DNA of 64,000 nt from positions 496,001-560,000 of the forward strand of contig NZ_FNSD01000001.1 of NCBI RefSeq assembly GCF_900105625.1, written 5' to 3'. A model generated the notes under the pieces. The model did not search any database, had not been told where the DNA came from, and was given only the letters and a program-made list of their open reading frames with translations. The DNA is from Terriglobus roseus. GTDB lineage: Bacteria > Acidobacteriota > Terriglobia > Terriglobales > Acidobacteriaceae. The position numbers were made by a program, and so were the translations under genes. Shown piece after piece: positions 1 to 64,000 of this stretch. How positions within the stretch are numbered: the stretch's first letter is position 1; each line of letters opens with the position of its first letter.

Positions 1-356
1 GGATGTCTCGACCACTGCTACAAAAGCTCATCAGCTATGCGTGGCCGGGGAACGTACGCCAGTTAGAAAATGTTATTGAGCGTCTCCTGGTGCTGTCGGC
101 GGACGATCTGCTCACGGAAGACAATCTTCCGGAAGACCTACAGGCGGCGTCAGAATCCAATGCCTCGCCACTGAACTTTCCGCTACCGGAAGAGGGCATC
201 AGCCTGGAGGCAGTCGAGCGCGAGTTAATCAGCCAGGCGCTTGCCCGCTTCGATGGGAACCAAACGCACGCCGCCCGATATCTGGACATCAGTCGGCGGG
301 CGCTCATCTACCGGATTGAAAAGCACGGCATCTTTCACGAGGATCAGCCGGAATAG
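1..356 (+). CDS. sigma-54-dependent response regulator/transcription factor, C-terminal fragment
   Basis: Only the last ~118 codons lie in the window; the reading frame is open to the left edge, so the ATG at 3 is probably internal. The visible part begins in the C-terminal lid of an AAA+ sigma-54 activator domain (motif [15 protein letters not shown], residues ~14-28 of the fragment) and ends in a Fis-type helix-turn-helix (NQTHAARYLDISRRALIYR) that would bind enhancer-like sites. Whether a receiver or another sensory domain lies upstream cannot be seen. It converges on tex, with stops only 8 bases apart. Family assignment is secure; target genes are unknown. Confidence 0.9.
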   Translation, partial: MSRPLLQKLISYAWPGNVRQLENVIERLLVLSADDLLTEDNLPEDLQAASESNASPLNFPLPEEGISLEAVERELISQALARFDGNQTHAARYLDISRRALIYRIEKHGIFHEDQPE

Positions 357-364
357 AACACGGC

Positions 365-2620
365 TTATCGCGTGCGCCACTTCGAAGACAGAGCCGCAAG
401 CTGATCACTGACCGTGACAGGCGCCGCCTCTTTGGCCGGACGACTCTTTGGTGAAGCTCCGGACGGCGCCTGCAATGCTTTGATAGACAGCGCAATGCGC
501 TTCGTCTTCGTGTCCGCTGAAAGCACTTTCACCTTCACGATTTGTCCCGCTTTGAGTATCTCTGCCGGATCTTTGATGAACCGGTTCGATATCTCAGAGA
601 TGTGGACCAGACCATCCTGGTGAACACCAACATCGACGAAGGCACCAAACTTTGTCACGTTGCTCACAACACCTTCGAGCACCATGCCCGGCACAACATC
701 GGCAAGATCGCGTACCGCTTCGTTAAAGCTCGGAGCGACAAAGGTGTCGCGTGGGTCACGTCCCGGCTTCTTCAACTCTTCCAGGATGTCGTTCCACGTG
801 AAGGTGCCCGCGCCGAAGCTGCTCTGTTTCACACCCGAGAGCAGATGTGGCGAACGAATCAGGTCCGCGACCGGCGTGGAAAGCGACTGCGCAATCTCTT
901 CGACGAGGCCGTAGGACTCCGGATGAACTGCAGTGTTGTCCAAGGGCTGCTCGCCATCGCGAACGCGTAGGAAGCCCGCCGCTTGTTCAAATGTCTTCGG
1001 CCCAACGCCCGGGACCTCATGCAGCTGTGACCGTGATCGGAACTGACCATGCTCATCTCGGAAACTCACGATATTAAGGGCAACGCGCTCTGTGACGCCT
1101 GAGACGTACCGCAGCAACGTCCACGACGCTGTATTGAGGTCAACACCAACCCGGTTCACGCAACTTTCAATGGCAGCCTCGAGCGACTGCTGCAACTGGC
1201 GTTGATCCACATCATGCTGATACTGCCCGACGCCGATGGACTTCGGGTCGACCTTCACCAACTCCGCAAGCGGATCCTGCAGACGGCGTGCAATCGAGAT
1301 CGCTCCACGTACCGTCAAGTCAAGGTCGGGAAACTCCTGGCGGGCGATGTCCGATGCCGAGTACACACTTGCCCCGGCCTCCGAAACCGTAACGCGGAAG
1401 ATACCGGAAAGGTTCTTCGCTTCCAGAAACTCGCGGAGGAAGGCATCCGTCTCACGCGATGCGGTACCGTTGCCGATCGCGATGGCACGGATATTGTGCT
1501 TTGCAATGAGTGCAGCCAGCTTGTCCATCGCTTCCTTGGTACGCCCTGTGTGCGGATAGATCACATCGTCCGCAAGGAACTTACCTGTCTCATTCACGAC
1601 GGCCAGTTTGCAGCCCGTCCGCAGCCCCGGATCGACACCGAGCACCCCGATGGGACCGGCTGGCGCGGCCAGCAGCAGATTCTCAAGATTGTCGCGAAAG
1701 ACATCGATCGCCGCCGCATCCGACCGACGCTTCAGCTCCATACGAATCTCGACCTGGATCGATGAGTTGAGCAGACGCTTCCAGCAATCGTCGATGGCAA
1801 GGTTGAGATGCGCGGTCCAATCGCCATCGGCTCTTAGAACACGAGACCGGATGAGCCCGAGAACCCGCGGTTCCTCCAGCTCGATCAGCCAGTACAGAAC
1901 GTTCTCCGATTCGCCGCGACGAACCGCGAGCATGCGATGGGACGGGATCGTCTTCACCGGCTCGCGATAGTCGTAGTACATCTTGAACTTCTCTTGCTCA
2001 TCGACGGCATCGAAAGCTTTGCGGCTGGTGATGAACCCTTCTTCGAACATGAGGTGACGCGTTGCCTTTCGCACCTCCGCATCTTCACTAATCCGCTCCG
2101 CAACAATGTGGCGGGCTCCTTCAAGCGCATCGTCGATTGTTGCAACTTCCCTCTCCGGATCGACGAGCGATTGGGCCAGTGCAATGAGATCCACCGCTGC
2201 AGGAGCCTGACCCCAGATGTAGTCCGCCAGAGGCTCGAGCCCCTTCTCTCGCGCGATGGTCGCCTTGGTGCGGCGTTTCGGCTTGTACGGCAGGTACAGG
2301 TCCTCCAGTTCGGAGCGATCCATTGTCGCGAGGATGCGCGCCTTCAAATCGTCGGTCAACTTACCCTGCTCTGTGATCGACGCAAGGATCGTCTCGCGTC
2401 GCTGCCGAAGTTCCTGGAAGTATTCGGCTTTCTCTGCAATTTCGCGGATCTGTACCTCGTCCAGGTTGCCCGTCGCTTCCTTACGATAGCGAGCAATGAA
2501 CGGGACCGTGGAGCCCTCATCCGTCAAGGCAATGACAGCGCGCACGCTGGGTAAAGGCAGGTTCAGAAGTTGGGAGATGTGGAGAAGGTAGGCTGCGTCG
2601 AGGGGTACGGAAACTGGCAT
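365..2620 (-). CDS. tex: Tex family RNA-binding transcription accessory protein
   Basis: 751 residues, the usual Tex length. The N-terminal helical Tex domain is followed by a YqgF/RNase H-like fold (GVDPGLRTGCKLAVV region, about residue 330), tandem helix-hairpin-helix elements (VNRVGVDLNTASWTLL and HEVPGVGPKTFEQAAGF) and a C-terminal S1 RNA-binding domain (GMVLEGVVSNVTKFGAFVDV to IALSIKAL), then a short basic Ala/Pro tail. Tex proteins bind nucleic acid in the cytoplasm and affect transcription and RNA turnover. The gene stands alone on the minus strand; ATG at 2620. Confidence 0.95.
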   Translation of the reverse strand: MPVSVPLDAAYLLHISQLLNLPLPSVRAVIALTDEGSTVPFIARYRKEATGNLDEVQIREIAEKAEYFQELRQRRETILASITEQGKLTDDLKARILATMDRSELEDLYLPYKPKRRTKATIAREKGLEPLADYIWGQAPAAVDLIALAQSLVDPEREVATIDDALEGARHIVAERISEDAEVRKATRHLMFEEGFITSRKAFDAVDEQEKFKMYYDYREPVKTIPSHRMLAVRRGESENVLYWLIELEEPRVLGLIRSRVLRADGDWTAHLNLAIDDCWKRLLNSSIQVEIRMELKRRSDAAAIDVFRDNLENLLLAAPAGPIGVLGVDPGLRTGCKLAVVNETGKFLADDVIYPHTGRTKEAMDKLAALIAKHNIRAIAIGNGTASRETDAFLREFLEAKNLSGIFRVTVSEAGASVYSASDIARQEFPDLDLTVRGAISIARRLQDPLAELVKVDPKSIGVGQYQHDVDQRQLQQSLEAAIESCVNRVGVDLNTASWTLLRYVSGVTERVALNIVSFRDEHGQFRSRSQLHEVPGVGPKTFEQAAGFLRVRDGEQPLDNTAVHPESYGLVEEIAQSLSTPVADLIRSPHLLSGVKQSSFGAGTFTWNDILEELKKPGRDPRDTFVAPSFNEAVRDLADVVPGMVLEGVVSNVTKFGAFVDVGVHQDGLVHISEISNRFIKDPAEILKAGQIVKVKVLSADTKTKRIALSIKALQAPSGASPKSRPAKEAAPVTVSDQLAALSSKWRTR

Positions 2621-2797
2621 GCTTCTTGCAGTCTAAACTTCTGCCCTCAGGAAATCATGGCCGGCGTTTGCAGGCAGCACACGGACACCTCGCGGACGCG
2701 ACGATGACTCATCGCTAAGTTGAAGGACCGGCAATGCACCGTCTTCGAGAGGCCCGCAAAGTACGAGCGATGCAATCCAGTCCCATAGGCGGAACGT

Positions 2798-3724
2798 TTA
2801 CTTCGACAGATCGCTCACGATGAGCACCGGGCAGTGCGCCGACCTCAGGATCTGTCCGACCGGATGCCAGGTGAAATGGTCTGCACCGGCGACGCGCTCA
2901 CCGCTGCCCAGGACAATCAGCGCCACGCCTTCCCTGTCCGCCATTGCGAGCGTCTCCGCGGCGGGATCGCCGTATTGCACACCATAGCGGATCTTGCTGG
3001 ACGCCTCCGTCGGTTCGGCCAGAGCCATACGCATCGTCTCTTTGGCGAGGTCTTCCTTCCAGAGTCGGTCCGAAGCTTCTGCGGGCGGACGGTCGGCCGC
3101 AGTGTGCATGGCGATCAGGTCCGATCCGAGCCGTTCCGCGATTGCCTTCGCGTACTCCGCTGCACGGACGTTCAAGCCGGATGGCGTGCTCGCAAAAAGC
3201 ACGGCACCTTCGCGCCGCATAGTCGCTTCACACGCAGGCCCACACACAAGGACCGGGCAAGTGCAACGGAATGCAAGGGATTCTGATACGGAGCCGAAGA
3301 GAAATTGCTCAATCCCCTTCCTGCCGTGCGATCCAACAACAACCAGGTCGGCATTTGTCCGCGTTGCGGTCTGCAGCATCAGCTTAGCCGGCCCCTCAAA
3401 GGAGACAACCTGGGTGACGCCTTTTTCCGAATGACGGAGATGCTCGCGAATCTCTCGTGCCACCTTGGTGTGCGCTTCCTGCAGGACGTCTTCTTTGAGT
3501 TCCTCATAGTAAACATCGACCACGCCAGGGGGCGGCGGCACAGAGTGCGTCACGATGAGCTGCGCTCCAACGGAGGCAGCAATCTCCTCGGCCCAGCGCA
3601 AGGCTCTGTTACCGCAATCGTCATTGACATAGCCGACCACAATCTTATGAATGGACAGCGGCGGAACGGACACGACCGGCTTGCTTTGACCTGTGGGTTC
3701 AATGGTGAAGATTGACTGCGACAT
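2798..3724 (-). CDS. universal stress protein, tandem UspA domains (USP 1)
   Basis: 308 residues with two UspA domains. The first keeps the ATP-binding loop G-x2-G-x9-GS (GSHGRKGIEQFLFGS); the second is degenerate there (GSGERVAGADHF). I start at ATG 3724 rather than the in-frame ATG at 3739, because AGGAGG sits 5 bases upstream of 3724. A perfect TGTGA-N6-TCACA palindrome lies at 3771-3786, with CATCCT at the class II -10 position (3749-3744). Cytoplasmic; UspA proteins bind ATP and support survival in energy or oxygen limitation. It is the first of four such genes in this island. Confidence 0.93.
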   Translation of the reverse strand: MSQSIFTIEPTGQSKPVVSVPPLSIHKIVVGYVNDDCGNRALRWAEEIAASVGAQLIVTHSVPPPPGVVDVYYEELKEDVLQEAHTKVAREIREHLRHSEKGVTQVVSFEGPAKLMLQTATRTNADLVVVGSHGRKGIEQFLFGSVSESLAFRCTCPVLVCGPACEATMRREGAVLFASTPSGLNVRAAEYAKAIAERLGSDLIAMHTAADRPPAEASDRLWKEDLAKETMRMALAEPTEASSKIRYGVQYGDPAAETLAMADREGVALIVLGSGERVAGADHFTWHPVGQILRSAHCPVLIVSDLSK

Positions 3725-3770
3725 GAGATCCTCCTGCAATCTCAGGATGCGCCGGTACCCATTGCATTTC

Positions 3771-3786
3771 TGTGATCGCAGTCACA
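3771..3786 (-). promoter_or_regulatory. CRP/FNR-type operator upstream of USP 1
   Basis: Perfect inverted repeat TGTGA-TCGCAG-TCACA, in minus-strand orientation for USP 1. On the minus strand CATCCT begins 29.5 bases from the centre, which is where the -10 box of a class II CRP promoter (centre at -41.5) would be. The predicted transcript starts about 13 bases before the ATG. Confidence 0.7.
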
Positions 3787-3855
3787 CGGGGGGCCGCGGA
3801 AGCTTACATTCTCCAGGCCTTTGCGGCATAGAGTCACACGAAGAAGACACGATAG

Positions 3856-4437
3856 CTAAGGACGCAAATCCTCGAATTCCTCTCGAACACCATCTATCCT
3901 CTCCCGATACATACGAGCATCGCCATAGGGCAGAAAGGAGCGGTAGCGACTGTGCTGAGTGATCAACTTTTGCGCATGCTTCAAAGGGCACCAGTGCTGC
4001 TCTGTTCGTCCGACGATCTCCATGACATAGGCGATCAACCCGTTGGCGTACGAGCAGTTGATGCAGTTGAAGCGTTCCAACGCGTTGAGATAGAGCAGCG
4101 CTCCCCGATCAAAGATCAGATAGTCCGACCGTCTCGCCTTGGGAATGCCATAAATCGGGAAACAGATCGCCTGGTAGAGCGAGACGAAGACATCCAGCAT
4201 AAGAAATGCGACCAGGCAGAGATAGATCAGTGGGGCCGTCAGGAAAGCAAGGGGCCGCGCACTGAGCACATATTGAAGCAACGGAGTTTTCGTTCTGCGA
4301 TGGGTCTCCTTGACGTCGTCCGGGAAGACCGGCGTACGCCCCTTCATGGGGTACATGGGAAAAAGATCTGCTTCGTTCTTGGGAGCCGGCACAGCGACCA
4401 CTTGCGACTGTTCATCCATCGAAAAGCCTGCTCTCAT
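3856..4437 (-). CDS. conserved hypothetical membrane protein with Cys-rich C-terminal half
   Basis: About 193 residues from ATG 4437 (AAAGG 6 bases upstream); ATG 4419 and ATG 4482 are alternatives. After a polar N-terminus there is one strong hydrophobic stretch (LAFLTAPLIYLCLVAFLMLD) continuing into a second weaker one, then a conserved-looking soluble segment with Cys/His (FNCINCSYANGLIAYV and GRTEQHWCPLKHA). The CxxC and the later Cys-Pro-x-x-His could bind a metal or form disulfides; that is inference. It follows the deacetylase/glycosidase frame on the same strand by ~110 bases and may share its transcript. I do not recognise a named function. Confidence 0.75.
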   Translation of the reverse strand: MRAGFSMDEQSQVVAVPAPKNEADLFPMYPMKGRTPVFPDDVKETHRRTKTPLLQYVLSARPLAFLTAPLIYLCLVAFLMLDVFVSLYQAICFPIYGIPKARRSDYLIFDRGALLYLNALERFNCINCSYANGLIAYVMEIVGRTEQHWCPLKHAQKLITQHSRYRSFLPYGDARMYRERIDGVREEFEDLRP

Positions 4438-4545
4438 ATCCGGCCTTTGAGGGAGCGCAACGCAGACCCCGGATGCGTTCATCCTACGCTTGGCAATCAG
4501 ACGAGCCAGGAAGGAACCCGAACTGAGTTTCCGGCTGCCGTCCGA

Positions 4546-6582
4546 TCACTTCAAGCACGCGTCGGTGTAAACATTCCTGGCATTCCAAAGGGACCAGCCG
4601 TCAGCGTGGGCGTCCGTGGCTGCACGGGTTTGTGATGCGACCTCTGCAGCGCCAAATGGACGGCGTGAGAACGCGTAATCGCGGAAGCCCTGGATCCACG
4701 GCCGGAACATCTTCGGATCAGCATGGGTGCGCTTGATCGATTCCTCGAGTGAGAGTCGAACGGTCTGGTAGATGTCTTCATTCGTGCCCACGGGATTTGG
4801 GTGCCCGGGGATGCCAAAGCTGAATCCTGAGGGATAGAGCATAGGACACACGTAGTCCACTGCCGGCACGATCTCCTCAAGCCGCTGACCAATGCCGGTG
4901 TCATTCCTGTTCCACAAGACATAGCCGAAGATGTCGACAGACAGGAACGCGTTGAAGGGCTCGAGTGCTTTGTGCGCTTCCGCCAAGAAACTGGTGACTG
5001 CCTTCACGCGGCCAGCTTCGTCGGCGGTTCCGCTGAACTGCAGCTTCTGCGGGCAATCGGGGAAACGCACATAGTCGAACTGCACCTCATCGAAGCCCGC
5101 CTTCGCAGCTTCAACCGCGATGGCGATGTTGTAGTCCCGTACCTCGCGACGGAAGGGATCTGTCCACGAGAGGTGTTCCCTGTCCTTGAACAACCCACCT
5201 GAATTCAAGCGAACTCCATATTCAGGATGTGCCGTAGCAAGCGGATCGTCTTTGAAGGTGACGATCCGTGCGATGAGATAGATGCCCTTGCTATGAAGAT
5301 CCGTCACCAGGTCGGGCAGTGAGCGGATGGTTGTCATCCTGCGCGCACCGATCTGTGTTGCAAGCGGGATCGCGCTCGGATAGGCAAGGTTGCCTCGATC
5401 AGACTTGATCGTGATCACGAGCGCGTTGGCGCCGCCTCTCCGAATGATATCGAGCACTGGCTCGCGCAGTGCCTTGGAAGCGATGCCATATTCCGTGAGA
5501 TACAAGGCATGAACTGCGATGGGACGTAGTGAAATCGTCGACTGCTCACGCAGCGCCGCGATGTCTGAGTGGTAAGGCCAATAACCGATCGCGCGCGCAC
5601 TCACGGACTTTGCGGATGCCGCAATCTCAATGCTGCCGGAGCCGTCTACTGGCGCGGTTCTGCCATCGATCACGACCGTAACGCGCGACACTGCTTTGCC
5701 CGTGTTGGCGTCGGTGATAAGCACGCGCTGCGATACAGCAGCAACGCAATCGCGGACTGTCCATATGCCGAAGGCAGCGAACAGGAGAACAAGACGCATC
5801 GCGTTCATCGCTTCTCCCCCAGCCTGGCTGCAGCCATCTGCTCGAGCACCGGGAAGCCTGCGAGACCAGGGTGATCGAGCAATGCGATGGATTGCCAATC
5901 TGGGATCGTTCGGCATTGCGATCTTTCCGTCGTATGCAAACGCGGCGGTATAGCCCGCCTGCTCCGCTGCCTGCATGAGGTCGTCATCGAAGATGCCGTA
6001 GGGCCACGCCAGCAAATGAACCTGTATCCCAAGGCGCTGTTCGAGAATTGAGCGAGACTTCACGAGCTGATCGTGAACCAGGGCCGCGTATGCCTGCCCG
6101 TCCAGTCGCTTCCGCTCCGCTCGGAAGTCGGGGTGCCAAAGCGTGTGAGACTCGATACGGACAAGCCCGGACGACTTCATCTCCTGCAACTGTTCCCACG
6201 TCAGCGCGTACGATGCCTTCGAGATGACGGTCGGATAGATGAATAAAGTGATGGGGATGTGACGGACTTTGATCAGCGGGTAAAGCTCGGTGTAGACGGA
6301 CCGATGCCCGTCATCGACCGTAATCGCCACTTGCCGAACGCTCGGCGGCAGGCGGTTCTCTGTCACCATGGACACGACATCCTGCAAAGGAACGATGCGG
6401 TAGCCATGCTTCGCGAGCCAGTCTATTTGCTCCACAAAATTTTCTGTAAGGACCGTGGTCGCACCCGTCTGTCTCTGGTCAAAGCGGTGGTATACAAGCA
6501 CAGGGATGCCGCGAACCGGATCGCGCTGCGCCTTCACGGGTAAAGGCCAAAGGATCAGCAGCAACAGGAACAACTTCGACAT
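4546..6582 (-). CDS. polysaccharide deacetylase fused in frame to DUF4015-type putative glycoside hydrolase (apparent frameshift fusion)
   Basis: One open frame of 678 codons holding two proteins. Residues 1-~232 are a NodB-type deacetylase with signal peptide (MSKLFLLLLILWPLPVKAQ), the Asp pair in VAITVDDGHRS, the metal His pair in SHTLWHPDF, and AWPYG. From residue 259 a second signal peptide begins (MNAMRLVLLFAAFGIW), followed by a putative glycoside hydrolase domain (RIVTFKDDPLA, FDEVQFDYVRFPD, VDYVCPMLYPSG). The ~26 bridging residues look unnatural. The neighbouring frame over the same bases reads IALLDHPGLAGFPVLEQM and stops with TGA at 5805-5807, forming an ATGA overlap with the ATG at 5808. 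The ancestral layout was therefore probably two coupled genes (4546-5808 and about 5805-6582). Both products would act on envelope or extracellular glycans. A CRP-type site lies at 6626-6641. Confidence 0.85.
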   Translation of the reverse strand: MSKLFLLLLILWPLPVKAQRDPVRGIPVLVYHRFDQRQTGATTVLTENFVEQIDWLAKHGYRIVPLQDVVSMVTENRLPPSVRQVAITVDDGHRSVYTELYPLIKVRHIPITLFIYPTVISKASYALTWEQLQEMKSSGLVRIESHTLWHPDFRAERKRLDGQAYAALVHDQLVKSRSILEQRLGIQVHLLAWPYGIFDDDLMQAAEQAGYTAAFAYDGKIAMPNDPRLAIHRIARSPWSRRLPGARADGCSQAGGEAMNAMRLVLLFAAFGIWTVRDCVAAVSQRVLITDANTGKAVSRVTVVIDGRTAPVDGSGSIEIAASAKSVSARAIGYWPYHSDIAALREQSTISLRPIAVHALYLTEYGIASKALREPVLDIIRRGGANALVITIKSDRGNLAYPSAIPLATQIGARRMTTIRSLPDLVTDLHSKGIYLIARIVTFKDDPLATAHPEYGVRLNSGGLFKDREHLSWTDPFRREVRDYNIAIAVEAAKAGFDEVQFDYVRFPDCPQKLQFSGTADEAGRVKAVTSFLAEAHKALEPFNAFLSVDIFGYVLWNRNDTGIGQRLEEIVPAVDYVCPMLYPSGFSFGIPGHPNPVGTNEDIYQTVRLSLEESIKRTHADPKMFRPWIQGFRDYAFSRRPFGAAEVASQTRAATDAHADGWSLWNARNVYTDACLK
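5805..5905 (-). other. junction of deacetylase and glycosidase reading frames (probable frameshift)
   Basis: Around 5880-5895 the deacetylase frame switches: in frame 1 the protein continues RSPWSRRLPGARADG into the next gene, while the alternative frame gives a plausible C-terminus ending MAAARLGEKR and TGA. The stop at 5805-5807 overlaps the ATG at 5808 as ATGA, the coupling used elsewhere in this window. No long homopolymer marks the slip point. Confidence 0.6.
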
Positions 6583-6625
6583 GAAGGCCTCTGCATGGAC
6601 TATGTCTGATAGCGGTCTGCATGGA

Positions 6626-6641
6626 CGTGATGTGCGTCACA
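6626..6641 (-). promoter_or_regulatory. CRP/FNR-type operator between deacetylase and VIT1 genes
   Basis: CGTGA-TGTGCG-TCACA, one mismatch from the ideal palindrome. On the minus strand CATAGT lies at 6604-6599, exactly 29.5 bases from the centre, fitting a class II promoter for the deacetylase frame with a ~10-base leader. It could also serve the divergent VIT1 gene at 6704, but I see no -10-like hexamer at that distance on the plus strand. Confidence 0.6.
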
Positions 6642-6703
6642 GGCGGTCGAAAGAATCACGAATCGCCGTGACTTGTCACACCAACGACATGGGGGATTCT
6701 TCG

Positions 6704-7396
6704 ATGCACATCGAACGTCATCGCATCAATCGAGTCGGCTGGCTTCGTGCTTCGGTACTGGGTGCGAACGATGGCCTGCTGTCGACCGCCAGCCTCGTGC
6801 TTGGTGTCGCGGCAGCTCACGGAACACATCACGCCGTCCTGATCTCCGGCGCTGCAGGCCTTGTCGCCGGAGCCATGTCCATGGCCGCGGGCGAGTATGT
6901 CTCCGTCTCGTCGCAGGCTGACTCGGAGGCATCGGACCTTGAGCGCGAGCGGCAGGAACTCGCCACCGATCCTGTCGGCGAACACAGTGAGTTGAAGCAC
7001 ATCTATGTGAGCCGCGGCCTCACGCCAGAACTCGCAGCCGAGGTTGCAAAACAATTGATGGCAAAGGACGCGTTGGCTGCCCATGCTCGCGATGAACTGG
7101 GCATTGCAGACGGTTACACTGCCAGGCCAGTGCAGGCAGCGCTCGCTTCGGCTGCAAGCTTCGCAGCGGGCGCGGTGGTTCCGCTGATTGTCGGAGTTCT
7201 GGCCAGCCAACATTTAATCCCGCTTGTCGTTCTGACGTCCCTGGTGTGCCTGATGGTCCTGGGCGGTCTGGCCGCTCGCGCCGGCGGTGCGGGTGTGCTG
7301 AAGGGATCCCTGCGTGTCACCTTCTGGGGAATCCTGGCTATGGCCGTGACATTCGGCGTCGGCGCGCTCGTTGGAGAAGCAGTGCCGACTCTCTGA
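6704..7396 (+). CDS. VIT1/CCC1 family iron/manganese transporter
   Basis: 230 residues from ATG 6704 (GGGGGA 7 bases upstream). The N-terminal hydrophobic pair contains the family signature GANDGLLSTASLVLGV followed by GLVAGAMSMAAGEYVSVSSQ. A charged cytosolic loop (ERERQELATDP to LGIADGYT) and three C-terminal membrane segments follow. Relatives move Fe2+ or Mn2+ across the membrane for storage or detoxification. It ends 3 bases from the convergent small membrane gene. Within the island it suggests metal control during low-oxygen stress, which is inference. Confidence 0.9.
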   Translation: MHIERHRINRVGWLRASVLGANDGLLSTASLVLGVAAAHGTHHAVLISGAAGLVAGAMSMAAGEYVSVSSQADSEASDLERERQELATDPVGEHSELKHIYVSRGLTPELAAEVAKQLMAKDALAAHARDELGIADGYTARPVQAALASAASFAAGAVVPLIVGVLASQHLIPLVVLTSLVCLMVLGGLAARAGGAGVLKGSLRVTFWGILAMAVTFGVGALVGEAVPTL

Positions 7397-7399
7397 CCA

Positions 7400-7756
7400 T
7401 CACAAAGGCCAGATGGTCCAGACTGCAATCAGCGTCAGCAGCATCATGTCTGCATACAGCAGGAAAAGCACGCCCCCGTGGTGAAGGTCCCAACTAACGT
7501 GCATGCTTCGGACTGCGTCGCGTGTCGCTGCCATGCAGAGGATGAAGGGGAGCACCATCAACCAGCGATTGGCCTCTGAGCCATGCACTCTCAGAAACGC
7601 TGCGCAGAGGAATCCCGCAAAAGCGAACATCACCCCGCGTGCGACATAAGTGCGCGGCCTGCGAGCCGATCGGTAGCGAGTGGGCGGCAGCACACGATAT
7701 GGCAGACGGCCGTTATAGGGAGTGGAGTTTGCAGGGACGGGCTTCGGTGTCAGCAT
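7400..7756 (-). CDS. small hypothetical membrane protein
   Basis: 118 residues with a polar, Arg/Pro-rich N-terminal 40 residues and three predicted membrane segments (VMFAFAGFLCAAFL, WLMVLPFILCMAA, VLFLLYADMMLLTLIAVW). I recognise no family. It converges tail-to-tail with the VIT1 gene, and its upstream region carries a perfect CRP-type palindrome (7804-7819) with GATTCT at about the -10 distance on the minus strand, so it is probably a member of the same stress regulon. Confidence 0.7.
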   Translation of the reverse strand: MLTPKPVPANSTPYNGRLPYRVLPPTRYRSARRPRTYVARGVMFAFAGFLCAAFLRVHGSEANRWLMVLPFILCMAATRDAVRSMHVSWDLHHGGVLFLLYADMMLLTLIAVWTIWPL

Positions 7757-7803
7757 CGATCCTCATCTAGCCCTGAGAATCCGCTACAAACGCAACGCGT
7801 GGC

Positions 7804-7819
7804 TGTGATGTCCATCACA
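7804..7819 (-). promoter_or_regulatory. CRP/FNR-type operator upstream of small membrane gene
   Basis: Perfect TGTGA-TGTCCA-TCACA. On the minus strand GATTCT (7781-7776) lies 30.5 bases from the centre, one base off the ideal class II spacing, about 20 bases before the ATG at 7756. Confidence 0.6.
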
Positions 7820-7870
7820 GACCCTTGGAATCTCCCGAGCCGACAGCGATGGCAGGTATGACCAAACCAC

Positions 7871-7913
7871 TGTGAGCGCGGTCACAGCGGCACGGTACTC
7901 CCGTCGCTACTTT
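7871..7913 (+). promoter_or_regulatory. CRP/FNR-type operator and class II promoter for USP 2
   Basis: Perfect TGTGA-GCGCGG-TCACA at 7871-7886. TACTTT at 7908-7913 starts exactly 29.5 bases from the palindrome centre, as in class II CRP/FNR promoters. Predicted start near 7920, about 13 bases before ATG 7933. Confidence 0.72.
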
Positions 7914-7932
7914 CAGGGAGAACCGATCTCCG

Positions 7933-8859
7933 ATGAAAGGCAGTAATCCTATGTCGACCGCGGCTCCCACCAATTACCCCTACGCAATTCCTCACGAAAT
8001 CCTGCTTGCGTTCGATCCAGCGGATATGAATCAGAAAGCGATGGAGTGCTCCAAGTCGCTGGCGCGCCGCTTTGGATCGCATGTGACCATCGCGCACGTC
8101 AGCCAGCCGGTAAGTCCCATTGTGACTCCCGAAGGTATGTACTTCGAGGATCTGGACAGGAGCGCAGCCGCCATCACGGATTCCCAGTTAGACCAGGCGG
8201 TGGAAGATCTTCGCGCCAGCGGCCTGAAGGCCGACCGTGCCGAGCACTGGGGTCTTGTCACTGAGGAACTACAGAGCCTTGCACGCGAGAAGTCAGCCGA
8301 CCTGCTGGTGCTCGGGACCCATGCGCCTCGCGGCCTGGACCGCTTGTTCTTCGGTTCCACCGCCGAGGATGTAGCCGACCGCTCGGGCTGGCCGGTGATG
8401 ATCGTCGGGCCGAATGCGGACATGCCGAGCGGTGCCTGGGCACCAAAAGAAGTTGTCTGCATCGTTGGGCAGTCACGCGAAGACGTCAGTGCGGCAGTGT
8501 ACGGATACCACCTGTCTCGTGAAGTAGGCGCGGCGTTTACGCTGTTCTCCATTACTGACAAAGGCTCAGAAATTGCGAATCCCGTCGACAGCGAGGTCTT
8601 TTTTCGGAGCCTGGCGGACCAGCTCCCGGGCGTGAACGTCTCACACGAAATTCCACGGCGCGAAATCCGCCAGGGCATCGCGAAGGACTCTGTTCTCAGG
8701 CTTCTGAAAGCACTTCAGCCGGGAGCCGTGGTGATGGCTGCGGAGCATGCCGGCCCACTGCACAGCCACTTCCACCGCGATCTGCTGTCAGACGTTGTAG
8801 GAGAAGCAAAGTGCCCCATCATCGTCGTAGCTAAGGATGATCAACGTGCGCAGGGGTAG
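7933..8859 (+). CDS. universal stress protein, tandem UspA domains (USP 2)
   Basis: 308 residues (ATG 7933; ATG 7951 is an alternative with AAGG upstream). The first UspA domain has a nucleotide loop close to consensus, with Ala replacing the second Gly (GTHAPRGLDRLFFGS). The second domain ends KCPIIVVAK and lacks the full motif, as in the other tandem USPs here. It precedes the histidine kinase by 15 bases, so USP and kinase are probably co-transcribed from the CRP-type promoter at 7871-7913. Confidence 0.92.
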   Translation: MKGSNPMSTAAPTNYPYAIPHEILLAFDPADMNQKAMECSKSLARRFGSHVTIAHVSQPVSPIVTPEGMYFEDLDRSAAAITDSQLDQAVEDLRASGLKADRAEHWGLVTEELQSLAREKSADLLVLGTHAPRGLDRLFFGSTAEDVADRSGWPVMIVGPNADMPSGAWAPKEVVCIVGQSREDVSAAVYGYHLSREVGAAFTLFSITDKGSEIANPVDSEVFFRSLADQLPGVNVSHEIPRREIRQGIAKDSVLRLLKALQPGAVVMAAEHAGPLHSHFHRDLLSDVVGEAKCPIIVVAKDDQRAQG

Positions 8860-8874
8860 ACTGGACGCCTGACC

Positions 8875-10458
8875 ATGGCACAGCAGATGGAACACTTACG
8901 CAGTTCCCTCCCCAAGCAGGCGGGGACATGGTCGGATCCAGAGCGGTGGCTCGCTGCGATTGTGGAGTCATCCAACTCCGCCATCATGGCGGAGTCCCTC
9001 GAAGGCACCATCATGACGTGGAACGCGGCGGCATCCCGCATCTTCGGCTATACCGCGGAAGAGGCGATCGGTATGCCGGTCTTCGCGCTGGCGTGGCCGG
9101 GCGAAGAATCCATCGTGCGCGGGCTGCTGGATGTGCTGCGGCGCGGCGAACGTATCGATAACTTCGAAACCTCACGCAGACATAAAGACGGGCACCGGGT
9201 CTTCATCGCGCTGAGCCTCTTCCCCATCAAGGATGAAGATGACGTCGTAATTGGCATCGCCAAGATCGCGACGGACATCACCCAGCGAAAGGCGGCAGAG
9301 GCGGCAGAGGCCCAGACCCGCACGGAATTGCTGGCAGAGCGGAAGTATCGCGAAGTGATCGAACATGCGCCGGACGCAATTCTTGAGGTCGATGCCGGCG
9401 GCATCATCGTCATCGCCAATCAGACCGCGGAGAGACACTTTGGCTACCCGCGGGAGGAATTGCTGGGCGCTCCGATTGAGATGCTGATTCCCGCAGCGAA
9501 CCGCTCACAGCACGCATCGCATCGAGACGCTTTTATGCAGGCCGACCGGGCCAGGGCCATGGGCGAGGGACTCGACCTGAGCGCCCGGCGCAAGGATGGA
9601 TCTGAGTTTCCCGTTGAGGTCAGCTTGAGTCCCATCGTGATGGATAGCGGCGTTCTTGTCGTCGCTGCCATCCGGGACGTCACGGAACGGCGACGGTCCG
9701 ATCAACAGGTGCGCCTGTTGCAGGAGAGCTATCTCAGCGAAGTCTCCGCGCGTCAGCAGGAGGCAGAGCGCCTGAATCGCTTGAAGAGTGAGTTTCTGGC
9801 AAGCGTCAGCCACGAACTTCGCACACCCTTACACACCATCATCGGCTTTACGGATCTGTTGCATGAAGACCCTCAACACACACTTTCCGAACGCCAGTTA
9901 CGCTTCGTTGAAAACATCCGGCGCGATTCAGAACACCTTCTGGAACTCATCAATGATGTGCTCGATCTAAGCCGGATTGAAGCCGGTGGACTTACGATCC
10001 ATCCGGAAGAACTCTCGCTCCATCAGGCATTCACCGAGGCCATCGAAACCGTGCGGCTCTCCTGCGAAGCGAAGGCGCTGCGGGTGACCGTCTCGTGTGA
10101 TCCTGACCTCGTGTTGCTGGCCGATCCGACGCGTCTCCGTCAGATCCTTACCAACCTGCTGAGCAATGCGATCAAGTTCACCGCTCCCGGTGGCGCCATT
10201 CGCATGAAGGCAACCCGCGAACCGGGATTTGCGAAGATCTCGATCCGGGACAACGGTATCGGCATTGCCCCGGAAGAGCTCTCAAACATCTTCGGGAAGT
10301 TCTACCAGGTGGGCGTGACCACGGGCGGCGTGCGCGAAGGCACTGGCCTTGGCCTGGCGATCTGCAGAGAACTGGTGGAGACGCAGGGCGGCTCTCTCTC
10401 CGTCAGCAGTCAGTTGGGAACCGGAAGCATCTTCTCCTTCACCATGCCACTGCCGTAG
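8875..10458 (+). CDS. soluble PAS-PAS sensor histidine kinase
   Basis: 527 residues, no membrane segment, so a cytoplasmic sensor. PAS 1 spans about 25-135 (TMTWNAAASRIFGYTAEEAI, ending IATDITQRK), PAS 2 about 155-280 (ANQTAERHFGYPREELLG, ending IRDVTERRR). Then HisKA with H-box SHELRTPLHTIIGF and a HATPase domain with N-box NLLSNAIKF, G1 DNGIGI and G2 GTGLGLAI. It lies between a USP and a receiver-only response regulator and probably phosphorylates that protein or the nearby sigma-54 regulator. The PAS ligand (heme, flavin or none) cannot be told from sequence. Confidence 0.93.
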   Translation: MAQQMEHLRSSLPKQAGTWSDPERWLAAIVESSNSAIMAESLEGTIMTWNAAASRIFGYTAEEAIGMPVFALAWPGEESIVRGLLDVLRRGERIDNFETSRRHKDGHRVFIALSLFPIKDEDDVVIGIAKIATDITQRKAAEAAEAQTRTELLAERKYREVIEHAPDAILEVDAGGIIVIANQTAERHFGYPREELLGAPIEMLIPAANRSQHASHRDAFMQADRARAMGEGLDLSARRKDGSEFPVEVSLSPIVMDSGVLVVAAIRDVTERRRSDQQVRLLQESYLSEVSARQQEAERLNRLKSEFLASVSHELRTPLHTIIGFTDLLHEDPQHTLSERQLRFVENIRRDSEHLLELINDVLDLSRIEAGGLTIHPEELSLHQAFTEAIETVRLSCEAKALRVTVSCDPDLVLLADPTRLRQILTNLLSNAIKFTAPGGAIRMKATREPGFAKISIRDNGIGIAPEELSNIFGKFYQVGVTTGGVREGTGLGLAICRELVETQGGSLSVSSQLGTGSIFSFTMPLP

Positions 10459-10464
10459 CAGCCA

Positions 10465-10507
10465 TGTGATCTCGGTCACATCGCGCCACCCGGTGTGCAG
10501 CTATCTT
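10465..10507 (+). promoter_or_regulatory. CRP/FNR-type operator and class II promoter for response regulator
   Basis: Perfect TGTGA-TCTCGG-TCACA at 10465-10480, just after the kinase stop. TATCTT at 10502-10507 begins exactly 29.5 bases from the centre. Predicted start near 10514, giving a leader of ~39 bases before ATG 10553. Confidence 0.72.
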
Positions 10508-10552
10508 CATCGAATTGCCGATCTGCACGCCTCTTCTCTGCTGGGATTCTTG

Positions 10553-10921
10553 ATGATTGCGACTTGCCTTATCGCTGATGGAGCTGCCCTCGCGCGCGAA
10601 CTATTGCGGTCCATCCTGGAAGATATGGGGTTCGACCTGATGGAAGCGGCGAATGGAGAGCAGGTCGTGCGTCTGGCAATCCTCTTCCCACCGCACGTCA
10701 TCGTCATGGACATGGATCTGGCGAAGAAGAATGGCCTTGAGGTCATCGCGACGTTGAGGCGGCACGCTGCCTTTAAAGAGACTCCCATCATCGCCATGAC
10801 CTGTGTCTCTGCGGAGCACCACCCTGCGCGTCTGCGTCAGGCTGGTTTTACCGACGTCCTGGTGAAACCCATTCGCCCGGCAGCCCTGCGATCCCTGCTT
10901 CAGACCGTTCTGGCGCCTTAG
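10553..10921 (+). CDS. single-domain response regulator (CheY-like receiver)
   Basis: 122 residues consisting of one receiver domain and no output domain. Phospho-acceptor Asp is in HVIVMDMDLAKKNG, the conserved Thr/Ser position in IIAMTCVS, and the Lys in DVLVKPIRP. I start at ATG 10553; a longer in-frame start at 10349 would run through the kinase gene and the CRP-type site. It is probably a phosphorelay partner of the preceding PAS kinase. Its stop overlaps that of the convergent sigma-54 regulator by 4 bases. Confidence 0.88.
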   Translation: MIATCLIADGAALARELLRSILEDMGFDLMEAANGEQVVRLAILFPPHVIVMDMDLAKKNGLEVIATLRRHAAFKETPIIAMTCVSAEHHPARLRQAGFTDVLVKPIRPAALRSLLQTVLAP

Positions 10922-12264
10922 GAAGACAAGCCGTACTTATTCAGCTTGTAGCGAAGCGCATCGCGCCCAATCCCGAGGCGCCTTGCGCTCTCTGACTGGT
11001 TTCCCTTCGTCTCCCGATGGATCTGTTCCAGCAGCTGCCGCTCCTGCTCGGCAAGTCGGGAGACCGTCGCCGCCGGCGACGGCTGCGACCCTGCCACGAC
11101 ATCTGCCGGTAGATCTTCCCCTTCAATCAGTTCCCCCTCCGACAGCATGCAGGAACGTGCGATCACATGCTCAAGCTGCCGGACATTACCGGGCCAGTCA
11201 TAGCGGTTCAGAATCAGCTGTGCCCGAGGCGAGATGCCACGGACTTTCTTCTGGAACTCTGCGGAAAATCGAACTGCGAACTGACCGGCCAGCAGCTCAA
11301 TATCGTCCCTGCGATCGCGCAACGGCGGGACTTCAATCTCCACCATGGACAGCCGGTAGAAGAGATCTTCCCGAAAACGGCCCTCTTTGGCTTCCTGCTT
11401 TAGATTGCGATGGGTGGCGGCGATCACCTTCACGTTTACCCGCGTCGGAACGAGCGAACCTATTTTGTAGATCTCCTGGTTCTGAATGGCGCGCAGCAGT
11501 TTGGCCTGTGTTGCAATGGGCATATCGCCAACCTCGTCGAGGAACAGCGTGCCACCGTCAGCCGCGACGAACAGACCGGTCTTGTCCCGGTCAGCGCCGG
11601 TGAACGATCCGCGAGTGTGTCCGAAGAGCTCGCTCTCAAACAGCGTCTCCACGACGGCCGAACAATTCAGCACAACGAAGCGCCCCTTCACCCTGCTGCG
11701 CGCATGAATCGCCTGCGCAACAAGATCTTTGCCTGTGCCGGTTTCGCCCTGAATCAAGAGCGTCCGGAAGTGCGGCGCCACCTTGTCGATCAACGCGAAG
11801 ACGTTCCACATCGATGCACTCTTCGCCAGGAGCCCCTCAAAGCTGAAATCGTCGAACTGCGTCGAGGAGCGTGATAACGCCACCTTGCGGCTCTCGGCTG
11901 CGGCCAGTAGATGCCGGACACGGTCTCGAAGGGCGGCCACCCTGACTGGCTTCTGCAGGTAGTCTGCAGCACCGTTGCGTATGGCCTCGACGGCGGTCTC
12001 CGTAGTGTAGTGGGCCGTCATCAGGATGACGTTCGTGGCCGGCGCAAACGCCATGATCTCGCGCAGGACGTCGAGGCCGCTCAGCCCCGGCATCACCAGG
12101 TCCGTGATGACCAGCTGGGGCTTCAGCTTCCGCACCAGGTCGAGTCCAAGCACCGGGTCCGAAGCCGTGTGAATCGCGACATCCTTCTGCTCAAGTGCCG
12201 CAGTGAGCAGTTCCAGGCTGCTGAGGTTGTCGTCGATGATGACTGCGCGGATCAACTCGGCCAT
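10918..12264 (-). CDS. NtrC-type sigma-54-dependent response regulator
   Basis: 448 residues from ATG 12264. Receiver at 1-120 ([19 protein letters not shown]), AAA+ domain at about 145-375 with Walker A GETGTGKD and Walker [10 protein letters not shown], and a C-terminal Fis-type HTH ([20 protein letters not shown]). The sigma-54 contact loop reads GSFTGA instead of the canonical GAFTGA. It is divergent from the CRP/FNR-type gene and shares its intergenic region with a CRP-type palindrome at 12351-12366. It may be a second output of the PAS kinase; partner specificity is inference. Confidence 0.93.
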
Positions 12265-12350
12265 AAGAACCTGCAGCTGCGTTATCTGGCCCAATATGCT
12301 GCGCCAAAAGACGCAGTGGCCCCTGTTCAGGGAACCGAAAGAAAGCGACA

Positions 12351-12366
12351 AGTGATTGATATCACA
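12351..12366. promoter_or_regulatory. CRP/FNR-type operator between divergent sigma-54 regulator and crp/fnr-like gene
   Basis: AGTGA-TTGATA-TCACA, one mismatch to the ideal palindrome. It is 60 bases before the regulator's own ATG and 87 before the sigma-54 regulator's ATG. No clear -10 hexamer lies at the class II distance on either strand, so it could serve autorepression rather than activation. Confidence 0.55.
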
Positions 12367-12426
12367 ACAATGTGTGTTTGGTTCCCCAAATGCTACTCCC
12401 GCGGTAGAGAAGCTCAGGAGACACGC

Positions 12427-13110
12427 ATGTCCAAGTGCACGAACTGCCCACATGTTGGTAAGTACGCGTTCTGCAATTTGGGCGAAGCGGCCAGAAATTT
12501 TCTGGAAGCCAACTCCATCACCATGGAGTACCCGCGCGGCAATGTTCTTTTCCGCGAGGGCGAAGCGGCAGGGGCAGTCTTTCTCGTCTGCAGCGGCAAG
12601 GTCAAGTCCACAGCGACTTCAACCGAGGGCCGGTCGGCGATTCTGCGGCTTTCGGGACCCGGAGACGTGCTGGGCATGAGTGCCGTCATGGGCTCGACAC
12701 CCTACGAAATCACCGCGGAGGCCGTACTGCCAAGCCGGATTCGCGTGCTTCATGCGCGCGTCCTGCAAGAGTTCATGCGCGAGTTCAACGACGCCAGTCT
12801 TGGCGCCGCGCGCGCGCTCGCACAGGACTACCGATCCGCTTTCCACGAGATGCGCCTGATGGCGCTGCCGGAGACTCCCGCAGGTCGGCTGTCGCGCCTG
12901 CTCCTTGACTGGTCGGAAGAGAGCGCTGCCGCGGGAACGCCGCTCACCATGACGCTGACCCACGAGGAGCTGGCGTGCATGACGGCAACGACCCGCGAGA
13001 CGGTGACCCGGACCCTGAGCCGTCTTCGGAAGGAAGGCACCATCACCATCAAGGGCATCTCGCTGACAGTGCTGAAGCCTGCCGCACTCCGTCAGCTGGC
13101 AAGCTGCTAG
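12427..13110 (+). CDS. Crp/Fnr family transcriptional regulator with N-terminal cysteine cluster
   Basis: 227 residues from ATG 12427 with AGGAG 6 bases upstream. The N-terminus carries Cys4, Cys7 and Cys16 (CTNCPHVGKYAFC), reminiscent of the FNR iron-sulfur ligands; Cys55 (FLVCSGK) could be a fourth. A cyclic-nucleotide-binding beta-roll spans about 30-130 and a winged HTH lies near the C-terminus. The recognition helix contains RETVTR, matching the R-E-x3-R of E. coli CRP that reads TGTGA rather than the E-x2-S-R of FNR that reads TTGAT. It is the obvious reader of the palindromes in this island. The signal (oxygen, NO or redox) is inference. Confidence 0.92.
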   Translation: MSKCTNCPHVGKYAFCNLGEAARNFLEANSITMEYPRGNVLFREGEAAGAVFLVCSGKVKSTATSTEGRSAILRLSGPGDVLGMSAVMGSTPYEITAEAVLPSRIRVLHARVLQEFMREFNDASLGAARALAQDYRSAFHEMRLMALPETPAGRLSRLLLDWSEESAAAGTPLTMTLTHEELACMTATTRETVTRTLSRLRKEGTITIKGISLTVLKPAALRQLASC

Positions 13111-13169
13111 GTACGTGAGGCCAAACAATTCCGAAATCCCCCTGCCACGTCGGCATCTCTGGAAGACGA

Positions 13170-13754
13170 ATGGACTGCATCGAAACAATCCGGAACCGCA
13201 GGTCTGTTCGATCCTTCAGCGATCGGTCTGTGAACGCTGCCACGGTGCAGGATCTGATTGAGGCTGCAAGCATGGCTCCGAGCGCTCGGAATGCGCAGCC
13301 CGTCGCCTTCTGGACGTTCCTGGATGCCGACAGCATCGAGGCGCTAGGCCATCAGGTGAAGAACTGGATCATGCAGCATCCACCCAACGAACCATTTACC
13401 TCTCCGATGCGGCCAGTCCTCTCCGCGGCGGATTACCGTGTGTTCTATGGGGCTCCGGTCCTGATCCTCGTCCTGGCCACGTCCCGACAGGCAGACACAC
13501 GGGACGCGTGCTGTCTTGCAGCAGAGAACCTGATGCTGGCCGCGCGTTCCGCAGGGCTTGGTTCGGCATGGGTAGGTATTGCGACCGACTATTTCGAACT
13601 ACCAGAGACCAAACGCAAGCTGGCGATCCCTGAGAGCTACACGGTGGTCGCCCCCCTTGTTCTTGGGTATCCCACAGCATGGCCCGCCCCCACTGCCCGG
13701 CGCGCGCCCGAAGTACGCTGGTGCGCCCTGCCCCATCCGAGCCATCTCGCTTAA
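13170..13754 (+). CDS. nitroreductase family protein
   Basis: 194 residues. FMN-binding features of the family are present: RRSVRSFSDRSV near the N-terminus, MAPSARNAQPVAFW, and AARSAGLGSAWVGI. The C-terminus ends on LGYPTAWPAP. Relatives are NAD(P)H-dependent flavin reductases of nitro compounds, quinones or related substrates. It starts 59 bases after the Crp/Fnr gene and is probably co-transcribed. A nitroreductase-like protein is also a standard member of the mycobacterial DosR regulon. Confidence 0.9.
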   Translation: MDCIETIRNRRSVRSFSDRSVNAATVQDLIEAASMAPSARNAQPVAFWTFLDADSIEALGHQVKNWIMQHPPNEPFTSPMRPVLSAADYRVFYGAPVLILVLATSRQADTRDACCLAAENLMLAARSAGLGSAWVGIATDYFELPETKRKLAIPESYTVVAPLVLGYPTAWPAPTARRAPEVRWCALPHPSHLA

Positions 13755-13787
13755 AAAAAGTTCGCCAAAGTCCCGCCCGGCGAAGAC

Positions 13788-14312
13788 TCACATTGCAGCC
13801 GCGTAGGTCGGGCGCACGGGCTTGGGAAGCAACGGCATCTGGACGTCTGGCGGGACCGTCGCTGCCTGTTCACATGGCAGCGCAACATGAAGCACGCCAT
13901 CAGAAATCCAGGCCGCAGAGCGAGATCCGCGAACCGTTTGCGGAAGCTTGACGCGTGCGTAGAACATCTTCGCTCCTCCATCCGCATTTTCTGTGTAGCC
14001 GCAGAGACCCAACAGGCTCCTCTCCGTGTGCAGGCGGATGTCTTCTGCGCGATAGCCACCCACCGGAACGCGTACGAGCATGCCGTCATTGCGAACGGTG
14101 GACGAGACTTCGGCCGGATCCAGAACAAGCTCCTCGGCAAACTTCCAGTCCTGCTCAGTAAGCGGTCCCTCCCAGTTTCTGGACTTCGGGATTTCAAGCG
14201 TCTTCGCACCGATGCACGACTCGATGTGATGGACCATCGAGAAGAATTCCATGGGAGTTGTTGCCCGGACCATCTCCGCCGTATTCGTCGCCGATTGCTC
14301 CATCACATGCAT
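13788..14312 (-). CDS. Hsp20/alpha-crystallin-like small heat-shock protein
   Basis: 174 residues; GAGGGAG precedes ATG 14312. The C-terminal ~100 residues resemble an alpha-crystallin domain: a strand pair (GMLVRVPVGGYRAEDI), a charged loop, MFYARVKLP and a closing SDGVLHVALP in the place of the family's A-x-x-x-n-GVL motif. The C-terminal tail is Pro-rich. Similarity is moderate and the N-terminal half is not recognised. As a holdase it would protect proteins during stress. A CRP-type site lies 103 bases upstream of its ATG. Confidence 0.72.
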   Translation of the reverse strand: MHVMEQSATNTAEMVRATTPMEFFSMVHHIESCIGAKTLEIPKSRNWEGPLTEQDWKFAEELVLDPAEVSSTVRNDGMLVRVPVGGYRAEDIRLHTERSLLGLCGYTENADGGAKMFYARVKLPQTVRGSRSAAWISDGVLHVALPCEQAATVPPDVQMPLLPKPVRPTYAAAM

Positions 14313-14414
14313 CTGCTCCCTCTTTCCCGTGCGCTTTCGCTACGCGCCCAACCGGGCGATGAACTCTACTTCTTCGCTGACAAATCAACGGTGCCACCGG
14401 ACAAAGGACGAGGC

Positions 14415-14430
14415 AGTGATGCCAATCACC
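14415..14430. promoter_or_regulatory. CRP/FNR-type operator between Hsp20-like and USP 3 genes
   Basis: AGTGA-TGCCAA-TCACC, one mismatch in each half. On the minus strand CACCGT lies exactly 29.5 bases from the centre toward the Hsp20-like gene; on the plus strand TGTCCT is at the equivalent place toward USP 3. Confidence 0.5.
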
Positions 14431-14507
14431 GAGGGCGGTAAATCAGGTCACTGTCCTGCGCGCGGAGTGCGCCTAGTTTGAGGTCAACAGCAATATCGGA
14501 GACCGAA

Positions 14508-15386
14508 ATGCCCGTGATCGGAAATCGCCCGGAAATAACCCTGGATGACATTGTTTTTGCCACAGACTTCGCTCCTGCATCCGCGCGGGCCGAGACCTAC
14601 GCAGCACAGATCGCCCGCCGCTACGGCTCGCGATTGCATGTCGTAACGGTTGTGGATCTGAACACACCCATTCCTGCGGGCGATGGAACCTGCGTGTTGC
14701 CCATTCAAGACCTGGTCGAAGCACGGCATGCACAATTGAATGCGCTGATCTCCAGGCTGTCCGGCGTTCAATCCGTACTACACGTGGCTGAGTCGTTCTC
14801 CGTGGCGCAGGCAATCCTGAATGTTGCCATGGAGTGCGGTGCCAACCTGATCGTGATGGGCACAACTTCGAAGGGCGCGCTCAAGAAGCTGGTCCTGGGT
14901 TCGGTCGCGGAGGAAGTTATCCGTACCGCGAGAATCCCGGTCCTGACGATCGGGCCACGCGTCGCTGCGAGCACCGATGCGATCGTGCCATTTCAGAAGA
15001 TCCTGTTTGCGAATGACATGAGTCCACAGGCGAACAAGGCGCTGCCGGTCGCGCTGGCATTTGCCGAAGATGGAGGCGCCCGTCTCGTTATCTGCCGCGT
15101 GAATAAGGGCGAAGGCTCCACGCTGCTGTCTGAGGATGACATCGCCCTAGAGAGTTCGCTGCTGAAGGCGCTGCCAGCGGCCGCGATCGACTGGTGCGAT
15201 CCAGAGTCCATCGTTGAGCATGGCAACCCATCGGAAGCACTGGTTGCACTGGCAGACCGCACGGGCTCCGACCTGATCGTGCTGGGATCGCGCCGCTCTA
15301 CCTTCCGGCTGGAATACCTGGAACGAGGCGTCACGCCCGCGGTCATCGCACAGGCGAAATGCCCCGTCCTTAGCCTGAGCGCTTAG
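14508..15386 (+). CDS. universal stress protein, tandem UspA domains (USP 3)
   Basis: 292 residues from ATG 14508 (CGGAGA 7 bases upstream). The first domain has a modified nucleotide loop (GTTSKGALKKLVLGS, Ser replacing the second Gly); the second domain (GSRRSTFRLEYLERG to KCPVLSLSA) lacks it, so ATP binding is uncertain. It heads a likely operon with the 48-residue membrane peptide, alcohol dehydrogenase and P-type ATPase. Confidence 0.92.
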   Translation: MPVIGNRPEITLDDIVFATDFAPASARAETYAAQIARRYGSRLHVVTVVDLNTPIPAGDGTCVLPIQDLVEARHAQLNALISRLSGVQSVLHVAESFSVAQAILNVAMECGANLIVMGTTSKGALKKLVLGSVAEEVIRTARIPVLTIGPRVAASTDAIVPFQKILFANDMSPQANKALPVALAFAEDGGARLVICRVNKGEGSTLLSEDDIALESSLLKALPAAAIDWCDPESIVEHGNPSEALVALADRTGSDLIVLGSRRSTFRLEYLERGVTPAVIAQAKCPVLSLSA

Positions 15387-15418
15387 GGTCGCCAAGCAAC
15401 ATCGAGGAGGAACATCCG

Positions 15419-15565
15419 ATGCCCGCATCTTCCATCCACCTGTCCCCGTTCCCCGTATGGCAAGTCAATCGTGGGCCCTCCACGCGCAGGCACTGGCTCA
15501 GCTATTTGCTGGGAGCCGCTTACATCGGCCTGCTGTTGACATGGCTTGCCGTGGTTGTGCTTTGA
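15419..15565 (+). CDS. 48-residue single-pass membrane protein
   Basis: A short frame with an ideal ribosome-binding site (AGGAGG at 15405-15410, 8 bases before ATG 15419). The first ~28 residues are polar (MPASSIHLSPFPVWQVN, then RGPSTRRHW); the rest is a single hydrophobic helix (LLGAAYIGLLLTWLAVVVL) running to the C-terminus. Arg/His before the helix predicts the N-terminus inside. It sits between USP 3 and the alcohol dehydrogenase, two genes upstream of the MgtA-type ATPase. Small single-pass proteins often tune transporters, so a role with the ATPase is possible but untested. Confidence 0.65.
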   Translation: MPASSIHLSPFPVWQVNRGPSTRRHWLSYLLGAAYIGLLLTWLAVVVL

Positions 15566-15611
15566 GTCGTTGTGCTTTGAAAGGATCCACGCACCGATGA
15601 TGGAAAGACCC

Positions 15612-16604
15612 ATGTCCCCGGTAAGCATGCGCGCGGCAATCTTCCGTGGGACTGGTTCGCTATCCGTAGAACAGGTGCCGACGCCGCAACCGGCGGCGGG
15701 CGAGTCCCTGATCAAAGTCCTCGCCTGCGGCGTTTGCCGCACCGACCTCCACATCCTGGAAGGGGACCTGCCCCAGCTTCAGCCGGCAATCATTCCCGGC
15801 CACCAGATTGTAGGGGAGATCGTGACCACATCCGGCAACCGCTTCGTCGCAGGCGACCGAGTCGGCGTGTCCTGGATGGGCGGCACCGACGGAACGTGTA
15901 AATTCTGCCGCAGTGGCAGGGAGAACCTGTGCGATCAAGCCGTCTTCACCGGCTACTCCCGCAACGGTGGCTACGCGGACTATGTCACGGCGCGCACAGA
16001 CTTTCTGATTCCTCTCTCAAGCGCGATGACCCCTGAGGTTACGGCACCGTTGCTGTGTGCGGGCATGATCGGCTTTCGCAGCCTTCGTGTTGCGGAGGTG
16101 AAGCCCGGCCAAAGGGTTGGCCTCTTTGGCTTCGGCGCGTCGGCCCGACTGGTCATGCCGGTACTGCGGTTCTGGGGATGCGAGGTCTATGTCTCGACGC
16201 GAGGCGAACGCCACCGTCAGGAAGCCGTCGCCATGGGTGCCGTATGGGTCGGCGATGCCTTCGACCAGCCGCCTGTGGCGCTCGACGCGGCCGTCATCTT
16301 CGCGCCGGTTGGCAGCGTGGTTCTTGCCGGTCTGAAGTCCCTCGATAAAGGCGGAATCGTCTCGATCAACGCCATTCACCTCGATGGGATGCCTGCCTTC
16401 GACTACGACTCAATCCTCTGGCATGAGCGCCAAATCCGAAGTGTCGCGAACATGACGCGACAGGATGCAACCGACTTTCTGAGCATCGCCCAGCAGATCA
16501 AGATCACTCCCGCAATCAGGGTCTTCCCCCTCGAGCAGGCGAAAGAAGCGCTGGCCGCCATCAAGGATGAAGACGTCGTCGGCTCTGCGGTCATCGTTCC
16601 GTGA
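15612..16604 (+). CDS. zinc-dependent alcohol dehydrogenase (MDR family)
   Basis: 330 residues from ATG 15612 (GGAAAG upstream; ATG 15597 and 15600 also in frame). Catalytic zinc ligands Cys in ACGVCRTDLH and His in IPGHQIVG are present. The structural zinc site is only partly standard: CKFCRSGRENLC supplies three Cys and the first (CPYC-type) position reads GGTDGTC. The Rossmann motif reads GLFGFGASA. It should reduce aldehydes or oxidise alcohols with NAD(P), useful in fermentative redox balance. Its stop overlaps the GTG start of the P-type ATPase (GTGA), so the two are translationally coupled. Confidence 0.92.
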   Translation: MSPVSMRAAIFRGTGSLSVEQVPTPQPAAGESLIKVLACGVCRTDLHILEGDLPQLQPAIIPGHQIVGEIVTTSGNRFVAGDRVGVSWMGGTDGTCKFCRSGRENLCDQAVFTGYSRNGGYADYVTARTDFLIPLSSAMTPEVTAPLLCAGMIGFRSLRVAEVKPGQRVGLFGFGASARLVMPVLRFWGCEVYVSTRGERHRQEAVAMGAVWVGDAFDQPPVALDAAVIFAPVGSVVLAGLKSLDKGGIVSINAIHLDGMPAFDYDSILWHERQIRSVANMTRQDATDFLSIAQQIKITPAIRVFPLEQAKEALAAIKDEDVVGSAVIVP

Positions 16605-19129
16605 GTGACCTGAGCAGATCGCAGCCAATTGATGCGAAGGACTACGTAGGCCTCACGACGCGGGAGGCAGCGGATCGCCTCAAACAGTTTGGAGGGAATG
16701 AAGCGTCGACGAAGCATCGGAAGGCGCCCTGGCTCGATCAACTACTGCTTCTCTTCAATCCCCTTTCCATCGTGTTGCTCGTTGCGGCCGCCATCTCCCT
16801 CTCCATTGGCGAACATTTCGATGCCATCCTGATCACGGCCATCGTTCTGATCGGCGGCGCCATCGACTTTGCGCAGACCTACCATGCACGCATCACCATC
16901 GAGCGTCTGCGGGCGACCGTCGCCGCAATGGCGACGGTTCAACGCGACGGCTCATGGCGGGACATCCCGCGGTCTGCGATCGTCCCCGGTGATCTGGTAC
17001 GCCTATCAGCCGGTGACCTGGTCCCGGCAGATGCGCGGCTCATTGAATCGCGCGACCTGGCTGTACTGCAAGCCATGCTCACGGGCGAATCCACATCGGT
17101 AGAGAAGGTAGCGACCGCCCAGGCCGCTTCCCAATCGGCGGACGCGACCAACATGATCTTCCTTGGAACGTCCGTAATCAGCGGCACCGGGACGGCAATC
17201 GTGACGGCAACCGGTCGCAATACCGCGTTTGGCGACATCGTCGCCCACCTTGCGTCCAGACCTCCCGAGACTGCCTTCGATCTGGGCATCAAGCGCTTCA
17301 GCTACATGATTGCCCGCATCGTCTTCGTCATGGTGCTGCTGGTCCTGGCGGCCAACCTTGCGATGCATCGTCCGCCGATGGAGTCATTGCTCTTCGCCGT
17401 TGCATTGGCCGTCGGTCTTACCCCGGAATTCCTCCCGATGATCACCTCCGTCACGCTGTCGCGGGGAGCGGTTGCAATGGCCCGCAAGCATGTCGTTGTG
17501 AAGCATCTTCCCGCGATTCAGAATCTGGGAAGCATCGACATCCTCTGTTCCGACAAGACCGGCACGTTAACCGCCGGCACCATGTCGCTGGTCACAAGTG
17601 CAGGGCCGGATGGCGTCGTGTCGACCACTGCGCTTGATCTCGCGGTCATCAACAGCAGCGTCCAGGCGGGCATTCGCAGCCCTCTGGATGCGGCCATTCT
17701 TGCTGCAGGTACTCAGACCGGACAAGCTACGAAGGTCGACGAACTTCCATTCGACTTCCAGCGCCGCCGACTGTCTGTGATCGTCGACCGTGCGGGCGAG
17801 CGCACACTCATCTGCAAAGGTGCTCCCGAAGGTATCTTCCCGCTGGTCACATCCCTGCTGGTCAACGGAGAGACGCAGCCGTCAACCAGCGAAGCCATCG
17901 TTCGCGCGCAGAACTACTGCATCGCCCAAAGCAGTCTCGGCTATCGTGTCCTTGCGGTTGCCGTAAGATTGCTGCCAATGCAGTCGCGCTACACGCTGGC
18001 GGACGAGTGCGCCCTGACGCTCTGCGGTTTCCTGTCCTTCGCCGATACGATCCTGCCCGACGCGGCCGAGACGATCGCTCGTCTGTTGCAGGACGGAGTC
18101 AGCATCAAGATCCTCTCCGGCGACAACGAACTTGTTGCGGCACACATCTGCGCAGAGGCTGGACTCAACGTCACCGAGATCGTACTGGGCAGCGACCTGG
18201 AATTAATGAGTGAGACGGCCCTCACGCAGGTCGCGGAACGGGCGAACGTCTTTGCCCGTGTCTCACCTCCACAAAAGCTTCGCATCCTGACAGCGCTGCG
18301 CAGGCGCGGCCATACGGTGGGCTTCATGGGCGATGGCATCAACGATGCTCCCGCACTCCACGCCGCCGACGTCGGCATCGCTGCGCCGCACGCGGTCGAC
18401 GTCGCGCAGGATGCAGCCGATGTCGTCCTGATGCAGCCGGGCCTTTCGGTACTGCATCAGGGCATTCTGGAAGGCCGGCGCGCCTTCGGCAACGTCATGA
18501 AATACCTGCTGATGGGGACCAGTTCGAACTTCGGTAACGTGCTCAGCATGGCCGCCGCCGCCGTTGCACTGCCATTTCTCCCGATGCTTCCGGCACAGGT
18601 GCTGCTGAATAACTTCCTGTATGACCTTTCGCAGTTGACCATCCCAACGGACCGCGTGGATGCGGAGTATTTCGCACAACCGCAGAAATGGGACATCGCG
18701 ATCATTCGTCACTTCATGATCCTGGTCGGTCCCATCAGTTCCGTCTTCGACTTTCTGACCTTCTATGTCCTTCTACATTTCTTCCGGGCTGGTGAAACCG
18801 AGTTTCACACGGGGTGGTTCGTGGAATCCCTTGCGACACAGACGCTCGTGTTGTTGGTGATACGCACCGTCAGGTCGCCCTTTCAAAGCCAGCCAAGCTG
18901 GGGTCTCCTGGCATCCGTGGTGCTCATCGTGGCGACCGGCATCTGGCTGCCCTACTCACGCTTCGCGGCGAGACTCGCGTTCAGCCGTCTGCCTTTGAGT
19001 TACTTCGTGTTTCTGTCCTTGGCAACGCTCTGCTACCTGGCGCTTGTCGAAGTAGCAAAGCGCTACATCATGGCACGTGCCAGGCAGCGAGTCTTCCAAT
19101 CGCGCACGAAGGAGGTCGTGCAGGCCTGA
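16601..19129 (+). CDS. mgtA: MgtA-type magnesium-translocating P-type ATPase
   Basis: 842 residues, GTG start overlapping the previous stop by 4 bases. The N-terminal cation ATPase domain is followed by membrane segments, actuator loop LTGEST, and the phosphorylation site LCSDKTGTLT preceded by VVVKHLPAIQNLGSIDI, which is typical of MgtA rather than Ca2+ pumps. The hinge reads MGDGINDAPALHAADVGIA. The C-terminal membrane part keeps MgtA-specific blocks (LLNNFLYDLSQLTIP, FMILVGPISSVFDFLTFYV, RLPLSYFVFL). It imports Mg2+ at the inner membrane using ATP. Placement in a stress operon recalls CtpF of the DosR regulon. Confidence 0.9.
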   Translation: MSDLSRSQPIDAKDYVGLTTREAADRLKQFGGNEASTKHRKAPWLDQLLLLFNPLSIVLLVAAAISLSIGEHFDAILITAIVLIGGAIDFAQTYHARITIERLRATVAAMATVQRDGSWRDIPRSAIVPGDLVRLSAGDLVPADARLIESRDLAVLQAMLTGESTSVEKVATAQAASQSADATNMIFLGTSVISGTGTAIVTATGRNTAFGDIVAHLASRPPETAFDLGIKRFSYMIARIVFVMVLLVLAANLAMHRPPMESLLFAVALAVGLTPEFLPMITSVTLSRGAVAMARKHVVVKHLPAIQNLGSIDILCSDKTGTLTAGTMSLVTSAGPDGVVSTTALDLAVINSSVQAGIRSPLDAAILAAGTQTGQATKVDELPFDFQRRRLSVIVDRAGERTLICKGAPEGIFPLVTSLLVNGETQPSTSEAIVRAQNYCIAQSSLGYRVLAVAVRLLPMQSRYTLADECALTLCGFLSFADTILPDAAETIARLLQDGVSIKILSGDNELVAAHICAEAGLNVTEIVLGSDLELMSETALTQVAERANVFARVSPPQKLRILTALRRRGHTVGFMGDGINDAPALHAADVGIAAPHAVDVAQDAADVVLMQPGLSVLHQGILEGRRAFGNVMKYLLMGTSSNFGNVLSMAAAAVALPFLPMLPAQVLLNNFLYDLSQLTIPTDRVDAEYFAQPQKWDIAIIRHFMILVGPISSVFDFLTFYVLLHFFRAGETEFHTGWFVESLATQTLVLLVIRTVRSPFQSQPSWGLLASVVLIVATGIWLPYSRFAARLAFSRLPLSYFVFLSLATLCYLALVEVAKRYIMARARQRVFQSRTKEVVQA

Positions 19130-19155
19130 TCGCTCTTCCGTCGTGGGACAGCTTG

Positions 19156-19794
19156 CTATCGAGGCGCCTTTGAAGGCGCTACCAGACCGATCCCGTGTCC
19201 GCGGTCCCGCTCAAAGGAGACCTTCGAGAAAAGCATGCGCAGGGACGTTGCAGATTGCGCAAGACCGAACAGCAGCAGGTAGAGATAGATTGCGGTCGCC
19301 AGTTCTGCGGGAGAGAACCTCGATCCTGCATGGATTCGAATCGCGGTGTAGGTCACGCCAAAGCACGTGGCCACAAAGGCGCCTGCGAAGTCCCAGAGGG
19401 CCCATCGCTGCGCCCTGTTGTGGTTGAGAAGGACAAACTCACCCACAGCGGTGCTGAAGGCCTGCACAACGGCCATGGGCAGGAACCACTCCACGGCGGC
19501 ATGATCGAAGAGCAGCGTGAGAAAGAGAGCACCGATCACGATACCCAGTGCGCCCTGGATCTGCATCACCCGCCTCGGCCACCGATGCGGATACGCAAGG
19601 CTGCTTGCCAGTAGAAGGACACTGTCGACGATGCCGTAGACGGCCAATGCGGCGACAGCCACGGCGATGCCGACGGAAACCAGGAGCAAACTCTTGTCCA
19701 TGTCCACCGTGACCATCACAAGGCAACCGGTAAGAAATGCAAGGCCGCCGCGCACCAGGGTCATCATCCAGAAACGTCGAAATTTATCCCGCAT
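19156..19794 (-). CDS. DUF308/HdeD-like membrane protein
   Basis: 212 residues with about six hydrophobic segments, starting MRDKFRRFWMMTLVRGGLAF, a typical HdeD-like opening where Arg-Gly precedes the first helix. HdeD is linked to acid resistance in E. coli; the biochemical role is unknown. It converges on mgtA. The CRP-type site at 19863-19878 is 69 bases from its ATG but better placed for the divergent USP 4. Confidence 0.8.
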   Translation of the reverse strand: MRDKFRRFWMMTLVRGGLAFLTGCLVMVTVDMDKSLLLVSVGIAVAVAALAVYGIVDSVLLLASSLAYPHRWPRRVMQIQGALGIVIGALFLTLLFDHAAVEWFLPMAVVQAFSTAVGEFVLLNHNRAQRWALWDFAGAFVATCFGVTYTAIRIHAGSRFSPAELATAIYLYLLLFGLAQSATSLRMLFSKVSFERDRGHGIGLVAPSKAPR

Positions 19795-19862
19795 CGCTAA
19801 CCCTCACGGATTCAGCATCGGGCACGGACACTTGTGCGGCAGTGACACCGAGCATTCGACGC

Positions 19863-19906
19863 GGTGACGCACATCACAGCTTTCATCTGCCCGTTCGCTC
19901 TAGGTT
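19863..19906 (+). promoter_or_regulatory. CRP/FNR-type operator and promoter for USP 4
   Basis: GGTGA-CGCACA-TCACA at 19863-19878, one mismatch. TAGGTT at 19901-19906 starts 30.5 bases from the centre, one base beyond the ideal class II spacing. GTG start at 19924. Confidence 0.62.
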
Positions 19907-19923
19907 GATGCCGGAGGTGTTTC

Positions 19924-20886
19924 GTGGGCTCCGTTTCGAAACTACCGGCAGTGCGCTCCTCTGAACCTTCCGTCGCGGTCGACCTCGCGGCTCCTGCGCT
20001 CCAGTTGAAACGCGTGACGGTGTGCACAGACTTTTCCGAAGTATCGGCACCAGCCGTCGACGAGGCCTATCGCCTCTGCCTTCGCCACCACGCCGCGCTA
20101 AGCATTCTCTTTGTCCTTGAGCATGACGATCTCTCCGAATGGCCCGATGCAGAGAAAGAACTGGCACTGCTGGGTCTCCAGCGTCGCCACGAGCTGGACC
20201 TTATGGCTGCGCGACTGGCGACACCGTCCGTTGTGGTACGACCCATCTTTCTGGACGGGAACGCGTCCACCGTTCTTCTGCAGGCAATCCAGGGCGAAAG
20301 CCCTGATCTGGTCGTCGTCGGAACGCATGGCCGGCGCGGGATCGACAGACTCCTGCTCGGGTCCACCGCTGAGGCCATCGTCCGAAGCGCGGAGTGTCCG
20401 GTGATGACAGTTGGGCCGGGTGCGCTGCGGGCCCATGATCATGCTGCTGGGCCCATCGTATGCGCCACGGACTTCCACGACGGTGCGGAGGAATCCGTCG
20501 CCTATGCCGCGTTCCTCTCCGAGCAGCACCAGGTACCGCTGCACTGTATTCATGTGCTGCCGATGTCCTCCATTGCCACCAAGAATCACATCGTCGCGAC
20601 GATCATGGAAACAGCGCTTGTCGACCTGCAGATGTCGTCCGGGAAGAATGCATTTCAGCCTTCAAGTCGGGCGGTCTTCGGTCGAGAGGTCAGTCGTGCC
20701 GTAGTGGAATACGCACGCGAGGTCCACGCGTCGGCCATTGTCCTCAGCGTTACCCGGCGAACCAGTCTGTCCTCGCATCTGCCCCTGCGCAGGACCTCAC
20801 GCATGCTCATCCTTGCGAACTGCCCCGTGTTCACGCTCTCTCACGAGAAGCACGTCTCGCCTCTGCTTCGCTCAACCGTGATGTAG
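19924..20886 (+). CDS. universal stress protein, tandem UspA domains (USP 4)
   Basis: 320 residues, GTG start with GGAGG 7 bases upstream. The first domain keeps the complete nucleotide loop (GTHGRRGIDRLLLGS); the second does not (SVTRRTSLSSHLPLRR to NCPVFTLS). It has an extra N-terminal ~25 residues compared with USP 3. It marks the right end of the stress island and converges on the outer-membrane protein gene. Confidence 0.92.
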   Translation: MGSVSKLPAVRSSEPSVAVDLAAPALQLKRVTVCTDFSEVSAPAVDEAYRLCLRHHAALSILFVLEHDDLSEWPDAEKELALLGLQRRHELDLMAARLATPSVVVRPIFLDGNASTVLLQAIQGESPDLVVVGTHGRRGIDRLLLGSTAEAIVRSAECPVMTVGPGALRAHDHAAGPIVCATDFHDGAEESVAYAAFLSEQHQVPLHCIHVLPMSSIATKNHIVATIMETALVDLQMSSGKNAFQPSSRAVFGREVSRAVVEYAREVHASAIVLSVTRRTSLSSHLPLRRTSRMLILANCPVFTLSHEKHVSPLLRSTVM

Positions 20887-20933
20887 GTCAGTCCTACACC
20901 ATGGCATGCCGCAAGAGCCCGCTTGCAAAACGC

Positions 20934-22628
20934 CTACTGTGCCGGAGTCACTGTGATGCGAGGCCTGGTTGCACGTCGTGGTGACGAGCGGTGCTGCGCA
21001 GACGTGTGCCGTGTTGGGGCGTTTCGCGGGGAGCTGGCGGTGCGAATGCCACCGGGGGATCCGTAGGCTTCTCCGTGGCGGACCACTGCCTTCTCATTCA
21101 CCACGCGGCCTTCCTGATTGAAGGTGGAGCCGATGGGCAGGAAGACGCTGATCACCTGGGCCTGGCCCGCACTTTCCGCTCGCACCTGGATGCGAGAGGG
21201 GTCAATGCCCTTCTCCTGCGATAGGTATTGCTTCACGTTGACGGCCCGCTCCGCGGCCAGGGCGATGCCTTCCCTGCGCGTGTGATCGCCCACCAGTACC
21301 AGCGTGGCATCCTGCTGGTGCTGCATTGCCAGCGAGATGTCATCGAGGCAAGCCTTCGCCTCATTGTTCACACGAGCCGGACGGCGGCGATCTCTTGTGA
21401 ACGAGACAGAGCACATGTCGCTCTGGAGCGGCAGGGCCGGCAGCGAGGTCTGTGCCGCGGTTCGTGTCACCGAGACCGTCACGTTGGTCGTCGCCGTTGC
21501 CATGTGTTGCAGATCATCGCGCGCCGAGCAGGTGACCGCAATGTCGCCTGCGGTGGTCGCGGAGAGTGTTGCCACGTTCCCCGTCTGGCTGATGGTTCCT
21601 GCGGTCGAGACAAACGTGTAAGTGAGGGGCCGGTTCCGCACTGTGCTACCCGTTGCCGTGATGGTCGTACGACCGCCGACGTACAGGGTCGCGGGTAAGG
21701 CAGAGCATGTGATGGTGGGCGGATCGTAAGGCCGGATCGTGAAGTTCGCATTGCACGAAGCACTCTCGCGCCCGTGCCTGTCCTGAACGGCTGTGCCCAT
21801 CACGCGATAGTCGCCAACGGGCAGACCGGCCGTGTCGATCGCGATGACGTCTCCGCCCTTGCCCAGAATGCGACCACCGGAGGTCGTCCAGGTGAACTGG
21901 ATGGGCTTCAGCTCATTGAACCCGAGCAGTTGAGACGCAACGTTCACCGGGTCGCCAGGATATACCTCGACATGCGCGGCAGAGCAGCTCATCTGTCGCA
22001 CCATGTCTGCATGCTGCGCTCCGCCCAGCCGCAGGACCAGGCCCGCGCTGCCGGCGATCGTATTGATCTTCGCCAGACCACCGAGGGCGCCGTTTCGCTG
22101 CAAAGGACCAAAGTCGTTGTAGTTGTACTGGTAGTCAGCCTGGAGCAGTCGCACACCGAACCACTCGTGCCGCAGAGACGGAATCCAATCGAGGCCGACG
22201 CCGGCAGTGCCGGTCCACCCCCATTTCTTCACATTCAGCGCAGGTCCGCCGAAGTAACTGGGACCGGCAAGCGCGTGCGCAAACGGTACAAATTTGTGTA
22301 CATTCCCCTGCAATTGCAGGCCGAAGCCTGTCGTGTACTGCGTGCTACGCACCGGATCAACATGCGCACCGGCTTCCGCCTGGATGCCAAGCCACGGCTT
22401 CAGGAAGTAGGTGACGCTGCCTTCCGCGCCGTAGGGCAAAGGCTTGTAAGGAACATAGTTAATGTCCGCTGACATGGGATGCCAGTAGGAGTAGCCTGCA
22501 AAGACTTCGACCCTCGGGCGATTCAGTTCGCCATCGCGGCTACGGAGAGCCTGTCCAAACGCAGCCTGTGCAGAAGTGGCAAGGCAGACGAATCCCAGCA
22601 TCAACTGCTTTTTGTCTTTCATGCCCAT
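20934..22628 (-). CDS. outer-membrane beta-barrel protein with Ig-like and OmpA-like domains
   Basis: 564 residues from ATG 22628 (ATG 22622 also possible). After a signal peptide (LMLGFVCLATSAQAAFGQA) comes a barrel-like N-terminal ~200 residues (VEVFAGYSYWHPMSADINYV), then Ig-like repeats with paired Cys (about 215-380), and an OmpA-type domain (DHTRREGIALAAERAVNVK) that would hold peptidoglycan. The C-terminus is an Arg/His/Ser/Pro-rich tail. It probably links the outer membrane to the wall. It starts on its own promoter, with no -10/-35 pair I can identify with confidence. Confidence 0.82.
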   Translation of the reverse strand: MGMKDKKQLMLGFVCLATSAQAAFGQALRSRDGELNRPRVEVFAGYSYWHPMSADINYVPYKPLPYGAEGSVTYFLKPWLGIQAEAGAHVDPVRSTQYTTGFGLQLQGNVHKFVPFAHALAGPSYFGGPALNVKKWGWTGTAGVGLDWIPSLRHEWFGVRLLQADYQYNYNDFGPLQRNGALGGLAKINTIAGSAGLVLRLGGAQHADMVRQMSCSAAHVEVYPGDPVNVASQLLGFNELKPIQFTWTTSGGRILGKGGDVIAIDTAGLPVGDYRVMGTAVQDRHGRESASCNANFTIRPYDPPTITCSALPATLYVGGRTTITATGSTVRNRPLTYTFVSTAGTISQTGNVATLSATTAGDIAVTCSARDDLQHMATATTNVTVSVTRTAAQTSLPALPLQSDMCSVSFTRDRRRPARVNNEAKACLDDISLAMQHQQDATLVLVGDHTRREGIALAAERAVNVKQYLSQEKGIDPSRIQVRAESAGQAQVISVFLPIGSTFNQEGRVVNEKAVVRHGEAYGSPGGIRTASSPRNAPTRHTSAQHRSSPRRATRPRITVTPAQ

Positions 22629-22737
22629 GTGTGGACACAGTCTATAGGTAGTCCACCGGACATAAGGTGCCACTTCAGGGGCATACTCTCCGTGCCGCAA
22701 CCGCGGCATTCCGAGATGATTTCGACGTGAAACGTAC

Positions 22738-22765
22738 AAAGGCCGCCCACGACTGGGCGGCCTTT
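22738..22765 (-). terminator. intrinsic-type hairpin downstream of TonB-domain gene
   Basis: Perfect 12-bp stem, AAAGGCCGCCCA / TGGGCGGCCTTT, 4-base loop CGAC. It lies 57 bases after the stop of the minus-strand TonB-domain gene and ends in TTT. Confidence 0.7.
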
Positions 22766-22821
22766 CGAAAGCTGACCCACCGACGTAAGGGTCTGCTTTG
22801 TGATGCGGAGTAATGCAGTGC

Positions 22822-23235
22822 TTAGTTGTTGATCGCGACGTGCAGCGTGACCGGAACGTCAACGGCGGTGCCGTTCAGCGTACCTGGGGTGTAGCGGACC
22901 TTGCTGACCGCATCCAGAACACGCTCGTTGGTCGCGCTATCCAGCGACTTCACAACGTGTACGTTCTGGGGGACGCCGGCCTTGTCGACCGTGTACTCCA
23001 CAACAACCTCACCAGAGACGGCGGGCGATGCAGCAATCTTCAGAGCGTTCAGACGGACGGGTGCAATCAGGCCGGTGTAGATGTGCGGTGCAGCGGCCTT
23101 CACAGCGCTTGCCTGGAAGGCGAACGCGGGAGCATCGACGGATGCTACGAGATGCGACACATTCGAGTGCAGAGCCTGTGCAGGCATCATGACGGGGGCG
23201 ATGAGCAGAGCGGCGGCGGCGAGGATCGAGCGCAT
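22822..23235 (-). CDS. secreted TonB C-terminal-domain protein
   Basis: 137 residues from ATG 23235 with AAGGAG 8 bases upstream. A cleavable signal peptide (MRSILAAAALLIAPVMMPAQA) is followed by a short linker and a TonB C-terminal fold (GEVVVEYTVDKAGVPQNVHV to VDVPVTLHVAIN, about residues 75-136). Classical TonB has an N-terminal membrane anchor and a long Pro-rich spacer, both absent here, so it cannot itself transmit proton-motive force. Such periplasmic proteins are common in acidobacteria but their role is unclear. It has its own sigma-70-like promoter and terminator. Confidence 0.82.
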   Translation of the reverse strand: MRSILAAAALLIAPVMMPAQALHSNVSHLVASVDAPAFAFQASAVKAAAPHIYTGLIAPVRLNALKIAASPAVSGEVVVEYTVDKAGVPQNVHVVKSLDSATNERVLDAVSKVRYTPGTLNGTAVDVPVTLHVAINN

Positions 23236-23302
23236 GGGTTGAACTCCTTGATTGGGTCGTCGGTTAGACATGTTTGAGGCGTCCCTCGGTGTGTTCAACA
23301 CC

Positions 23303-23332
23303 AAAATATCGCCTTTACCTAATCGTTGTCAA
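23303..23332 (-). promoter_or_regulatory. sigma-70-like promoter for secreted TonB-domain gene
   Basis: Minus strand: TTGACA at 23332-23327, spacer 18, TATTTT at 23308-23303, inside an AT-rich stretch. Predicted leader about 60 bases to ATG 23235. Confidence 0.6.
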
Positions 23333-23470
23333 CAAATCCTTGAAATTATTTTCAACAGAGCTACTGAATCGTCTCATTAGCATGCCACTTTTGCACTTAA
23401 CTTGCTTATTATCAATTGGATAAATCCATTTTTTCTTGGTCGCTTTTCTGCCCATCCCTAGGCAATAAAC

Positions 23471-23498
23471 AATGGGCCGGCACAAGTGCCGGCCCATT
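23471..23498 (-). terminator. intrinsic-type hairpin downstream of CocE/NonD gene
   Basis: 13-bp perfect stem AATGGGCCGGCAC / GTGCCGGCCCATT with a 2-base apparent loop (inner pairs likely open). It lies 22 bases past the minus-strand stop at 23521 and is followed by TGTTTATTG. Confidence 0.65.
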
Positions 23499-23520
23499 CA
23501 CTGCCCTCATCTTCGAGTCG

Positions 23521-25572
23521 TTACGGAGTTATCGCAGCAGGCACGACCGGCAGGCTGATGAAGCTTGCACGAGCGCCGTCGTGGTAGATCCGCTGCGTCG
23601 CCTTTTCGTAGTCGGCAGGCTTCGCGTTAAAGATGTTTGGCACAAACTTCTGCGGATTGCGGTCATAGAGTGGGAACAACGAGCTCTGGACCTGGACCAT
23701 GATCTTGTGACCGGGCTGGAAGACATGGTTCACATTCGGCATGTCCCACTTGTACGTCAGCGCTTCGTTTGACTTCAGTGCTTCAGGCTTCTCGAAGCTG
23801 GTGCGATAGCGCCCGCGGAAGATGTCCATGGATATTGGTAGCTCATAGCCTCCCATCGGCTCGGAGTGTCCATCCGGGAAGACGTCGATGAGCTTCACAA
23901 CCCAGTCGCTGTCGGTGCCCGACGTTGCTGCAACCAGATTGACCTTTGGGACACCGCTCACACGCAGCGGCTCCTTCAGCACGTCGGTCGTGTACGTGAT
24001 GACGTCCGGGCGGCCGTCCACGAAGCGCTGATCCGTGACCAGCCACGTCCGCCAGTTCTCGCCTGTGTAGGGACGAGGAGAGAACGGCACAGGCTTGGCG
24101 GGATCAGAGACGAATTCATCGAATTTCTCACCACCGCTCTTCGGTGCATCGAAACCGAGCTTTCCACCGGCTTCCAAGTAGAGCGGCTTTGACTTGTCTG
24201 TGCAGCCTGCCTCGCAGGAAAGCGGCCACTTCTCCAGGCGATCCCAATGATCTTCGCCCGTGTTGTAGATGAGCACAGGCGGCGTCTTGGCGACGGGCGC
24301 GCCTTCCCGCAGATACTGATTGAAGAAGGGCAACTGTACGTTCTGGAGATAATCCGCGGTCGTGTCTGTGTCCCAGACCAGCGGCCCAAGCTGGTGCCCT
24401 TCCCGGTTCACCTGGCTGTGAAACCACGGCCCCATCACCAGGAAGTTCATGTTGTTGTTCTTGTCCCTTGGCTCCCAGGCGGCGTAGCTGTGATTCGCGC
24501 CGTACATGTCTTCCTGATCCCAGAGGCCCTGCAGCCACATGGTGGGCACGGTCAGGTCGGTCTTTGCAATCAATTTATCCAGTGCCTGCGACTGCCAGTA
24601 GGCGTCGTACGCTGGGTGCGCCTCCACCATCTTCCAGAAGGGCAACTGCTCTTCGCCCATCGCTCGGGCCATATCGCCTGCGGAGCCCTTACTCAGGAAG
24701 TTGGTGTACTCGTCGTGCCCCTCACGGGAGACTCGCACACCGGCGCCGCGAGCCGTAGTCTGCGAGATGAAGTAGTCGAGGTTGGGCTGGCGGAAGGCGC
24801 CGTACTGGAACCAGTCGTCGCCCATCCAGCCATCGACCATCGGGCTCTCCGGCACCGCTGCCTTCAGCGCGGGATGCGGATGCAGCAGTGCCATGACGAC
24901 CGTAAAGCCTTCATAGGAGGAACCGGTCATGCCAACGCGCCCGTTGGACTCCGGCGTATTCTTCACCAGCCAATCGATCGTGTCGTAGGCGTCGGTCGTG
25001 TCGTCCGCACCCGTGGGATTCCAAGGGCCGACGGGTGGCGGCGTCATCAGGTAGACACCTTCGGAACCATACTTGCCGCGCACGTCCTGGTAGACACGGA
25101 TGTAGCCGTCGCGTACGTACACCTCGTCGCTGAGGTTCAACTCATCAATCATGTGCGGCGCGTCGGGCTTTACCGTACCGCGACCCGCAGGGACCGGTGC
25201 AGCAGCGCTCCGCCCGCTGGATGCAGCGAGGAGAGCCGCCTTCGGATCGCGTGCCGCGTGGGCGCGTGCCGCAGCGTTGTAGCAAGTGCGTGTCAGGAGG
25301 ATCGGCGCGTTTTTAATGCCCTTCGGAATCACAATCACCGTGTACAGCTTGGTCCCATCCCGCATGGGAATCATGACGACGCGCTTCTCGTAGTCGCGTT
25401 CGACCTTTGGCGCATCGACGGCTGCAGCAGCCTTTGGCGGCGTAAAGGTTTGCGGAATCATGTTGCTGTCCATGGGACGCGGAGGCGCTGCACCCTTCTC
25501 CTGCGCGTATAGGGGAGCAGCAACAGCGGCGACGGCCAGGACGGCCACAGCCCAGCGGGAATGACTGATCAT
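23521..25572 (-). CDS. secreted CocE/NonD family X-Pro dipeptidyl-peptidase-like hydrolase
   Basis: 683 residues from ATG 25572 (AAGGAAG upstream). A signal peptide ends near PLYAQ. The S15-type alpha/beta hydrolase domain carries the nucleophile Ser in GSSYEGF, an Asp candidate in GLWDQEDMYG and the His in GPWFHSQ. The C-terminal jelly-roll domain (from about 470) ends VMVQVQSSLFPLYDRNP-like, typical of acylase/esterase members. Relatives cleave ester, amide or acyl-lactam bonds; the substrate here is unknown. It stands alone with its own terminator. Confidence 0.92.
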   Translation of the reverse strand: MISHSRWAVAVLAVAAVAAPLYAQEKGAAPPRPMDSNMIPQTFTPPKAAAAVDAPKVERDYEKRVVMIPMRDGTKLYTVIVIPKGIKNAPILLTRTCYNAAARAHAARDPKAALLAASSGRSAAAPVPAGRGTVKPDAPHMIDELNLSDEVYVRDGYIRVYQDVRGKYGSEGVYLMTPPPVGPWNPTGADDTTDAYDTIDWLVKNTPESNGRVGMTGSSYEGFTVVMALLHPHPALKAAVPESPMVDGWMGDDWFQYGAFRQPNLDYFISQTTARGAGVRVSREGHDEYTNFLSKGSAGDMARAMGEEQLPFWKMVEAHPAYDAYWQSQALDKLIAKTDLTVPTMWLQGLWDQEDMYGANHSYAAWEPRDKNNNMNFLVMGPWFHSQVNREGHQLGPLVWDTDTTADYLQNVQLPFFNQYLREGAPVAKTPPVLIYNTGEDHWDRLEKWPLSCEAGCTDKSKPLYLEAGGKLGFDAPKSGGEKFDEFVSDPAKPVPFSPRPYTGENWRTWLVTDQRFVDGRPDVITYTTDVLKEPLRVSGVPKVNLVAATSGTDSDWVVKLIDVFPDGHSEPMGGYELPISMDIFRGRYRTSFEKPEALKSNEALTYKWDMPNVNHVFQPGHKIMVQVQSSLFPLYDRNPQKFVPNIFNAKPADYEKATQRIYHDGARASFISLPVVPAAITP

Positions 25573-25743
25573 GAATCTTCCTTCGGCCCGGAATGCAAGG
25601 GCACACAAAAAATGAGTGCCCTCAGCATAACGCGCTGCAACTCACCCGACGGAAAGGCGGGACAGCATAGGGACATCGACCTGGATTTGATCAAGTCCCT
25701 GCGCCCCTAATTCATTCCTGTCGCTACTCTTTAATCCCTCCAA

Positions 25744-26721
25744 CTACTGCGGCAAGACCAGCTCATCCAGCGCCATGAAGTCACGCAAGATGGGATCATC
25801 GCTCTTCTCAAGCTCCGCGAGCGTTCCAAAGAAACGTGCGGTGCCCTCATGCAGGAAGAGCAGGCGATCCGCGAGCTTCTTCGCGAAGCGCATGTCATGC
25901 GTCACGACGATGCTGGTCAGGTGCAGCTGCCGCTTCAACCGCTCGATCAGATCGCCGAGCAAATGGGCCATTAAGGGATCCACCATGGTTGTGGGTTCGT
26001 CGTACAACACGGCTTCCGGCTGCGCCGCCAGCGCACGCGCAATTGCCACGGAACGCTTCATGCCGGTGGACAGGTCGCTCGGCAGAAGGTCGTCCATACC
26101 GGCGACGCCTACCATCTCCAGCAGTCCCTTCACTACCTGGCGAATCTGCTCTTCTTCGAGCTCGCCCTTTTCGCGCAGTGGGAAGGCAACATTCTCACCG
26201 ACGGAGACGGAGTCGAAGAGAGCGCCGTTCTGGAAGACCATCGTGACCTTGCGGCGGATGGGCTGCATCTCTTTCTCATTGAAACCGCAGATGTTTTCGT
26301 TCGCGACAGAGATGATGCCCTTATCCGGCTTCAGAAACCCCATCAGCATCTGCAGCGAGACAGACTTGCCCACGCCTGACCGGCCGAGGATGCAGAGTGT
26401 TTCGCCAGGCTTGACGAAGAAACTGACGTCTTCCAACACCTTGAAGTCGCCGAAGGACTTGAAGACGTGCTCGAACGAGATGTACGGCTTCCGGCTGTCT
26501 TCAACGGAGACTTCGTTCTGCTCCTTGGACTGCTCAAAGAACTCGCCCACCTCTTCCGCGACGTCTTCTGAGACTTCGTCCACGAGGGGCTTGTTCAGCA
26601 ACTCCTCGGTAGCCTGCTCATCGGCGGTCAGAGGCACATCCTGCTGGGCCGATTCATCGTCGCGCAGCACCTGGTCCTGCTTCTGCAACTTGTTCTGATC
26701 TTCGAGTGGCTGGTCGGGCAT
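25744..26721 (-). CDS. ABC transporter ATP-binding protein, MlaF-like
   Basis: 325 residues from ATG 26721. The first ~70 residues are an acidic, Gln/Glu-rich extension absent from E. coli MlaF. Then Walker A GRSGVGKS, Q-loop FQNGALFDS, signature LSTGMKRSVAIARAL (Thr/Met-Lys variant typical of MlaF/Ttg2A rather than LSGGQ), Walker B AVLYDEPTT and switch His in VTHD. MlaF drives phospholipid or sterol-like lipid transport with an MlaE permease, but no permease or MCE protein gene is adjacent. It is the third gene of a coupled run after dipeptidase and mobA. Confidence 0.9.
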   Translation of the reverse strand: MPDQPLEDQNKLQKQDQVLRDDESAQQDVPLTADEQATEELLNKPLVDEVSEDVAEEVGEFFEQSKEQNEVSVEDSRKPYISFEHVFKSFGDFKVLEDVSFFVKPGETLCILGRSGVGKSVSLQMLMGFLKPDKGIISVANENICGFNEKEMQPIRRKVTMVFQNGALFDSVSVGENVAFPLREKGELEEEQIRQVVKGLLEMVGVAGMDDLLPSDLSTGMKRSVAIARALAAQPEAVLYDEPTTMVDPLMAHLLGDLIERLKRQLHLTSIVVTHDMRFAKKLADRLLFLHEGTARFFGTLAELEKSDDPILRDFMALDELVLPQ

Positions 26722-26722
26722 G

Positions 26723-27415
26723 CTAATTCGATGCACCTCGCGCGACTTCGGTCGGAACTCCCGCGAGATCGCGTGCGATCTCAAGATCTGCGGGCGTATT
26801 GACGTTGACGAACGCACGCGACGCAGTGACGGCTGACACCAGCGACGATACCTCAAACGTGCAGATGGATTTACCGTCTGCCCCCGGGGTGCAAGGATTG
26901 TCTGCCACAGCATGAAGCACCGGTTGAAGCTTCAGAGCGCCATTCTGAAGTGCCTGGCGAACGACCTCGCGCGCATCCGCGCGGATCAGCAGGGGCAACG
27001 GCTGCGCGAAGCCCTCCGTGACCATGTGCGCGACCGCGGCACCTGAGGCGATAGCCGTTGCCACGAATCGAATGAGCAGCGAGGAAGGCAGCAGCGGTAG
27101 GTCGATCGGATGCAACAGCACGTACTCGGCACCGGCGGCATCCTGCAGGGCTGCATCCAGAGCGCCAACCGGCCCGCATCCGCAGGTGACGTCCGGCACA
27201 GTACGGCCGTAGACGCTCAGGCGCTGGCAGCGATCGGGCGTGCCGCACAGAATGGCCGGATCGCTACCCGGAACAGCTTGGTGTACCACGCGGAGAGCCC
27301 GCTCCAACAAGGTCTCGTCGCCCATGCGTAGCAGTGCTTTATCGATGTCATGGGATCCCGGTTCGCGTTGCATCCGCGAACTTTCACCGCCGGCAAGAAC
27401 ATAGGCGCGGATCAT
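26723..27415 (-). CDS. mobA: molybdenum cofactor guanylyltransferase-like nucleotidyltransferase
   Basis: 230 residues. The nucleotide loop LAGGESSRM and the Lys of DKALL are conserved, as is a metal Asp (HPIDLPLLP). MobA adds GMP to molybdopterin to make the guanine dinucleotide cofactor. The stretch between SSRM and DKALL (QREPGSHDI) is longer than usual. It overlaps the dipeptidase stop as ATGA, and the next gene starts 1 base after its stop. No other moco genes are visible here; MobA is the best guess among the MobA-like NTP transferases. Confidence 0.82.
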   Translation of the reverse strand: MIRAYVLAGGESSRMQREPGSHDIDKALLRMGDETLLERALRVVHQAVPGSDPAILCGTPDRCQRLSVYGRTVPDVTCGCGPVGALDAALQDAAGAEYVLLHPIDLPLLPSSLLIRFVATAIASGAAVAHMVTEGFAQPLPLLIRADAREVVRQALQNGALKLQPVLHAVADNPCTPGADGKSICTFEVSSLVSAVTASRAFVNVNTPADLEIARDLAGVPTEVARGASN

Positions 27416-28779
27416 GCGCCCAACAATGTGAGGAAGCGAATAATTGACTCCGTCCCGCGGTAGAAGTTACTGAGGTTGAACTTTTCATTAGGCGCGTGCA
27501 GATTATCGTCGGGCAGGCCAAAGCCCATCAGGACGGCCGGCACTTTCAGCTGCCGTGCGAAGTCTCCCACAATGGGGATCGATCCTCCGCCGCGAACAAA
27601 GACGGTCTCCTTGTTGAAGACCTCGCGCATTGCGTCCGTCGCGGCCTGCACGAACCGGTTGTCCGTGCCTACGACGATGGGATCTCCTGAATGGATCATG
27701 CGGACTTCGATGGATACTCCCTTCGGCGCGATGCTTGACACGTAATGTTTGAGCTTCTCGAACGTATCGGCAGGCGTCATGCCAGGCACAAGCCGCAACG
27801 AAACCTTCGCCAGCGCCTTTGCCGGAATCACGGTCTTCGCACCCGCACCGGTAAAGCCACCGGGCATACCGTGCACATCGAGTGTCGGTCGCGCCCACGT
27901 GCGCTCCAGAACGGAGTACCCTGGCTCACCCGGCAGGGTACTGCTGCCCACCTCTGTTTCGCGATAGTGCTCTTCGTCGAAGGGCAGCGACTTCCAGGCC
28001 GCCAATTCTGCTGCAGTCGGCGCTTCGATGCCGTCGTAGATGCCCGGGATCAGGATGCGCCCCTCATCATCTTTCAGCTTCGCGATCACTTGAGACAACG
28101 CGACGAAAGGGTTGGGAGCAGCGCCTCCGTACATGCCGCTGTGCAGGTCGGTGCGAGCGCCATGGACCTCTATCTCCGTGTAGATCATGCCACGCAGACC
28201 TATACACAGCGTGGGCAGATCGGGCGCGAACAGATCGGTATCGCAGACCAGCGCGACGTCGCAGGTCAATTCTTCGGGATGCTCACGCAGGTAGGCTGCA
28301 ATACCTTCACCGCCTACTTCTTCCTCGCCCTCAGCCAAAACGCGGATGTTCACCGGCAGCGGCCCGGCCTGCAGGAGCGCCTGCAGTGCTTTGACTTCCA
28401 TCCAGAGTTGGCCCTTGTCATCGACCGCGCCACGCGCATAGATGTTGCCATTCCGCTCGGTCGGCTCGAAGGGCGGTGACACCCATTCGTCCAGCGGATC
28501 AGGCGGCTGCACATCGTAGTGACCATAGCAAAGGATCGTTGGTTTGCCGGCAGCGTGCAGATGATCGGCGTAGACCAGCGGGTGCCCCGAGGTCTCGATG
28601 AGACGCACGTTCTCCATCCCAATCCGTTTCAGCTCGTCTGCAAGAAACTGCGCAGCGCGGCGAACGTCGCCCGCATGCTCGGGCAGCGTAGAGATGGACG
28701 GGATACGCAGGAAATCCTTGAGTTCAGCGAGCGCGTTCGCCTTGTTTCCAGCGGCGAATTCGAGTGCAGATTGCGGCAT
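27412..28779 (-). CDS. M20 family metallo-dipeptidase
   Basis: 455 residues from ATG 28779; the longer in-frame extension to 29148 overlaps the divergent methyltransferase and is not protein-like. Zinc ligands are visible: His in YGHYDVQP, Asp in GAVDDKGQ, the catalytic Glu pair in AEGEEEVGG, Asp in LVCDTD and a late His in DDNLHAPNEKF. The dimerisation domain contains ARTDLHSGMYGG, as in the ArgE/DapE/CNDP group. It hydrolyses dipeptides in the cytoplasm. First gene of the operon with mobA and the MlaF-like ATPase. Confidence 0.93.
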   Translation of the reverse strand: MPQSALEFAAGNKANALAELKDFLRIPSISTLPEHAGDVRRAAQFLADELKRIGMENVRLIETSGHPLVYADHLHAAGKPTILCYGHYDVQPPDPLDEWVSPPFEPTERNGNIYARGAVDDKGQLWMEVKALQALLQAGPLPVNIRVLAEGEEEVGGEGIAAYLREHPEELTCDVALVCDTDLFAPDLPTLCIGLRGMIYTEIEVHGARTDLHSGMYGGAAPNPFVALSQVIAKLKDDEGRILIPGIYDGIEAPTAAELAAWKSLPFDEEHYRETEVGSSTLPGEPGYSVLERTWARPTLDVHGMPGGFTGAGAKTVIPAKALAKVSLRLVPGMTPADTFEKLKHYVSSIAPKGVSIEVRMIHSGDPIVVGTDNRFVQAATDAMREVFNKETVFVRGGGSIPIVGDFARQLKVPAVLMGFGLPDDNLHAPNEKFNLSNFYRGTESIIRFLTLLGA

Positions 28780-28861
28780 GTCTTTCGTGATCCTCTTATG
28801 ACCCTGTGCAAACTTCTTATTCTGATTGCGCCAGCTCGACTCCGGGCGAACAATCAGGTGC

Positions 28862-29650
28862 ATGGCCAGCACACCACAGACAGAGCACACGACGCAAACG
28901 GAACGTACACAAACCTGGGATGCCGCGCGGTATGCGGCCAACGGGCGCTTCGTCGCCAATCTTGCCGGCGAAGTGCTCTCGATGTTGGATGCAAAAGCCG
29001 GCGAACACATCCTGGACCTGGGCTGCGGTGACGGTGCCCTGACGGAACGCATTGCGGCGAGCGGTGCGGAAGTCACCGGCTGCGACGCGGACGCGTCGAT
29101 GCTGGCTGCGGCAAAGCTGCGTGGATTGACGACTGTCCAGGCTGACATGCGCTTGCTTCCCTTTCACGGCGAGTTCGACGCGGTATTCTCCAACGCCGCA
29201 CTGCACTGGGTGACGGATCAGACCAGCGTGATCCGAGGCATACACCGGGCGCTGAAGCCTGGCGGACGCTTCGTTGCGGAGATGGGCGGACTCGGCAATA
29301 TCGCCTCCCTTCGGACGGCTCTGTCGGCCGTTTTGAGACGATTCCATCTGGACGCCGAAGCGATTGGTGGTTCCTTCTATCCGTCCGAGGCAGATTACCG
29401 GGCTCTGCTGGAAGCGAATGGCTTCCGCGTGGTGACGATGGCACTTGTGCCGCGGCCGACGCTGGTGAAGGCGGGCATGGAGGAATGGCTCAGAACCTTC
29501 CGCAGCGGCGTTCTGGCGCGCCTTCCCGAATTAGATCGCGAGCCGGTCATTGCCGAGGTCACAGATCTGTTGCGACCGATGCTTTGTGATGGCAGCGGTC
29601 AGTGGTGGGCCGACTACGTCCGGCTGCGATTTCATGTCGAGCGTGACTGA
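28862..29650 (+). CDS. class I SAM-dependent methyltransferase
   Basis: 262 residues from ATG 28862 (in-frame TTG at 28826 also possible). SAM motif I is ILDLGCGDGALTERI, followed by the acidic end of strand 2 (GCDADASML), ADMRLLPF, and motif IV-like FDAVFSNAALHWV with post-motif LKPGGRFVAEMGG. The layout resembles trans-aconitate methyltransferase-type small-molecule enzymes. The substrate is unknown. It is divergent from the dipeptidase operon with only ~80 bases between them. Confidence 0.88.
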   Translation: MASTPQTEHTTQTERTQTWDAARYAANGRFVANLAGEVLSMLDAKAGEHILDLGCGDGALTERIAASGAEVTGCDADASMLAAAKLRGLTTVQADMRLLPFHGEFDAVFSNAALHWVTDQTSVIRGIHRALKPGGRFVAEMGGLGNIASLRTALSAVLRRFHLDAEAIGGSFYPSEADYRALLEANGFRVVTMALVPRPTLVKAGMEEWLRTFRSGVLARLPELDREPVIAEVTDLLRPMLCDGSGQWWADYVRLRFHVERD

Positions 29651-29702
29651 GCGCTCATGCGCCTGTGCGATTCGTCGATAAGGCCTTTGGAGCACACAGG
29701 CC

Positions 29703-29969
29703 ATGATCGAACTCACACGTCTCAACGGACACCCGATGGTCGTCAACAGCGACCTGATCAAGCACGCAGAGGCCATCCCCGACACAACGCTGACGCTCGT
29801 CACCGGCGAAAAGCTGGTGGTACTTGAGAGCTGCGCCCAGGTCACGGCGCGCATCCTGCGTTATCGCGCACATGTGCTGGCTGAGGCATGGCCCTCCGCC
29901 GAGACAGCCATTGCCGCACACAACGCGCTGCGCCTTGCCATCGACGCCGAACGCCGGGCCAACGACTAG
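29703..29969 (+). CDS. flbD: FlbD family flagellar protein
   Basis: 88 residues. The first ~60 match the short FlbD family (MIELTRLNGHPMVVNSDLI, TLTLVTGEKLVVLESC). It has no DNA-binding domain and is unrelated to the Caulobacter sigma-54 activator of the same name. The C-terminal extension is Ala-rich helix. It starts the cluster flbD-motA-motB; the gap to motA is 26 bases. Confidence 0.88.
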   Translation: MIELTRLNGHPMVVNSDLIKHAEAIPDTTLTLVTGEKLVVLESCAQVTARILRYRAHVLAEAWPSAETAIAAHNALRLAIDAERRAND

Positions 29970-29995
29970 AACTGCTCAGCAGACGGAGGAACCGC

Positions 29996-30760
29996 ATGGA
30001 TCTCGCAAGCATTGGTGGCATCGTCATCGCTCTTGTCGCCATTTTGGGCGCCATGATGATGGAGGGCGGCAGCATCGGCCAGATCACCCAGCTGACCGCC
30101 GCCATCATCGTGATCGGCGGCACAGTGGGTGCAGTCAGCGTGCAGTTCCCGCTCAATATCCTTCTTGCATCGCTCAAAGGCATCCTGGGTGTGTTTCTAC
30201 ACAAGGGACATGATGACGAGGCTGTCCTGAAGCAGATCGTCGAGTTCGCCAATAAGGCCCGTAAGAGCGGCATCGTGTCGCTGGATAGTGATCTTGCTGG
30301 CGTCCGAGATCCCTTCCTGAAGCAGGGCCTGATGCTGGCCGTGGACGGTACCGAGTCCGGTGAGGTCCGCAAGATTCTGCAGCTTGAGATCGACAACAAA
30401 AGCGAGATGGAGGAGAAGGTTCCCCAGGTGCTGGAGTCCGCAGGCGCCTTCGCACCGACCGTCGGCATCATCGGTGCGGTGCTTGGCCTGATCCAGGTAA
30501 TGCAGCACCTCGACAACATTGACGAGGTGGGTAAAGGCATTGCGGTTGCCTTCGTCGCGACGATCTATGGCGTGGCACTGGCGAACCTGTTCTGCCTGCC
30601 TGCGGCGGGCAAGCTGAAAATCCGCCACAAGGAGCACGTCATGATGCAGGAGATGATGCTTGAAGGCGTCATCAGCATCCTGGAAGGCCTGAATCCGCGC
30701 ATGATCGAGACGAAGCTGAAGACTTTCATCTCGAACCCGAGCGCGGAGGCTAAGGCTTAG
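29996..30760 (+). CDS. motA: flagellar motor stator protein MotA
   Basis: 254 residues from ATG 29996, with GGAGG upstream. Four membrane segments: two at the N-terminus (IGGIVIALVAILGAMMMEGG and ITQLTAAIIVIGGTVGA) and two after the cytoplasmic loop (AGAFAPTVGIIGAVLGLIQV, GIAVAFVATIYGVALANLF), with the conserved Pro in FAPTVGIIG. The loop holds the charged residues that touch FliG. Together with MotB it forms the ion channel that powers the flagellum. Confidence 0.95.
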   Translation: MDLASIGGIVIALVAILGAMMMEGGSIGQITQLTAAIIVIGGTVGAVSVQFPLNILLASLKGILGVFLHKGHDDEAVLKQIVEFANKARKSGIVSLDSDLAGVRDPFLKQGLMLAVDGTESGEVRKILQLEIDNKSEMEEKVPQVLESAGAFAPTVGIIGAVLGLIQVMQHLDNIDEVGKGIAVAFVATIYGVALANLFCLPAAGKLKIRHKEHVMMQEMMLEGVISILEGLNPRMIETKLKTFISNPSAEAKA

Positions 30761-30762
30761 CC

Positions 30763-31536
30763 GTGGGCAAGAAAAAGCACGCCGAACACGTCAATCACGA
30801 GCGCTGGCTCGTCTCCTGGGCCGATTTGCTTACGCTGTTGTTCGCATTCTTCGTGGTGATGTTCGCGTCAAGCGTCAGCGATAAGAAGAAGTCCGCGAAG
30901 ATGGCCGCGGCAATGCAGACTGCCTTCCAGCAGAACGGTGTCTTCGAGGCACACGCTGCGAAACCGCCGCTCGCGCCCGGTGGGGGCACGTCCAGCGGCG
31001 ATCCCAATCCACTGGAAATGCCGATCGAAAGCTCCCAAGCAAAGAGCTATGGCGATGCCGCCAGGAAGGCCATCGAAGCGTCGATCGCGCCTGCATTGCA
31101 ACAGCACTTGGTCAGGATGCGTGAAGCGGAGGACGGCATCACGCTGTCTCTCGATAGCGCTGGATTCTTTGCTTCGGGATCCGCCGAGGTGAAGGCGTCG
31201 GTCAAGCCGATCCTTGCAAAGCTTGCCGCAGCTCTGCCGCAGGGTGCGCTCCGCGTGGAAGGCCACACGGACAACCAGCCGATCCACACTGTTCAGTTCC
31301 GCAGCAACTGGGAGTTGTCCACGGCGCGCGCTGCCTCTATCGCAGAGGTGCTGATGCAGCGCAGTCTTGTCTCACCCGCCGACTTCACCATCGCAGGTTA
31401 TGGTGAATTCCATCCTGTCTCGGGGAACGACACGGAGGCCGGACGCGCAGCAAATCGTCGCGTAGACATTGTGCTGCTACGACCGAAGACCGGTGCTGTG
31501 ATCAAGAAGGAAGGTCCGCCAAGGCCGACGATATGA
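30763..31536 (+). CDS. motB: flagellar motor stator protein MotB
   Basis: 257 residues, GTG start 2 bases after the motA stop. The single membrane helix has the ion-carrying Asp in WLVSWADLLTLLFAFF. A Gly/Pro linker leads to a C-terminal OmpA-like peptidoglycan-binding domain (VEGHTDNQPIHTVQFRSNWE, TARAASIAEVL, GYGEFHPV, NRRVDIVLL). No other flagellar genes are in the window, so the main flagellar cluster lies elsewhere. Confidence 0.95.
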   Translation: MGKKKHAEHVNHERWLVSWADLLTLLFAFFVVMFASSVSDKKKSAKMAAAMQTAFQQNGVFEAHAAKPPLAPGGGTSSGDPNPLEMPIESSQAKSYGDAARKAIEASIAPALQQHLVRMREAEDGITLSLDSAGFFASGSAEVKASVKPILAKLAAALPQGALRVEGHTDNQPIHTVQFRSNWELSTARAASIAEVLMQRSLVSPADFTIAGYGEFHPVSGNDTEAGRAANRRVDIVLLRPKTGAVIKKEGPPRPTI

Positions 31537-31614
31537 CCCACTAACCCGAGGCCAGGAATCGGGTGCCAATGGGTGGATTATCGCTCGAGGCGGAAATTCT
31601 CCGTCTGGCTTAAA

Positions 31615-31674
31615 CGGTTCGCACTTTGTGCGAATACCCCACCCTTTCGCGATGCTGCGAAAGAATGGGGCACC
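31615..31674 (+). repeat. two-hairpin interspersed repeat, copy E1
   Basis: 60 bases from CGGT to GGGGCACC. The first hairpin is TTCGCAC-TTT-GTGCGAA (31618-31634, perfect). The second spans 31637-31670 with 12 of 14 pairs (CCCCA..TTTCGC / GCGAAA..TGGGG). Two similar elements occur at 40354-40405 and 40440-40500. It lies between the convergent ends of motB and dedA, so it might also help termination. Confidence 0.7.
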
Positions 31675-31700
31675 TCGATGCCAGGACTGTCACGCGGAGA

Positions 31701-32342
31701 CTACGCTGCTGCTTCCTGATCGCGGTTCTTCAGGTGGCTCCAGACGAACCAGATGATGCCGGCGAGCACGAGCACGATGATGGCTGCGTCGGCCTTATGC
31801 AGCACGCGCTTCAACATGCTGTGTGGATCGTTCCAGCTAGCACCGGCCTTCATACCGACATAAGCGAGCGCAAAGCACCAGGGCCAGGAACCCAGAAATG
31901 TATAGATGTGGAAACGCAACTGCGGCATGCGCGCGATGCCTGCGGGCAGCGCGATGAACGTCCGCACAACCGGCAGCAGTCGGCCAATCAGGACCGTGAT
32001 GTCGCCGTACTTCTGAAAATAGCCGTCAACACGGTCCAGGTCGTGCTTGCTCATCAGGACGTAGCGGCCGAACTTCTCCACCAGCGGACGCCCGCCGTAC
32101 GCGCCGATCCAGTAGGCGATGACAGAGCCGATGTTGCAGCCAATGGCACCTGCCGTCGCGGCGGCGTAGAGGTTCATCTTGCCCTGGTCGACGACGAAGC
32201 CCGCAAAGGGCATGATGATCTCGCTGGGCAGCGGTATGCATGCGGATTCAATCGCCATCAGAAGCGCGACGCCGGGATAGCCGATCGCCGAGATCAGGTG
32301 CGTGACGTACGGCAGAAGAAAGTTAATGATTTTTTCGGTCAT
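31701..32342 (-). CDS. DedA family membrane protein
   Basis: 213 residues. Family marks include the membrane-inserted E-x-x-x-P segment (ESACIPLPSEIIMPFAGFV), the GxxxG-like turn YWIGAYGGRP and the Arg-containing motif GRLLPVVRTFIALPAGIARM, which DedA proteins need for function. DedA members act in lipid-carrier recycling (undecaprenyl phosphate flipping in some) and support proton-motive force and envelope integrity. It converges on motB and is divergent from hemQ. Confidence 0.92.
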   Translation of the reverse strand: MTEKIINFLLPYVTHLISAIGYPGVALLMAIESACIPLPSEIIMPFAGFVVDQGKMNLYAAATAGAIGCNIGSVIAYWIGAYGGRPLVEKFGRYVLMSKHDLDRVDGYFQKYGDITVLIGRLLPVVRTFIALPAGIARMPQLRFHIYTFLGSWPWCFALAYVGMKAGASWNDPHSMLKRVLHKADAAIIVLVLAGIIWFVWSHLKNRDQEAAA

Positions 32343-32473
32343 GTTGTTTGGGGGAACTGCGCAAAGTATACCCGCGCAAGGAGTTCCTCAACCTGAATAT
32401 CACCTTACTCACCCGGGCGCCTGCCGCTCCGATATCCGTCAGGCCGTCCGCTTCCGCTGATATCCTTGAAGAC

Positions 32474-33304
32474 ATGGCTGAGACTGTAACCGCGCCCGAG
32501 ACCCCGACTAATTCCGCACACACCGTCACACCGGTAACGGCTGCGCCTGCAGTCACGGGCGGACGGCCCGCGAGCAGCTATGGCGCTGCTCCGGCCACGC
32601 ATGGTGGCCCACCGGTCAAGCGGCAGATTGTTGCCTTCTCTTTCTACAAGATCCTCCCCGAGTGGAAGCGCCTGCCCGCCGCCGAGAAGGCTGCAATGAA
32701 GACTGCGTTCGTCGAGGTGATCGACCGCTGGAACAAGCCCGGCGAATTCCTGACGCTGACCTACTCGACCGTTGGAACGCGTGGCGATGTGGATATGTGC
32801 GTCTGGTCCATCTGCTACTCGGTCGAAGAGATGAACCGCATGCGCAGCGAACTGCTCTCGACTCCGCTCGGCGGCTACCTTGAGACCCCGCACAGCTTCC
32901 TCTCCATGACGAAGCGTTCGCAGTACCAGATCGACCGTGAGGATGAAAGCGAAGGCGAAGGCCGTGGCGCAATCCGTCCCGGCGGCCACAAGTACATCTT
33001 CGTCTACCCGTTCTGGAAGACCCGTCCGTGGTACCTGCTGTCGCTGGAAGAGCGCCGACGCCTGATGGAAGAGCACATCCGCGTTGGCCTGGCCTACCCG
33101 CGCGTCAAGCTGAATACAACGTACTCATTCGGCATCGACGACCAGGAGTTCGTCGTCGCGTTTGAGACGAATTTCCCTGAAGATTTTGTCGACCTGGTGC
33201 AGCAGCTTCGCGAGACCGAGATCAGCATGTACACGCTGAAGGACTTCCCGATCTTCTCGTGCGTGCGCGTTACGCCCGCCGACATGCTGGATCGACTGGG
33301 CTAA
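32474..33304 (+). CDS. hemQ: chlorite dismutase-family protein, probable coproheme decarboxylase HemQ
   Basis: 276 residues from ATG 32474. The first ~45 are a disordered Ala/Thr/Pro extension. The ferredoxin-like repeats follow (QIVAFSFYKILPEWKRLP; HKYIFVYPFWKTRPWYLLSL). The proximal heme His is in EERRRLMEEHIRVGLAYP, and the Tyr and Lys of VYPFWK match the coproheme-contacting YP-x-x-K of HemQ. HemQ decarboxylates coproheme III to heme b in the coproporphyrin pathway. hemA, hemC and hemD in the same region support this over a chlorite dismutase. Stop overlaps nth (TAATG). Confidence 0.82.
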   Translation: MAETVTAPETPTNSAHTVTPVTAAPAVTGGRPASSYGAAPATHGGPPVKRQIVAFSFYKILPEWKRLPAAEKAAMKTAFVEVIDRWNKPGEFLTLTYSTVGTRGDVDMCVWSICYSVEEMNRMRSELLSTPLGGYLETPHSFLSMTKRSQYQIDREDESEGEGRGAIRPGGHKYIFVYPFWKTRPWYLLSLEERRRLMEEHIRVGLAYPRVKLNTTYSFGIDDQEFVVAFETNFPEDFVDLVQQLRETEISMYTLKDFPIFSCVRVTPADMLDRLG

Positions 33305-34092
33305 TGGCCAAAGTCGTTAAGCCGGCAAAGCCGCTGCCAGCCAGGAAGGCGATCTCACCTGCGGCCGCGAAGGGGATACGAGCGCGGCAGATTGCTGCGT
33401 CCGAACCCGTCGCGCCGAAGAAGGCTGCTGGCAGGACGAAGAAACCCTTGGCACCGGAGCGCATCGCTGCCATTATTGATGCGCTGGCGAAGACATATCC
33501 GGACGCCGTCTGCGCGTTGCACCACAGCAATGCTTGGGAACTTACCGTTGCCACGATCCTCTCGGCGCAATGCACGGACGCGCGCGTGAACATGGTGACA
33601 CCGGCGCTCTTCCACGCATATCCGACGCCGAAGGCGATGGCGCACGCGACGCCGGAAGAGCTGCAGCCGATTCTGAGTTCCTTGTCCTTCTTCCGCATGA
33701 AAGCGAAGTCGCTGGTCGGCGCGGCGAAGGTCGTTACGGAGGAGTTCGGCGGAAAAGTTCCGCAGACCATGGACGAGATGCTGCGTATTCCAGGAGCTGC
33801 ACGCAAGACATCCAACGTGGTGCTCGGCAGCTGGTACGGCATAGCGTCCGGCGTGGTCGTGGACACACATGTCCTGCGGCTGTCGAGACGGCTGGAACTC
33901 ACCGAGAACGACGATCCGGTGAAGGTCGAGCGCGACCTGATGCAGATCATTCCGCAGACGGAGTGGATCAACTTCTCCCATCGCCTGATCCATCATGGTC
34001 GACAAATCTGTGACGCGCGTAAGCCGAAATGCGTGGACTGTTCGCTGGAGACACTCTGCAATTCTGGCGACAAGACCTGGGCATCGCATTAA
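33304..34092 (+). CDS. nth: endonuclease III (DNA glycosylase/AP lyase)
   Basis: 262 residues. A Lys/Ala-rich N-terminal extension of ~55 residues precedes the core. The helix-hairpin-helix reads RIPGAARKTSNVVLG, keeping the catalytic Lys but with Ala where the usual G-V-G-R has its second Gly. The catalytic Asp is in VVDTHVLRL. The 4Fe-4S cluster C-x6-C-x2-C-x5-C is complete (CDARKPKCVDCSLETLC). It removes oxidised pyrimidines in base-excision repair. ATG overlaps the hemQ stop by one base. Confidence 0.93.
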   Translation: MAKVVKPAKPLPARKAISPAAAKGIRARQIAASEPVAPKKAAGRTKKPLAPERIAAIIDALAKTYPDAVCALHHSNAWELTVATILSAQCTDARVNMVTPALFHAYPTPKAMAHATPEELQPILSSLSFFRMKAKSLVGAAKVVTEEFGGKVPQTMDEMLRIPGAARKTSNVVLGSWYGIASGVVVDTHVLRLSRRLELTENDDPVKVERDLMQIIPQTEWINFSHRLIHHGRQICDARKPKCVDCSLETLCNSGDKTWASH

Positions 34093-34121
34093 CGGAACGG
34101 TCCGAGGGGTCCCCCCCCCGC

Positions 34122-34137
34122 AATTTTTGCAAAAATT
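34122..34137. repeat. 16-bp AT-rich perfect palindrome
   Basis: AATTTTTGCAAAAATT, following a run of nine C (34111-34119). Its right arm merges with the first of the three 24-nt repeats. Confidence 0.6.
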
Positions 34138-34224
34138 AGATTCAAAAGGACTTACGAGCACGTCGGCCCGTAAAAATTAGATTCTAATGGACTTACACGC
34201 AAAAATCTCATTCTAAAGGACTTA
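34131..34224 (+). repeat. cluster of three imperfect 24-nt repeats
   Basis: Copies at 34131-34154, 34172-34195 and 34201-34224. Each starts AAAAAT and ends GGACTTA, with ATTC in the middle; copies differ at only a few bases. Start-to-start spacing is 41 and 29. The cluster fills most of the gap between nth and the SulP gene, and no coding frame runs through it. Function unknown. Confidence 0.75.
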
Positions 34225-34338
34225 GGGAGATCGTGGAATCTTCCGCCTCGCCATACTGGCGTGGAAGGCCTACTAAAAGGATAACAGTCAGACGCTAAGT
34301 ACGGTCCACCTACATCCCCTTTGTATTGAGAGAGATAC

Positions 34339-35883
34339 ATGGTCCCGGGACTTGACACGGTCGGACATTACCCCGCAAACGAGTTGGAGATCGAACTGAA
34401 AGCTACAGACGTACGGATTGAGTTACTGGCTGGACTGACCGCGGCCCTGTCGTTGGTCCCCGAGGTGGTCGGCTTCGCACTGGTAGCACATGTAAATCCG
34501 CTCACAGGCCTGTACGCCGCGTTCATCATCTGCCTGATCGCGGCACTGTGGGGCGGTCGGCCCGGCATGATCTCTGGGGCTGCCGGCTCCATGGCCGTAG
34601 TGTCGGCGGGTCTGGTGGTGCAGCACGGCGTGGAGTACCTGTTCGCAACCATCATCCTCACCGGCATTCTGCAGATGCTCTTCGCCGCGTTTCGGCTGGG
34701 CAAGTTGATCCGCATGGTGCCCCATCCCGTCATGCTTGGCTTCGTGAATGGCCTGGCGATCATCATCGCGTCCGCCCAGTTACAGCACTTCCATGTGCAC
34801 AGACCAGACGGTACAGAGGGATGGCTGGCACCAGCAGGATTGCTCACGATGCTGGGGCTGGTAGCGGTGACCGTGCTTGTCACTGTTCTGCTGCCAAGGT
34901 TGACACGATCCTTCCCGTCTGCGCTTGCCGGTATCCTTGCCGCAACAGCAGTCGCTTTCGCGCTTGGCATCCGTACGCGAACCGTTGGCGACCTGGCATC
35001 CATCCATGGGACACTGCCCGTCTTTCACCTGCCACAAATTCCCTACACCTTCGCGACGCTCCAGATCATCCTGCCGTACGCGCTGATCCTGGCGGTCATC
35101 GGTCTGGTCGAGACGCTGCTGACGCTGAACCTGATCGACGAAATCACCGACACGATTGGCCAACCAAACCGCGAGTCAATGGCACAGGGCGCAGGCAATC
35201 TTGTTGGAGCGCTCTTCGGCGGCATGGGCGGTTGCGCCATGATTGGGCAGAGCATGATCAACCTGAACGCCGGTGGGCGCCGACGGCTGTCCGGCGTTGC
35301 AGCAGGCGCATTCCTGCTGTCGTTCATCCTCGTCGCATCTCGACTGATTGAGCGGATCCCGCTGGCCGCGCTGGTCGGTGTGATGTTCGTTGTCTCCGCA
35401 GAGACCTTCAACTGGAAGAGCCTGCGCAATATGTTTCGGATTCCCGGCCATGACACGCTCGTGATGGTCGTGGTGACGCTCGTGACTGTTCTGACAAACC
35501 TTGCAGTGGCGGTGGTCGCTGGCATCGTGATCGCGGCGCTCGTCTTTGCATGGGACCATGCGCAACAGTTGGATGTGGAGATCGCGCAGACGACCGAGGC
35601 GAAACGGTATCTGCTGCGTGGCAGTCTATTCTTCGCATCCGCAGCGCAGTTCACGCGATTCTTCACACCGAAGGAAGATCCGGCAGACGTGTACGTGCAA
35701 TTCGATCACGCACGCATCATGGACTCGTCCGCACTCGAGGCGATTGAAGCTCTGGCAGGTCGTTACCGCGCGCTGGGCAAGACGTTGCATGTACGAGGTC
35801 TCAGTGAGAACTGTGACCGGCTGCTGCGCCGCAAGGATGGCAAGGTGACCCTGCTGCCGCCCGAGTCTTTCGACATCGCCTGA
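34339..35883 (+). CDS. SulP family anion transporter with STAS domain
   Basis: 514 residues. About 10-12 membrane segments carry the SulP signature region (AGLTAALSLVPEVVGFALVA near the N-terminus and GFVNGLAIIIASAQLQHF), and GNLVGALFGGMGGCAMIGQS matches the later conserved block. A C-terminal STAS domain (about 410-500; VQFDHARIMDSSALEAIEAL) regulates transport. Substrates of relatives include sulfate, bicarbonate and dicarboxylates. GAGAGA lies before ATG 34339. Confidence 0.9.
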   Translation: MVPGLDTVGHYPANELEIELKATDVRIELLAGLTAALSLVPEVVGFALVAHVNPLTGLYAAFIICLIAALWGGRPGMISGAAGSMAVVSAGLVVQHGVEYLFATIILTGILQMLFAAFRLGKLIRMVPHPVMLGFVNGLAIIIASAQLQHFHVHRPDGTEGWLAPAGLLTMLGLVAVTVLVTVLLPRLTRSFPSALAGILAATAVAFALGIRTRTVGDLASIHGTLPVFHLPQIPYTFATLQIILPYALILAVIGLVETLLTLNLIDEITDTIGQPNRESMAQGAGNLVGALFGGMGGCAMIGQSMINLNAGGRRRLSGVAAGAFLLSFILVASRLIERIPLAALVGVMFVVSAETFNWKSLRNMFRIPGHDTLVMVVVTLVTVLTNLAVAVVAGIVIAALVFAWDHAQQLDVEIAQTTEAKRYLLRGSLFFASAAQFTRFFTPKEDPADVYVQFDHARIMDSSALEAIEALAGRYRALGKTLHVRGLSENCDRLLRRKDGKVTLLPPESFDIA

Positions 35884-35910
35884 GACAGGCGGCGCTGCCG
35901 TCGCGCGTTG

Positions 35911-36657
35911 CTACTGGTTTCGCAGCGCCGTGGCCACCGCGCTGGCGAGTGCGGCGACACTTGCATCCCGGGCTTCAATGGTCGGCTTGTGGCCCAGATC
36001 GCGCAGCGTGGCTGTGGTGATTGGACCGATCGAAGCGAGCACGATGCCGGGCGGCAGCGTCACCTTTGCCGCGTCCATCAAGGCGAAGAGATTCTGCACA
36101 GCAGACGAGCTGGTGAAGGTGATGGCGTGCACGTTCGGCAGTTCGCGCTTAAGGCGATCCACCGATTCCATGGGAATGATGCTGCGATACGCGGGACTGA
36201 GCGTGACTTCGGCCCCGGCATCGGTAAGCGTATCGATCAGGACGTCACGGCCCTGCTCTGCACGCACGAGGAGCATCTTCGATCCCTTGGCGTGGGGCAC
36301 AAGCGACTTGGCGAGTGATTCCGCGATCGCGGTCTGTGCCTGCAGGCGCACGGGAAAGCCTGCCTCGCGCAGTGCCTTGGTTGTGGCGGCGCCGATGCTT
36401 GCGATGCCGCAGCTGAGTGGGACGGCCTGATCCTCCAGTCGCTCGGCAAAGACAGCGACGGCGTTGGCTGACGTGAAGAGCAGCCAGTCGTACTCGTCGA
36501 GCTGCGTGAGTTCGCGATCGAGCGATGCGTAGTCGTCCGCAGGCGGAGCCAGAGCGATGGTGGGAATCGACACCACGCGCAGACCGTACGCAATGAGTGC
36601 GTCGCCAAGGGCAGACGCCTGGTGGGGCGCGCGTGTGACCAGAACCCGAGCTGCCAA
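35911..36657 (-). CDS. hemD: uroporphyrinogen-III synthase
   Basis: 248 residues with a TTG start at 36657 and GGAG 7 bases upstream; the hemC stop is 3 bases before it. Although HemD sequences diverge, the frame opens with LVTRAPHQASALGDAL and contains WLLFTSANAVAVFAE and ITFTSSSAVQNLFAL, the paired T-S-x-N/S-A-V motifs of the two lobes, plus ASIGPITTATLRDLGHKPTI near the end. It cyclises hydroxymethylbilane with ring D inversion. Directly downstream of hemC in the same transcript. Confidence 0.93.
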   Translation of the reverse strand: MAARVLVTRAPHQASALGDALIAYGLRVVSIPTIALAPPADDYASLDRELTQLDEYDWLLFTSANAVAVFAERLEDQAVPLSCGIASIGAATTKALREAGFPVRLQAQTAIAESLAKSLVPHAKGSKMLLVRAEQGRDVLIDTLTDAGAEVTLSPAYRSIIPMESVDRLKRELPNVHAITFTSSSAVQNLFALMDAAKVTLPPGIVLASIGPITTATLRDLGHKPTIEARDASVAALASAVATALRNQ

Positions 36658-36660
36658 GCG

Positions 36661-37776
36661 TTACTCCGCGTCCGCCATGGCGAAGTCTCCCGCCAGCAGC
36701 TCTCGCGCTCCCTGCGCGATCAGGTCGTTTGCGGCACGCGTGCCGAGGCTCTCGGCGGACTCGCCCGCTGTAGCGAAGAGCGTAACCGTTGCCATCGCTT
36801 CACCGTCCGGTGAAACGACGGTCGACTGCAGCTTTGCGACACCGTCCACTTCCGTACAGAGGGCGCCTACGGGCAGTGAGCAGCCGCCGCCAAGCGCGTG
36901 CAGCAGCCAGCGTTCCGCCTCTACGGCGTAACGCGTGTGGGCGTTGTCGAGCGGCTTGATTGCGGCAATGGTTGCGGCATCGTTTGCGCGCGTTTCGATG
37001 GCGAGTGCGCCCTGTCCGGGCGCGGGGCACATCATCTCCGGGTCGAAGCGCTGGCGAATCCAGTCGGCCTGCCCTGGCAGGTCTTCGCCGTGCCGATGGC
37101 TATCGCCATCGAAGTGGTCGGCCAGATGATCGTGATCAGGATGCGTGATGCATTCGATGTGCGGCTTGCGGCCGAACTCGGGGTGCAACGGATCGAGGTC
37201 GACGGGCTTCAACAGTCTAGATCCAAGGCGGTCAAGACCGGCTGCCGCGAGTACCAGTGCGTCGCAGTCGCCTCGACCGAGCTTGCGAATGCGTGTGTCG
37301 ATGTTCCCGCGAATGGCGACGAACTGGAACTCTGGGTTGTGCGACCGTAGTTGTGCGATGCGACGCGGCGAAGTCGTGCCGATGCGTGCATTCGATGGCA
37401 GTGTGTGAATCTGCAGCCATTCGGGCACCAACAGCACGTCGCGAGGGTCGGCACGCTCCGGGATGGCAGCGAGTGTGAAACGAGCATCAAGCTGTGTCGG
37501 CAGGTCTTTGAGCGAGTGCACGGCGAGGTCGATGGAGCCGCCCTCGAGCGCCTCTTCGATCTCTTTGATGAAGATGCCCTTGCCGTCGATGTTAGCGGGG
37601 ATCTTGCCGTCCGGGCCGAGCACGCTGGCAGCGAAGGCGGGATCCTGCAGGCGGTCGCCGGTGGTGCGGATAATGATGATCTCCGCGGTGTGGCCAAGCG
37701 CGCGCAGGTGTGCGGCGATGTGGTTCGATTGCCAGAGCGCGAGCCGGGAGCCGCGCGATCCAATGCGAAGGTGCAT
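36661..37776 (-). CDS. hemC: hydroxymethylbilane synthase with His-rich insertion
   Basis: 371 residues against ~310 for E. coli HemC. Conserved parts: GSRGSRLALWQ, HSLKDLPT, GTTSPRRIAQL, VAIRGNIDTRIRKL, APGQGALAIE, and the dipyrromethane-carrying Cys299 in GGGCSLPVGA. The extra length is an insertion at about residues 190-245, rich in His and Asp (THPDHDHLADHFDGDSHRHG), placed just before the APGQGALAIE block. It polymerises four porphobilinogen units. It pairs with hemD downstream and is divergent from the AsmA-like gene. Confidence 0.95.
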   Translation of the reverse strand: MHLRIGSRGSRLALWQSNHIAAHLRALGHTAEIIIIRTTGDRLQDPAFAASVLGPDGKIPANIDGKGIFIKEIEEALEGGSIDLAVHSLKDLPTQLDARFTLAAIPERADPRDVLLVPEWLQIHTLPSNARIGTTSPRRIAQLRSHNPEFQFVAIRGNIDTRIRKLGRGDCDALVLAAAGLDRLGSRLLKPVDLDPLHPEFGRKPHIECITHPDHDHLADHFDGDSHRHGEDLPGQADWIRQRFDPEMMCPAPGQGALAIETRANDAATIAAIKPLDNAHTRYAVEAERWLLHALGGGCSLPVGALCTEVDGVAKLQSTVVSPDGEAMATVTLFATAGESAESLGTRAANDLIAQGARELLAGDFAMADAE

Positions 37777-37942
37777 GCGGCCATCATACTGCGCTCGCGT
37801 TTCGATGCAAGTTGCGTACCAGCTTTGAGGCGTCTCAATCGCCCATTACCTGCGGCCTGCACCTTCCGTCTCTCCCGTGCATCAGAGCAAAGGTACGGCT
37901 CACGATTTGCGATGACGCCAAATCCGCGCCGCGTGGAGTGGT

Positions 37943-39676
37943 GTGCAGAACAAGGACACACAGGAGACGAGTTCGGAGTCGCCGGTCACTGTGGCGCTGC
38001 GAAGCAGACGTGTATGGGCGTGGATCGGGGCTGCGGTGCTCATCGGCCTGCTTGCCTTGCTGGTTGCCGGTGAAGTCATGGTGCGTCGCGCCGGCCCCAT
38101 CGTGAAGGGCCGCGTCATCGAGACACTGAGCACACGCTTCAATAGCCATGTGGAGCTGGATTCGTTCGACGTTTCTCTGCTGCAGGGTCTGTCGGTAAGT
38201 GGCGGTGGCCTTCGCATCTATGCACCCGCGGATGTCGTTGCGGCGGGCGCGACGGAGCCCCTGATCGCGATTCAGCGCTTTGAGTTTCGCACCTCACTGC
38301 GCAGCTTGTTTGTGAAGCCGATGCATGTCGGCACGGTTCACGTGGCCGGGATGACGATCTACATCCCTCCACGGCAGCAGCGTGCCGTCGGTGCTTCTTC
38401 GCCCCGGAAGCGTCGCAAGCTGGAGGTGCTTGCGGACGAGATTGTTGTGGAGAACTCAACGCTGGTGATTGGCACACTCAAGCAGGACAAGGAGCCGAAG
38501 CGCTTCCAGTTGCAGCGCATTCGTCTGCGCAACGTGGGCAGGACGGAACCGGCGCTGTACGACGCTACGCTGGTGAACGCCTTTCCCCGCGGTGACATTC
38601 ATGCGACTGGTAAGTTCGGGCCCTGGAACGAAGAAGTGCCAGGCGAATCTCCGGTGACTGGCGACTACACCTTCGACCATGCCGACCTGAACACGATCAA
38701 GGGCATCGGCGGAACACTGTCTTCGGTTGGAAAGTTCAGCGGACGCCTCGACCGCATTGAGGCCGATGGGACCACCGTGACGCCGGACTTTTCACTGGAC
38801 ACGGCCAAGCATCCGATGCCGCTGACGACGCACTTTCACGCAGTGATCGATGGAACAAATGGCGATACCTATCTGCAGTCTGTGCAGGCAAAGCTGGGCA
38901 GCAGCCAATTCACTTGCGCGGGTGCTGTCGTCAATGTGAAGGGCGAGGGACACATCACGGACCTGGACGTGAACATCCCGGCTGGACATTTGCGCGACTT
39001 CCTCGAGCTTGCCGTGAAGACGCAGCCGCCCTTCATGCAGAGTGTCGTGAACATGAAAGTGCATCTGCGTGTTCCCTATGGCAAGGAGAGTGTGACCAGG
39101 AAGCTACAGATCCAGGGTGGCTTTACGTTGCAGCAGATTCACTTTACGAATCCGCAGGTGCAGGACAAGGTCGACATGTTGAGCCTGCGCGCCCAGGGCA
39201 CTCCAAAGGAAGCAAAGCCTGGCGCCACCGATGTCAGGTCGCAGATGAGCGGATCGCTGGCGCTGAGCGGTGGACAGTTGACGGTCAGTCGCCTGAATTA
39301 CCTGCTGCCCGGCGCGCAGCTCGCGCTGGACGGTGTCTACACGCTTGACGGTAAGACCTTCGGTTTCCACGGCAAGGTGCGCACGGAGGCGACACTCTCC
39401 CACATGATCGCTACGCCATGGAAGAGCTTCCTGTTGAGACTGGCCGATCCCTTCTTCAGCAAGCACGGCGCAGGTGCTGAGATCCCCGTGAAGATCACAG
39501 GGACGGAAGGCGCGCCGAAGTTCGGCCTGGACTTTGGCAACAGGGATAAGAAGAAGACAGAAGCTGAGGAGAGCAAGGACGACCTGCAAAGCCGCAAAGA
39601 TGAACTTACGCCGGATGGCCGGATCGCGCGTCGTCCGCCACCGGGCTTGCCGATAACCAGGCGTCCGCGGCAATGA
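37943..39676 (+). CDS. AsmA-like membrane-anchored protein
   Basis: 577 residues, GTG start with GGAG just upstream. A single N-terminal membrane helix (VWAWIGAAVLIGLLALLVAG) anchors a long periplasmic beta-rich region with AsmA/YhdP-type features (MVRRAGPIVKGRVIETLSTRF, VELDSFDVSLLQGLSVSGGG at the start; GSLALSGGQLTVSRLNYLLP near the end). The C-terminus is charged and Pro-rich. AsmA-like proteins bridge the envelope and are implicated in lipid transport to the outer membrane. It is monocistronic. Confidence 0.85.
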   Translation: MQNKDTQETSSESPVTVALRSRRVWAWIGAAVLIGLLALLVAGEVMVRRAGPIVKGRVIETLSTRFNSHVELDSFDVSLLQGLSVSGGGLRIYAPADVVAAGATEPLIAIQRFEFRTSLRSLFVKPMHVGTVHVAGMTIYIPPRQQRAVGASSPRKRRKLEVLADEIVVENSTLVIGTLKQDKEPKRFQLQRIRLRNVGRTEPALYDATLVNAFPRGDIHATGKFGPWNEEVPGESPVTGDYTFDHADLNTIKGIGGTLSSVGKFSGRLDRIEADGTTVTPDFSLDTAKHPMPLTTHFHAVIDGTNGDTYLQSVQAKLGSSQFTCAGAVVNVKGEGHITDLDVNIPAGHLRDFLELAVKTQPPFMQSVVNMKVHLRVPYGKESVTRKLQIQGGFTLQQIHFTNPQVQDKVDMLSLRAQGTPKEAKPGATDVRSQMSGSLALSGGQLTVSRLNYLLPGAQLALDGVYTLDGKTFGFHGKVRTEATLSHMIATPWKSFLLRLADPFFSKHGAGAEIPVKITGTEGAPKFGLDFGNRDKKKTEAEESKDDLQSRKDELTPDGRIARRPPPGLPITRRPRQ

Positions 39677-39724
39677 AAGAGGCGACCCGGAGGGCCGCCT
39701 CTCAGGTCGATCGCTCTACCGCGT

Positions 39725-39977
39725 CTACTGACGTGTGTGTGTCTTGCCGTTGCGGTTAGGATCCTGTGGCGGCTGGTTCAGGCTGCCGGCCTCCCTGCCT
39801 TGCTTGCCGATACCTTCGGCAGCGAGATGAACTTTTCCTTCGCTGGCCAGATGGGCGGCGTGCGAGTGAGCGTGCGCCTTATCATCGCCGGGGGACTGCG
39901 TCGACGTGCTCAGCCTTGACGGCCTGACTCAGCTTGTCACCGTGCATCTTGCTTTGCTCTTCTTTGATGTTTGCCAT
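39725..39977 (-). pseudogene. small His/Ala-rich hydrophilic protein gene with apparent frameshift
   Basis: ATG 39977 has GGAGTAACG just upstream and overlaps the end of the preceding gene region. In frame it gives MANIKEEQSKMHGDKLSQAV and stops after 31 codons, right after a run of five C (plus-strand G at 39890-39894). With one C fewer the frame continues as PGDDKAHAHSHAAHLASEGK and ends GKTHTRQ with TAG at 39725-39727, giving a sensible 83-residue hydrophilic protein. Either a real mutation, a sequencing error in the homopolymer, or slippage. Function unknown; probably co-transcribed with the 88-residue gene before it. Confidence 0.55.
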
Positions 39978-39979
39978 CG

Positions 39980-40246
39980 TTACTCCTTCGCGAGCGCTTC
40001 ACGCGCCCTTGCTACCTTGTCATCCGATGCCAGTGGAGCGGTGTCGACCGGCTCATCGCCGAAGTCGCGGGCGCCGTACTCGTAGTCGGTACCGCCGTCG
40101 GTGTTCTGCTTGCCCGGGGCGAGCCTGGTGCGTTCCTCCTCATTCAACTGCCAAACCTGCTCGTGAGCATACTCGCCCGCAAGACCGCGGCTGTGTTCGC
40201 CCAGGCCGCGGGGTTCTCTCGGTTTGTCGTTCTCCGGTCCTGCCAT
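39980..40246 (-). CDS. 88-residue hydrophilic protein of unknown function
   Basis: ATG 40246 with AGGTGG 6 bases upstream. The product is strongly charged, lacking hydrophobic segments and Cys (MAGPENDKPREPRGLGEH, YEYGARDFGDEPVDTAP). Composition resembles small stress-type or intrinsically disordered proteins, but I recognise no family. Its stop lies 2 bases before the ATG of the frameshifted small gene, so the two form an operon. Confidence 0.65.
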   Translation of the reverse strand: MAGPENDKPREPRGLGEHSRGLAGEYAHEQVWQLNEEERTRLAPGKQNTDGGTDYEYGARDFGDEPVDTAPLASDDKVARAREALAKE

Positions 40247-40353
40247 GGAACCACCTCACCTTATGTAAGATGGAAGTGGGTGCTACGCAGTGGTCTGTGC
40301 GAGCGATCATTGGCTCCACTTGCATCGAACGGACTAGTGCCCCGTGCAGACTG

Positions 40354-40405
40354 GGTGCCCCATTCTTCCGCAACAGGGGTGGGCTGTCGTGCGAAGCACG
40401 AACCG
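40354..40405 (-). repeat. two-hairpin interspersed repeat, copy E2
   Basis: Reads on the minus strand from CGGT to GGGGCACC, 52 bases. It has a perfect 6-bp hairpin (TCGTGC-TTC-GCACGA at 40401-40387) followed by the CCCACCC ... GAATGGGGCACC part. Opposite orientation to E3, 34 bases away, forming an inverted pair. Confidence 0.65.
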
Positions 40406-40439
40406 CTTTCCTCTTACCCTCCGGACAGCGTGCCAAACA

Positions 40440-40500
40440 CGGTCGCGCTGTGCGCGATACCTCACCCTTTGCGCAGAAACGCGCAAAAAAACGGGGCACC
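40440..40500 (+). repeat. two-hairpin interspersed repeat, copy E3
   Basis: 61 bases from CGGT to GGGGCACC. First hairpin TCGCGC-TGT-GCGCGA (40443-40457), second TTTGCGC-AGAAAC-GCGCAAA (40468-40487). Same order and end motifs as E1, with compensating base changes in both stems. Confidence 0.7.
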
Positions 40501-40518
40501 CGGATATGGTGGCGAGCG

Positions 40519-41769
40519 CTAGCGGTCGCGGCTGAAGAGGCGCTGGATGAGGCTGAGTGTTGCGGAGTCACCCTCGTTCGCGCTCTTGCGCAGGCCGGTC
40601 ATAGGGGTGTGCAGGAATTTGTTCATCATCGAGCGGGTGAGCGCGTCGACGGCTTCCTGCTGCTCTGGTGTCAGTGAGCTCAGCCTGGTGCGGGCGCGGT
40701 CGAGTTCGGAGAGGCGCAGCTGCTCGGCGTGCTGTTGCAGAGCGAGGATGCCGGGAATGGCATCCAGCGTCTGAAGGCGAGCGGCGAAGCGATTGACCTC
40801 GTCGGAGACGATCTGCTCGGCTGCTGCGGCCTCCTCGGCGCGTGCGTTCATGTTCTTTGCAGCTACCTGTTGCAGGTCGTCGACGGAGTAGACGAAGGCA
40901 CCGTCGACACCATTGACGGCGGGATCCACGTCCCGTGGCACGGCAATGTCGATGAAGAATACGGGGCGGCCCCGGCGCACCTGCAGGATGGCCTGCGCTT
41001 CGCGGACGTTAAACAGGTGTTCGCGTGCGCCGGTGCCGGTGACAATGATGTCGGCCTTGGGCGCGTGCTTCTGAAGGTCAGCAAATGGGACGGCAAGACC
41101 ATGGAACTGCTCTGCCAGACGCTGTGCACGCTCCGGCGTGCGATTGGCGACAAGGATGGAGCTGGCACCCTGCGCGATGAGATGGCGTGCAGCCAGTTCA
41201 CTCATCTTGCCCGCGCCGACGAGCAGCACCTGCTTGCCTTTCAGCGAACCGAAGATCTGCTTGGCGAGATCTGCGGCGACGGACGCGATGGAGACGGACG
41301 AGGAACCGATCTCGGTCTCGGTACGGACCTTCTTGGCAACGGTAAACGCCGATTGGAGCAGCCGTTCCAGCGTGGATGAGACTGCTCCAACCTCGCGCGC
41401 AACGCTGTAGCTCTCTTTCACCTGCCCCAGGATCTGCGGCTCGCCAACGACCATGCTGTCGAGGGACGAGGCGACACGGAAGAGGTGACGCACCGCTTCC
41501 TGCTCGCGGAATTCATAGAGGTGGGGGGCGAGCACCGAAGTCGGGACGGAGAAGTAGTCCGACAGGAAGCTGTGAAGGTCGCTGGCCGACTCGTGCTCCA
41601 TGATCAGTTCCACCCGGTTGCAGGTGGACAGGATCAGGCCCTCGCGCACGCCGGGATGATGCAGCAGAGAACGCGTCGCATCGGCAAGGCGGCCCGGGGC
41701 AATCGCGAGCCGTTCGCGCACGTCGATCGGAGCCGAATTATGGTTAACGCCAAGTAGTGACAGGCTCAA
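40519..41769 (-). CDS. hemA: glutamyl-tRNA reductase
   Basis: 416 residues. The catalytic Cys is in LILSTCNRVELIME; the substrate/NADPH regions VVGEPQILGQVKESY, VLLVGAGKMSELAARHL and the C-terminal dimerisation helix (MNKFLHTPMTGLRKSA) are all present. It makes glutamate-1-semialdehyde from glutamyl-tRNA, the first step of C5-pathway heme synthesis. It overlaps the CcsA/HemX-like gene as ATGA. hemC and hemD lie ~3 kb away on the same strand but are separated by the plus-strand AsmA gene. Confidence 0.96.
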   Translation of the reverse strand: MSLSLLGVNHNSAPIDVRERLAIAPGRLADATRSLLHHPGVREGLILSTCNRVELIMEHESASDLHSFLSDYFSVPTSVLAPHLYEFREQEAVRHLFRVASSLDSMVVGEPQILGQVKESYSVAREVGAVSSTLERLLQSAFTVAKKVRTETEIGSSSVSIASVAADLAKQIFGSLKGKQVLLVGAGKMSELAARHLIAQGASSILVANRTPERAQRLAEQFHGLAVPFADLQKHAPKADIIVTGTGAREHLFNVREAQAILQVRRGRPVFFIDIAVPRDVDPAVNGVDGAFVYSVDDLQQVAAKNMNARAEEAAAAEQIVSDEVNRFAARLQTLDAIPGILALQQHAEQLRLSELDRARTRLSSLTPEQQEAVDALTRSMMNKFLHTPMTGLRKSANEGDSATLSLIQRLFSRDR

Positions 41770-42584
41770 GGGCGCCCCGCAAACTGGTGGACGCTACTAA
41801 CCGTGTCTGCCGACCAAACGGCCAGCATAATGAAGAAAACGAAGGAACTGAGCCAGACAGCGCGGCGTCCGCGCAGACCGCTGCTGCGCCGGATAGCGAT
41901 CATGGCTACGTAGGCGATCCACATCGCGAACGAGAGCAGCACCTTGGGGTCGCGAAAGTAGGCGGCGCCGTAGGTCATCTGCGCCAGTGCGGTGCCAATC
42001 AGAAGCCCCGCGGTCATGCACGGCAGGCCGATCAGCAGAGATTTGAGCGCGATCTGGTCAGTCGTCTCCAGCGGCGGCAGCTTGCTCAACATGCCGGCCG
42101 AGGTACGCGACTTGAGACGGCGTTCCTGGATCAGGTAGAGCACGGACGCCAGCACCGAGACGCAAAGCGCCGCATAGGCTGCCAACAGCAGGCCGATGTG
42201 GAGCCATAGCCATGCCGAGTGGAGCAGCGGGACGTCCAGTTGACGGCGGCCGGGCGCGAAGGCGGGGAGCACACCCAGGAGGAACACAGCGGGCAGCAGC
42301 ACGACGCCGACGGTCAGGGTTCGGTATCGCGCGTAGACAGCGAGAAATGCCGATGCGAGCAGCAGGCCGAGGACCGCCTGGACCTCGCTTGCGTTGACCG
42401 GAACGAAACGGTGGGCGGCGTTCAGCATCTCTGCCACGGAGACGAAATGGAAGAGCAGCGCGGCAACAGCGGCGGGCACCGCCAACAGGCGCCAGCGGGG
42501 CCGGTCATAGAGCACGGCCGGCAGCACCGCCAGAGAGGCGACGCCGTAGAGAATGACCGCGACTTTGAGCCAGAATAGCGACAT
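41766..42584 (-). CDS. CcsA/HemX-like membrane protein
   Basis: 272 residues with about eight membrane segments. The region corresponding to the CcsA heme-handling motif (WAxxxxGxYWxWDPKExW) reads MTYGAAYFRDPKVLLSFAMW, keeping Gly, Tyr and DPK but losing the Trp residues. That fits HemX-type proteins, which sit with hemA and affect its level, as much as a cytochrome c synthetase. Conserved His candidates are LLFHFVSVAE and WLWLHIGLLL. It overlaps hemA by 4 bases (ATGA), so it is translationally coupled and probably tied to heme supply or delivery. Confidence 0.85.
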   Translation of the reverse strand: MSLFWLKVAVILYGVASLAVLPAVLYDRPRWRLLAVPAAVAALLFHFVSVAEMLNAAHRFVPVNASEVQAVLGLLLASAFLAVYARYRTLTVGVVLLPAVFLLGVLPAFAPGRRQLDVPLLHSAWLWLHIGLLLAAYAALCVSVLASVLYLIQERRLKSRTSAGMLSKLPPLETTDQIALKSLLIGLPCMTAGLLIGTALAQMTYGAAYFRDPKVLLSFAMWIAYVAMIAIRRSSGLRGRRAVWLSSFVFFIMLAVWSADTVSSVHQFAGRP

Positions 42585-42782
42585 TGAGTTGCGTGAATCG
42601 CCCCGGTACGAACCGCGATCGAAACCAGCTACCAGTATACGAGCAGGCGATTTTTCAGCTCTCAGAATGGCGGTTGAGCGTCACACGGTCAGTGCTCTAC
42701 TCAGCCGCTGTCATATGCGCGTCACATCAAAGTTGCAGGAATCCTGCTATCTCATCGAAATGGCGCAGATACAGTGACCTCC

Positions 42783-42833
42783 GGATGCGAGAAAGCCTGC
42801 ATCCGAGTGAGGGAACGGGAACGAAGTGTCCCG
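42783..42833 (+). promoter_or_regulatory. structured leader before small membrane gene
   Basis: Two potential hairpins sit just before the ribosome-binding site of the gene at 42847: GGATGC / GCATCC (42783-42804) and CGGGA / TCCCG (42816-42833). No known riboswitch recognised. Confidence 0.3.
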
Positions 42834-42846
42834 GCAGGAGGAAGTT

Positions 42847-43122
42847 ATGGCATTGGATTTTTCAGGTGACAAGCGCGTTCACGCAGGCGACGCAACCGAA
42901 GGCCAGACCACGGCCTACATCGAGAGCTACACGTCACAGGTTCCCAGCGGCATCTTTTTGACGGCTGCCATCGGTTCCATTACCGCCTCGCTGGTCTTCA
43001 AGGCCATCAAGAAGGATCACGCCGCGCTCTTCGTGGGCCAGTGGGTCGCGCCATTCCTGATCCTGGGTCTTTACAACAAGATGGTGAAGCAGCACGGCTC
43101 TGACGCCGAAACCCGCGCATAA
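42847..43122 (+). CDS. 91-residue hypothetical membrane protein
   Basis: ATG 42847 with AGGAGG 6 bases before it. The product has a polar N-terminus (MALDFSGDKRVHAGDATEGQ) and two hydrophobic segments (FLTAAIGSITASLVF, FVGQWVAPFLILGLYNKM) separated by a Lys/Asp turn, then a charged tail. No family recognised. It is the gene before mutS, 67 bases apart, with its own long leader. Confidence 0.72.
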   Translation: MALDFSGDKRVHAGDATEGQTTAYIESYTSQVPSGIFLTAAIGSITASLVFKAIKKDHAALFVGQWVAPFLILGLYNKMVKQHGSDAETRA

Positions 43123-43189
43123 GCGGAATCATCGAAACCAGTCTTCCGAGCGCCAGTATGCCGTGAACCGGTATGCTGGCGTTCTAGTC

Positions 43190-45895
43190 ATGTCCGCAGA
43201 AAAAGCCACAATCGATCCACCCCAGAAGACCCAGGCGGAGACGCTTGCGTCGGACAAACTGTCGCCCATGATGCGACAGTTCGCAGCGGCCAAGGCCGCC
43301 CATCCCGACGCCTTGCTGTTCTTTCGCATGGGCGACTTCTATGAATTGTTCTACGACGACGCCGTCGTCGCCTCCCGCGAGTTGCAACTGACACTGACCG
43401 CGCGCGACCGGGAACGCCAGCAACCCATGTGCGGCGTGCCGTATCACGCAGCCGAGGGCTACCTGCAGCGACTGCTGCGCAAGGGCTACCGCATCGCAAT
43501 CTGCGAGCAGATGGAAGATCCCAAGCTGGCCAAGGGCATTGTGAAGCGCGAGGTCACACGCGTCTTCACCCCTGGAACCGCACTGGACCCGAGTGCGGGC
43601 GCCGGCGAGAATACCTTTCTTGCAGCCCTTGCTGTCGCCACCGATCGCAAGGCAGCAGGCATCGCCCTGCTGGACCTGTCCACGGGTGAGTTCCGGACAA
43701 CCGAGTTCCGTGGCTCGGATGCTGTGAGCGCGGCGACCGAAGAAATTGCACGGAATCGTCCGCGCGAGGTGCTGCTGCCAGCGGGTCTGCACCTGGGTGC
43801 ATCGCAGCCTGGACTGGATGGTTCCGACGAAGGCGATGACATGCTGTCCTCCGTGCGAACGAAGACACCGGTGGAGGATTGGGTCTTCACAGCGGACTAT
43901 GCCCTGCCGCTTCTGCAGAATCACTACCGTGCGCATTCACTGGAGGGCTTTGGACTTGCCGGCCACACGGCTGCCGCCACAGCAGCCGGCGCGTTGCTCC
44001 ACTACCTGCGAGCGACAAAGCACGAAGAACTGGAACACCTGGACGTGCCGCGCTTTTACGAGCGGTCGACGTGTCTCGAGCTGGATGCCGTCAGCGTCCG
44101 AAATCTCGAACTGGTTGAGCCGCTTTTTAGTGGAGAGAGTTCGCAGACCACGCTTTGCTATGCGCTGGACGCCTGCCGCACGCCAATGGGCAAGCGGCTG
44201 TTACGCGCTGTGATTCTGCGGCCCTCGATTCAAGCGGGGGAGATCGCCGCGCGTCACGACGCTGTGGGCGAAGCGATGCGATCGCTTGCTGCGCGTGAGC
44301 GCCTGCGTCGGGCACTGGAATCGGTGCTGGATTTGGAGAGGCTGCTGGCGCGGCTGGCACTGGACTCTGCCGGCCCGCGAGAGGTGGTGGCACTGGCCCG
44401 GACGCTTGCTGCACTGCCGCCGGTGCGGGACGCATTAACCGAACTATGCACGGGCCGATGGGCGGTGTTGCGAGAGCGCTTCGACACCATGGAAGATGTC
44501 TGCGCACGCATCCAGGTAACGCTGGTCGACGAGCCTCCACTGAAGCTTGGCGAAGGCGACGCAATCCAGGTCGGCGTGGATGAGGAACTGGATGAGTTGC
44601 GTGGACTGAGCCGCAGCGGCCGCGAAGCCATCGCGGCCATCGAAGAACGCGAACGCACGCGCACTGGCATCGGCAGTTTGAAGGTACGCTTCAACAGCGT
44701 CTTCGGCTACTACCTTGAGATCACTAAAAGCAACCTGGCAAATGTGCCCAGCGACTACGAACGCAAGCAGACGCTCGTGAATGCAGAACGCTTTACGACG
44801 CCAGAGCTGAAGGATTACGAGCGCAAGATCCTGACGGCACAGGAACGTGTCGGCGAGATCGAGCGACGCATCTTTGCTGCGTTGCGACGCGAGGTGCTGG
44901 ATAGCGCTGCGCGCATGCGCGAGGCCGCAAGACGGCTGGCGGAGATCGATCTGCTGGCGAACTTCGCGCACATCGCCGCTTTGCGTGGATGGTCCCGTCC
45001 TGAGATCGTCGAAGGCAGCACCGTCTTCGAGTTTGCCGAGGCGCGTCACCCTGTCGTGGAGCTGCGACTTGAGGAGGGTGGCTTCGGCCGCTTTATCCCG
45101 AACTCAGGTTTTCTGGATGGCGCTAACGGCCCTTCACTGGCGTTGATCACCGGGCCGAACATGGGCGGTAAGTCCACCTACCTGCGCATGGCTGCGCTAC
45201 TCGCCATCCTGGCGCAGAGTGGATCCTTTGTACCGGCGGTTGCGTTGAAGATGGGTCTTGTCGATCGCATCTTCACACGCATCGGAGCCAGCGATAATGT
45301 CTCGCGCGGCCGGTCGACTTTCATGGTGGAGATGACGGAGACTGCGGCGATTCTGAACTCGGCGACTCCGAAGAGCCTCGTTCTGCTGGATGAGATGGGA
45401 CGCGGCACCGCGACGTATGACGGCCTGTCGCTGGCTTGGGCTGCGGTAGAGCATCTGCACGATCGCGTGGGTGCACGGACTCTCTTCGCGACGCATTACC
45501 ACGAACTAACGTTGCTGGAAGAGAAGCTGTCGCGACTGAAAAATCTTCGCGTCGCATGTCGCGAGACTCCACAGGGCATTGTCTTCCTGCACCAGGTTGA
45601 GAGCGGTGCTGCCGATCGCAGCTATGGCATCGAAGTGGCCAAACTCGCAGGCCTGCCGCGCGATGTGATTGCGCGTGCGCGTGCTGTATTGAAGATGCAC
45701 GAGAAGGCCGAGAGCGCGTCCATCGCAGCGGCGGGGCAGGCTGTACAGGTTGCGCCTGCTCCGATGCAGATGACCATCTTCACGCCGCTGTCGCAGCGCG
45801 TTGTCGACCGTGTGCGCGAGGTGGACGTCGATCGCATGACGCCAATGGAAGCATTACAGTTGCTGGCCGAATTGAAGCGGGAGATCGCCGAATGA
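43190..45895 (+). CDS. mutS: DNA mismatch repair protein MutS
   Basis: 901 residues from ATG 43190 (GTG 43163 also in frame; neither has a strong ribosome-binding site). The mismatch-reading Phe-x-Glu is in MGDFYELFYDD, and the C-terminal ATPase has Walker A GPNMGGKSTYLR, Walker B LVLLDEMGRGT and the His of FATHYHELT. A connector, core and clamp lie between. It recognises mispairs and recruits MutL. Its stop overlaps anmK as ATGA. Confidence 0.96.
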   Translation: MSAEKATIDPPQKTQAETLASDKLSPMMRQFAAAKAAHPDALLFFRMGDFYELFYDDAVVASRELQLTLTARDRERQQPMCGVPYHAAEGYLQRLLRKGYRIAICEQMEDPKLAKGIVKREVTRVFTPGTALDPSAGAGENTFLAALAVATDRKAAGIALLDLSTGEFRTTEFRGSDAVSAATEEIARNRPREVLLPAGLHLGASQPGLDGSDEGDDMLSSVRTKTPVEDWVFTADYALPLLQNHYRAHSLEGFGLAGHTAAATAAGALLHYLRATKHEELEHLDVPRFYERSTCLELDAVSVRNLELVEPLFSGESSQTTLCYALDACRTPMGKRLLRAVILRPSIQAGEIAARHDAVGEAMRSLAARERLRRALESVLDLERLLARLALDSAGPREVVALARTLAALPPVRDALTELCTGRWAVLRERFDTMEDVCARIQVTLVDEPPLKLGEGDAIQVGVDEELDELRGLSRSGREAIAAIEERERTRTGIGSLKVRFNSVFGYYLEITKSNLANVPSDYERKQTLVNAERFTTPELKDYERKILTAQERVGEIERRIFAALRREVLDSAARMREAARRLAEIDLLANFAHIAALRGWSRPEIVEGSTVFEFAEARHPVVELRLEEGGFGRFIPNSGFLDGANGPSLALITGPNMGGKSTYLRMAALLAILAQSGSFVPAVALKMGLVDRIFTRIGASDNVSRGRSTFMVEMTETAAILNSATPKSLVLLDEMGRGTATYDGLSLAWAAVEHLHDRVGARTLFATHYHELTLLEEKLSRLKNLRVACRETPQGIVFLHQVESGAADRSYGIEVAKLAGLPRDVIARARAVLKMHEKAESASIAAAGQAVQVAPAPMQMTIFTPLSQRVVDRVREVDVDRMTPMEALQLLAELKREIAE

Positions 45896-47082
45896 CCGAA
45901 GCGCCGAAGCCGATGATTGTGGCCGGTGTGATGAGTGGAACCTCAGCCGACGGCGTGGATGTGGCTCTGGTGCGCATCGCTCCAAGCAAGGACAACGGCG
46001 CGCCAAAGCTCAAGCTGCTGGGGCACGCTGCATTCCCTTATCCCAGGAAGTTGCGCGAGGCCGTGGTTGCCGCTATGGACGCGAAGTCGATTAGCACGGC
46101 CGATCTCGCGCGCGTACATTGGCGCTTAGGCGAGTTCTACGGCGATACGATTGTGCACGCGCAACAGCAGCTTGGCGTGAAGGCGAAGCTGGCAGGTGTG
46201 CATGGGCAGACGGTCTATCACCAGGGCACCGCAACAAGATTCTTAGGTGACCCGCTGCGCTGCACCTGGCAGATTGGAGAAGCGAGCGAAGCAGCCGCAC
46301 GTGCAGGCGTGCCGGTTGTGAGTGACTTCCGTCCTGCGGATATGGTTGCGGGTGGACAGGGCGCGCCGCTGGTGCCAATCTTCGATCGCGTCTTCTTCTC
46401 GCATCGGAAGCGGAACCGTGTGCTGCAGAATCTTGGTGGCATCGCGAACATGACGGCGATCCCTGCCGGCACGAGCGATCTGCTTGCATTCGATTCAGGG
46501 CCTGCGTCCGTTGTCATCGATGGCTGCATGCAAGCGCTCTATGGCAAGACATATGACCGAAACGGGGCGACCGCGAAGCGTGGTCGAGTGATCGAAGATG
46601 TTCTTCAACGTACGTTGAAGCTGCCCTACTTCTCTGCTACCCCACCCAAGAGCTGCGGTCGAGAGGAATTTGGCGGCGCCTTCGTAACGCGCTTCATCGC
46701 CGACTGCAGGAAGAACGGCGCTCAGGATACGAACGTGATTGCAACGGCGACTGCGTTGACTGCCGAAAGCATTCTGCATGCTTACCGCACGTTTGTCTGG
46801 CCATTCCTTGGGCAGCGAGCACCGTTGGCTGATGCGACGGACTACATCGTCGCAGGCGGTGGTGCAAACAACACGCTGCTGATGAACCGGTTGCGTGCAG
46901 GCCTTGCGCCGCTGGGCATTACCGTGAGTACGACGGCGGACCACGGTGTCCCTGCCGAAGCGAAGGAAGCGATGGCCTTCGCGCTACTTGCCTGGCTTCG
47001 ATGGCACAAACTGCCCGGCAATGTGCCTTCGGCGACCGGTGCAACGCGCGACGCAGTGCTTGGACGGATTACGCTGCCATGA
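45892..47082 (+). CDS. anmK: anhydro-N-acetylmuramic acid kinase
   Basis: 396 residues. The ATP-binding start GVMSGTSADGVDVALV and the later HGQTVYHQG, FDSGPAS and VAGGGANNTLLM blocks are typical of AnmK. It phosphorylates and opens 1,6-anhydro-MurNAc to MurNAc-6-phosphate in peptidoglycan recycling. It overlaps both mutS and the following oligopeptide-binding lipoprotein gene by 4 bases, linking it to a possible murein-peptide uptake protein. Confidence 0.95.
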   Translation: MTEAPKPMIVAGVMSGTSADGVDVALVRIAPSKDNGAPKLKLLGHAAFPYPRKLREAVVAAMDAKSISTADLARVHWRLGEFYGDTIVHAQQQLGVKAKLAGVHGQTVYHQGTATRFLGDPLRCTWQIGEASEAAARAGVPVVSDFRPADMVAGGQGAPLVPIFDRVFFSHRKRNRVLQNLGGIANMTAIPAGTSDLLAFDSGPASVVIDGCMQALYGKTYDRNGATAKRGRVIEDVLQRTLKLPYFSATPPKSCGREEFGGAFVTRFIADCRKNGAQDTNVIATATALTAESILHAYRTFVWPFLGQRAPLADATDYIVAGGGANNTLLMNRLRAGLAPLGITVSTTADHGVPAEAKEAMAFALLAWLRWHKLPGNVPSATGATRDAVLGRITLP

Positions 47083-48629
47083 TCGATCGCCAAAGGATTG
47101 TGTTTCGGAGCCTTCGAGGCGTTGTACTCCTGGGTTCGCTTGTCGCTCTGTCTGCGTGTCATGAGCGTCCCGATCGCGACACTGTGGTCATCGACATTGA
47201 AAGCTCACCCACGAATCTCGATATCCGCATCGGCAGTGATGCGCAGGCCGAGCACATCGGATCGCTACTCTTTGATTCCATCGTGCGGAAGGATGAGCAT
47301 TACAACCTGCAACCGGCAATCGCCGATGCGTGGGAATGGCGTGATCCTCTGACACTCGTGCTGCACATCCGCGACGGGGTGCACTTTCACGATGGCAAGC
47401 TGCTCGACGCTGACGATGTTGCTTGGTCCATCGACAGCATGCACAACGGCGCGATCACGACGTCAAAGAGCGGCAACTTTGCCAGCGTCGACCACACGGA
47501 AGTGACTGATGCGCACACCTGCATCGTCCACCTGAAGAAGCCGGATGCAAGTTTGCTGTTCAACATGAGCGACGAACTCAGCGCGGTCGTGGAAAAGGGT
47601 GCGGGGAAAACGATGGGCGAGCACCCGATCGGCAGCGGTCCCTTCCGCTTCGTCAGCGAGGAGCAGGATAAGGACGTTGTGCTGGAACGCAACCCAGACT
47701 ACTGGGGCGGTGCGCCGTCGATTCCTCGTGTGCGTTTCGCAATTGTGCCGGACTCAATCACCCGTGCTCTCGAGCTGCAGAAGGGTTCGGCAGACGCAAC
47801 ATCGAACGCGCTGACCGGCGATACCGTGGCAGTCATGGCGAATGATCCGAACCTCGTCGTTGAAAGCAAGCCAGGATCCATCGTGAACTACATGACCTTC
47901 AACGCCACCGATTCCCTGTTGAAGGACAAGCGTGTGCGGCAGGCGTTCGCCTATGCAGTGGATCGACCCGCGATCACGAAGGCGTTGCTACACGGCCAGG
48001 CAGAGGTACAGGACACGCTGCTGCCACTTGGGCACTGGGCTGCACCCGTTGCGAACGATCCCATTACGCGTTATACGCATGATGTGACGAAAGCAAAGGC
48101 GTTGCTGGAATCCGCTGGCTTTCATGCGGATGCGAAGGGTGTGCGGATCCACCTGACACTGAAGAGTTCGACAGATGACACCATGCGTCTGCTGGCAGCC
48201 ATCGTGCAACAGCAGGTACGCGAGGCAGGCATCGATCTGACGCTGCGACAGAACGAGTTCGGCACCTTCTACAGCGATGTCACAAAGGGCGCCTTCCAGA
48301 TCTACGTGTTGCGCTGGGTGGGATCGAATGAGGATCCGGATATCTTCCGCTATGCCTATAGCTCAGTCATGATGCCACCCAAGGGATCGAATCGGGGCCA
48401 CTATACGAATGCCCAAGTCGACGCGCTGATCGCGCAAGGTGCAGGCGAAGTGGACCAGACAAAGCGACGCGAAACCTATTTGAAACTGCAACTCATCCTG
48501 GCAGATGACGAGCCGACGCTGGTGCTTTGGTCCCCCGACAACGTGGTCGTCCACTCGAAGCGATTACACGGCGTGGTTCCCGCATCGGCAGGCAGCTTTG
48601 GCTGGTTGCGCACAGCAACACTGCAGTAG
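47079..48629 (+). CDS. ABC transporter substrate-binding lipoprotein, family 5 (peptide/nickel type)
   Basis: 516 residues from ATG 47079, which overlaps the anmK stop (ATGA). The signal peptide ends in a lipobox (LVALSAC), so the mature protein is lipid-anchored at Cys. The SBP_5 fold is shown by YNLQPAIADAWEW, LHIRDGVHFHDGKLLDADDVAWSI-type sequence, HPIGSGPFRFV, RNPDYWGG and DKRVRQAFAYAVDRPAI. Relatives bind oligopeptides, including murein peptides. No permease or ATPase follows in the window; the tRNA gene is next. Confidence 0.93.
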   Translation: MIDRQRIVFRSLRGVVLLGSLVALSACHERPDRDTVVIDIESSPTNLDIRIGSDAQAEHIGSLLFDSIVRKDEHYNLQPAIADAWEWRDPLTLVLHIRDGVHFHDGKLLDADDVAWSIDSMHNGAITTSKSGNFASVDHTEVTDAHTCIVHLKKPDASLLFNMSDELSAVVEKGAGKTMGEHPIGSGPFRFVSEEQDKDVVLERNPDYWGGAPSIPRVRFAIVPDSITRALELQKGSADATSNALTGDTVAVMANDPNLVVESKPGSIVNYMTFNATDSLLKDKRVRQAFAYAVDRPAITKALLHGQAEVQDTLLPLGHWAAPVANDPITRYTHDVTKAKALLESAGFHADAKGVRIHLTLKSSTDDTMRLLAAIVQQQVREAGIDLTLRQNEFGTFYSDVTKGAFQIYVLRWVGSNEDPDIFRYAYSSVMMPPKGSNRGHYTNAQVDALIAQGAGEVDQTKRRETYLKLQLILADDEPTLVLWSPDNVVVHSKRLHGVVPASAGSFGWLRTATLQ

Positions 48630-48638
48630 TCGCAACGG

Positions 48639-48667
48639 TTGACGGAAAGGCCGAGTCTTCGTACACT
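48639..48667 (+). promoter_or_regulatory. sigma-70-like promoter for tRNA-Gln
   Basis: TTGACG (48639-48644), 17-base spacer, TACACT (48662-48667). Predicted start about 60 bases before the mature tRNA, and just past the lipoprotein stop. Confidence 0.65.
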
Positions 48668-48735
48668 CGAAGAGGCGGTTGAGTTGTTCGAACGACTCTC
48701 GCTTCCATCCTCTGCAGGGTTCTCCTGCACCGTAT

Positions 48736-48809
48736 TGCCCTCTCGTTCAATGGTAGGACTAGCGACTCTGACTCGCTCAATCGGGGTTCGAATCCCTGGG
48801 GGGCAACCA
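48736..48809 (+). tRNA. tRNA-Gln (anticodon CTG)
   Basis: 74 bases including an encoded CCA. Acceptor TGCCCTC pairs with GGGGGCA (one T-G); D stem GTTC/GGAC with GG in the loop; anticodon stem AGCGA/TCGCT around loop CTCTGAC, anticodon CTG at 48768-48770; T stem CGGGG/CCCTG with loop TTCGAAT. Discriminator A, CCA at 48807-48809. Confidence 0.95.
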
Positions 48810-48942
48810 CCTATGCTGGTTGCAGCACTTCCTTCTACAACAAGGAATGATTGGTACCATCATCCTCACACATGTCATAGCTCTTTCCTTCAAACGAAGG
48901 TGCGAAGCTCTTTCGTCTTGTGGCTGGCGCTGTCCCGCTCCC

Positions 48943-48976
48943 CAAAAACAGGGCAGCGGAATGTCCGCTGCCCTGT
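48943..48976 (-). terminator. intrinsic terminator of TonB receptor gene
   Basis: Perfect 13-bp stem ACAGGGCAGCGGA / TCCGCTGCCCTGT (48948-48976), 3-base loop, followed on the minus strand by TTTTT. It lies 18 bases beyond the stop at 48994. Confidence 0.82.
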
Positions 48977-48993
48977 GTCATGCGTTGATCGCG

Positions 48994-51900
48994 TCAGAAG
49001 GTAAGCCGCACTGCAGCCTGCACCTGACGCTGCGTGCCGGACGTATCGGTTGGTTTCGTCCCTGCTGTGGTGGTGATCGTGCCGATCGCTGTGCTGCCGA
49101 CCGTAACGTTCGGATTACCGAGCTGCACATGATTGAGGACGTTGTATCCCTCCAGCCGGAAGTTCAGGTTTCCACCTTCCCAACGCGGAATGCCGAAGTC
49201 ACGCTGCACGCTTAGGTTCAGTTGGTTTTGTCCGGGGCCGCGAATCGCACCCTTGTGCGTGTTACCAAAGGTGAACTGTGGCTGTGCGACAAAGCAACTC
49301 GTGTTGAACCATTGGCCGATTGTGTGTGGTGCATTCGCGTTCGCATTGCAGACCTGATTTGGCCGATTCGTCTGACCGGAGTTTGTGATGTCCGTGCTAT
49401 CCGTCGGTGTGAGCGGCTGTCCACTCTGCCATACGTAGATGGGCGAAAGGCCCCATCCACCCAGCACGGCAGAGGCCAAGCGATTGTTCATAACTGCGTG
49501 GCCGCCCGCAGGCACCGAGAAGAGACCGGTGAGCACGTAGCGGAATGGGATATCGAAGTCGCTGGGCCCCCAGTTCGATGCATGATCGTAAGCATTCTGT
49601 AACTGGTCGCCGTTGGTGCAGGTATCGCATACGTCCAGCGCCTGGCTCAGGAGACCGAAACTGCGACCGTAGGTGATCGAGTTACGAAACTGTATGCCCT
49701 TGGAGAAGCGCTTCTCGACACGAGCTGATAGCCCCTCGTATTGTGTGGCGTTCCAGTCCCCGATTTGATTCACCGCAGACTGCGTCACGTTGAACAGCGG
49801 CCGGCGCGACTGGACCGTCGTGGCATTGTTCACGAGTGGCTGGTTGACATTCGACCGCCCCAATAGATGAACACCATGATTGCCAACGTAGTTGATCTCT
49901 GTGAGGACGGACCATGGGAGCTGCTTTTGTGCGGAGAGGCTCCACTGCTCGACATATCCCATCTGCATATGCTCGACCCAGCTGGTGATGCCACCTGTGT
50001 AGGTCGGAGCAAGGGTGAAGGTTACCGGATCCACCGCAGGCGGCCGTGGAATGGACTGCGACGCCGTCAACTGGAAGGACGTATTCGTATGGATCTGGTC
50101 GCTGCTCTGGCTAATCGCGCCGTAGTTGTTGTACGGAGGATTCGTGGAAAGCCGGCTGGTAATGCCAAGCCCCTGATCCTGTGCATAGAACATCCCGAAC
50201 GAGCCGCGGATCGTCATCTCTTTTACGCCGGGAACGCGATAGGCGAAGCCGATACGTGGTGCGATGTTGTTCTTGTCTGCGTAGACCAGCGCACGCGGCA
50301 GCCGCGTGTCGATGCCGGACTTGATGTACTGAAGGTAAAGTGGGCTGTCCTGATCCGTAATGAAGTTCGCTTCGCGGTTGTTTACGTCGTAGAACGGAGT
50401 GAAGAGCTCATAGCGCACGCCGAAGTTGAGGGTCAGGTTCGTAGTCGCGTTCCACTGGTCATTTGCATAACCGGCGTAATACCAGCCACGCTCCTCGCTG
50501 CTGAGGGTGGATCCTGTATTGACGGAATTCGCGTAGCCAAGCAGCATGTCGGCTATGCCGTACCCAGTGTTGGAACGCGATGATGGCAGCTGTGTGAATG
50601 CGCCGGTAAAGCCAAGGCTCCCACGGCCATTTGAGGCGGCTCGCGTATTCGGGCGAATCCACATCATCTCGCCACCAAACTTGGTCAGGTGCCTGCCGTG
50701 AGACCAGGACATGTTGTCGGCCCAATCCCATACGCCTGATGTCTTGTGCAGCGGCGAGTTCCCCACTGCCTGGGAACCAATCGTGCTTTGACCGGTAATG
50801 GTGAAGGTGGGCCAACCCTCCGTGATGGCCGGGTCAAGCAGCCCGGGAACAAACTCCTGCCGGGCAAAGGTGCCGAGTCCATCGTCGGCGATTGTGGTCC
50901 AGGAGAAGCGCAGTTCGTTCAGTAATTGCGGTGTGATGATCCGGGTGTAGCCGGCTCCAATACCTTTCGAATCGATGCGGGTATTCCCGGGATCCTGCGC
51001 TCCCGGCAAGCCCACCCCGGTGAACGTGTTATTCAACGTTTCCCCATAGCGCGCAAAGAAGCTGTCCTTACTACTGAGGGTGTAATCCAGACGACCGATA
51101 CCGTTCTTCACGTCTACCGTGCTCGGGATGTAGGACGTGTAGTAATGCGTGAAGGGATCGGTCGGACTCGTCGCGTTCGGCAGTGGAAACAGGTTCGCAA
51201 GCTGCTGCCCGAGCGTGTTGATGCGGGCCGTCGGGATTCTGTTTTGAGAGAATGGCGTGCGCGTATAGTTCGTACCCACCTGAGTGGTGGTGGAAGGGTC
51301 ATACACAGTGAACTTCGATTGCGAGAAGTCCCCGGCACGTTCTAATGCAGTGGGCACTGCTGCCTGACTGAAGGAAGAAGACTTAGTGTGCCGACCTTCG
51401 TAGGCGCCGGAAAAGAAGAGCCGGTCACGAACGATGCGCCCTCCGAAGCTGCCACCGTATTGATTCTGTACCAATTGCTGCTTTGGCGATGCTGCCGTGG
51501 AGAAATAGGGCCGCGCATCGAGCGCCTTGTTACGGATGAAGTCGTAAGCCGAACCGTGCCAGCGGTTGGTGCCGCTCTTCGTGATGGCGTTGAGCAAAGC
51601 ACCTGCCCCTGCACCAAACTCTGCAGAGTAATTTGACGTCTGCACCGTGAACTCCTGCAGAGCGTCGAGCGGTGGCCGCACCATATCGCGCTGCCCGTTA
51701 TCGAGGCCGCGCAGGTAGTTGACGTTGCGTGCACCGTCCAGCAGGAACGAGTTTTGCAGGCCATCGTTGCCATACGCAACGAACGAGTTGTCGCGACCCG
51801 CATTCTGCGGCACAACACCCGGAATGTAATTGGCGGCCTGCACATAGTTCCGGCCATTCAAAGGAATATCCGTGAGTTCCTTATTTTCGATGACCTGTTG

Positions 51901-52320
51901 AATGGTCTGCGACTTGTCTTCAATCAGCGGCGCCTGGCTGGTTACCATAACGGAGTCCGCAGCCTCGCCAAGCTGCAGCGAAGGCTGCAGGGTCACCGTC
52001 GCGCCAACCTGCACGTTGATGGATTTCTGCTGCAACGTCTTAAAGCCGGGGGCTGCGATCACTACGTTGTAGTTGCCGGGTGGCACTAGCGGAACTTCCG
52101 CGATGCCCTTGTCGTTGGTTTGCATCGTCCTTAACTGCGCGCCTGTGTCCGTTCCGGTAACCGTGACTGTCGCTCTAGCAAGAGCTGCGCCGCCCGCGTC
52201 AAAAACTGTAATGCTGATCGCTCCGCTCGAGCTTTGCGCATGCAGCATGGTCGCTGACAGCGCAATCGCTGCCAGCGGTGCGCGCCTTAGGATTGCCCTG
52301 CGGTAGATGGATGGATTCAT
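48994..52320 (-). CDS. TonB-dependent receptor, Oar-like, with carboxypeptidase regulatory-like domain
   Basis: 1108 residues from ATG 52320. The signal peptide (ending ATMLHAQ) is followed by a carboxypeptidase-regulatory-like domain (about 30-110; GAISITVFDAGGAALARATV, LVPPGNYNVVIAAPGFK), a plug domain with PLNGRNYVQAANYIPGV, and a large barrel ending in a hydrophobic C-terminal strand (QVQAAVRLTF) with terminal Phe. The family is expanded in acidobacteria and imports large substrates. It follows the sulfatase gene by 76 bases on the same strand, suggesting sulfated glycan uptake. Confidence 0.93.
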   Translation of the reverse strand: MNPSIYRRAILRRAPLAAIALSATMLHAQSSSGAISITVFDAGGAALARATVTVTGTDTGAQLRTMQTNDKGIAEVPLVPPGNYNVVIAAPGFKTLQQKSINVQVGATVTLQPSLQLGEAADSVMVTSQAPLIEDKSQTIQQVIENKELTDIPLNGRNYVQAANYIPGVVPQNAGRDNSFVAYGNDGLQNSFLLDGARNVNYLRGLDNGQRDMVRPPLDALQEFTVQTSNYSAEFGAGAGALLNAITKSGTNRWHGSAYDFIRNKALDARPYFSTAASPKQQLVQNQYGGSFGGRIVRDRLFFSGAYEGRHTKSSSFSQAAVPTALERAGDFSQSKFTVYDPSTTTQVGTNYTRTPFSQNRIPTARINTLGQQLANLFPLPNATSPTDPFTHYYTSYIPSTVDVKNGIGRLDYTLSSKDSFFARYGETLNNTFTGVGLPGAQDPGNTRIDSKGIGAGYTRIITPQLLNELRFSWTTIADDGLGTFARQEFVPGLLDPAITEGWPTFTITGQSTIGSQAVGNSPLHKTSGVWDWADNMSWSHGRHLTKFGGEMMWIRPNTRAASNGRGSLGFTGAFTQLPSSRSNTGYGIADMLLGYANSVNTGSTLSSEERGWYYAGYANDQWNATTNLTLNFGVRYELFTPFYDVNNREANFITDQDSPLYLQYIKSGIDTRLPRALVYADKNNIAPRIGFAYRVPGVKEMTIRGSFGMFYAQDQGLGITSRLSTNPPYNNYGAISQSSDQIHTNTSFQLTASQSIPRPPAVDPVTFTLAPTYTGGITSWVEHMQMGYVEQWSLSAQKQLPWSVLTEINYVGNHGVHLLGRSNVNQPLVNNATTVQSRRPLFNVTQSAVNQIGDWNATQYEGLSARVEKRFSKGIQFRNSITYGRSFGLLSQALDVCDTCTNGDQLQNAYDHASNWGPSDFDIPFRYVLTGLFSVPAGGHAVMNNRLASAVLGGWGLSPIYVWQSGQPLTPTDSTDITNSGQTNRPNQVCNANANAPHTIGQWFNTSCFVAQPQFTFGNTHKGAIRGPGQNQLNLSVQRDFGIPRWEGGNLNFRLEGYNVLNHVQLGNPNVTVGSTAIGTITTTAGTKPTDTSGTQRQVQAAVRLTF

Positions 52321-52396
52321 ATGTTTTTCGCGGCCATGGACCGCTTCTCCTGAAGGTGTTGCCGTGGTTTGAAATCGGAACGCTGTCTGGTCTGCG

Positions 52397-53881
52397 TCAG
52401 TAAGAGTCACCCTGCTTGACCGCTGGCGGTGCATCGATATTGAGCGGATCGCCCAGCTTCGCCTGCATGGCTTTCAGCTTTGCGATCATCTCGGTCTTCA
52501 CGCCTGCGTACTTCGGGTCATCGACAAGGTCATGCATCTCCCATGGATCGTTTTCCAGATCGAAGAGCTGAAAACGCTTGATTGGCACGTAGAAGATGAG
52601 CTTGTGCTGCTTTGTACGGATCGATCGCTGGATGACATTCAGCCACCCGAACATCGCGTCGTGGACGGGTAGCGTCGATTCTCCGGTCAGGTATGGCTTC
52701 AGACTGGGGAACTCCACGTGCGGCGGTACGGGTACGCCGGCTAACTCGCAAGTCGTCGCATACATGCTGTGCTGATAGACCATCTGGTCGTTATGCGAGC
52801 CCGGCTTGATGCCGGGTCCGCGTACGATCAGCGGCATGCGCATCGAGCATTCATACTGGTTCTGCTTCCCCATAAGGCCATGCTCACCTACAGCCAGGCC
52901 ATGGTCCGCCGTCATGATCACGTAGGTGTTCTTCGCCTGCCCACTGCGATCCAACGCATCGAGCACGCGTCCAATCTGCGCGTCCATATGGGTGATGATC
53001 GCGTAGTACTCCTTGCGGTGTGTCTTTACATCAAATTCAGTCCGCGGGAACGGCGCCAACTGCTCGTCCCGCGTGTGGAAGTCACCCTGATCGAAGGGAT
53101 GCTGTGGCAGGTAGTTCGGAGGAAGCGCGATCTTGTCCACCGGATACATCGCCTGATATTCCTCGGGCGCCTGTCGCGGATCGTGGGGCGCATTGAAGCC
53201 GACGTACATGAAGAAGGGCTTGTCGTGGCCCGCACGCTGCCCGTTCAGGAAGTCGACCGCAGAGTCCGCATAGACCTCCGAGGAATGCTTCGTCTCACCT
53301 TGCGGGCCATCAAGCCAAAGGTGCTTATCCAGCCAATGCCCCTTCAGTGTCCGATCCGTCGGGCTCCATTTGTTGCCAGGCGCAGGACGGTCGTACATGT
53401 CTTTCGTCGAATCCAGATAGCCTGGGCCGGTGGTTGCAAGATCGGTGAAGGAGCGCTGCAGCGACACCGCATCCAGGTGCCACTTCCCCGTCTGAAACGT
53501 GCGGTAGCCCGCGTTGCGCAGCGTTTGGCCCCACACGGGCACCATGCCCGACTGATTGTCCAGGAGAGCCTTCTGCGCCTTGAACGGAGACAGGCCGGTG
53601 TTCAGCATCGTGCGGCTTGCGACGCACACCGCACCTGTCCACGAACCGCTATGGAAGCAGTGGGTGAAGTGCATTCCTTCATGCACCAGCCGGTCGATGT
53701 TCGGCGTATGAACCTCGGGGTTGTTGATCGAATGGATCGTGCGGAACATGAGGTCGTCTGCGATTAAGAACAGAAAGTTGGGCCTGTCACCCGCATTGGC
53801 ATCAGCGGAAGCGATCGGTGAATGCACCTGAGCGGCGGCCAGGGCAACAGAGGATAGTCCTACAAATTGACGTCGGTTCAT
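52397..53881 (-). CDS. secreted type I sulfatase
   Basis: 494 residues from ATG 53881. N-terminus MNRRQFVGLSSVALAAA resembles a Tat signal, though with a weak RR motif. The metal Asp pair is in FLFLIADDLM. The modification site reads CVASR (C-x-P/A-S-R), the Cys to be converted to formylglycine, followed by the usual TMLNTG. TGKWHLD, APHDPRQ and TADHGLAVGEHGLMGKQ supply further active-site residues. It hydrolyses sulfate esters. No formylglycine-generating enzyme gene is nearby. It is upstream of the TonB receptor in one probable operon. Confidence 0.93.
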   Translation of the reverse strand: MNRRQFVGLSSVALAAAQVHSPIASADANAGDRPNFLFLIADDLMFRTIHSINNPEVHTPNIDRLVHEGMHFTHCFHSGSWTGAVCVASRTMLNTGLSPFKAQKALLDNQSGMVPVWGQTLRNAGYRTFQTGKWHLDAVSLQRSFTDLATTGPGYLDSTKDMYDRPAPGNKWSPTDRTLKGHWLDKHLWLDGPQGETKHSSEVYADSAVDFLNGQRAGHDKPFFMYVGFNAPHDPRQAPEEYQAMYPVDKIALPPNYLPQHPFDQGDFHTRDEQLAPFPRTEFDVKTHRKEYYAIITHMDAQIGRVLDALDRSGQAKNTYVIMTADHGLAVGEHGLMGKQNQYECSMRMPLIVRGPGIKPGSHNDQMVYQHSMYATTCELAGVPVPPHVEFPSLKPYLTGESTLPVHDAMFGWLNVIQRSIRTKQHKLIFYVPIKRFQLFDLENDPWEMHDLVDDPKYAGVKTEMIAKLKAMQAKLGDPLNIDAPPAVKQGDSY

Positions 53882-54511
53882 GGGTGCTCTCAGTATGGGT
53901 TTGGCATGGGCCAATGTGGCACCAGCGATTCTTGTTGAAAGGCTCGGCAAACAGATGCGTTGCGAGGTGCTCGCGGAGCAATTAGCAGGAGATCTGTGGT
54001 TCATTTCTCAGACAAATTTCCAAGAACGAACCAGAAATCTCAACCACTTAAAGGCAACAACAACAAGCAGGCTCACTCGAGCGAGCGGCCTGCGCCGAGG
54101 TGATCGGCAACGTGTTTGCGTAGAAAATGGGAGGTGATAAAAGCATGACGTGTGAAACGTCAGAAACCTTGGTCGCTGCAGATGGTGCAACCGAACGGAT
54201 GACGCGGCTTACCTTGCCAGCGATTCCATTCCCTTGGTCTCCGAGGCTCTGTTCCCTCCCTGTGCTCTATCGTAACCGACTCCCCGCCCACCTCTGACGA
54301 ATCGCTGATGCAACTGTCGCGATCGCGCTTGACACCTCACACCTCGTCCCAACGCACACCCAGTGTGTTGGTCTTCGGTCGATGAGCAAGAAGTGACAAA
54401 CCGATGACGAAAGGGTGACATCCGCCAGAGAACGGAGAGCCTAGTTTGATTCCCGACCACTGCAGAAGTAAGCCCGCGCGACGAATGATCTGCAGGGCCA
54501 AGGAGAATCGA
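53882..54511 (+). other. 630-base intergenic region without a convincing gene
   Basis: It separates the divergent sulfatase and sugar dehydrogenase genes. I see no protein-like frame, tRNA or clear promoter. One hairpin is visible at 54067-54093 (GCAGGC / GCCTGC with inner CTCG-AG-CGAG). A TTGACA at 54329 has no -10 partner at a standard distance. Confidence 0.5.
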
Positions 54512-56032
54512 ATGAAACACTCTCGCAATGTCTGCAACGCGGTCCTGGCCAGTCTCGCTCTCTGGGGGGCCATTTTGGTCACAACACCTCTTCATGCTCA
54601 GGCACATCCGCCACTGATCGATCCGCTTCCCGCAGCCATCCCTTCCTCTGCAATCACAGTCAGCCTGACAACCGTGCTCTCCAACCTTGTGCAGCCCACG
54701 GCTGGTGCAACGGCTCCCGGAGACGAAGATCACCTTTATATTGCAGATCAAATCGGTCAGGTCTGGAGCGTGGATGTGTCACGGCATCCAGCTTCCACAT
54801 CGCCGCACCTGGTGATGGATATCCGCAGTCTGATCATTCCCCTGGGTCTTGGACCTGCAAAATACGACGAACGTGGATTGCTTGGAATCGCTTTCCACCC
54901 CAACTTCCGACGCAACCACCTCTTCTACACGTACTCGTCCCAGCCAGTAAAGGGCAAAGCAACGTTCAGTACGCTGCCTGCCGGGGCCGTGCCGAACTGC
55001 CAAAATGTCCTGCAGGAATGGCGCATGATGGACCTCGGCGACGATAACTTCGTGGTCGATACCTCCAGCGTTCGCGAACTTATGCGCGTCGACAAACCGC
55101 AGTTCAATCACAATGGAGGCGCATTACTCTTCGGACCAGACCGTCTTCTTTACCTCTCGATCGGAGACGGCGGAGGTTCCAATGACTTTGGCGTAGGACA
55201 CGCCGCCGCCGGCAACGCACAGACGCTGGAGCCGGGGAACGTGCTGGGAAAGATTCTCCGCATCGATCCGCGCGGTCACAATTCCGGGAATGGGCAGTAC
55301 GGGATTCCCGAAGACAATCCGTTCACCTATTCCTCGTTGTCGCCAGCGCCTCAACCTGAGATCTATGCCTACGGCTTCCGGAATCCGTGGCGGATGTCCT
55401 TTGACTCCAAAACCGATGCTCTGTACGTCGGAGATGTAGGCCAGAACGACGTCGAGGAAGTGGATGTGGTGAAGAAGGGCAGAAACTACGGGTGGCCCAA
55501 CAAAGAGGGTACGTTCCTCTTCGACGGCTTCCTTCCGGGACGTGGCGGCACCGGGTACGTCTGGCAAAACAGCCCCGGCGCACCCAACGGCTTGATCGAC
55601 CCTATTGCAGAGTATGACCACGGCGAAGCGGAGGTCGCTCCTCTTCACTCTGGAGTCCATCTACGGCAAGCCGTGATCGGAGGCTTTGTCTACCGCGGAG
55701 AGCGTGCGGAAGCACTAGAGGGCAAGTACATTTTCGGTGACTATGGATCGGCTACCACGCCCATTCAGGGGCATCTCTATGTCTTGCGGGGTCACGACAA
55801 GCACATTGAGGAGCTTCAGGTAGATGGCAGATCTTCGCTCAACCTCGCGGTCCTGGGCTTCGCACAGGGACGCGACGGAGAGCTTTACCTTCTAGCCAGC
55901 CAAACAGGAACAGTGCTCGGTAACACTGGTGTGGTGATGCGGATTCGGTCCAACCAAATGGGTCGCGACGAGGACGATGGCCACAGACGCGACGAGGACG
56001 ACGGTCACGGACGCCACGAAGACATGGACTAG
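54512..56032 (+). CDS. secreted PQQ-dependent sugar dehydrogenase-like protein (GSDH family)
   Basis: 506 residues from ATG 54512 (AAGGAG 8 bases upstream). The signal peptide ends near TPLHAQA. The beta-propeller shows DERGLLGIAFHPNF, FNHNGGALLFGPDRLLYLSIGDGG, IYAYGFRNPWRMSFD and VGDVGQNDVEEVDVV, hallmark blocks of the glucose/sorbosone dehydrogenase family that hold PQQ and Ca2+. The last ~22 residues are a Asp/Arg/His-rich tail with an RRDEDDGHG-type repeat. It probably oxidises sugars or related alcohols in the periplasm; the substrate is unknown. Confidence 0.9.
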   Translation: MKHSRNVCNAVLASLALWGAILVTTPLHAQAHPPLIDPLPAAIPSSAITVSLTTVLSNLVQPTAGATAPGDEDHLYIADQIGQVWSVDVSRHPASTSPHLVMDIRSLIIPLGLGPAKYDERGLLGIAFHPNFRRNHLFYTYSSQPVKGKATFSTLPAGAVPNCQNVLQEWRMMDLGDDNFVVDTSSVRELMRVDKPQFNHNGGALLFGPDRLLYLSIGDGGGSNDFGVGHAAAGNAQTLEPGNVLGKILRIDPRGHNSGNGQYGIPEDNPFTYSSLSPAPQPEIYAYGFRNPWRMSFDSKTDALYVGDVGQNDVEEVDVVKKGRNYGWPNKEGTFLFDGFLPGRGGTGYVWQNSPGAPNGLIDPIAEYDHGEAEVAPLHSGVHLRQAVIGGFVYRGERAEALEGKYIFGDYGSATTPIQGHLYVLRGHDKHIEELQVDGRSSLNLAVLGFAQGRDGELYLLASQTGTVLGNTGVVMRIRSNQMGRDEDDGHRRDEDDGHGRHEDMD

Positions 56033-56096
56033 ACAGAACACAGTCTTGGGGCGCTGGAACTTATCGCCAACCCCACAAGGTCGGTTCTGCGCGGAA

Positions 56097-56134
56097 GGAC
56101 GTGAGGCCGCAGTGGCTCTCACGTCCTCTTTTTT
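56097..56134 (+). terminator. intrinsic terminator of sugar dehydrogenase gene
   Basis: GGACGTGAG / CTCACGTCC, a 9-bp stem with a 12-base loop, followed by TCTTTTTT. It lies 65 bases after the stop at 56032. Confidence 0.85.
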
Positions 56135-56282
56135 GTCCACTCGCGGGAAGGGTTGGTGAGTGTGGCGCTGTCGATCGCGAACCGAGTGTCGCACGAGAGA
56201 TTCCCTGCGATACCCAGTGACCATCTAGCCCTATCATGCTGTTGTGGGGTCGGCAGACGACATCATGATGGAGGCAGGTGGT

Positions 56283-56690
56283 ATGTCTACTGTGAAGCTG
56301 TGGACGGACGAAGATGTGGCTGGTGCACCAAAGGTCAGCGCGGTTTTTGACGACATCCGCGCCACGCGTAACTCGGATTTTGTAAATAATTTCTGGCGTG
56401 CGCTCGCGAACCAGCCAGAGCTTTTGCAACGGACTTGGGCAAGCGTGAAAGCTGTAATGATTGAGCCGGGCCTTCTTGATCCGCTGACGAAAGAATTGAT
56501 CTACATCGCCGTCTCAACGGTCAATAGCTGCACCTACTGCACTCATTCGCACACCGCTGCGGCGCGCGCGAAAGGAATGACGGAGCAGCAACATGCGGAG
56601 TTGCTCGCGGTCATCAGCCTTGCAGCACACACCAACTCTCTGGCGAATGCGCTCCAGATCTCTGTCGATAAGGAGTTTTTGGTCGACTAA
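56283..56690 (+). CDS. carboxymuconolactone decarboxylase/AhpD-like protein
   Basis: 135 residues from ATG 56283 (GAGG 9 bases upstream). The redox motif C-x2-C-x3-H is in SCTYCTHSHT, preceded by KELIYIAVSTVN, the standard AhpD-type active-site arrangement. Such proteins act as alkylhydroperoxidases or thiol oxidoreductases. The frame begins after the preceding terminator and may have its own promoter. Converges with the HD-domain gene. Confidence 0.88.
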   Translation: MSTVKLWTDEDVAGAPKVSAVFDDIRATRNSDFVNNFWRALANQPELLQRTWASVKAVMIEPGLLDPLTKELIYIAVSTVNSCTYCTHSHTAAARAKGMTEQQHAELLAVISLAAHTNSLANALQISVDKEFLVD

Positions 56691-56732
56691 GTAAGCACGA
56701 CCATCTCAGTCCCCTTGCCTCTCCCGGGAGAT

Positions 56733-57395
56733 CTAAGCGCGCCATAAAGAATTTCGAATGACACTACAAAAGTTGCCTCGCTTGAAGTGAGGATCCTTGT
56801 CTGCCAGGACGTCTGCTTTCACGTTGCCAAAGGTGGTCTCCGGTTTGTGCTTGATCCCGTCGTAAAACGCCTGGATGATGTCTTCTTTGAAGTGCGGTGT
56901 CCGTGGGAAGCGCGCGACGATGTCATCCCGTACCTGATCGCTGAAGCTGGAATAGTCGATTCCGAGAACATCCATCTCGACACCTGCCGTCACCAGCGCA
57001 ATTACTGGACTCATGTGGCGCGGTATACCCGGAGTCGTGTGGAGCGCTATTGCCGTCCAGACCTCATCGATCGCACTCTCTGAAATGCTTCGGGATCGGA
57101 GAAAGCTCCGGGCCGCGTTGGCGCCATCTACCTCAAAACGCTCCGTCGGGCTACTATGCTGCGCTATCAACCCGACGTCATGAAACATCGCTCCTGCGTA
57201 GAGCAACTCCCGATCAAATCTGAGCTTGAGGCGCTCACCAGCCAAAGCTCCGAAATAATACACGCGGCTCGAATGATGGAACAGCAGATCCGTCTCCGTA
57301 TCACGGACGAACTCCCGAATCTCTCTCGTCAACTGGGTATCCGGGATTTCTATAGAACCCAGCGAGGCCGACAGGGTATGCAGCTCTGCGGACAT
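56733..57395 (-). CDS. HD-domain phosphohydrolase-like protein
   Basis: 220 residues from ATG 57395; AAAGGAG lies 9 bases before it, ruling out the longer in-frame start. The HD metal site is formed by LLFHHSSRVYYF, GAMFHDVGLI (the His-Asp pair) and IALHTTPGIP. The pattern resembles the cyanamide hydratase/HD group rather than cyclic-di-GMP HD-GYP. The substrate is unknown. It lies downstream of the two-component pair on the same strand, 246 bases away. Confidence 0.85.
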   Translation of the reverse strand: MSAELHTLSASLGSIEIPDTQLTREIREFVRDTETDLLFHHSSRVYYFGALAGERLKLRFDRELLYAGAMFHDVGLIAQHSSPTERFEVDGANAARSFLRSRSISESAIDEVWTAIALHTTPGIPRHMSPVIALVTAGVEMDVLGIDYSSFSDQVRDDIVARFPRTPHFKEDIIQAFYDGIKHKPETTFGNVKADVLADKDPHFKRGNFCSVIRNSLWRA

Positions 57396-57641
57396 GTCTT
57401 GCATTCTCCTTTGGGGTCGTTGGTGATGCGCTTCGCGTGGCACAAACCACCGCCAACGCTCCAACTGTACCCGCACAGGAATTGAGCATGATTGGCAGAA
57501 GTTTTCCTAGTTTGTAAAAGCTGACCCGTTCTATCGTGCCCCGGGACTCCATAAAGACCGAAATGCGCAGGTACTGGCTCGAAGGAAGCCAATGCAGAAT
57601 CTGAAATGAAGACGGTGAAACAATGACAATCGCCCGCCGCG

Positions 57642-58280
57642 TCAGAACGTGGAGACGAGGTTTTCGCGGATCGCGTAGCGAACAAGCGCTGCAATCGTAT
57701 TAACGCGCAATTTCCGATAGATGTTCATGCGATGAGTCTCGACTGTGCGGGTACTGATTTCGAGGTTTGCAGCGGCCTCTTTACTACTGAGTCCCATCGC
57801 AAGAAGCACAACGATGCCCCGCTCGCGCTGTGTCAGCTTGTCACCGATCTCTGCGTCGGTCTGCCGGTTTAGATATCCCGTCCGCATCATCTCCAGAGCG
57901 CGAGAGTGGTAGTACCGATCACCAACCAGGACCGCTTGTAGCGCTTGCCGCAGATAGATATCTGCTTCACTTTTCAAGACGTAGCCGTGCGCGCCGCACT
58001 CGACAATCGCGCGCAGAGTCGTTTCGGAATCGTGCATTGTAAGCACGACAATGCGGGTGCCGGGCGCTGTGCTGGCGACGGCCAATGCGACCTCAGGGCC
58101 ACTCAGAATCGGCATGCTGAAGTCCAGGATAGCCACGTCAGGCTGCAGTTCGTCGATCTGGCGAACCGCATCGTCTCCCCTTGATGCTTCACCGACAACG
58201 ACCCAGTCGTCACAGGCAGAGACTAGATCCCTGATGCCACGGCGCATCAGGTCGTGATCGTCGGCAATTACGATACGCAT
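57642..58280 (-). CDS. NarL/FixJ family response regulator
   Basis: 212 residues from ATG 58280. Receiver domain with acidic pocket IADDHD, phospho-Asp in VAILDFSMPILSG and Lys in YVLKSEAD. The C-terminal LuxR-type HTH spans about 145-205 (LTQRERGIVVLLAMGLSSKE, STRTVETHRMNIYRKL). Its ATG lies 13 bases inside the end of the kinase gene. It probably controls nearby catabolic genes; paired CTACGTAT repeats at 60592-60612 are a candidate target. Confidence 0.94.
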   Translation of the reverse strand: MRIVIADDHDLMRRGIRDLVSACDDWVVVGEASRGDDAVRQIDELQPDVAILDFSMPILSGPEVALAVASTAPGTRIVVLTMHDSETTLRAIVECGAHGYVLKSEADIYLRQALQAVLVGDRYYHSRALEMMRTGYLNRQTDAEIGDKLTQRERGIVVLLAMGLSSKEAAANLEISTRTVETHRMNIYRKLRVNTIAALVRYAIRENLVSTF

Positions 58281-59353
58281 AAGATTCTCTCTCCCAACGG
58301 AACCTGAGCGCACAGTTCGACACCCCTGCCAGTCGACGTAACGCGAAGAGTTCCACCAAACTCCAGCAGCCTCTCGCGCATGCTGCTGAGGCCAACTCCG
58401 TGAAGTAAGGACAGACCGGATACGGGCGCCGGCATGGACGCAACATAGTTAGCTAAAGTGAGCTGCAGGAGGTCGCGCTCAAACGACAGCGTCAAACTTA
58501 TGGAAGATTCCCTGGCGTGTCGAAGCACATTCGCGAGGCCCTCCTGGATAAAGCGGTACAGCGCGGTCTCAAGTGCCAGCGGCAGTCGCTCCTGCATTGG
58601 TTCGAGGTGCAGCTCGATTTCAATCCCGCTGCGCCGTTCAAACCCCTCGGTAAGCCAGAGGATTGCGGTGTGTAAGTCTGCTTCGCCAAGTTGGGGCGGA
58701 TGCATCAGAAAGGAAGATGTTCGGATCTGGCCGACACAGACGTCCGCCAACTCGCTGGTCTGGGCGAGGAGTGACTCCATCCTCGCGTCGCCCGCGACAA
58801 GCTTCGAAATTCTTCGGAGATTCCACGTTAGTAACGCCAGGTCTTGCGAGAGAGAATCGTGGAGATCGCGCGCGAATCGCCTCCGTTCTTCCTCTCGTAC
58901 AACATCCAGCCTTGTCGTCATCTGCTCAAGCACGGCGGTGACGTCCATGCGCTCGGTCACGTCCTGGTACAAGCCGTAGACGCCAAGGACGACACCGTCG
59001 ACAATAAGCGGGACGCCGTGCAGTTCCACGTCGATGATGAGTCCATCTTTGCGGCGGCGCTTGGTAACGGTGTGGACCCGTTTGCCACTCAACACGCGGT
59101 GCGTTAATTCGGTCGCTTCTAGGAGGAAGTCAGGGCCAGCAATCATGCTGTCAAGTGCCCAGGTCTCGAGTTCCGCAGCTTCAAACTTGAACAGATCAAG
59201 GAATGCAGGGTTACAGAGCTGAAACTTGTGTTGACTATCCAAGACGATGATTGCGATGGGGTTGTACTGAATCAGCGCATGGAGATAGGCCGTTGACGCG
59301 TGATCATCCAGTTGCAATGCAAAACCTGTAGCTGCCGAGAAAGAAGCCTGCAT
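58268..59353 (-). CDS. PAS-domain histidine kinase of the NarX/DegS type
   Basis: 361 residues, ATG 59353 with GGAGG 5 bases upstream. An N-terminal PAS domain (about 22-135; HKFQLCNPAFLDLFKFEAAEL, ending YQDVTERMD) precedes HisKA_3 with the phospho-His in ARDLHDSLSQDLALL and a HATPase_c domain (FIQEGLANVLRHA, GVGLSSMRERL). No membrane helix, so cytosolic. It phosphorylates the overlapping downstream response regulator. Confidence 0.94.
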   Translation of the reverse strand: MQASFSAATGFALQLDDHASTAYLHALIQYNPIAIIVLDSQHKFQLCNPAFLDLFKFEAAELETWALDSMIAGPDFLLEATELTHRVLSGKRVHTVTKRRRKDGLIIDVELHGVPLIVDGVVLGVYGLYQDVTERMDVTAVLEQMTTRLDVVREEERRRFARDLHDSLSQDLALLTWNLRRISKLVAGDARMESLLAQTSELADVCVGQIRTSSFLMHPPQLGEADLHTAILWLTEGFERRSGIEIELHLEPMQERLPLALETALYRFIQEGLANVLRHARESSISLTLSFERDLLQLTLANYVASMPAPVSGLSLLHGVGLSSMRERLLEFGGTLRVTSTGRGVELCAQVPLGERILCVS

Positions 59354-59489
59354 ATCGCCTCCACGTGAGTGGTAGTCGTAATGACAAAAGTGGATTCTAT
59401 GAAGGAATAGCCGAATTTTAGCGCGGAAGCAATGTCATGTGAAACGGGCGTGAAGGAATTCCACGCCGTCTCATGACCGGAAACCGAAT

Positions 59490-60506
59490 CTACTGCTTCG
59501 TAAAGATCTTCTTTGGGCACATCGCGTGGACACCGACGTTGCCATCGACCAGTTGGGTGATGTCGAGATCGACAGCCACGCTTGAGAGCATGTAGGCATC
59601 GTCACGTGTCATGTGCTTGGTTTCCACCAGGAAGTCGATCATGTCACGCAGCGCGTGTTCCGTCGCTTCTTTCAGGTCGGGGCTAAAACCCATCGAAATG
59701 TAATAGTCCGGAGTCTCTGCGCGCGGCCAAAGCAGCGCCTGTTTCTTGTGAACAATAAACTTGAACGTGCCCGTGAGGTACGTCTCCATCGCAGTGATAT
59801 CGACTTCACCATTGCCCTGCCCTGCATGACCATCGCCTGCTTCAAACAAGGCGCCTTTGGCCGCGACCGGTATGTAGAGTGTCGTTCCGGCAACAAGCTC
59901 TTTGTTGTCCATATTGCCGGCGTGTGTGAACGGTGGAGCGGAATCGATCTTTCCGCCGGCGGGTGCTACCCCCATGCTGCCAAAAAACGGGTGCAACGGG
60001 ATGTCGATTCCAGGAGCGAAATGCCCGATCATCCTGGCGCGGTCCAGCGGAATGATGCGGCTTCGACTGTAAGGAAATTCCATCGGAAGGAAGCCCCGAT
60101 GAAGACCAAAACCGTTGCAGGCGAAGTTTGCATCGATGTCGATCTTCAGGATCTGCACTTCAAGCACGTCCCCTGGCTCGGCTTCTTCAATCGCGACCGG
60201 TCCTGTCAGGATGTGACCACCTGGTCCCTTGTCCTTCACTTCGTTATAGATGGCATCCGTATACGCCGGAATGTCTTCGGGCTTCACGCCTCCCTTCAGC
60301 ATTCGCTCCCTCGGCCCGCACGTCGAGAGCGTTTGCATGACGACCGTGTCTCCCGATCTAACAGTCAACGCGGGTTTCGCCATGCCCGAGTAGTACCCCC
60401 ATGCGACGGTATCTGGTTTCGCAAGCAACGTATGTTGCTGCTGCGCAAGCACCGGTAGGCTGGAGGTGGAAAGCAGGATGCCGGAAACGAAAAGTGCACG
60501 AAGCAT
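59490..60506 (-). CDS. secreted acetamidase/formamidase family protein
   Basis: 338 residues with a signal peptide (MLRALFVSGILLSTSSLPVLA). FmdA/AmdA-type blocks are visible: GPVAIEEAEPGDVLEVQILK, GHFAPGIDIPLHPFFGSMGV, GGKIDSAPPFTHAGNMDNKE and FEAGDGHAGQGNGEVDITAME. The family hydrolyses short amides to acid plus ammonia, with a metal held by the Asp/His cluster. An exported member is unusual for a cytoplasmic enzyme class but common in acidobacterial genomes. Divergent from the amidohydrolase, and upstream of the two-component pair on the same strand. Confidence 0.88.
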   Translation of the reverse strand: MLRALFVSGILLSTSSLPVLAQQQHTLLAKPDTVAWGYYSGMAKPALTVRSGDTVVMQTLSTCGPRERMLKGGVKPEDIPAYTDAIYNEVKDKGPGGHILTGPVAIEEAEPGDVLEVQILKIDIDANFACNGFGLHRGFLPMEFPYSRSRIIPLDRARMIGHFAPGIDIPLHPFFGSMGVAPAGGKIDSAPPFTHAGNMDNKELVAGTTLYIPVAAKGALFEAGDGHAGQGNGEVDITAMETYLTGTFKFIVHKKQALLWPRAETPDYYISMGFSPDLKEATEHALRDMIDFLVETKHMTRDDAYMLSSVAVDLDITQLVDGNVGVHAMCPKKIFTKQ

Positions 60507-60591
60507 CGGAAGAGTCCTTTCGCAAGAGCAGGTTACTTGTAGGCTGTCTCCCGATTATGCAGCACGTTCGACTGCTCCACGCACGCGGAAA

Positions 60592-60612
60592 CTACGTATG
60601 CAACCTACGTAT
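60592..60612. promoter_or_regulatory. direct repeat CTACGTAT x2, candidate operator
   Basis: Two exact copies at 60592-60599 and 60605-60612, 13 bases apart, each containing the palindrome TACGTA. They lie between the divergent acetamidase and amidohydrolase genes. The spacing of ~1.2 helical turns suits a dimeric LuxR-type regulator; binding is unproven. Confidence 0.4.
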
Positions 60613-60737
60613 TTCTACTTAGGCGTACATTTCTGCGCTGCGATATCCGGTCCGGCTTTACACTCCCTCCAAGCGTCCCGCTAACGGATGACGAAGGCCG
60701 GCCCATGCGTGCACGGTCGTATAGGGAGGGCTACCCA

Positions 60738-62216
60738 TTGAACCTGCTCAAGCGCAATCTTCGGCTCACGACGCTGCTTGTCTTAGCGTGCGGCCCCCTC
60801 TCGGCACAGCGCACAAGCCAACCAGGCGTTGAGAATACGCGATACCACTACGGCCAGGATCTGCCGATAAAGGTCCTGCATCACGTTCGCGTGATCGACG
60901 GCACAGGCGGCCCCGTCTTACAGGACCAGAGCGTCATCATCGAGAATGGCAAGATCACGCGGGTCGGTCCGGATGCACCGGGTCCTGCCAACGCAGAGAC
61001 ATTCGATCTGGCTGGCTACACCGTACTCCCCGGCCTCGTCGGAATGCACGACCACATGTACTACCTCCAACGGCCGAACACCACAGCCGACGGCGCCGAA
61101 GCGCCTGTCCTGCTGCCGCAGATGACCTTCTCCGCACCGCGCATGTACCTTGCCAACGGCGTTACTACGATACGCACGGCAGGCTCTGTTGAGCCGTATG
61201 CTGATATCAACCTGCGCAATCTGATCGATGCTGGCACCCTGATCGGGCCGCATATAGAACCGACGGCACCGTATCTGCAGGGCGTGAGCAACATTTTCAT
61301 GCAGATGCATGTACTGAGCGGCCCAGAGGATGCGAAGAACTTTGTGAATCAATGGGCGGACGCCGGTGCGACGAACTTCAAGGCCTATATGCACATCACT
61401 CGAGCAGAGCTAAGCTCGGCGATCCAGACAGCGCATGCGCGCGGCTTGAAAGTGACGGGCCATCTTTGTTCCGTTACCTATGCTGAAGCAGCCGAGCTCG
61501 GCATCGACAACTTGGAGCATGGCTTTTTCGTCAATACGCAACTGGACCCTGACAAGAAGCAGGATCAATGCTCACGTGAGACGGGTGCGGCGACCCTCGC
61601 GAAGATGACGCCCGACAGTCCTGAGGCGACCGCTCTTGTGAAGCTGCTTATTTCAAAGCATGTAGCGTTGACCAGCACGTTGCCAGTCTTTGAGGCGTCC
61701 CTCGCCGGCAAACCCGCATTGCGCCCGAAAGCGCTCGCGACCATGTTGCCAGAGGCACGGGAAGCGTATTTGCTGGGGCGTAATCGACGGAACACTGCGC
61801 CTGATTCACCGGCTTTGCAGCGTTCCGCGCAGAACTACCGCAATGCCGCCGCGCTTGAGAAGAAGTTCGTCGAGGCAGGCGGATTTCTGATGGCTGGCCT
61901 CGATCCGACAGGCAACGGCGCCACCCTTCCCGGCTTCGGCGATCAGCACGAAGTGGAACTGCTGGTGACAGATGATGGTTTCACCCCGGTCGAAGCGGTC
62001 AAGATAGCCACGTTGAATGGCGCTACGTATCTCGGCAAAGCCGATCGGATTGGATCTGTCCAGGTCGGTAAGGATGCGGACCTGATGATCGTCAAGGGTG
62101 ACCCTTCGACGCAAATAACGGATATCGAGAACGTCGAGATCGTACTGAAGGGTGGAACTGCGTGGGATTCCAACAAGCTGCTGGAATCCGTGCGCGGCCG
62201 TTATGGCGAATACTGA
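60738..62216 (+). CDS. secreted metal-dependent amidohydrolase
   Basis: 492 residues from TTG 60738, chosen because GGGAGGG lies 7 bases upstream and the product then opens with a clean signal peptide (LRLTTLLVLACGPLSAQ); ATG 60705 gives 11 more residues. Metal ligands: H-x-H in GMHDHMYYL, Lys in NFKAYMHI, His in VTGHLCS, His in NLEHGFF and Asp in GLDPTGNG. The C-terminal part has the composite beta-domain (LGKADRIGSVQVGKDADLMI). Members cleave cyclic amides or peptides; the substrate is unknown. Confidence 0.9.
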   Translation: MNLLKRNLRLTTLLVLACGPLSAQRTSQPGVENTRYHYGQDLPIKVLHHVRVIDGTGGPVLQDQSVIIENGKITRVGPDAPGPANAETFDLAGYTVLPGLVGMHDHMYYLQRPNTTADGAEAPVLLPQMTFSAPRMYLANGVTTIRTAGSVEPYADINLRNLIDAGTLIGPHIEPTAPYLQGVSNIFMQMHVLSGPEDAKNFVNQWADAGATNFKAYMHITRAELSSAIQTAHARGLKVTGHLCSVTYAEAAELGIDNLEHGFFVNTQLDPDKKQDQCSRETGAATLAKMTPDSPEATALVKLLISKHVALTSTLPVFEASLAGKPALRPKALATMLPEAREAYLLGRNRRNTAPDSPALQRSAQNYRNAAALEKKFVEAGGFLMAGLDPTGNGATLPGFGDQHEVELLVTDDGFTPVEAVKIATLNGATYLGKADRIGSVQVGKDADLMIVKGDPSTQITDIENVEIVLKGGTAWDSNKLLESVRGRYGEY

Positions 62217-62453
62217 GCTCAAGAGCAGTCGAGAGGATGCGTGTCGCTCCTATCCGATCCGTGCAGGGCAACGTTGCAAGTTTGCTCTTTCCGGCAAGGA
62301 GCCTTATGCCATGCGGAGATGTAATCGCTGGAGAAAAGATGGCTTGCAACGCTCTCACTGATGCCAATCGACTGGCCTCTGCGTAGAAATACGGATGTTT
62401 TATTTTCATAAAACCTTCATAGTGCTAGTAACCCAGACAGAGGTTTCACGACT

Positions 62454-64000
62454 ATGAAGAGGCGTCTTTCTCTCCTTAGCCGCACAGTGCTTGGATCATC
62501 CCTTGCCGCTGTGTCGCTCGCAACGCCGTTTGCGTTCGGTCAAACGTCTACCACTGGCGCTATCCGTGGCATCGTTACCGATGCGCAGGGGGCCGTGGTC
62601 GCGGGCGCTGCGGTCACAGCCACGTCGAAGGCAACGGCGCAGATCCACCGCACCAAGAGTGACAGCGCGGGCCAGTTCACCATCGGCTTGTTGCCTCCGG
62701 AAACCTACACACTCACCATCACTGCACCAGGCTTTAAGACGACAGAGCAGCCGCCCATCACGGTGAACGTGACGGAGACTTCCCGGGCAGACGCAGCCTT
62801 GACTGTCGGCAGCGAAGGCGAAACGGTGGAGGTTAGCGCAGGCACAGCCCAATTGCAGGTGGAGAACGCCACCCTGGGAACCGTGGTGCAGGGTGCGACG
62901 ATCCGCGAAGTACCCCTGACGAACCGGAATTTTACGCAGGTGCTAACGATGTCGGCCGGCGTCTCTGGGGACGTCAACAACGCCGCGGCTTTAGGAAAAG
63001 GAACGCAGGATGTCTATGTGAACGGCGCCAGCAGCATCAGCAATAACTTCCACATGGATGGCGCGGACATCAACAATTTCGGCTCTGGCCGCGCCGGTGA
63101 CTTCGTGCAACAGGCCGGCATTGCAATTCCAAATCCGGACACCCTGCAGGAATTCAAGATCCAGACGACGAACTACGACGCCGGGTTTGGTCGCGATGCT
63201 GGCGCAAACGTCGACGTCGTCACGAAGACGGGCTCCAACGCAATTCACGGATCAGTGTGGGAGTTCTTTCGCAATGATGTCTTGAATGCAAACGATACTT
63301 TCCTGAAGATCGGCGGCCAGAAACGTGCCGTGATGAAACAGAATCAGTTCGGTGGCACACTCGGTGGCGCCATCAAGAAAGACACGGTCTTCTTCTTTGG
63401 GTCCTATCAAGGTACCCGCCAGGTGAACGGTCTGTCTTCCAGTTCCCTTGCAAGCAATACCCTTTTCCCACTGAGCGATGATCGCAGTGCCGCCGCGATT
63501 GGTGCAGCGGGCTGCACCTCGGCAAAGCCATTCAATGGTGGTGTGTCGGTCGCGTGCAATGGAAGCAACATCAATCCTGTCGCGCTCAACCTCCTGCGAC
63601 AGAAGATTGCAAACGGCACGTACCTCATCCCGACACCACAACGTATAGCCACGGTAAGCGGCAATACCGTTGGCCTCTCGACCTTCAGCATCCCGTCCCA
63701 CTACAGCGAAGACCAGTTCCTCATAAACACGGATTATCTGTTCAGCGCGAAGCATACCCTGTCTCAGCGCTACTTCTACTCCCGTCAGCCGCAGAACCAG
63801 CCCTTCAGCAGCACCGCCAACACCCCGGGAAACGGCGTCACGCCCAACTTCAACAGTCAGGTAGCGGTATTGAAGCTGACCTCCGCGCTGAGTTCTCGAT
63901 TGTTGAATGAGGGCTTAATCGGCTACATCCGCAGCGTGGGGCGATTGCAGACACAGGCAAATCTGACCTTCGATCAGATTGGCATGACAGCTCCCAGCGA
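62454..64000 (+). CDS. TonB-dependent receptor, Oar-like, N-terminal part (runs off window)
   Basis: 515 codons visible, no stop before the right edge. Signal peptide ends near TPFAFGQ. The carboxypeptidase-regulatory-like domain follows (GAIRGIVTDAQGAVVAGAAV, LLPPETYTLTITAPGFK), then the plug (VPLTNRNFTQVLTMSAGV, FHMDGADINNFGSG) and the first barrel strands (NQFGGTLGGAIKKDTVFFFG). Two Cys about 15 residues apart (GCTSAKP and VACNGS) could form a disulfide. It is distinct in sequence from the receptor at 48994-52320. Confidence 0.92.
   Translation, partial: MKRRLSLLSRTVLGSSLAAVSLATPFAFGQTSTTGAIRGIVTDAQGAVVAGAAVTATSKATAQIHRTKSDSAGQFTIGLLPPETYTLTITAPGFKTTEQPPITVNVTETSRADAALTVGSEGETVEVSAGTAQLQVENATLGTVVQGATIREVPLTNRNFTQVLTMSAGVSGDVNNAAALGKGTQDVYVNGASSISNNFHMDGADINNFGSGRAGDFVQQAGIAIPNPDTLQEFKIQTTNYDAGFGRDAGANVDVVTKTGSNAIHGSVWEFFRNDVLNANDTFLKIGGQKRAVMKQNQFGGTLGGAIKKDTVFFFGSYQGTRQVNGLSSSSLASNTLFPLSDDRSAAAIGAAGCTSAKPFNGGVSVACNGSNINPVALNLLRQKIANGTYLIPTPQRIATVSGNTVGLSTFSIPSHYSEDQFLINTDYLFSAKHTLSQRYFYSRQPQNQPFSSTANTPGNGVTPNFNSQVAVLKLTSALSSRLLNEGLIGYIRSVGRLQTQANLTFDQIGMTAPS

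Follow-up and report, generated by a model that had tools for sequence, protein, structure and literature searches.

A Crp/Fnr-family regulator of Acidobacteria that probably senses low oxygen through a four-cysteine iron-sulfur cluster with one ligand displaced relative to FNR

The regulator gene and its surroundings

The stretch of DNA analysed here, referred to as the window, comprises 64,000 nucleotides of a host genome of 4.81 Mb in 2 contigs. It contains a gene for a 227-residue protein whose matches to the Pfam models PF00027 (cNMP_binding, 1.7e-17), PF13545 (HTH_Crp_2, 9.9e-18) and PF00325 (9.4e-9) place it in the Crp/Fnr superfamily. The gene lies among others that encode, in particular, universal stress proteins (Usp).

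2798-3739, minus strand: Usp, proposed target
6668-7396, plus strand: VIT-family protein, proposed target (start inferred; a longer open reading frame runs from 6455)
7933-8859, plus strand: Usp, proposed target
8875-10458, plus strand: PAS-PAS histidine kinase
10493-10921, plus strand: single-domain response regulator (start inferred)
10918-12264, minus strand: NtrC-type sigma-54 response regulator (inferred start, 12264), in divergent orientation to the Crp/Fnr gene
12427-13110, plus strand: Crp/Fnr-family regulator of 227 residues (ATG at 12427, stop at 13108-13110)
13170-13754, plus strand: nitroreductase-family protein
14478-15386, plus strand: Usp
15546-16604, plus strand: alcohol dehydrogenase family protein
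16601-19129, plus strand: cation P-type ATPase
19924-20886, plus strand: Usp, proposed target

Orthologues of the regulator are found in Terriglobus roseus DSM 18391 (87% identical, two copies) and in Bryocella elongata (56%), and the host is accordingly a relative of Terriglobus (Acidobacteria). The T. roseus island is syntenic with that of the window. Because the 12.7-kb stretches round its two regulator copies (NC_018014.1, L048 and L049), which lie 460 kb apart, are identical to the letter, the island there has undergone a recent large duplication. The order of the kinase (8875-10458), the lone receiver (10493-10921) and the NtrC-type regulator (10918-12264) is the same in T. roseus, and parts of the set occur at other orthologue loci; as far as the available description of the NmpRSTU oxygen system of M. 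xanthus goes, the set is reminiscent of that system. The 174-residue open reading frame at 13788-14312 on the minus strand matched none of the Pfam and NCBIfam models at the thresholds applied, and T. roseus has an open reading frame in the same place (L048:7315-7968).

Cysteines of the sensor domain

The following parts of the coding sequence bear on sensing and DNA reading.

12436-12447, plus strand: C4 and C7 codons (CxxC), aligned with FNR Cys20 and Cys23
12472-12474, plus strand: C16 codon, third Cys of the N-terminal triad
12589-12591, plus strand: C55 codon, proposed relocated fourth ligand, in predicted strand 50-56 (beta-3), within VFLVCSG
12994-13011, plus strand: core of the recognition helix, RETVTR (R190-R195)
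13105-13107, plus strand: C227 codon, final residue; of 98 proteins, all 9 distinct members of the orthologue clade have this Cys, and just 2 besides

The protein has cysteines at positions 4, 7, 16 and 55, plus C184 and C227. The earlier note had described its N terminus as FNR-like, and in a profile alignment to E. coli FNR C4 and C7 indeed fell on Cys20 and Cys23. C16 supplies the third cysteine, the place held by Cys29 in FNR, after a longer loop (CxxCx8C, compared with CxxCx5C in E. coli FNR), a difference in spacing that the note had also pointed out. C55 aligned with Arg72. At Cys122, the fourth ligand of FNR, R106 was aligned, and therefore the window regulator has no Cys122 counterpart, as had been claimed. 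Lack of conservation had been named as evidence against the importance of the cysteines, and the opposite was found: when the window protein was aligned with 27 relatives sharing 28-87% identity with it (28 rows, mainly matches of a regulator search in 41 genomes), only 13 columns proved invariant, and C4, C7 and C55 account for three of them, with R190, E191 and R195 among the rest.

The distribution of the cysteines was analysed in a larger set. A profile search of 297 acidobacterial genomes gave matches in 215. Among the matches listed, a four-cysteine family scored about 195 bits and up and other full-length proteins below 150 bits, and between these values lay a single row of 187 bits together with copies that were partial or had no HTH. 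A set of 142 distinct rows, free of duplicates, was assembled from the family members, 20 other proteins (the first full-length rows below the gap among the matches listed), the host paralogues, and E. coli FNR and CRP. This set is without G293:C1:448343, G002:C1:1812476 (at least 195 bits), L079, L088 and several second matches of the 41-genome search; an earlier set of 148 rows includes duplicates and L079.

The triad and C55, with no Cys at the position of FNR Cys122, occurred together in 98 of the 142 proteins, all acidobacterial and including the window regulator. Neither triad, C55 nor C122 was present in 37. C55 without the full triad was seen in four (L130, L154, L158 and L167), the triad and C122 without C55 in two (E. 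coli FNR and a Rhizobiales protein), and the triad without C55 or C122 in one acidobacterial protein below the score gap (L187). Thus, 98 of the 99 acidobacterial triad proteins read carry C55, and the Cys122 position is without Cys in all 99. A further protein, from a separate search, combines CxxCx8C with C122 and has Tyr at position 55; it is from Bernardetia (Bacteroidota). From these counts, the fourth cysteine appears to have two alternative places, never both in the proteins read, which strengthens the earlier proposal of C55 as a candidate replacement for Cys122.

The four cysteines are also lost together. All 12 family members without C55, which have R, Q, L, Y or D instead, are without the triad as well, and they form about four groups (L144; L156 and L159; L166; and L119, L163, L140, L155, L157, L148, L149 and L151). 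On a tree from which the cysteine columns had been left out, in which several forks are unsettled and some branches are long, parsimony required 5 changes of C55 and 10 of the triad. An independent-pairs test, which has little power with only 4 well-supported pairs, averaged 3.3 pairs in favour and 0.0 opposed, with a median p of 0.25. The loop that precedes the third cysteine of the triad was x8 in 89 of the 98 triad-plus-C55 proteins, x5 in 7, x6 in 1 and x7 in 1, and x5 is exactly the spacing of FNR.

We read C4, C7, C16 and C55 as a single putative cluster site whose fourth ligand would have moved from strand beta-8 to strand beta-3. These two strands are neighbours within the sensor sheet. 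Alternatively, the triad alone might carry the cluster with a non-cysteine or external fourth ligand, leaving C55 as a conserved packing residue. Such an arrangement would accommodate L187 and the four proteins in which C55 persists although the triad is incomplete, and Asp is documented as a fourth ligand in the available text on B. subtilis Fnr. However, it would not predict the near-constant presence of C55 in the acidobacterial triad proteins, its loss in step with the triad in the 12 members without it, or its absence from the three triad proteins that have C122, and we consider it unlikely, if the best placed of the alternatives to the four-cysteine site.

Three other cysteines were rejected as ligands of this site: C184, which is Cys in 1 of 98 proteins; a Cys found in many relatives three positions before the Cys122 column, which is not a general ligand because the window protein has Ser there; and C227, which is placed outside the core site of the family because its conservation is confined to the orthologue clade. 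C227 could modify the core site.

The family is called acidobacterial as far as we looked, in acidobacterial genomes, Bacillota and a plasmid collection. At E <= 1e-40, 87 of 299 genomes of Bacillota (the phylum of G335, Desulfosporosinus) gave a match, the best at 166 bits and so below the approximately 195 bits of the family. None of the 30 Bacillota loci read has C55 or the full triad; L250 has CxxC and a Cys at the Cys122 position. The plasmid collection gave 2 weak matches, one in Bernardetia that is FNR-like with C122 and one in Methylobacterium that has neither.

An AlphaFold model of the regulator (mean pLDDT, 87.4; residues 1-10 average about 56) was compared with known structures. 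By VIA-align, the six best PDB entries were FNR with its cluster (Z, 25.4-26.9), the top five of these being A. fischeri holo-FNR, as wild type and as four variants (Z, 26.0-26.9), a modest margin over the first non-FNR entry, GlxR, at 24.4. One VIA-align alignment starts with model residue 4 on FNR residue 20. In Foldseek, GlxR and M. tuberculosis CRP led by E value and holo-FNR was tenth, and the top TM-score (0.90) belonged to FNR. Sequence searches of the PDB ranked M. tuberculosis CRP and GlxR first, and hhalign scored CRP and FNR equally. The best NCBIfam model, FtrB, remained under its cut-off, and the match to the curated FNR model NF008365, at 46.8 bits, fell short of the 228 bits required. 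Because the rankings differ between methods, the likeness to FNR rests on the cysteines and not on overall similarity.

CRP contacts cAMP through E72, R82, S83, R123, T127 and S128. All six positions are changed in the regulator, to M84, Y93, E94, D134, A138 and F139, and identity as a cAMP-type CRP was rejected on account of these replacements. A different possibility is that the four cysteines form a structural zinc site or a disulfide switch in a protein that senses redox, peroxide or a ligand. The arrangement CxxC-xn-C-x38-C is plausible for either, the orthologue clade has an extra cysteine in C227, and overall similarity does not favour FNR alone. In contrast, the profile alignment of C4 and C7 with FNR cluster ligands, the variation of loop lengths from x5 to x8, with x5 identical to FNR, and the position of the sites described below, which precede genes of a low-oxygen type, all speak against this possibility; we regard zinc or a disulfide as improbable and rank it behind a cluster held by the triad alone.

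The recognition helix and its sites

R190-E-T-V-T-R195 aligned with R180, E181 and R185 of CRP and fits the R-E-x-x-x-R pattern, whereas FNR has a V-E-T-x-S-R helix. From this helix the earlier note had predicted TGTGA half-sites and had reported such sites around the gene, and both statements agree with what follows. Sites of the form TGTGA-N6-TCACA in the part of the window near the gene were these.

3771-3786: perfect, 32 bp before the Usp open reading frame at 2798-3739 (minus strand)
6626-6641: one mismatch, between the VIT-family gene (plus strand) and a divergent open reading frame at 4546-6582 (minus strand)
7804-7819: perfect, 67 bp from the 7871 site; the pair has the same spacing in T. 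roseus
7871-7886: perfect, 47 bp before the Usp open reading frame at 7933
10465-10480: perfect, between the kinase and response-regulator genes; in the same place in T. roseus
12351-12366: AGTGATTGATATCACA, one mismatch, ending 60 bases before the regulator ATG in the 162-bp gap to the divergent NtrC-type gene
14415-14430: two mismatches, between the divergent open reading frames at 13788-14312 (minus strand) and 14478 (Usp, plus strand)
19863-19878: one mismatch, 46 bp before the Usp open reading frame at 19924

With up to one mismatch, the window contains 10 sites compared with 1.87 expected, a number reached in none of 100 shuffles, and four of them are perfect (3771, 7804, 7871 and 10465). 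FNR sites are of the TTGAT type. TTGAT-N4-ATCAA was not enriched in the window, with 3 compared with 1.2 expected and 12 of 100 shuffles reaching 3; the hybrid TTGAT-N5-TCACA occurred 9 times compared with 3.4, and 6 of the 9 are TGTGA sites read with a mismatch. Over the whole genome there were 11 perfect sites compared with 2 for the reversed pattern, 4 of the 11 within 9 kb of the gene, and 126 compared with 52 at up to one mismatch. Combining 39 sites gave the motif (T/A)GTGA(T/C)-N4-(A/G)TCAC(A/T), in which only the flanking and central positions inform because the sites were picked by pattern. The base following TGTGA in these 39 is T or C, seldom A.

The number of sites follows the presence of the regulator. 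In 41 genomes, with presence called at E <= 1e-20, the median number of perfect sites was 5 in the 27 genomes with a regulator and 1 in the 14 without (Mann-Whitney p, 7e-6, phylogeny ignored; 4 of the 27 and 7 of the 14 are less than 90% complete). The same comparison within the genus, 12 against 7, gave p 4e-4, and in a sister family (f2) it gave p 0.08 (phylogeny ignored in both). Among 31 acidobacterial regulator genes, 12 are preceded within 400 bp by a site with up to one mismatch, compared with 0 of 31 for the reversed pattern; at up to two mismatches the numbers were 17 and 4. No site with up to one mismatch lies in that range at the other 19, which include L002 and the Bryocella orthologue L050.

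Several sites are retained among orthologues. In T. roseus the sites lie at the same places with changed central bases, the two sites before the usp gene again stand 67 bp from each other, and the one preceding the regulator is letter-identical to that at 12351-12366. In G008 and G012, whose orthologues are about 60% identical, one-mismatch sites lie on either side of the kinase gene: the first separates it from the Usp gene, and the second is directly behind it, which in G012 is before the response regulator. G008 has a one-mismatch site before the Crp/Fnr gene as well. In G002 a site beside a Usp gene is kept, and only two-mismatch sites precede the regulator. The Bryocella island adjoins [NiFe] hydrogenase genes, which have one-mismatch sites at L050:9968 and L050:10270, the former inside the longest reading of the hydrogenase small-subunit open reading frame.

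The sites also go with Usp genes. A site with up to one mismatch lies just upstream of 6 of the 9 Usp genes of the genome (16 domains; p, approximately 2e-12, binomial with uniform site density); these sites were examined to approximately 2.88 Mb of the genome, and all nine Usp genes lie before that point. Other genes beside sites encode a VIT-family protein, a response regulator, CBS, P-type ATPase and DUF308 proteins, acetate kinase, cytochrome c oxidase subunit I and a transglycosylase-associated protein. Some sites are near genes with no evident low-oxygen role, such as those for an HlyD-type and an amine-oxidase-type protein. The stretches scanned for the nitroreductase and alcohol dehydrogenase genes contain no site within two mismatches, so sites cover the island only in part.

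Elsewhere in the genome, a second site-rich cluster (G000:C1:1701424-1720182; L054 and L055) comprises genes for CBS, Usp, P-type ATPase, DUF308, Usp, acetate kinase and Usp. A perfect site at L056:7388 lies between a gene that is glmS-like by eye and the cytochrome c oxidase subunit I gene, 2.4 kb from L002. Another, at 3820341-3820356 of G000:C1 (L060:4342), is just before the gene of a Crp paralogue that lacks the triad and has the helix GRPTVS, a possible regulatory link.

R-E-T-V-x-R is found in only 2 of the 12 host Crp-HTH proteins over the cut-off, the window regulator (P0001) and its paralogue L002, both with four cysteines. Because L002 has the same helix, the assignment of each given site to the window regulator and not to L002 is putative. 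That the sites belong to another reader altogether, be it a cAMP-type CRP, Rex or L002 only, is the least probable of the alternatives: the available literature gives S. aureus Rex the same motif, L002 shares the helix, and genomes with only an L002-like match (G003 and G013) also have sites, but none of the 12 host proteins adds a further R-E-T-V-x-R, the Rex N-terminal domain (PF06971) was not found in the genome, and G008, where the only match at E <= 1e-20 is of the P0001 type, keeps one-mismatch sites beside the Usp and kinase genes and the regulator. Rex was rejected as the reader both on the lack of a PF06971 match, in a search whose control matched in 7 of 14 genomes, and on the T or C after TGTGA.

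Proposed mechanism and known systems

Our preferred reading, in which we have good confidence, is that the protein is a sensor of oxygen (or of NO or redox state) that works like FNR, with a four-cysteine iron-sulfur cluster that includes C55 as its fourth ligand, TGTGA sites and a low-oxygen island. The cluster, most likely [4Fe-4S], would be held by three cysteines of the N-terminal loop (C4, C7 and C16) together with C55 in beta-3 of the sensor domain. At low oxygen the cluster would be intact, and the dimer would bind (T/A)GTGA(T/C)-N4-(A/G)TCAC(A/T) through its CRP-type RETVTR helix. The regulator may thereby control its own promoter and activate an island for low-oxygen survival, comprising the Usp proteins, the PAS kinase with its response regulators and the VIT-family protein, as well as a second locus with a P-type ATPase, a CBS protein and acetate kinase. 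Judged from sequence, the regulator thus probably senses low oxygen through a cluster with one Cys displaced relative to FNR and probably switches on nearby survival genes; iron-sulfur as the metal, contact of C55 with the cluster, oxygen as the signal and activation as the effect are all what we infer.

Two residues suggest how such a sensor may be tuned. The position of FNR Asp154 is Ala138 in the regulator and Ala in 76 of the 98 triad-plus-C55 proteins, and Pro8 directly follows C7. In the available text on FNR, Asp154 to Ala raises aerobic activity and a Pro after Cys23 lowers oxygen sensitivity (PMC6659574). Because Pro8 and Ala138 match these changes, they suggest that the sensor tolerates some oxygen. 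A wider proposal, towards which we lean with less assurance, is that the family consists of phylum-wide oxygen sensors in which beta-3 (C55) has taken over from beta-8 (Cys122) as the seat of the fourth ligand, the four cysteines are kept or lost as a unit, the Pro after C7 and the Ala at the Asp154 position set a nanomolar-to-micromolar oxygen range, and the island is dormancy-like (Usp, kinase, acetate kinase and P-type ATPase).

The regulator shares with E. coli and A. fischeri FNR the N-terminal triad, the best VIA-align matches and the absence of a cAMP pocket. It differs from them in lacking Cys122, which C55 replaces in the covariation, and in the x8 loop in place of x5; E. coli FNR further has Asp154, VETISR and TTGAT sites where Ala, RETVTR and TGTGA are found here. 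With E. coli CRP and actinobacterial CRP/GlxR, the last of which with M. tuberculosis CRP gave the closest PDB chains by sequence, it shares R180/E181/R185, but E. coli CRP has no N-terminal triad and the six cAMP contacts checked are changed here. The FNR of Acidithiobacillus ferrooxidans, as far as the available text describes it, has a changed ligand set and a natural Ala154; it keeps Cys122 and lacks Cys29, whereas the window regulator has the whole triad and no Cys122.

Bacillus Fnr is an iron-sulfur oxygen sensor with the consensus TGTGANNNNNNTCACA and, according to the available text, already reads TGTGA-N6-TCACA. The operator of B. subtilis and B. cereus Fnr is thus the one enriched and predicted here, and an Alkalihalobacillus homologue (L052) has the helix RETVNR. 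The ligands of B. subtilis Fnr are described as C-terminal Cys with Asp as the fourth, in contrast to the N-terminal Cys and C55 proposed here, and the C-terminal Cys cluster motif of Bacillus-type Fnr is absent from the regulator, which has one terminal Cys (C227). R-E-T-V-x-R is also common among the cysteine-free acidobacterial and Bacillota Crp/Fnr proteins read. The earlier note had presented the union of an FNR-type sensor with a CRP-type helix as a departure from the textbook pair; both elements are present, but because the helix is common and an iron-sulfur Fnr already reads this operator, the mixture is ordinary. What appears unusual is the putative relocated ligand and a regulator found throughout the phylum.

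Acidobacteria are abundant in soil and respire at nanomolar oxygen. The family is a concrete candidate for a low-oxygen switch of the A. capsulatum type, and it offers a natural experiment on where in the FNR fold a fourth cluster ligand can be placed. In the available text of the A. capsulatum transcriptome study, usp genes, a histidine kinase and alcohol dehydrogenases are strongly induced as oxygen falls, and a term search of its main text gave no mention of FNR or Crp. The literature drawn on, as far as its text was available, is PMC9603854, PMC11841059, PMC3520743, PMC11636273, PMC8407424, PMC8151001, PMC2883068 and PMC6659574. In the open-licence PMC literature we found no description of a C55-type ligand (beta-3, no Cys122), of an acidobacterial FNR or of the HTH-less copies of the regulator.

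These HTH-less copies come from short genes that immediately follow the gene of the full-length regulator in other genera of the family and encode the sensor domain and the dimer helix in approximately 125-165 residues from the start of the match. The four cysteines are intact in 3 of the 5 read (L015:2294-2746, L080 and L082); of the remaining two (L081 and L014), one is without the triad and C55 together and the other is without the triad and keeps C55. Such proteins could act as inhibitory dimer partners.
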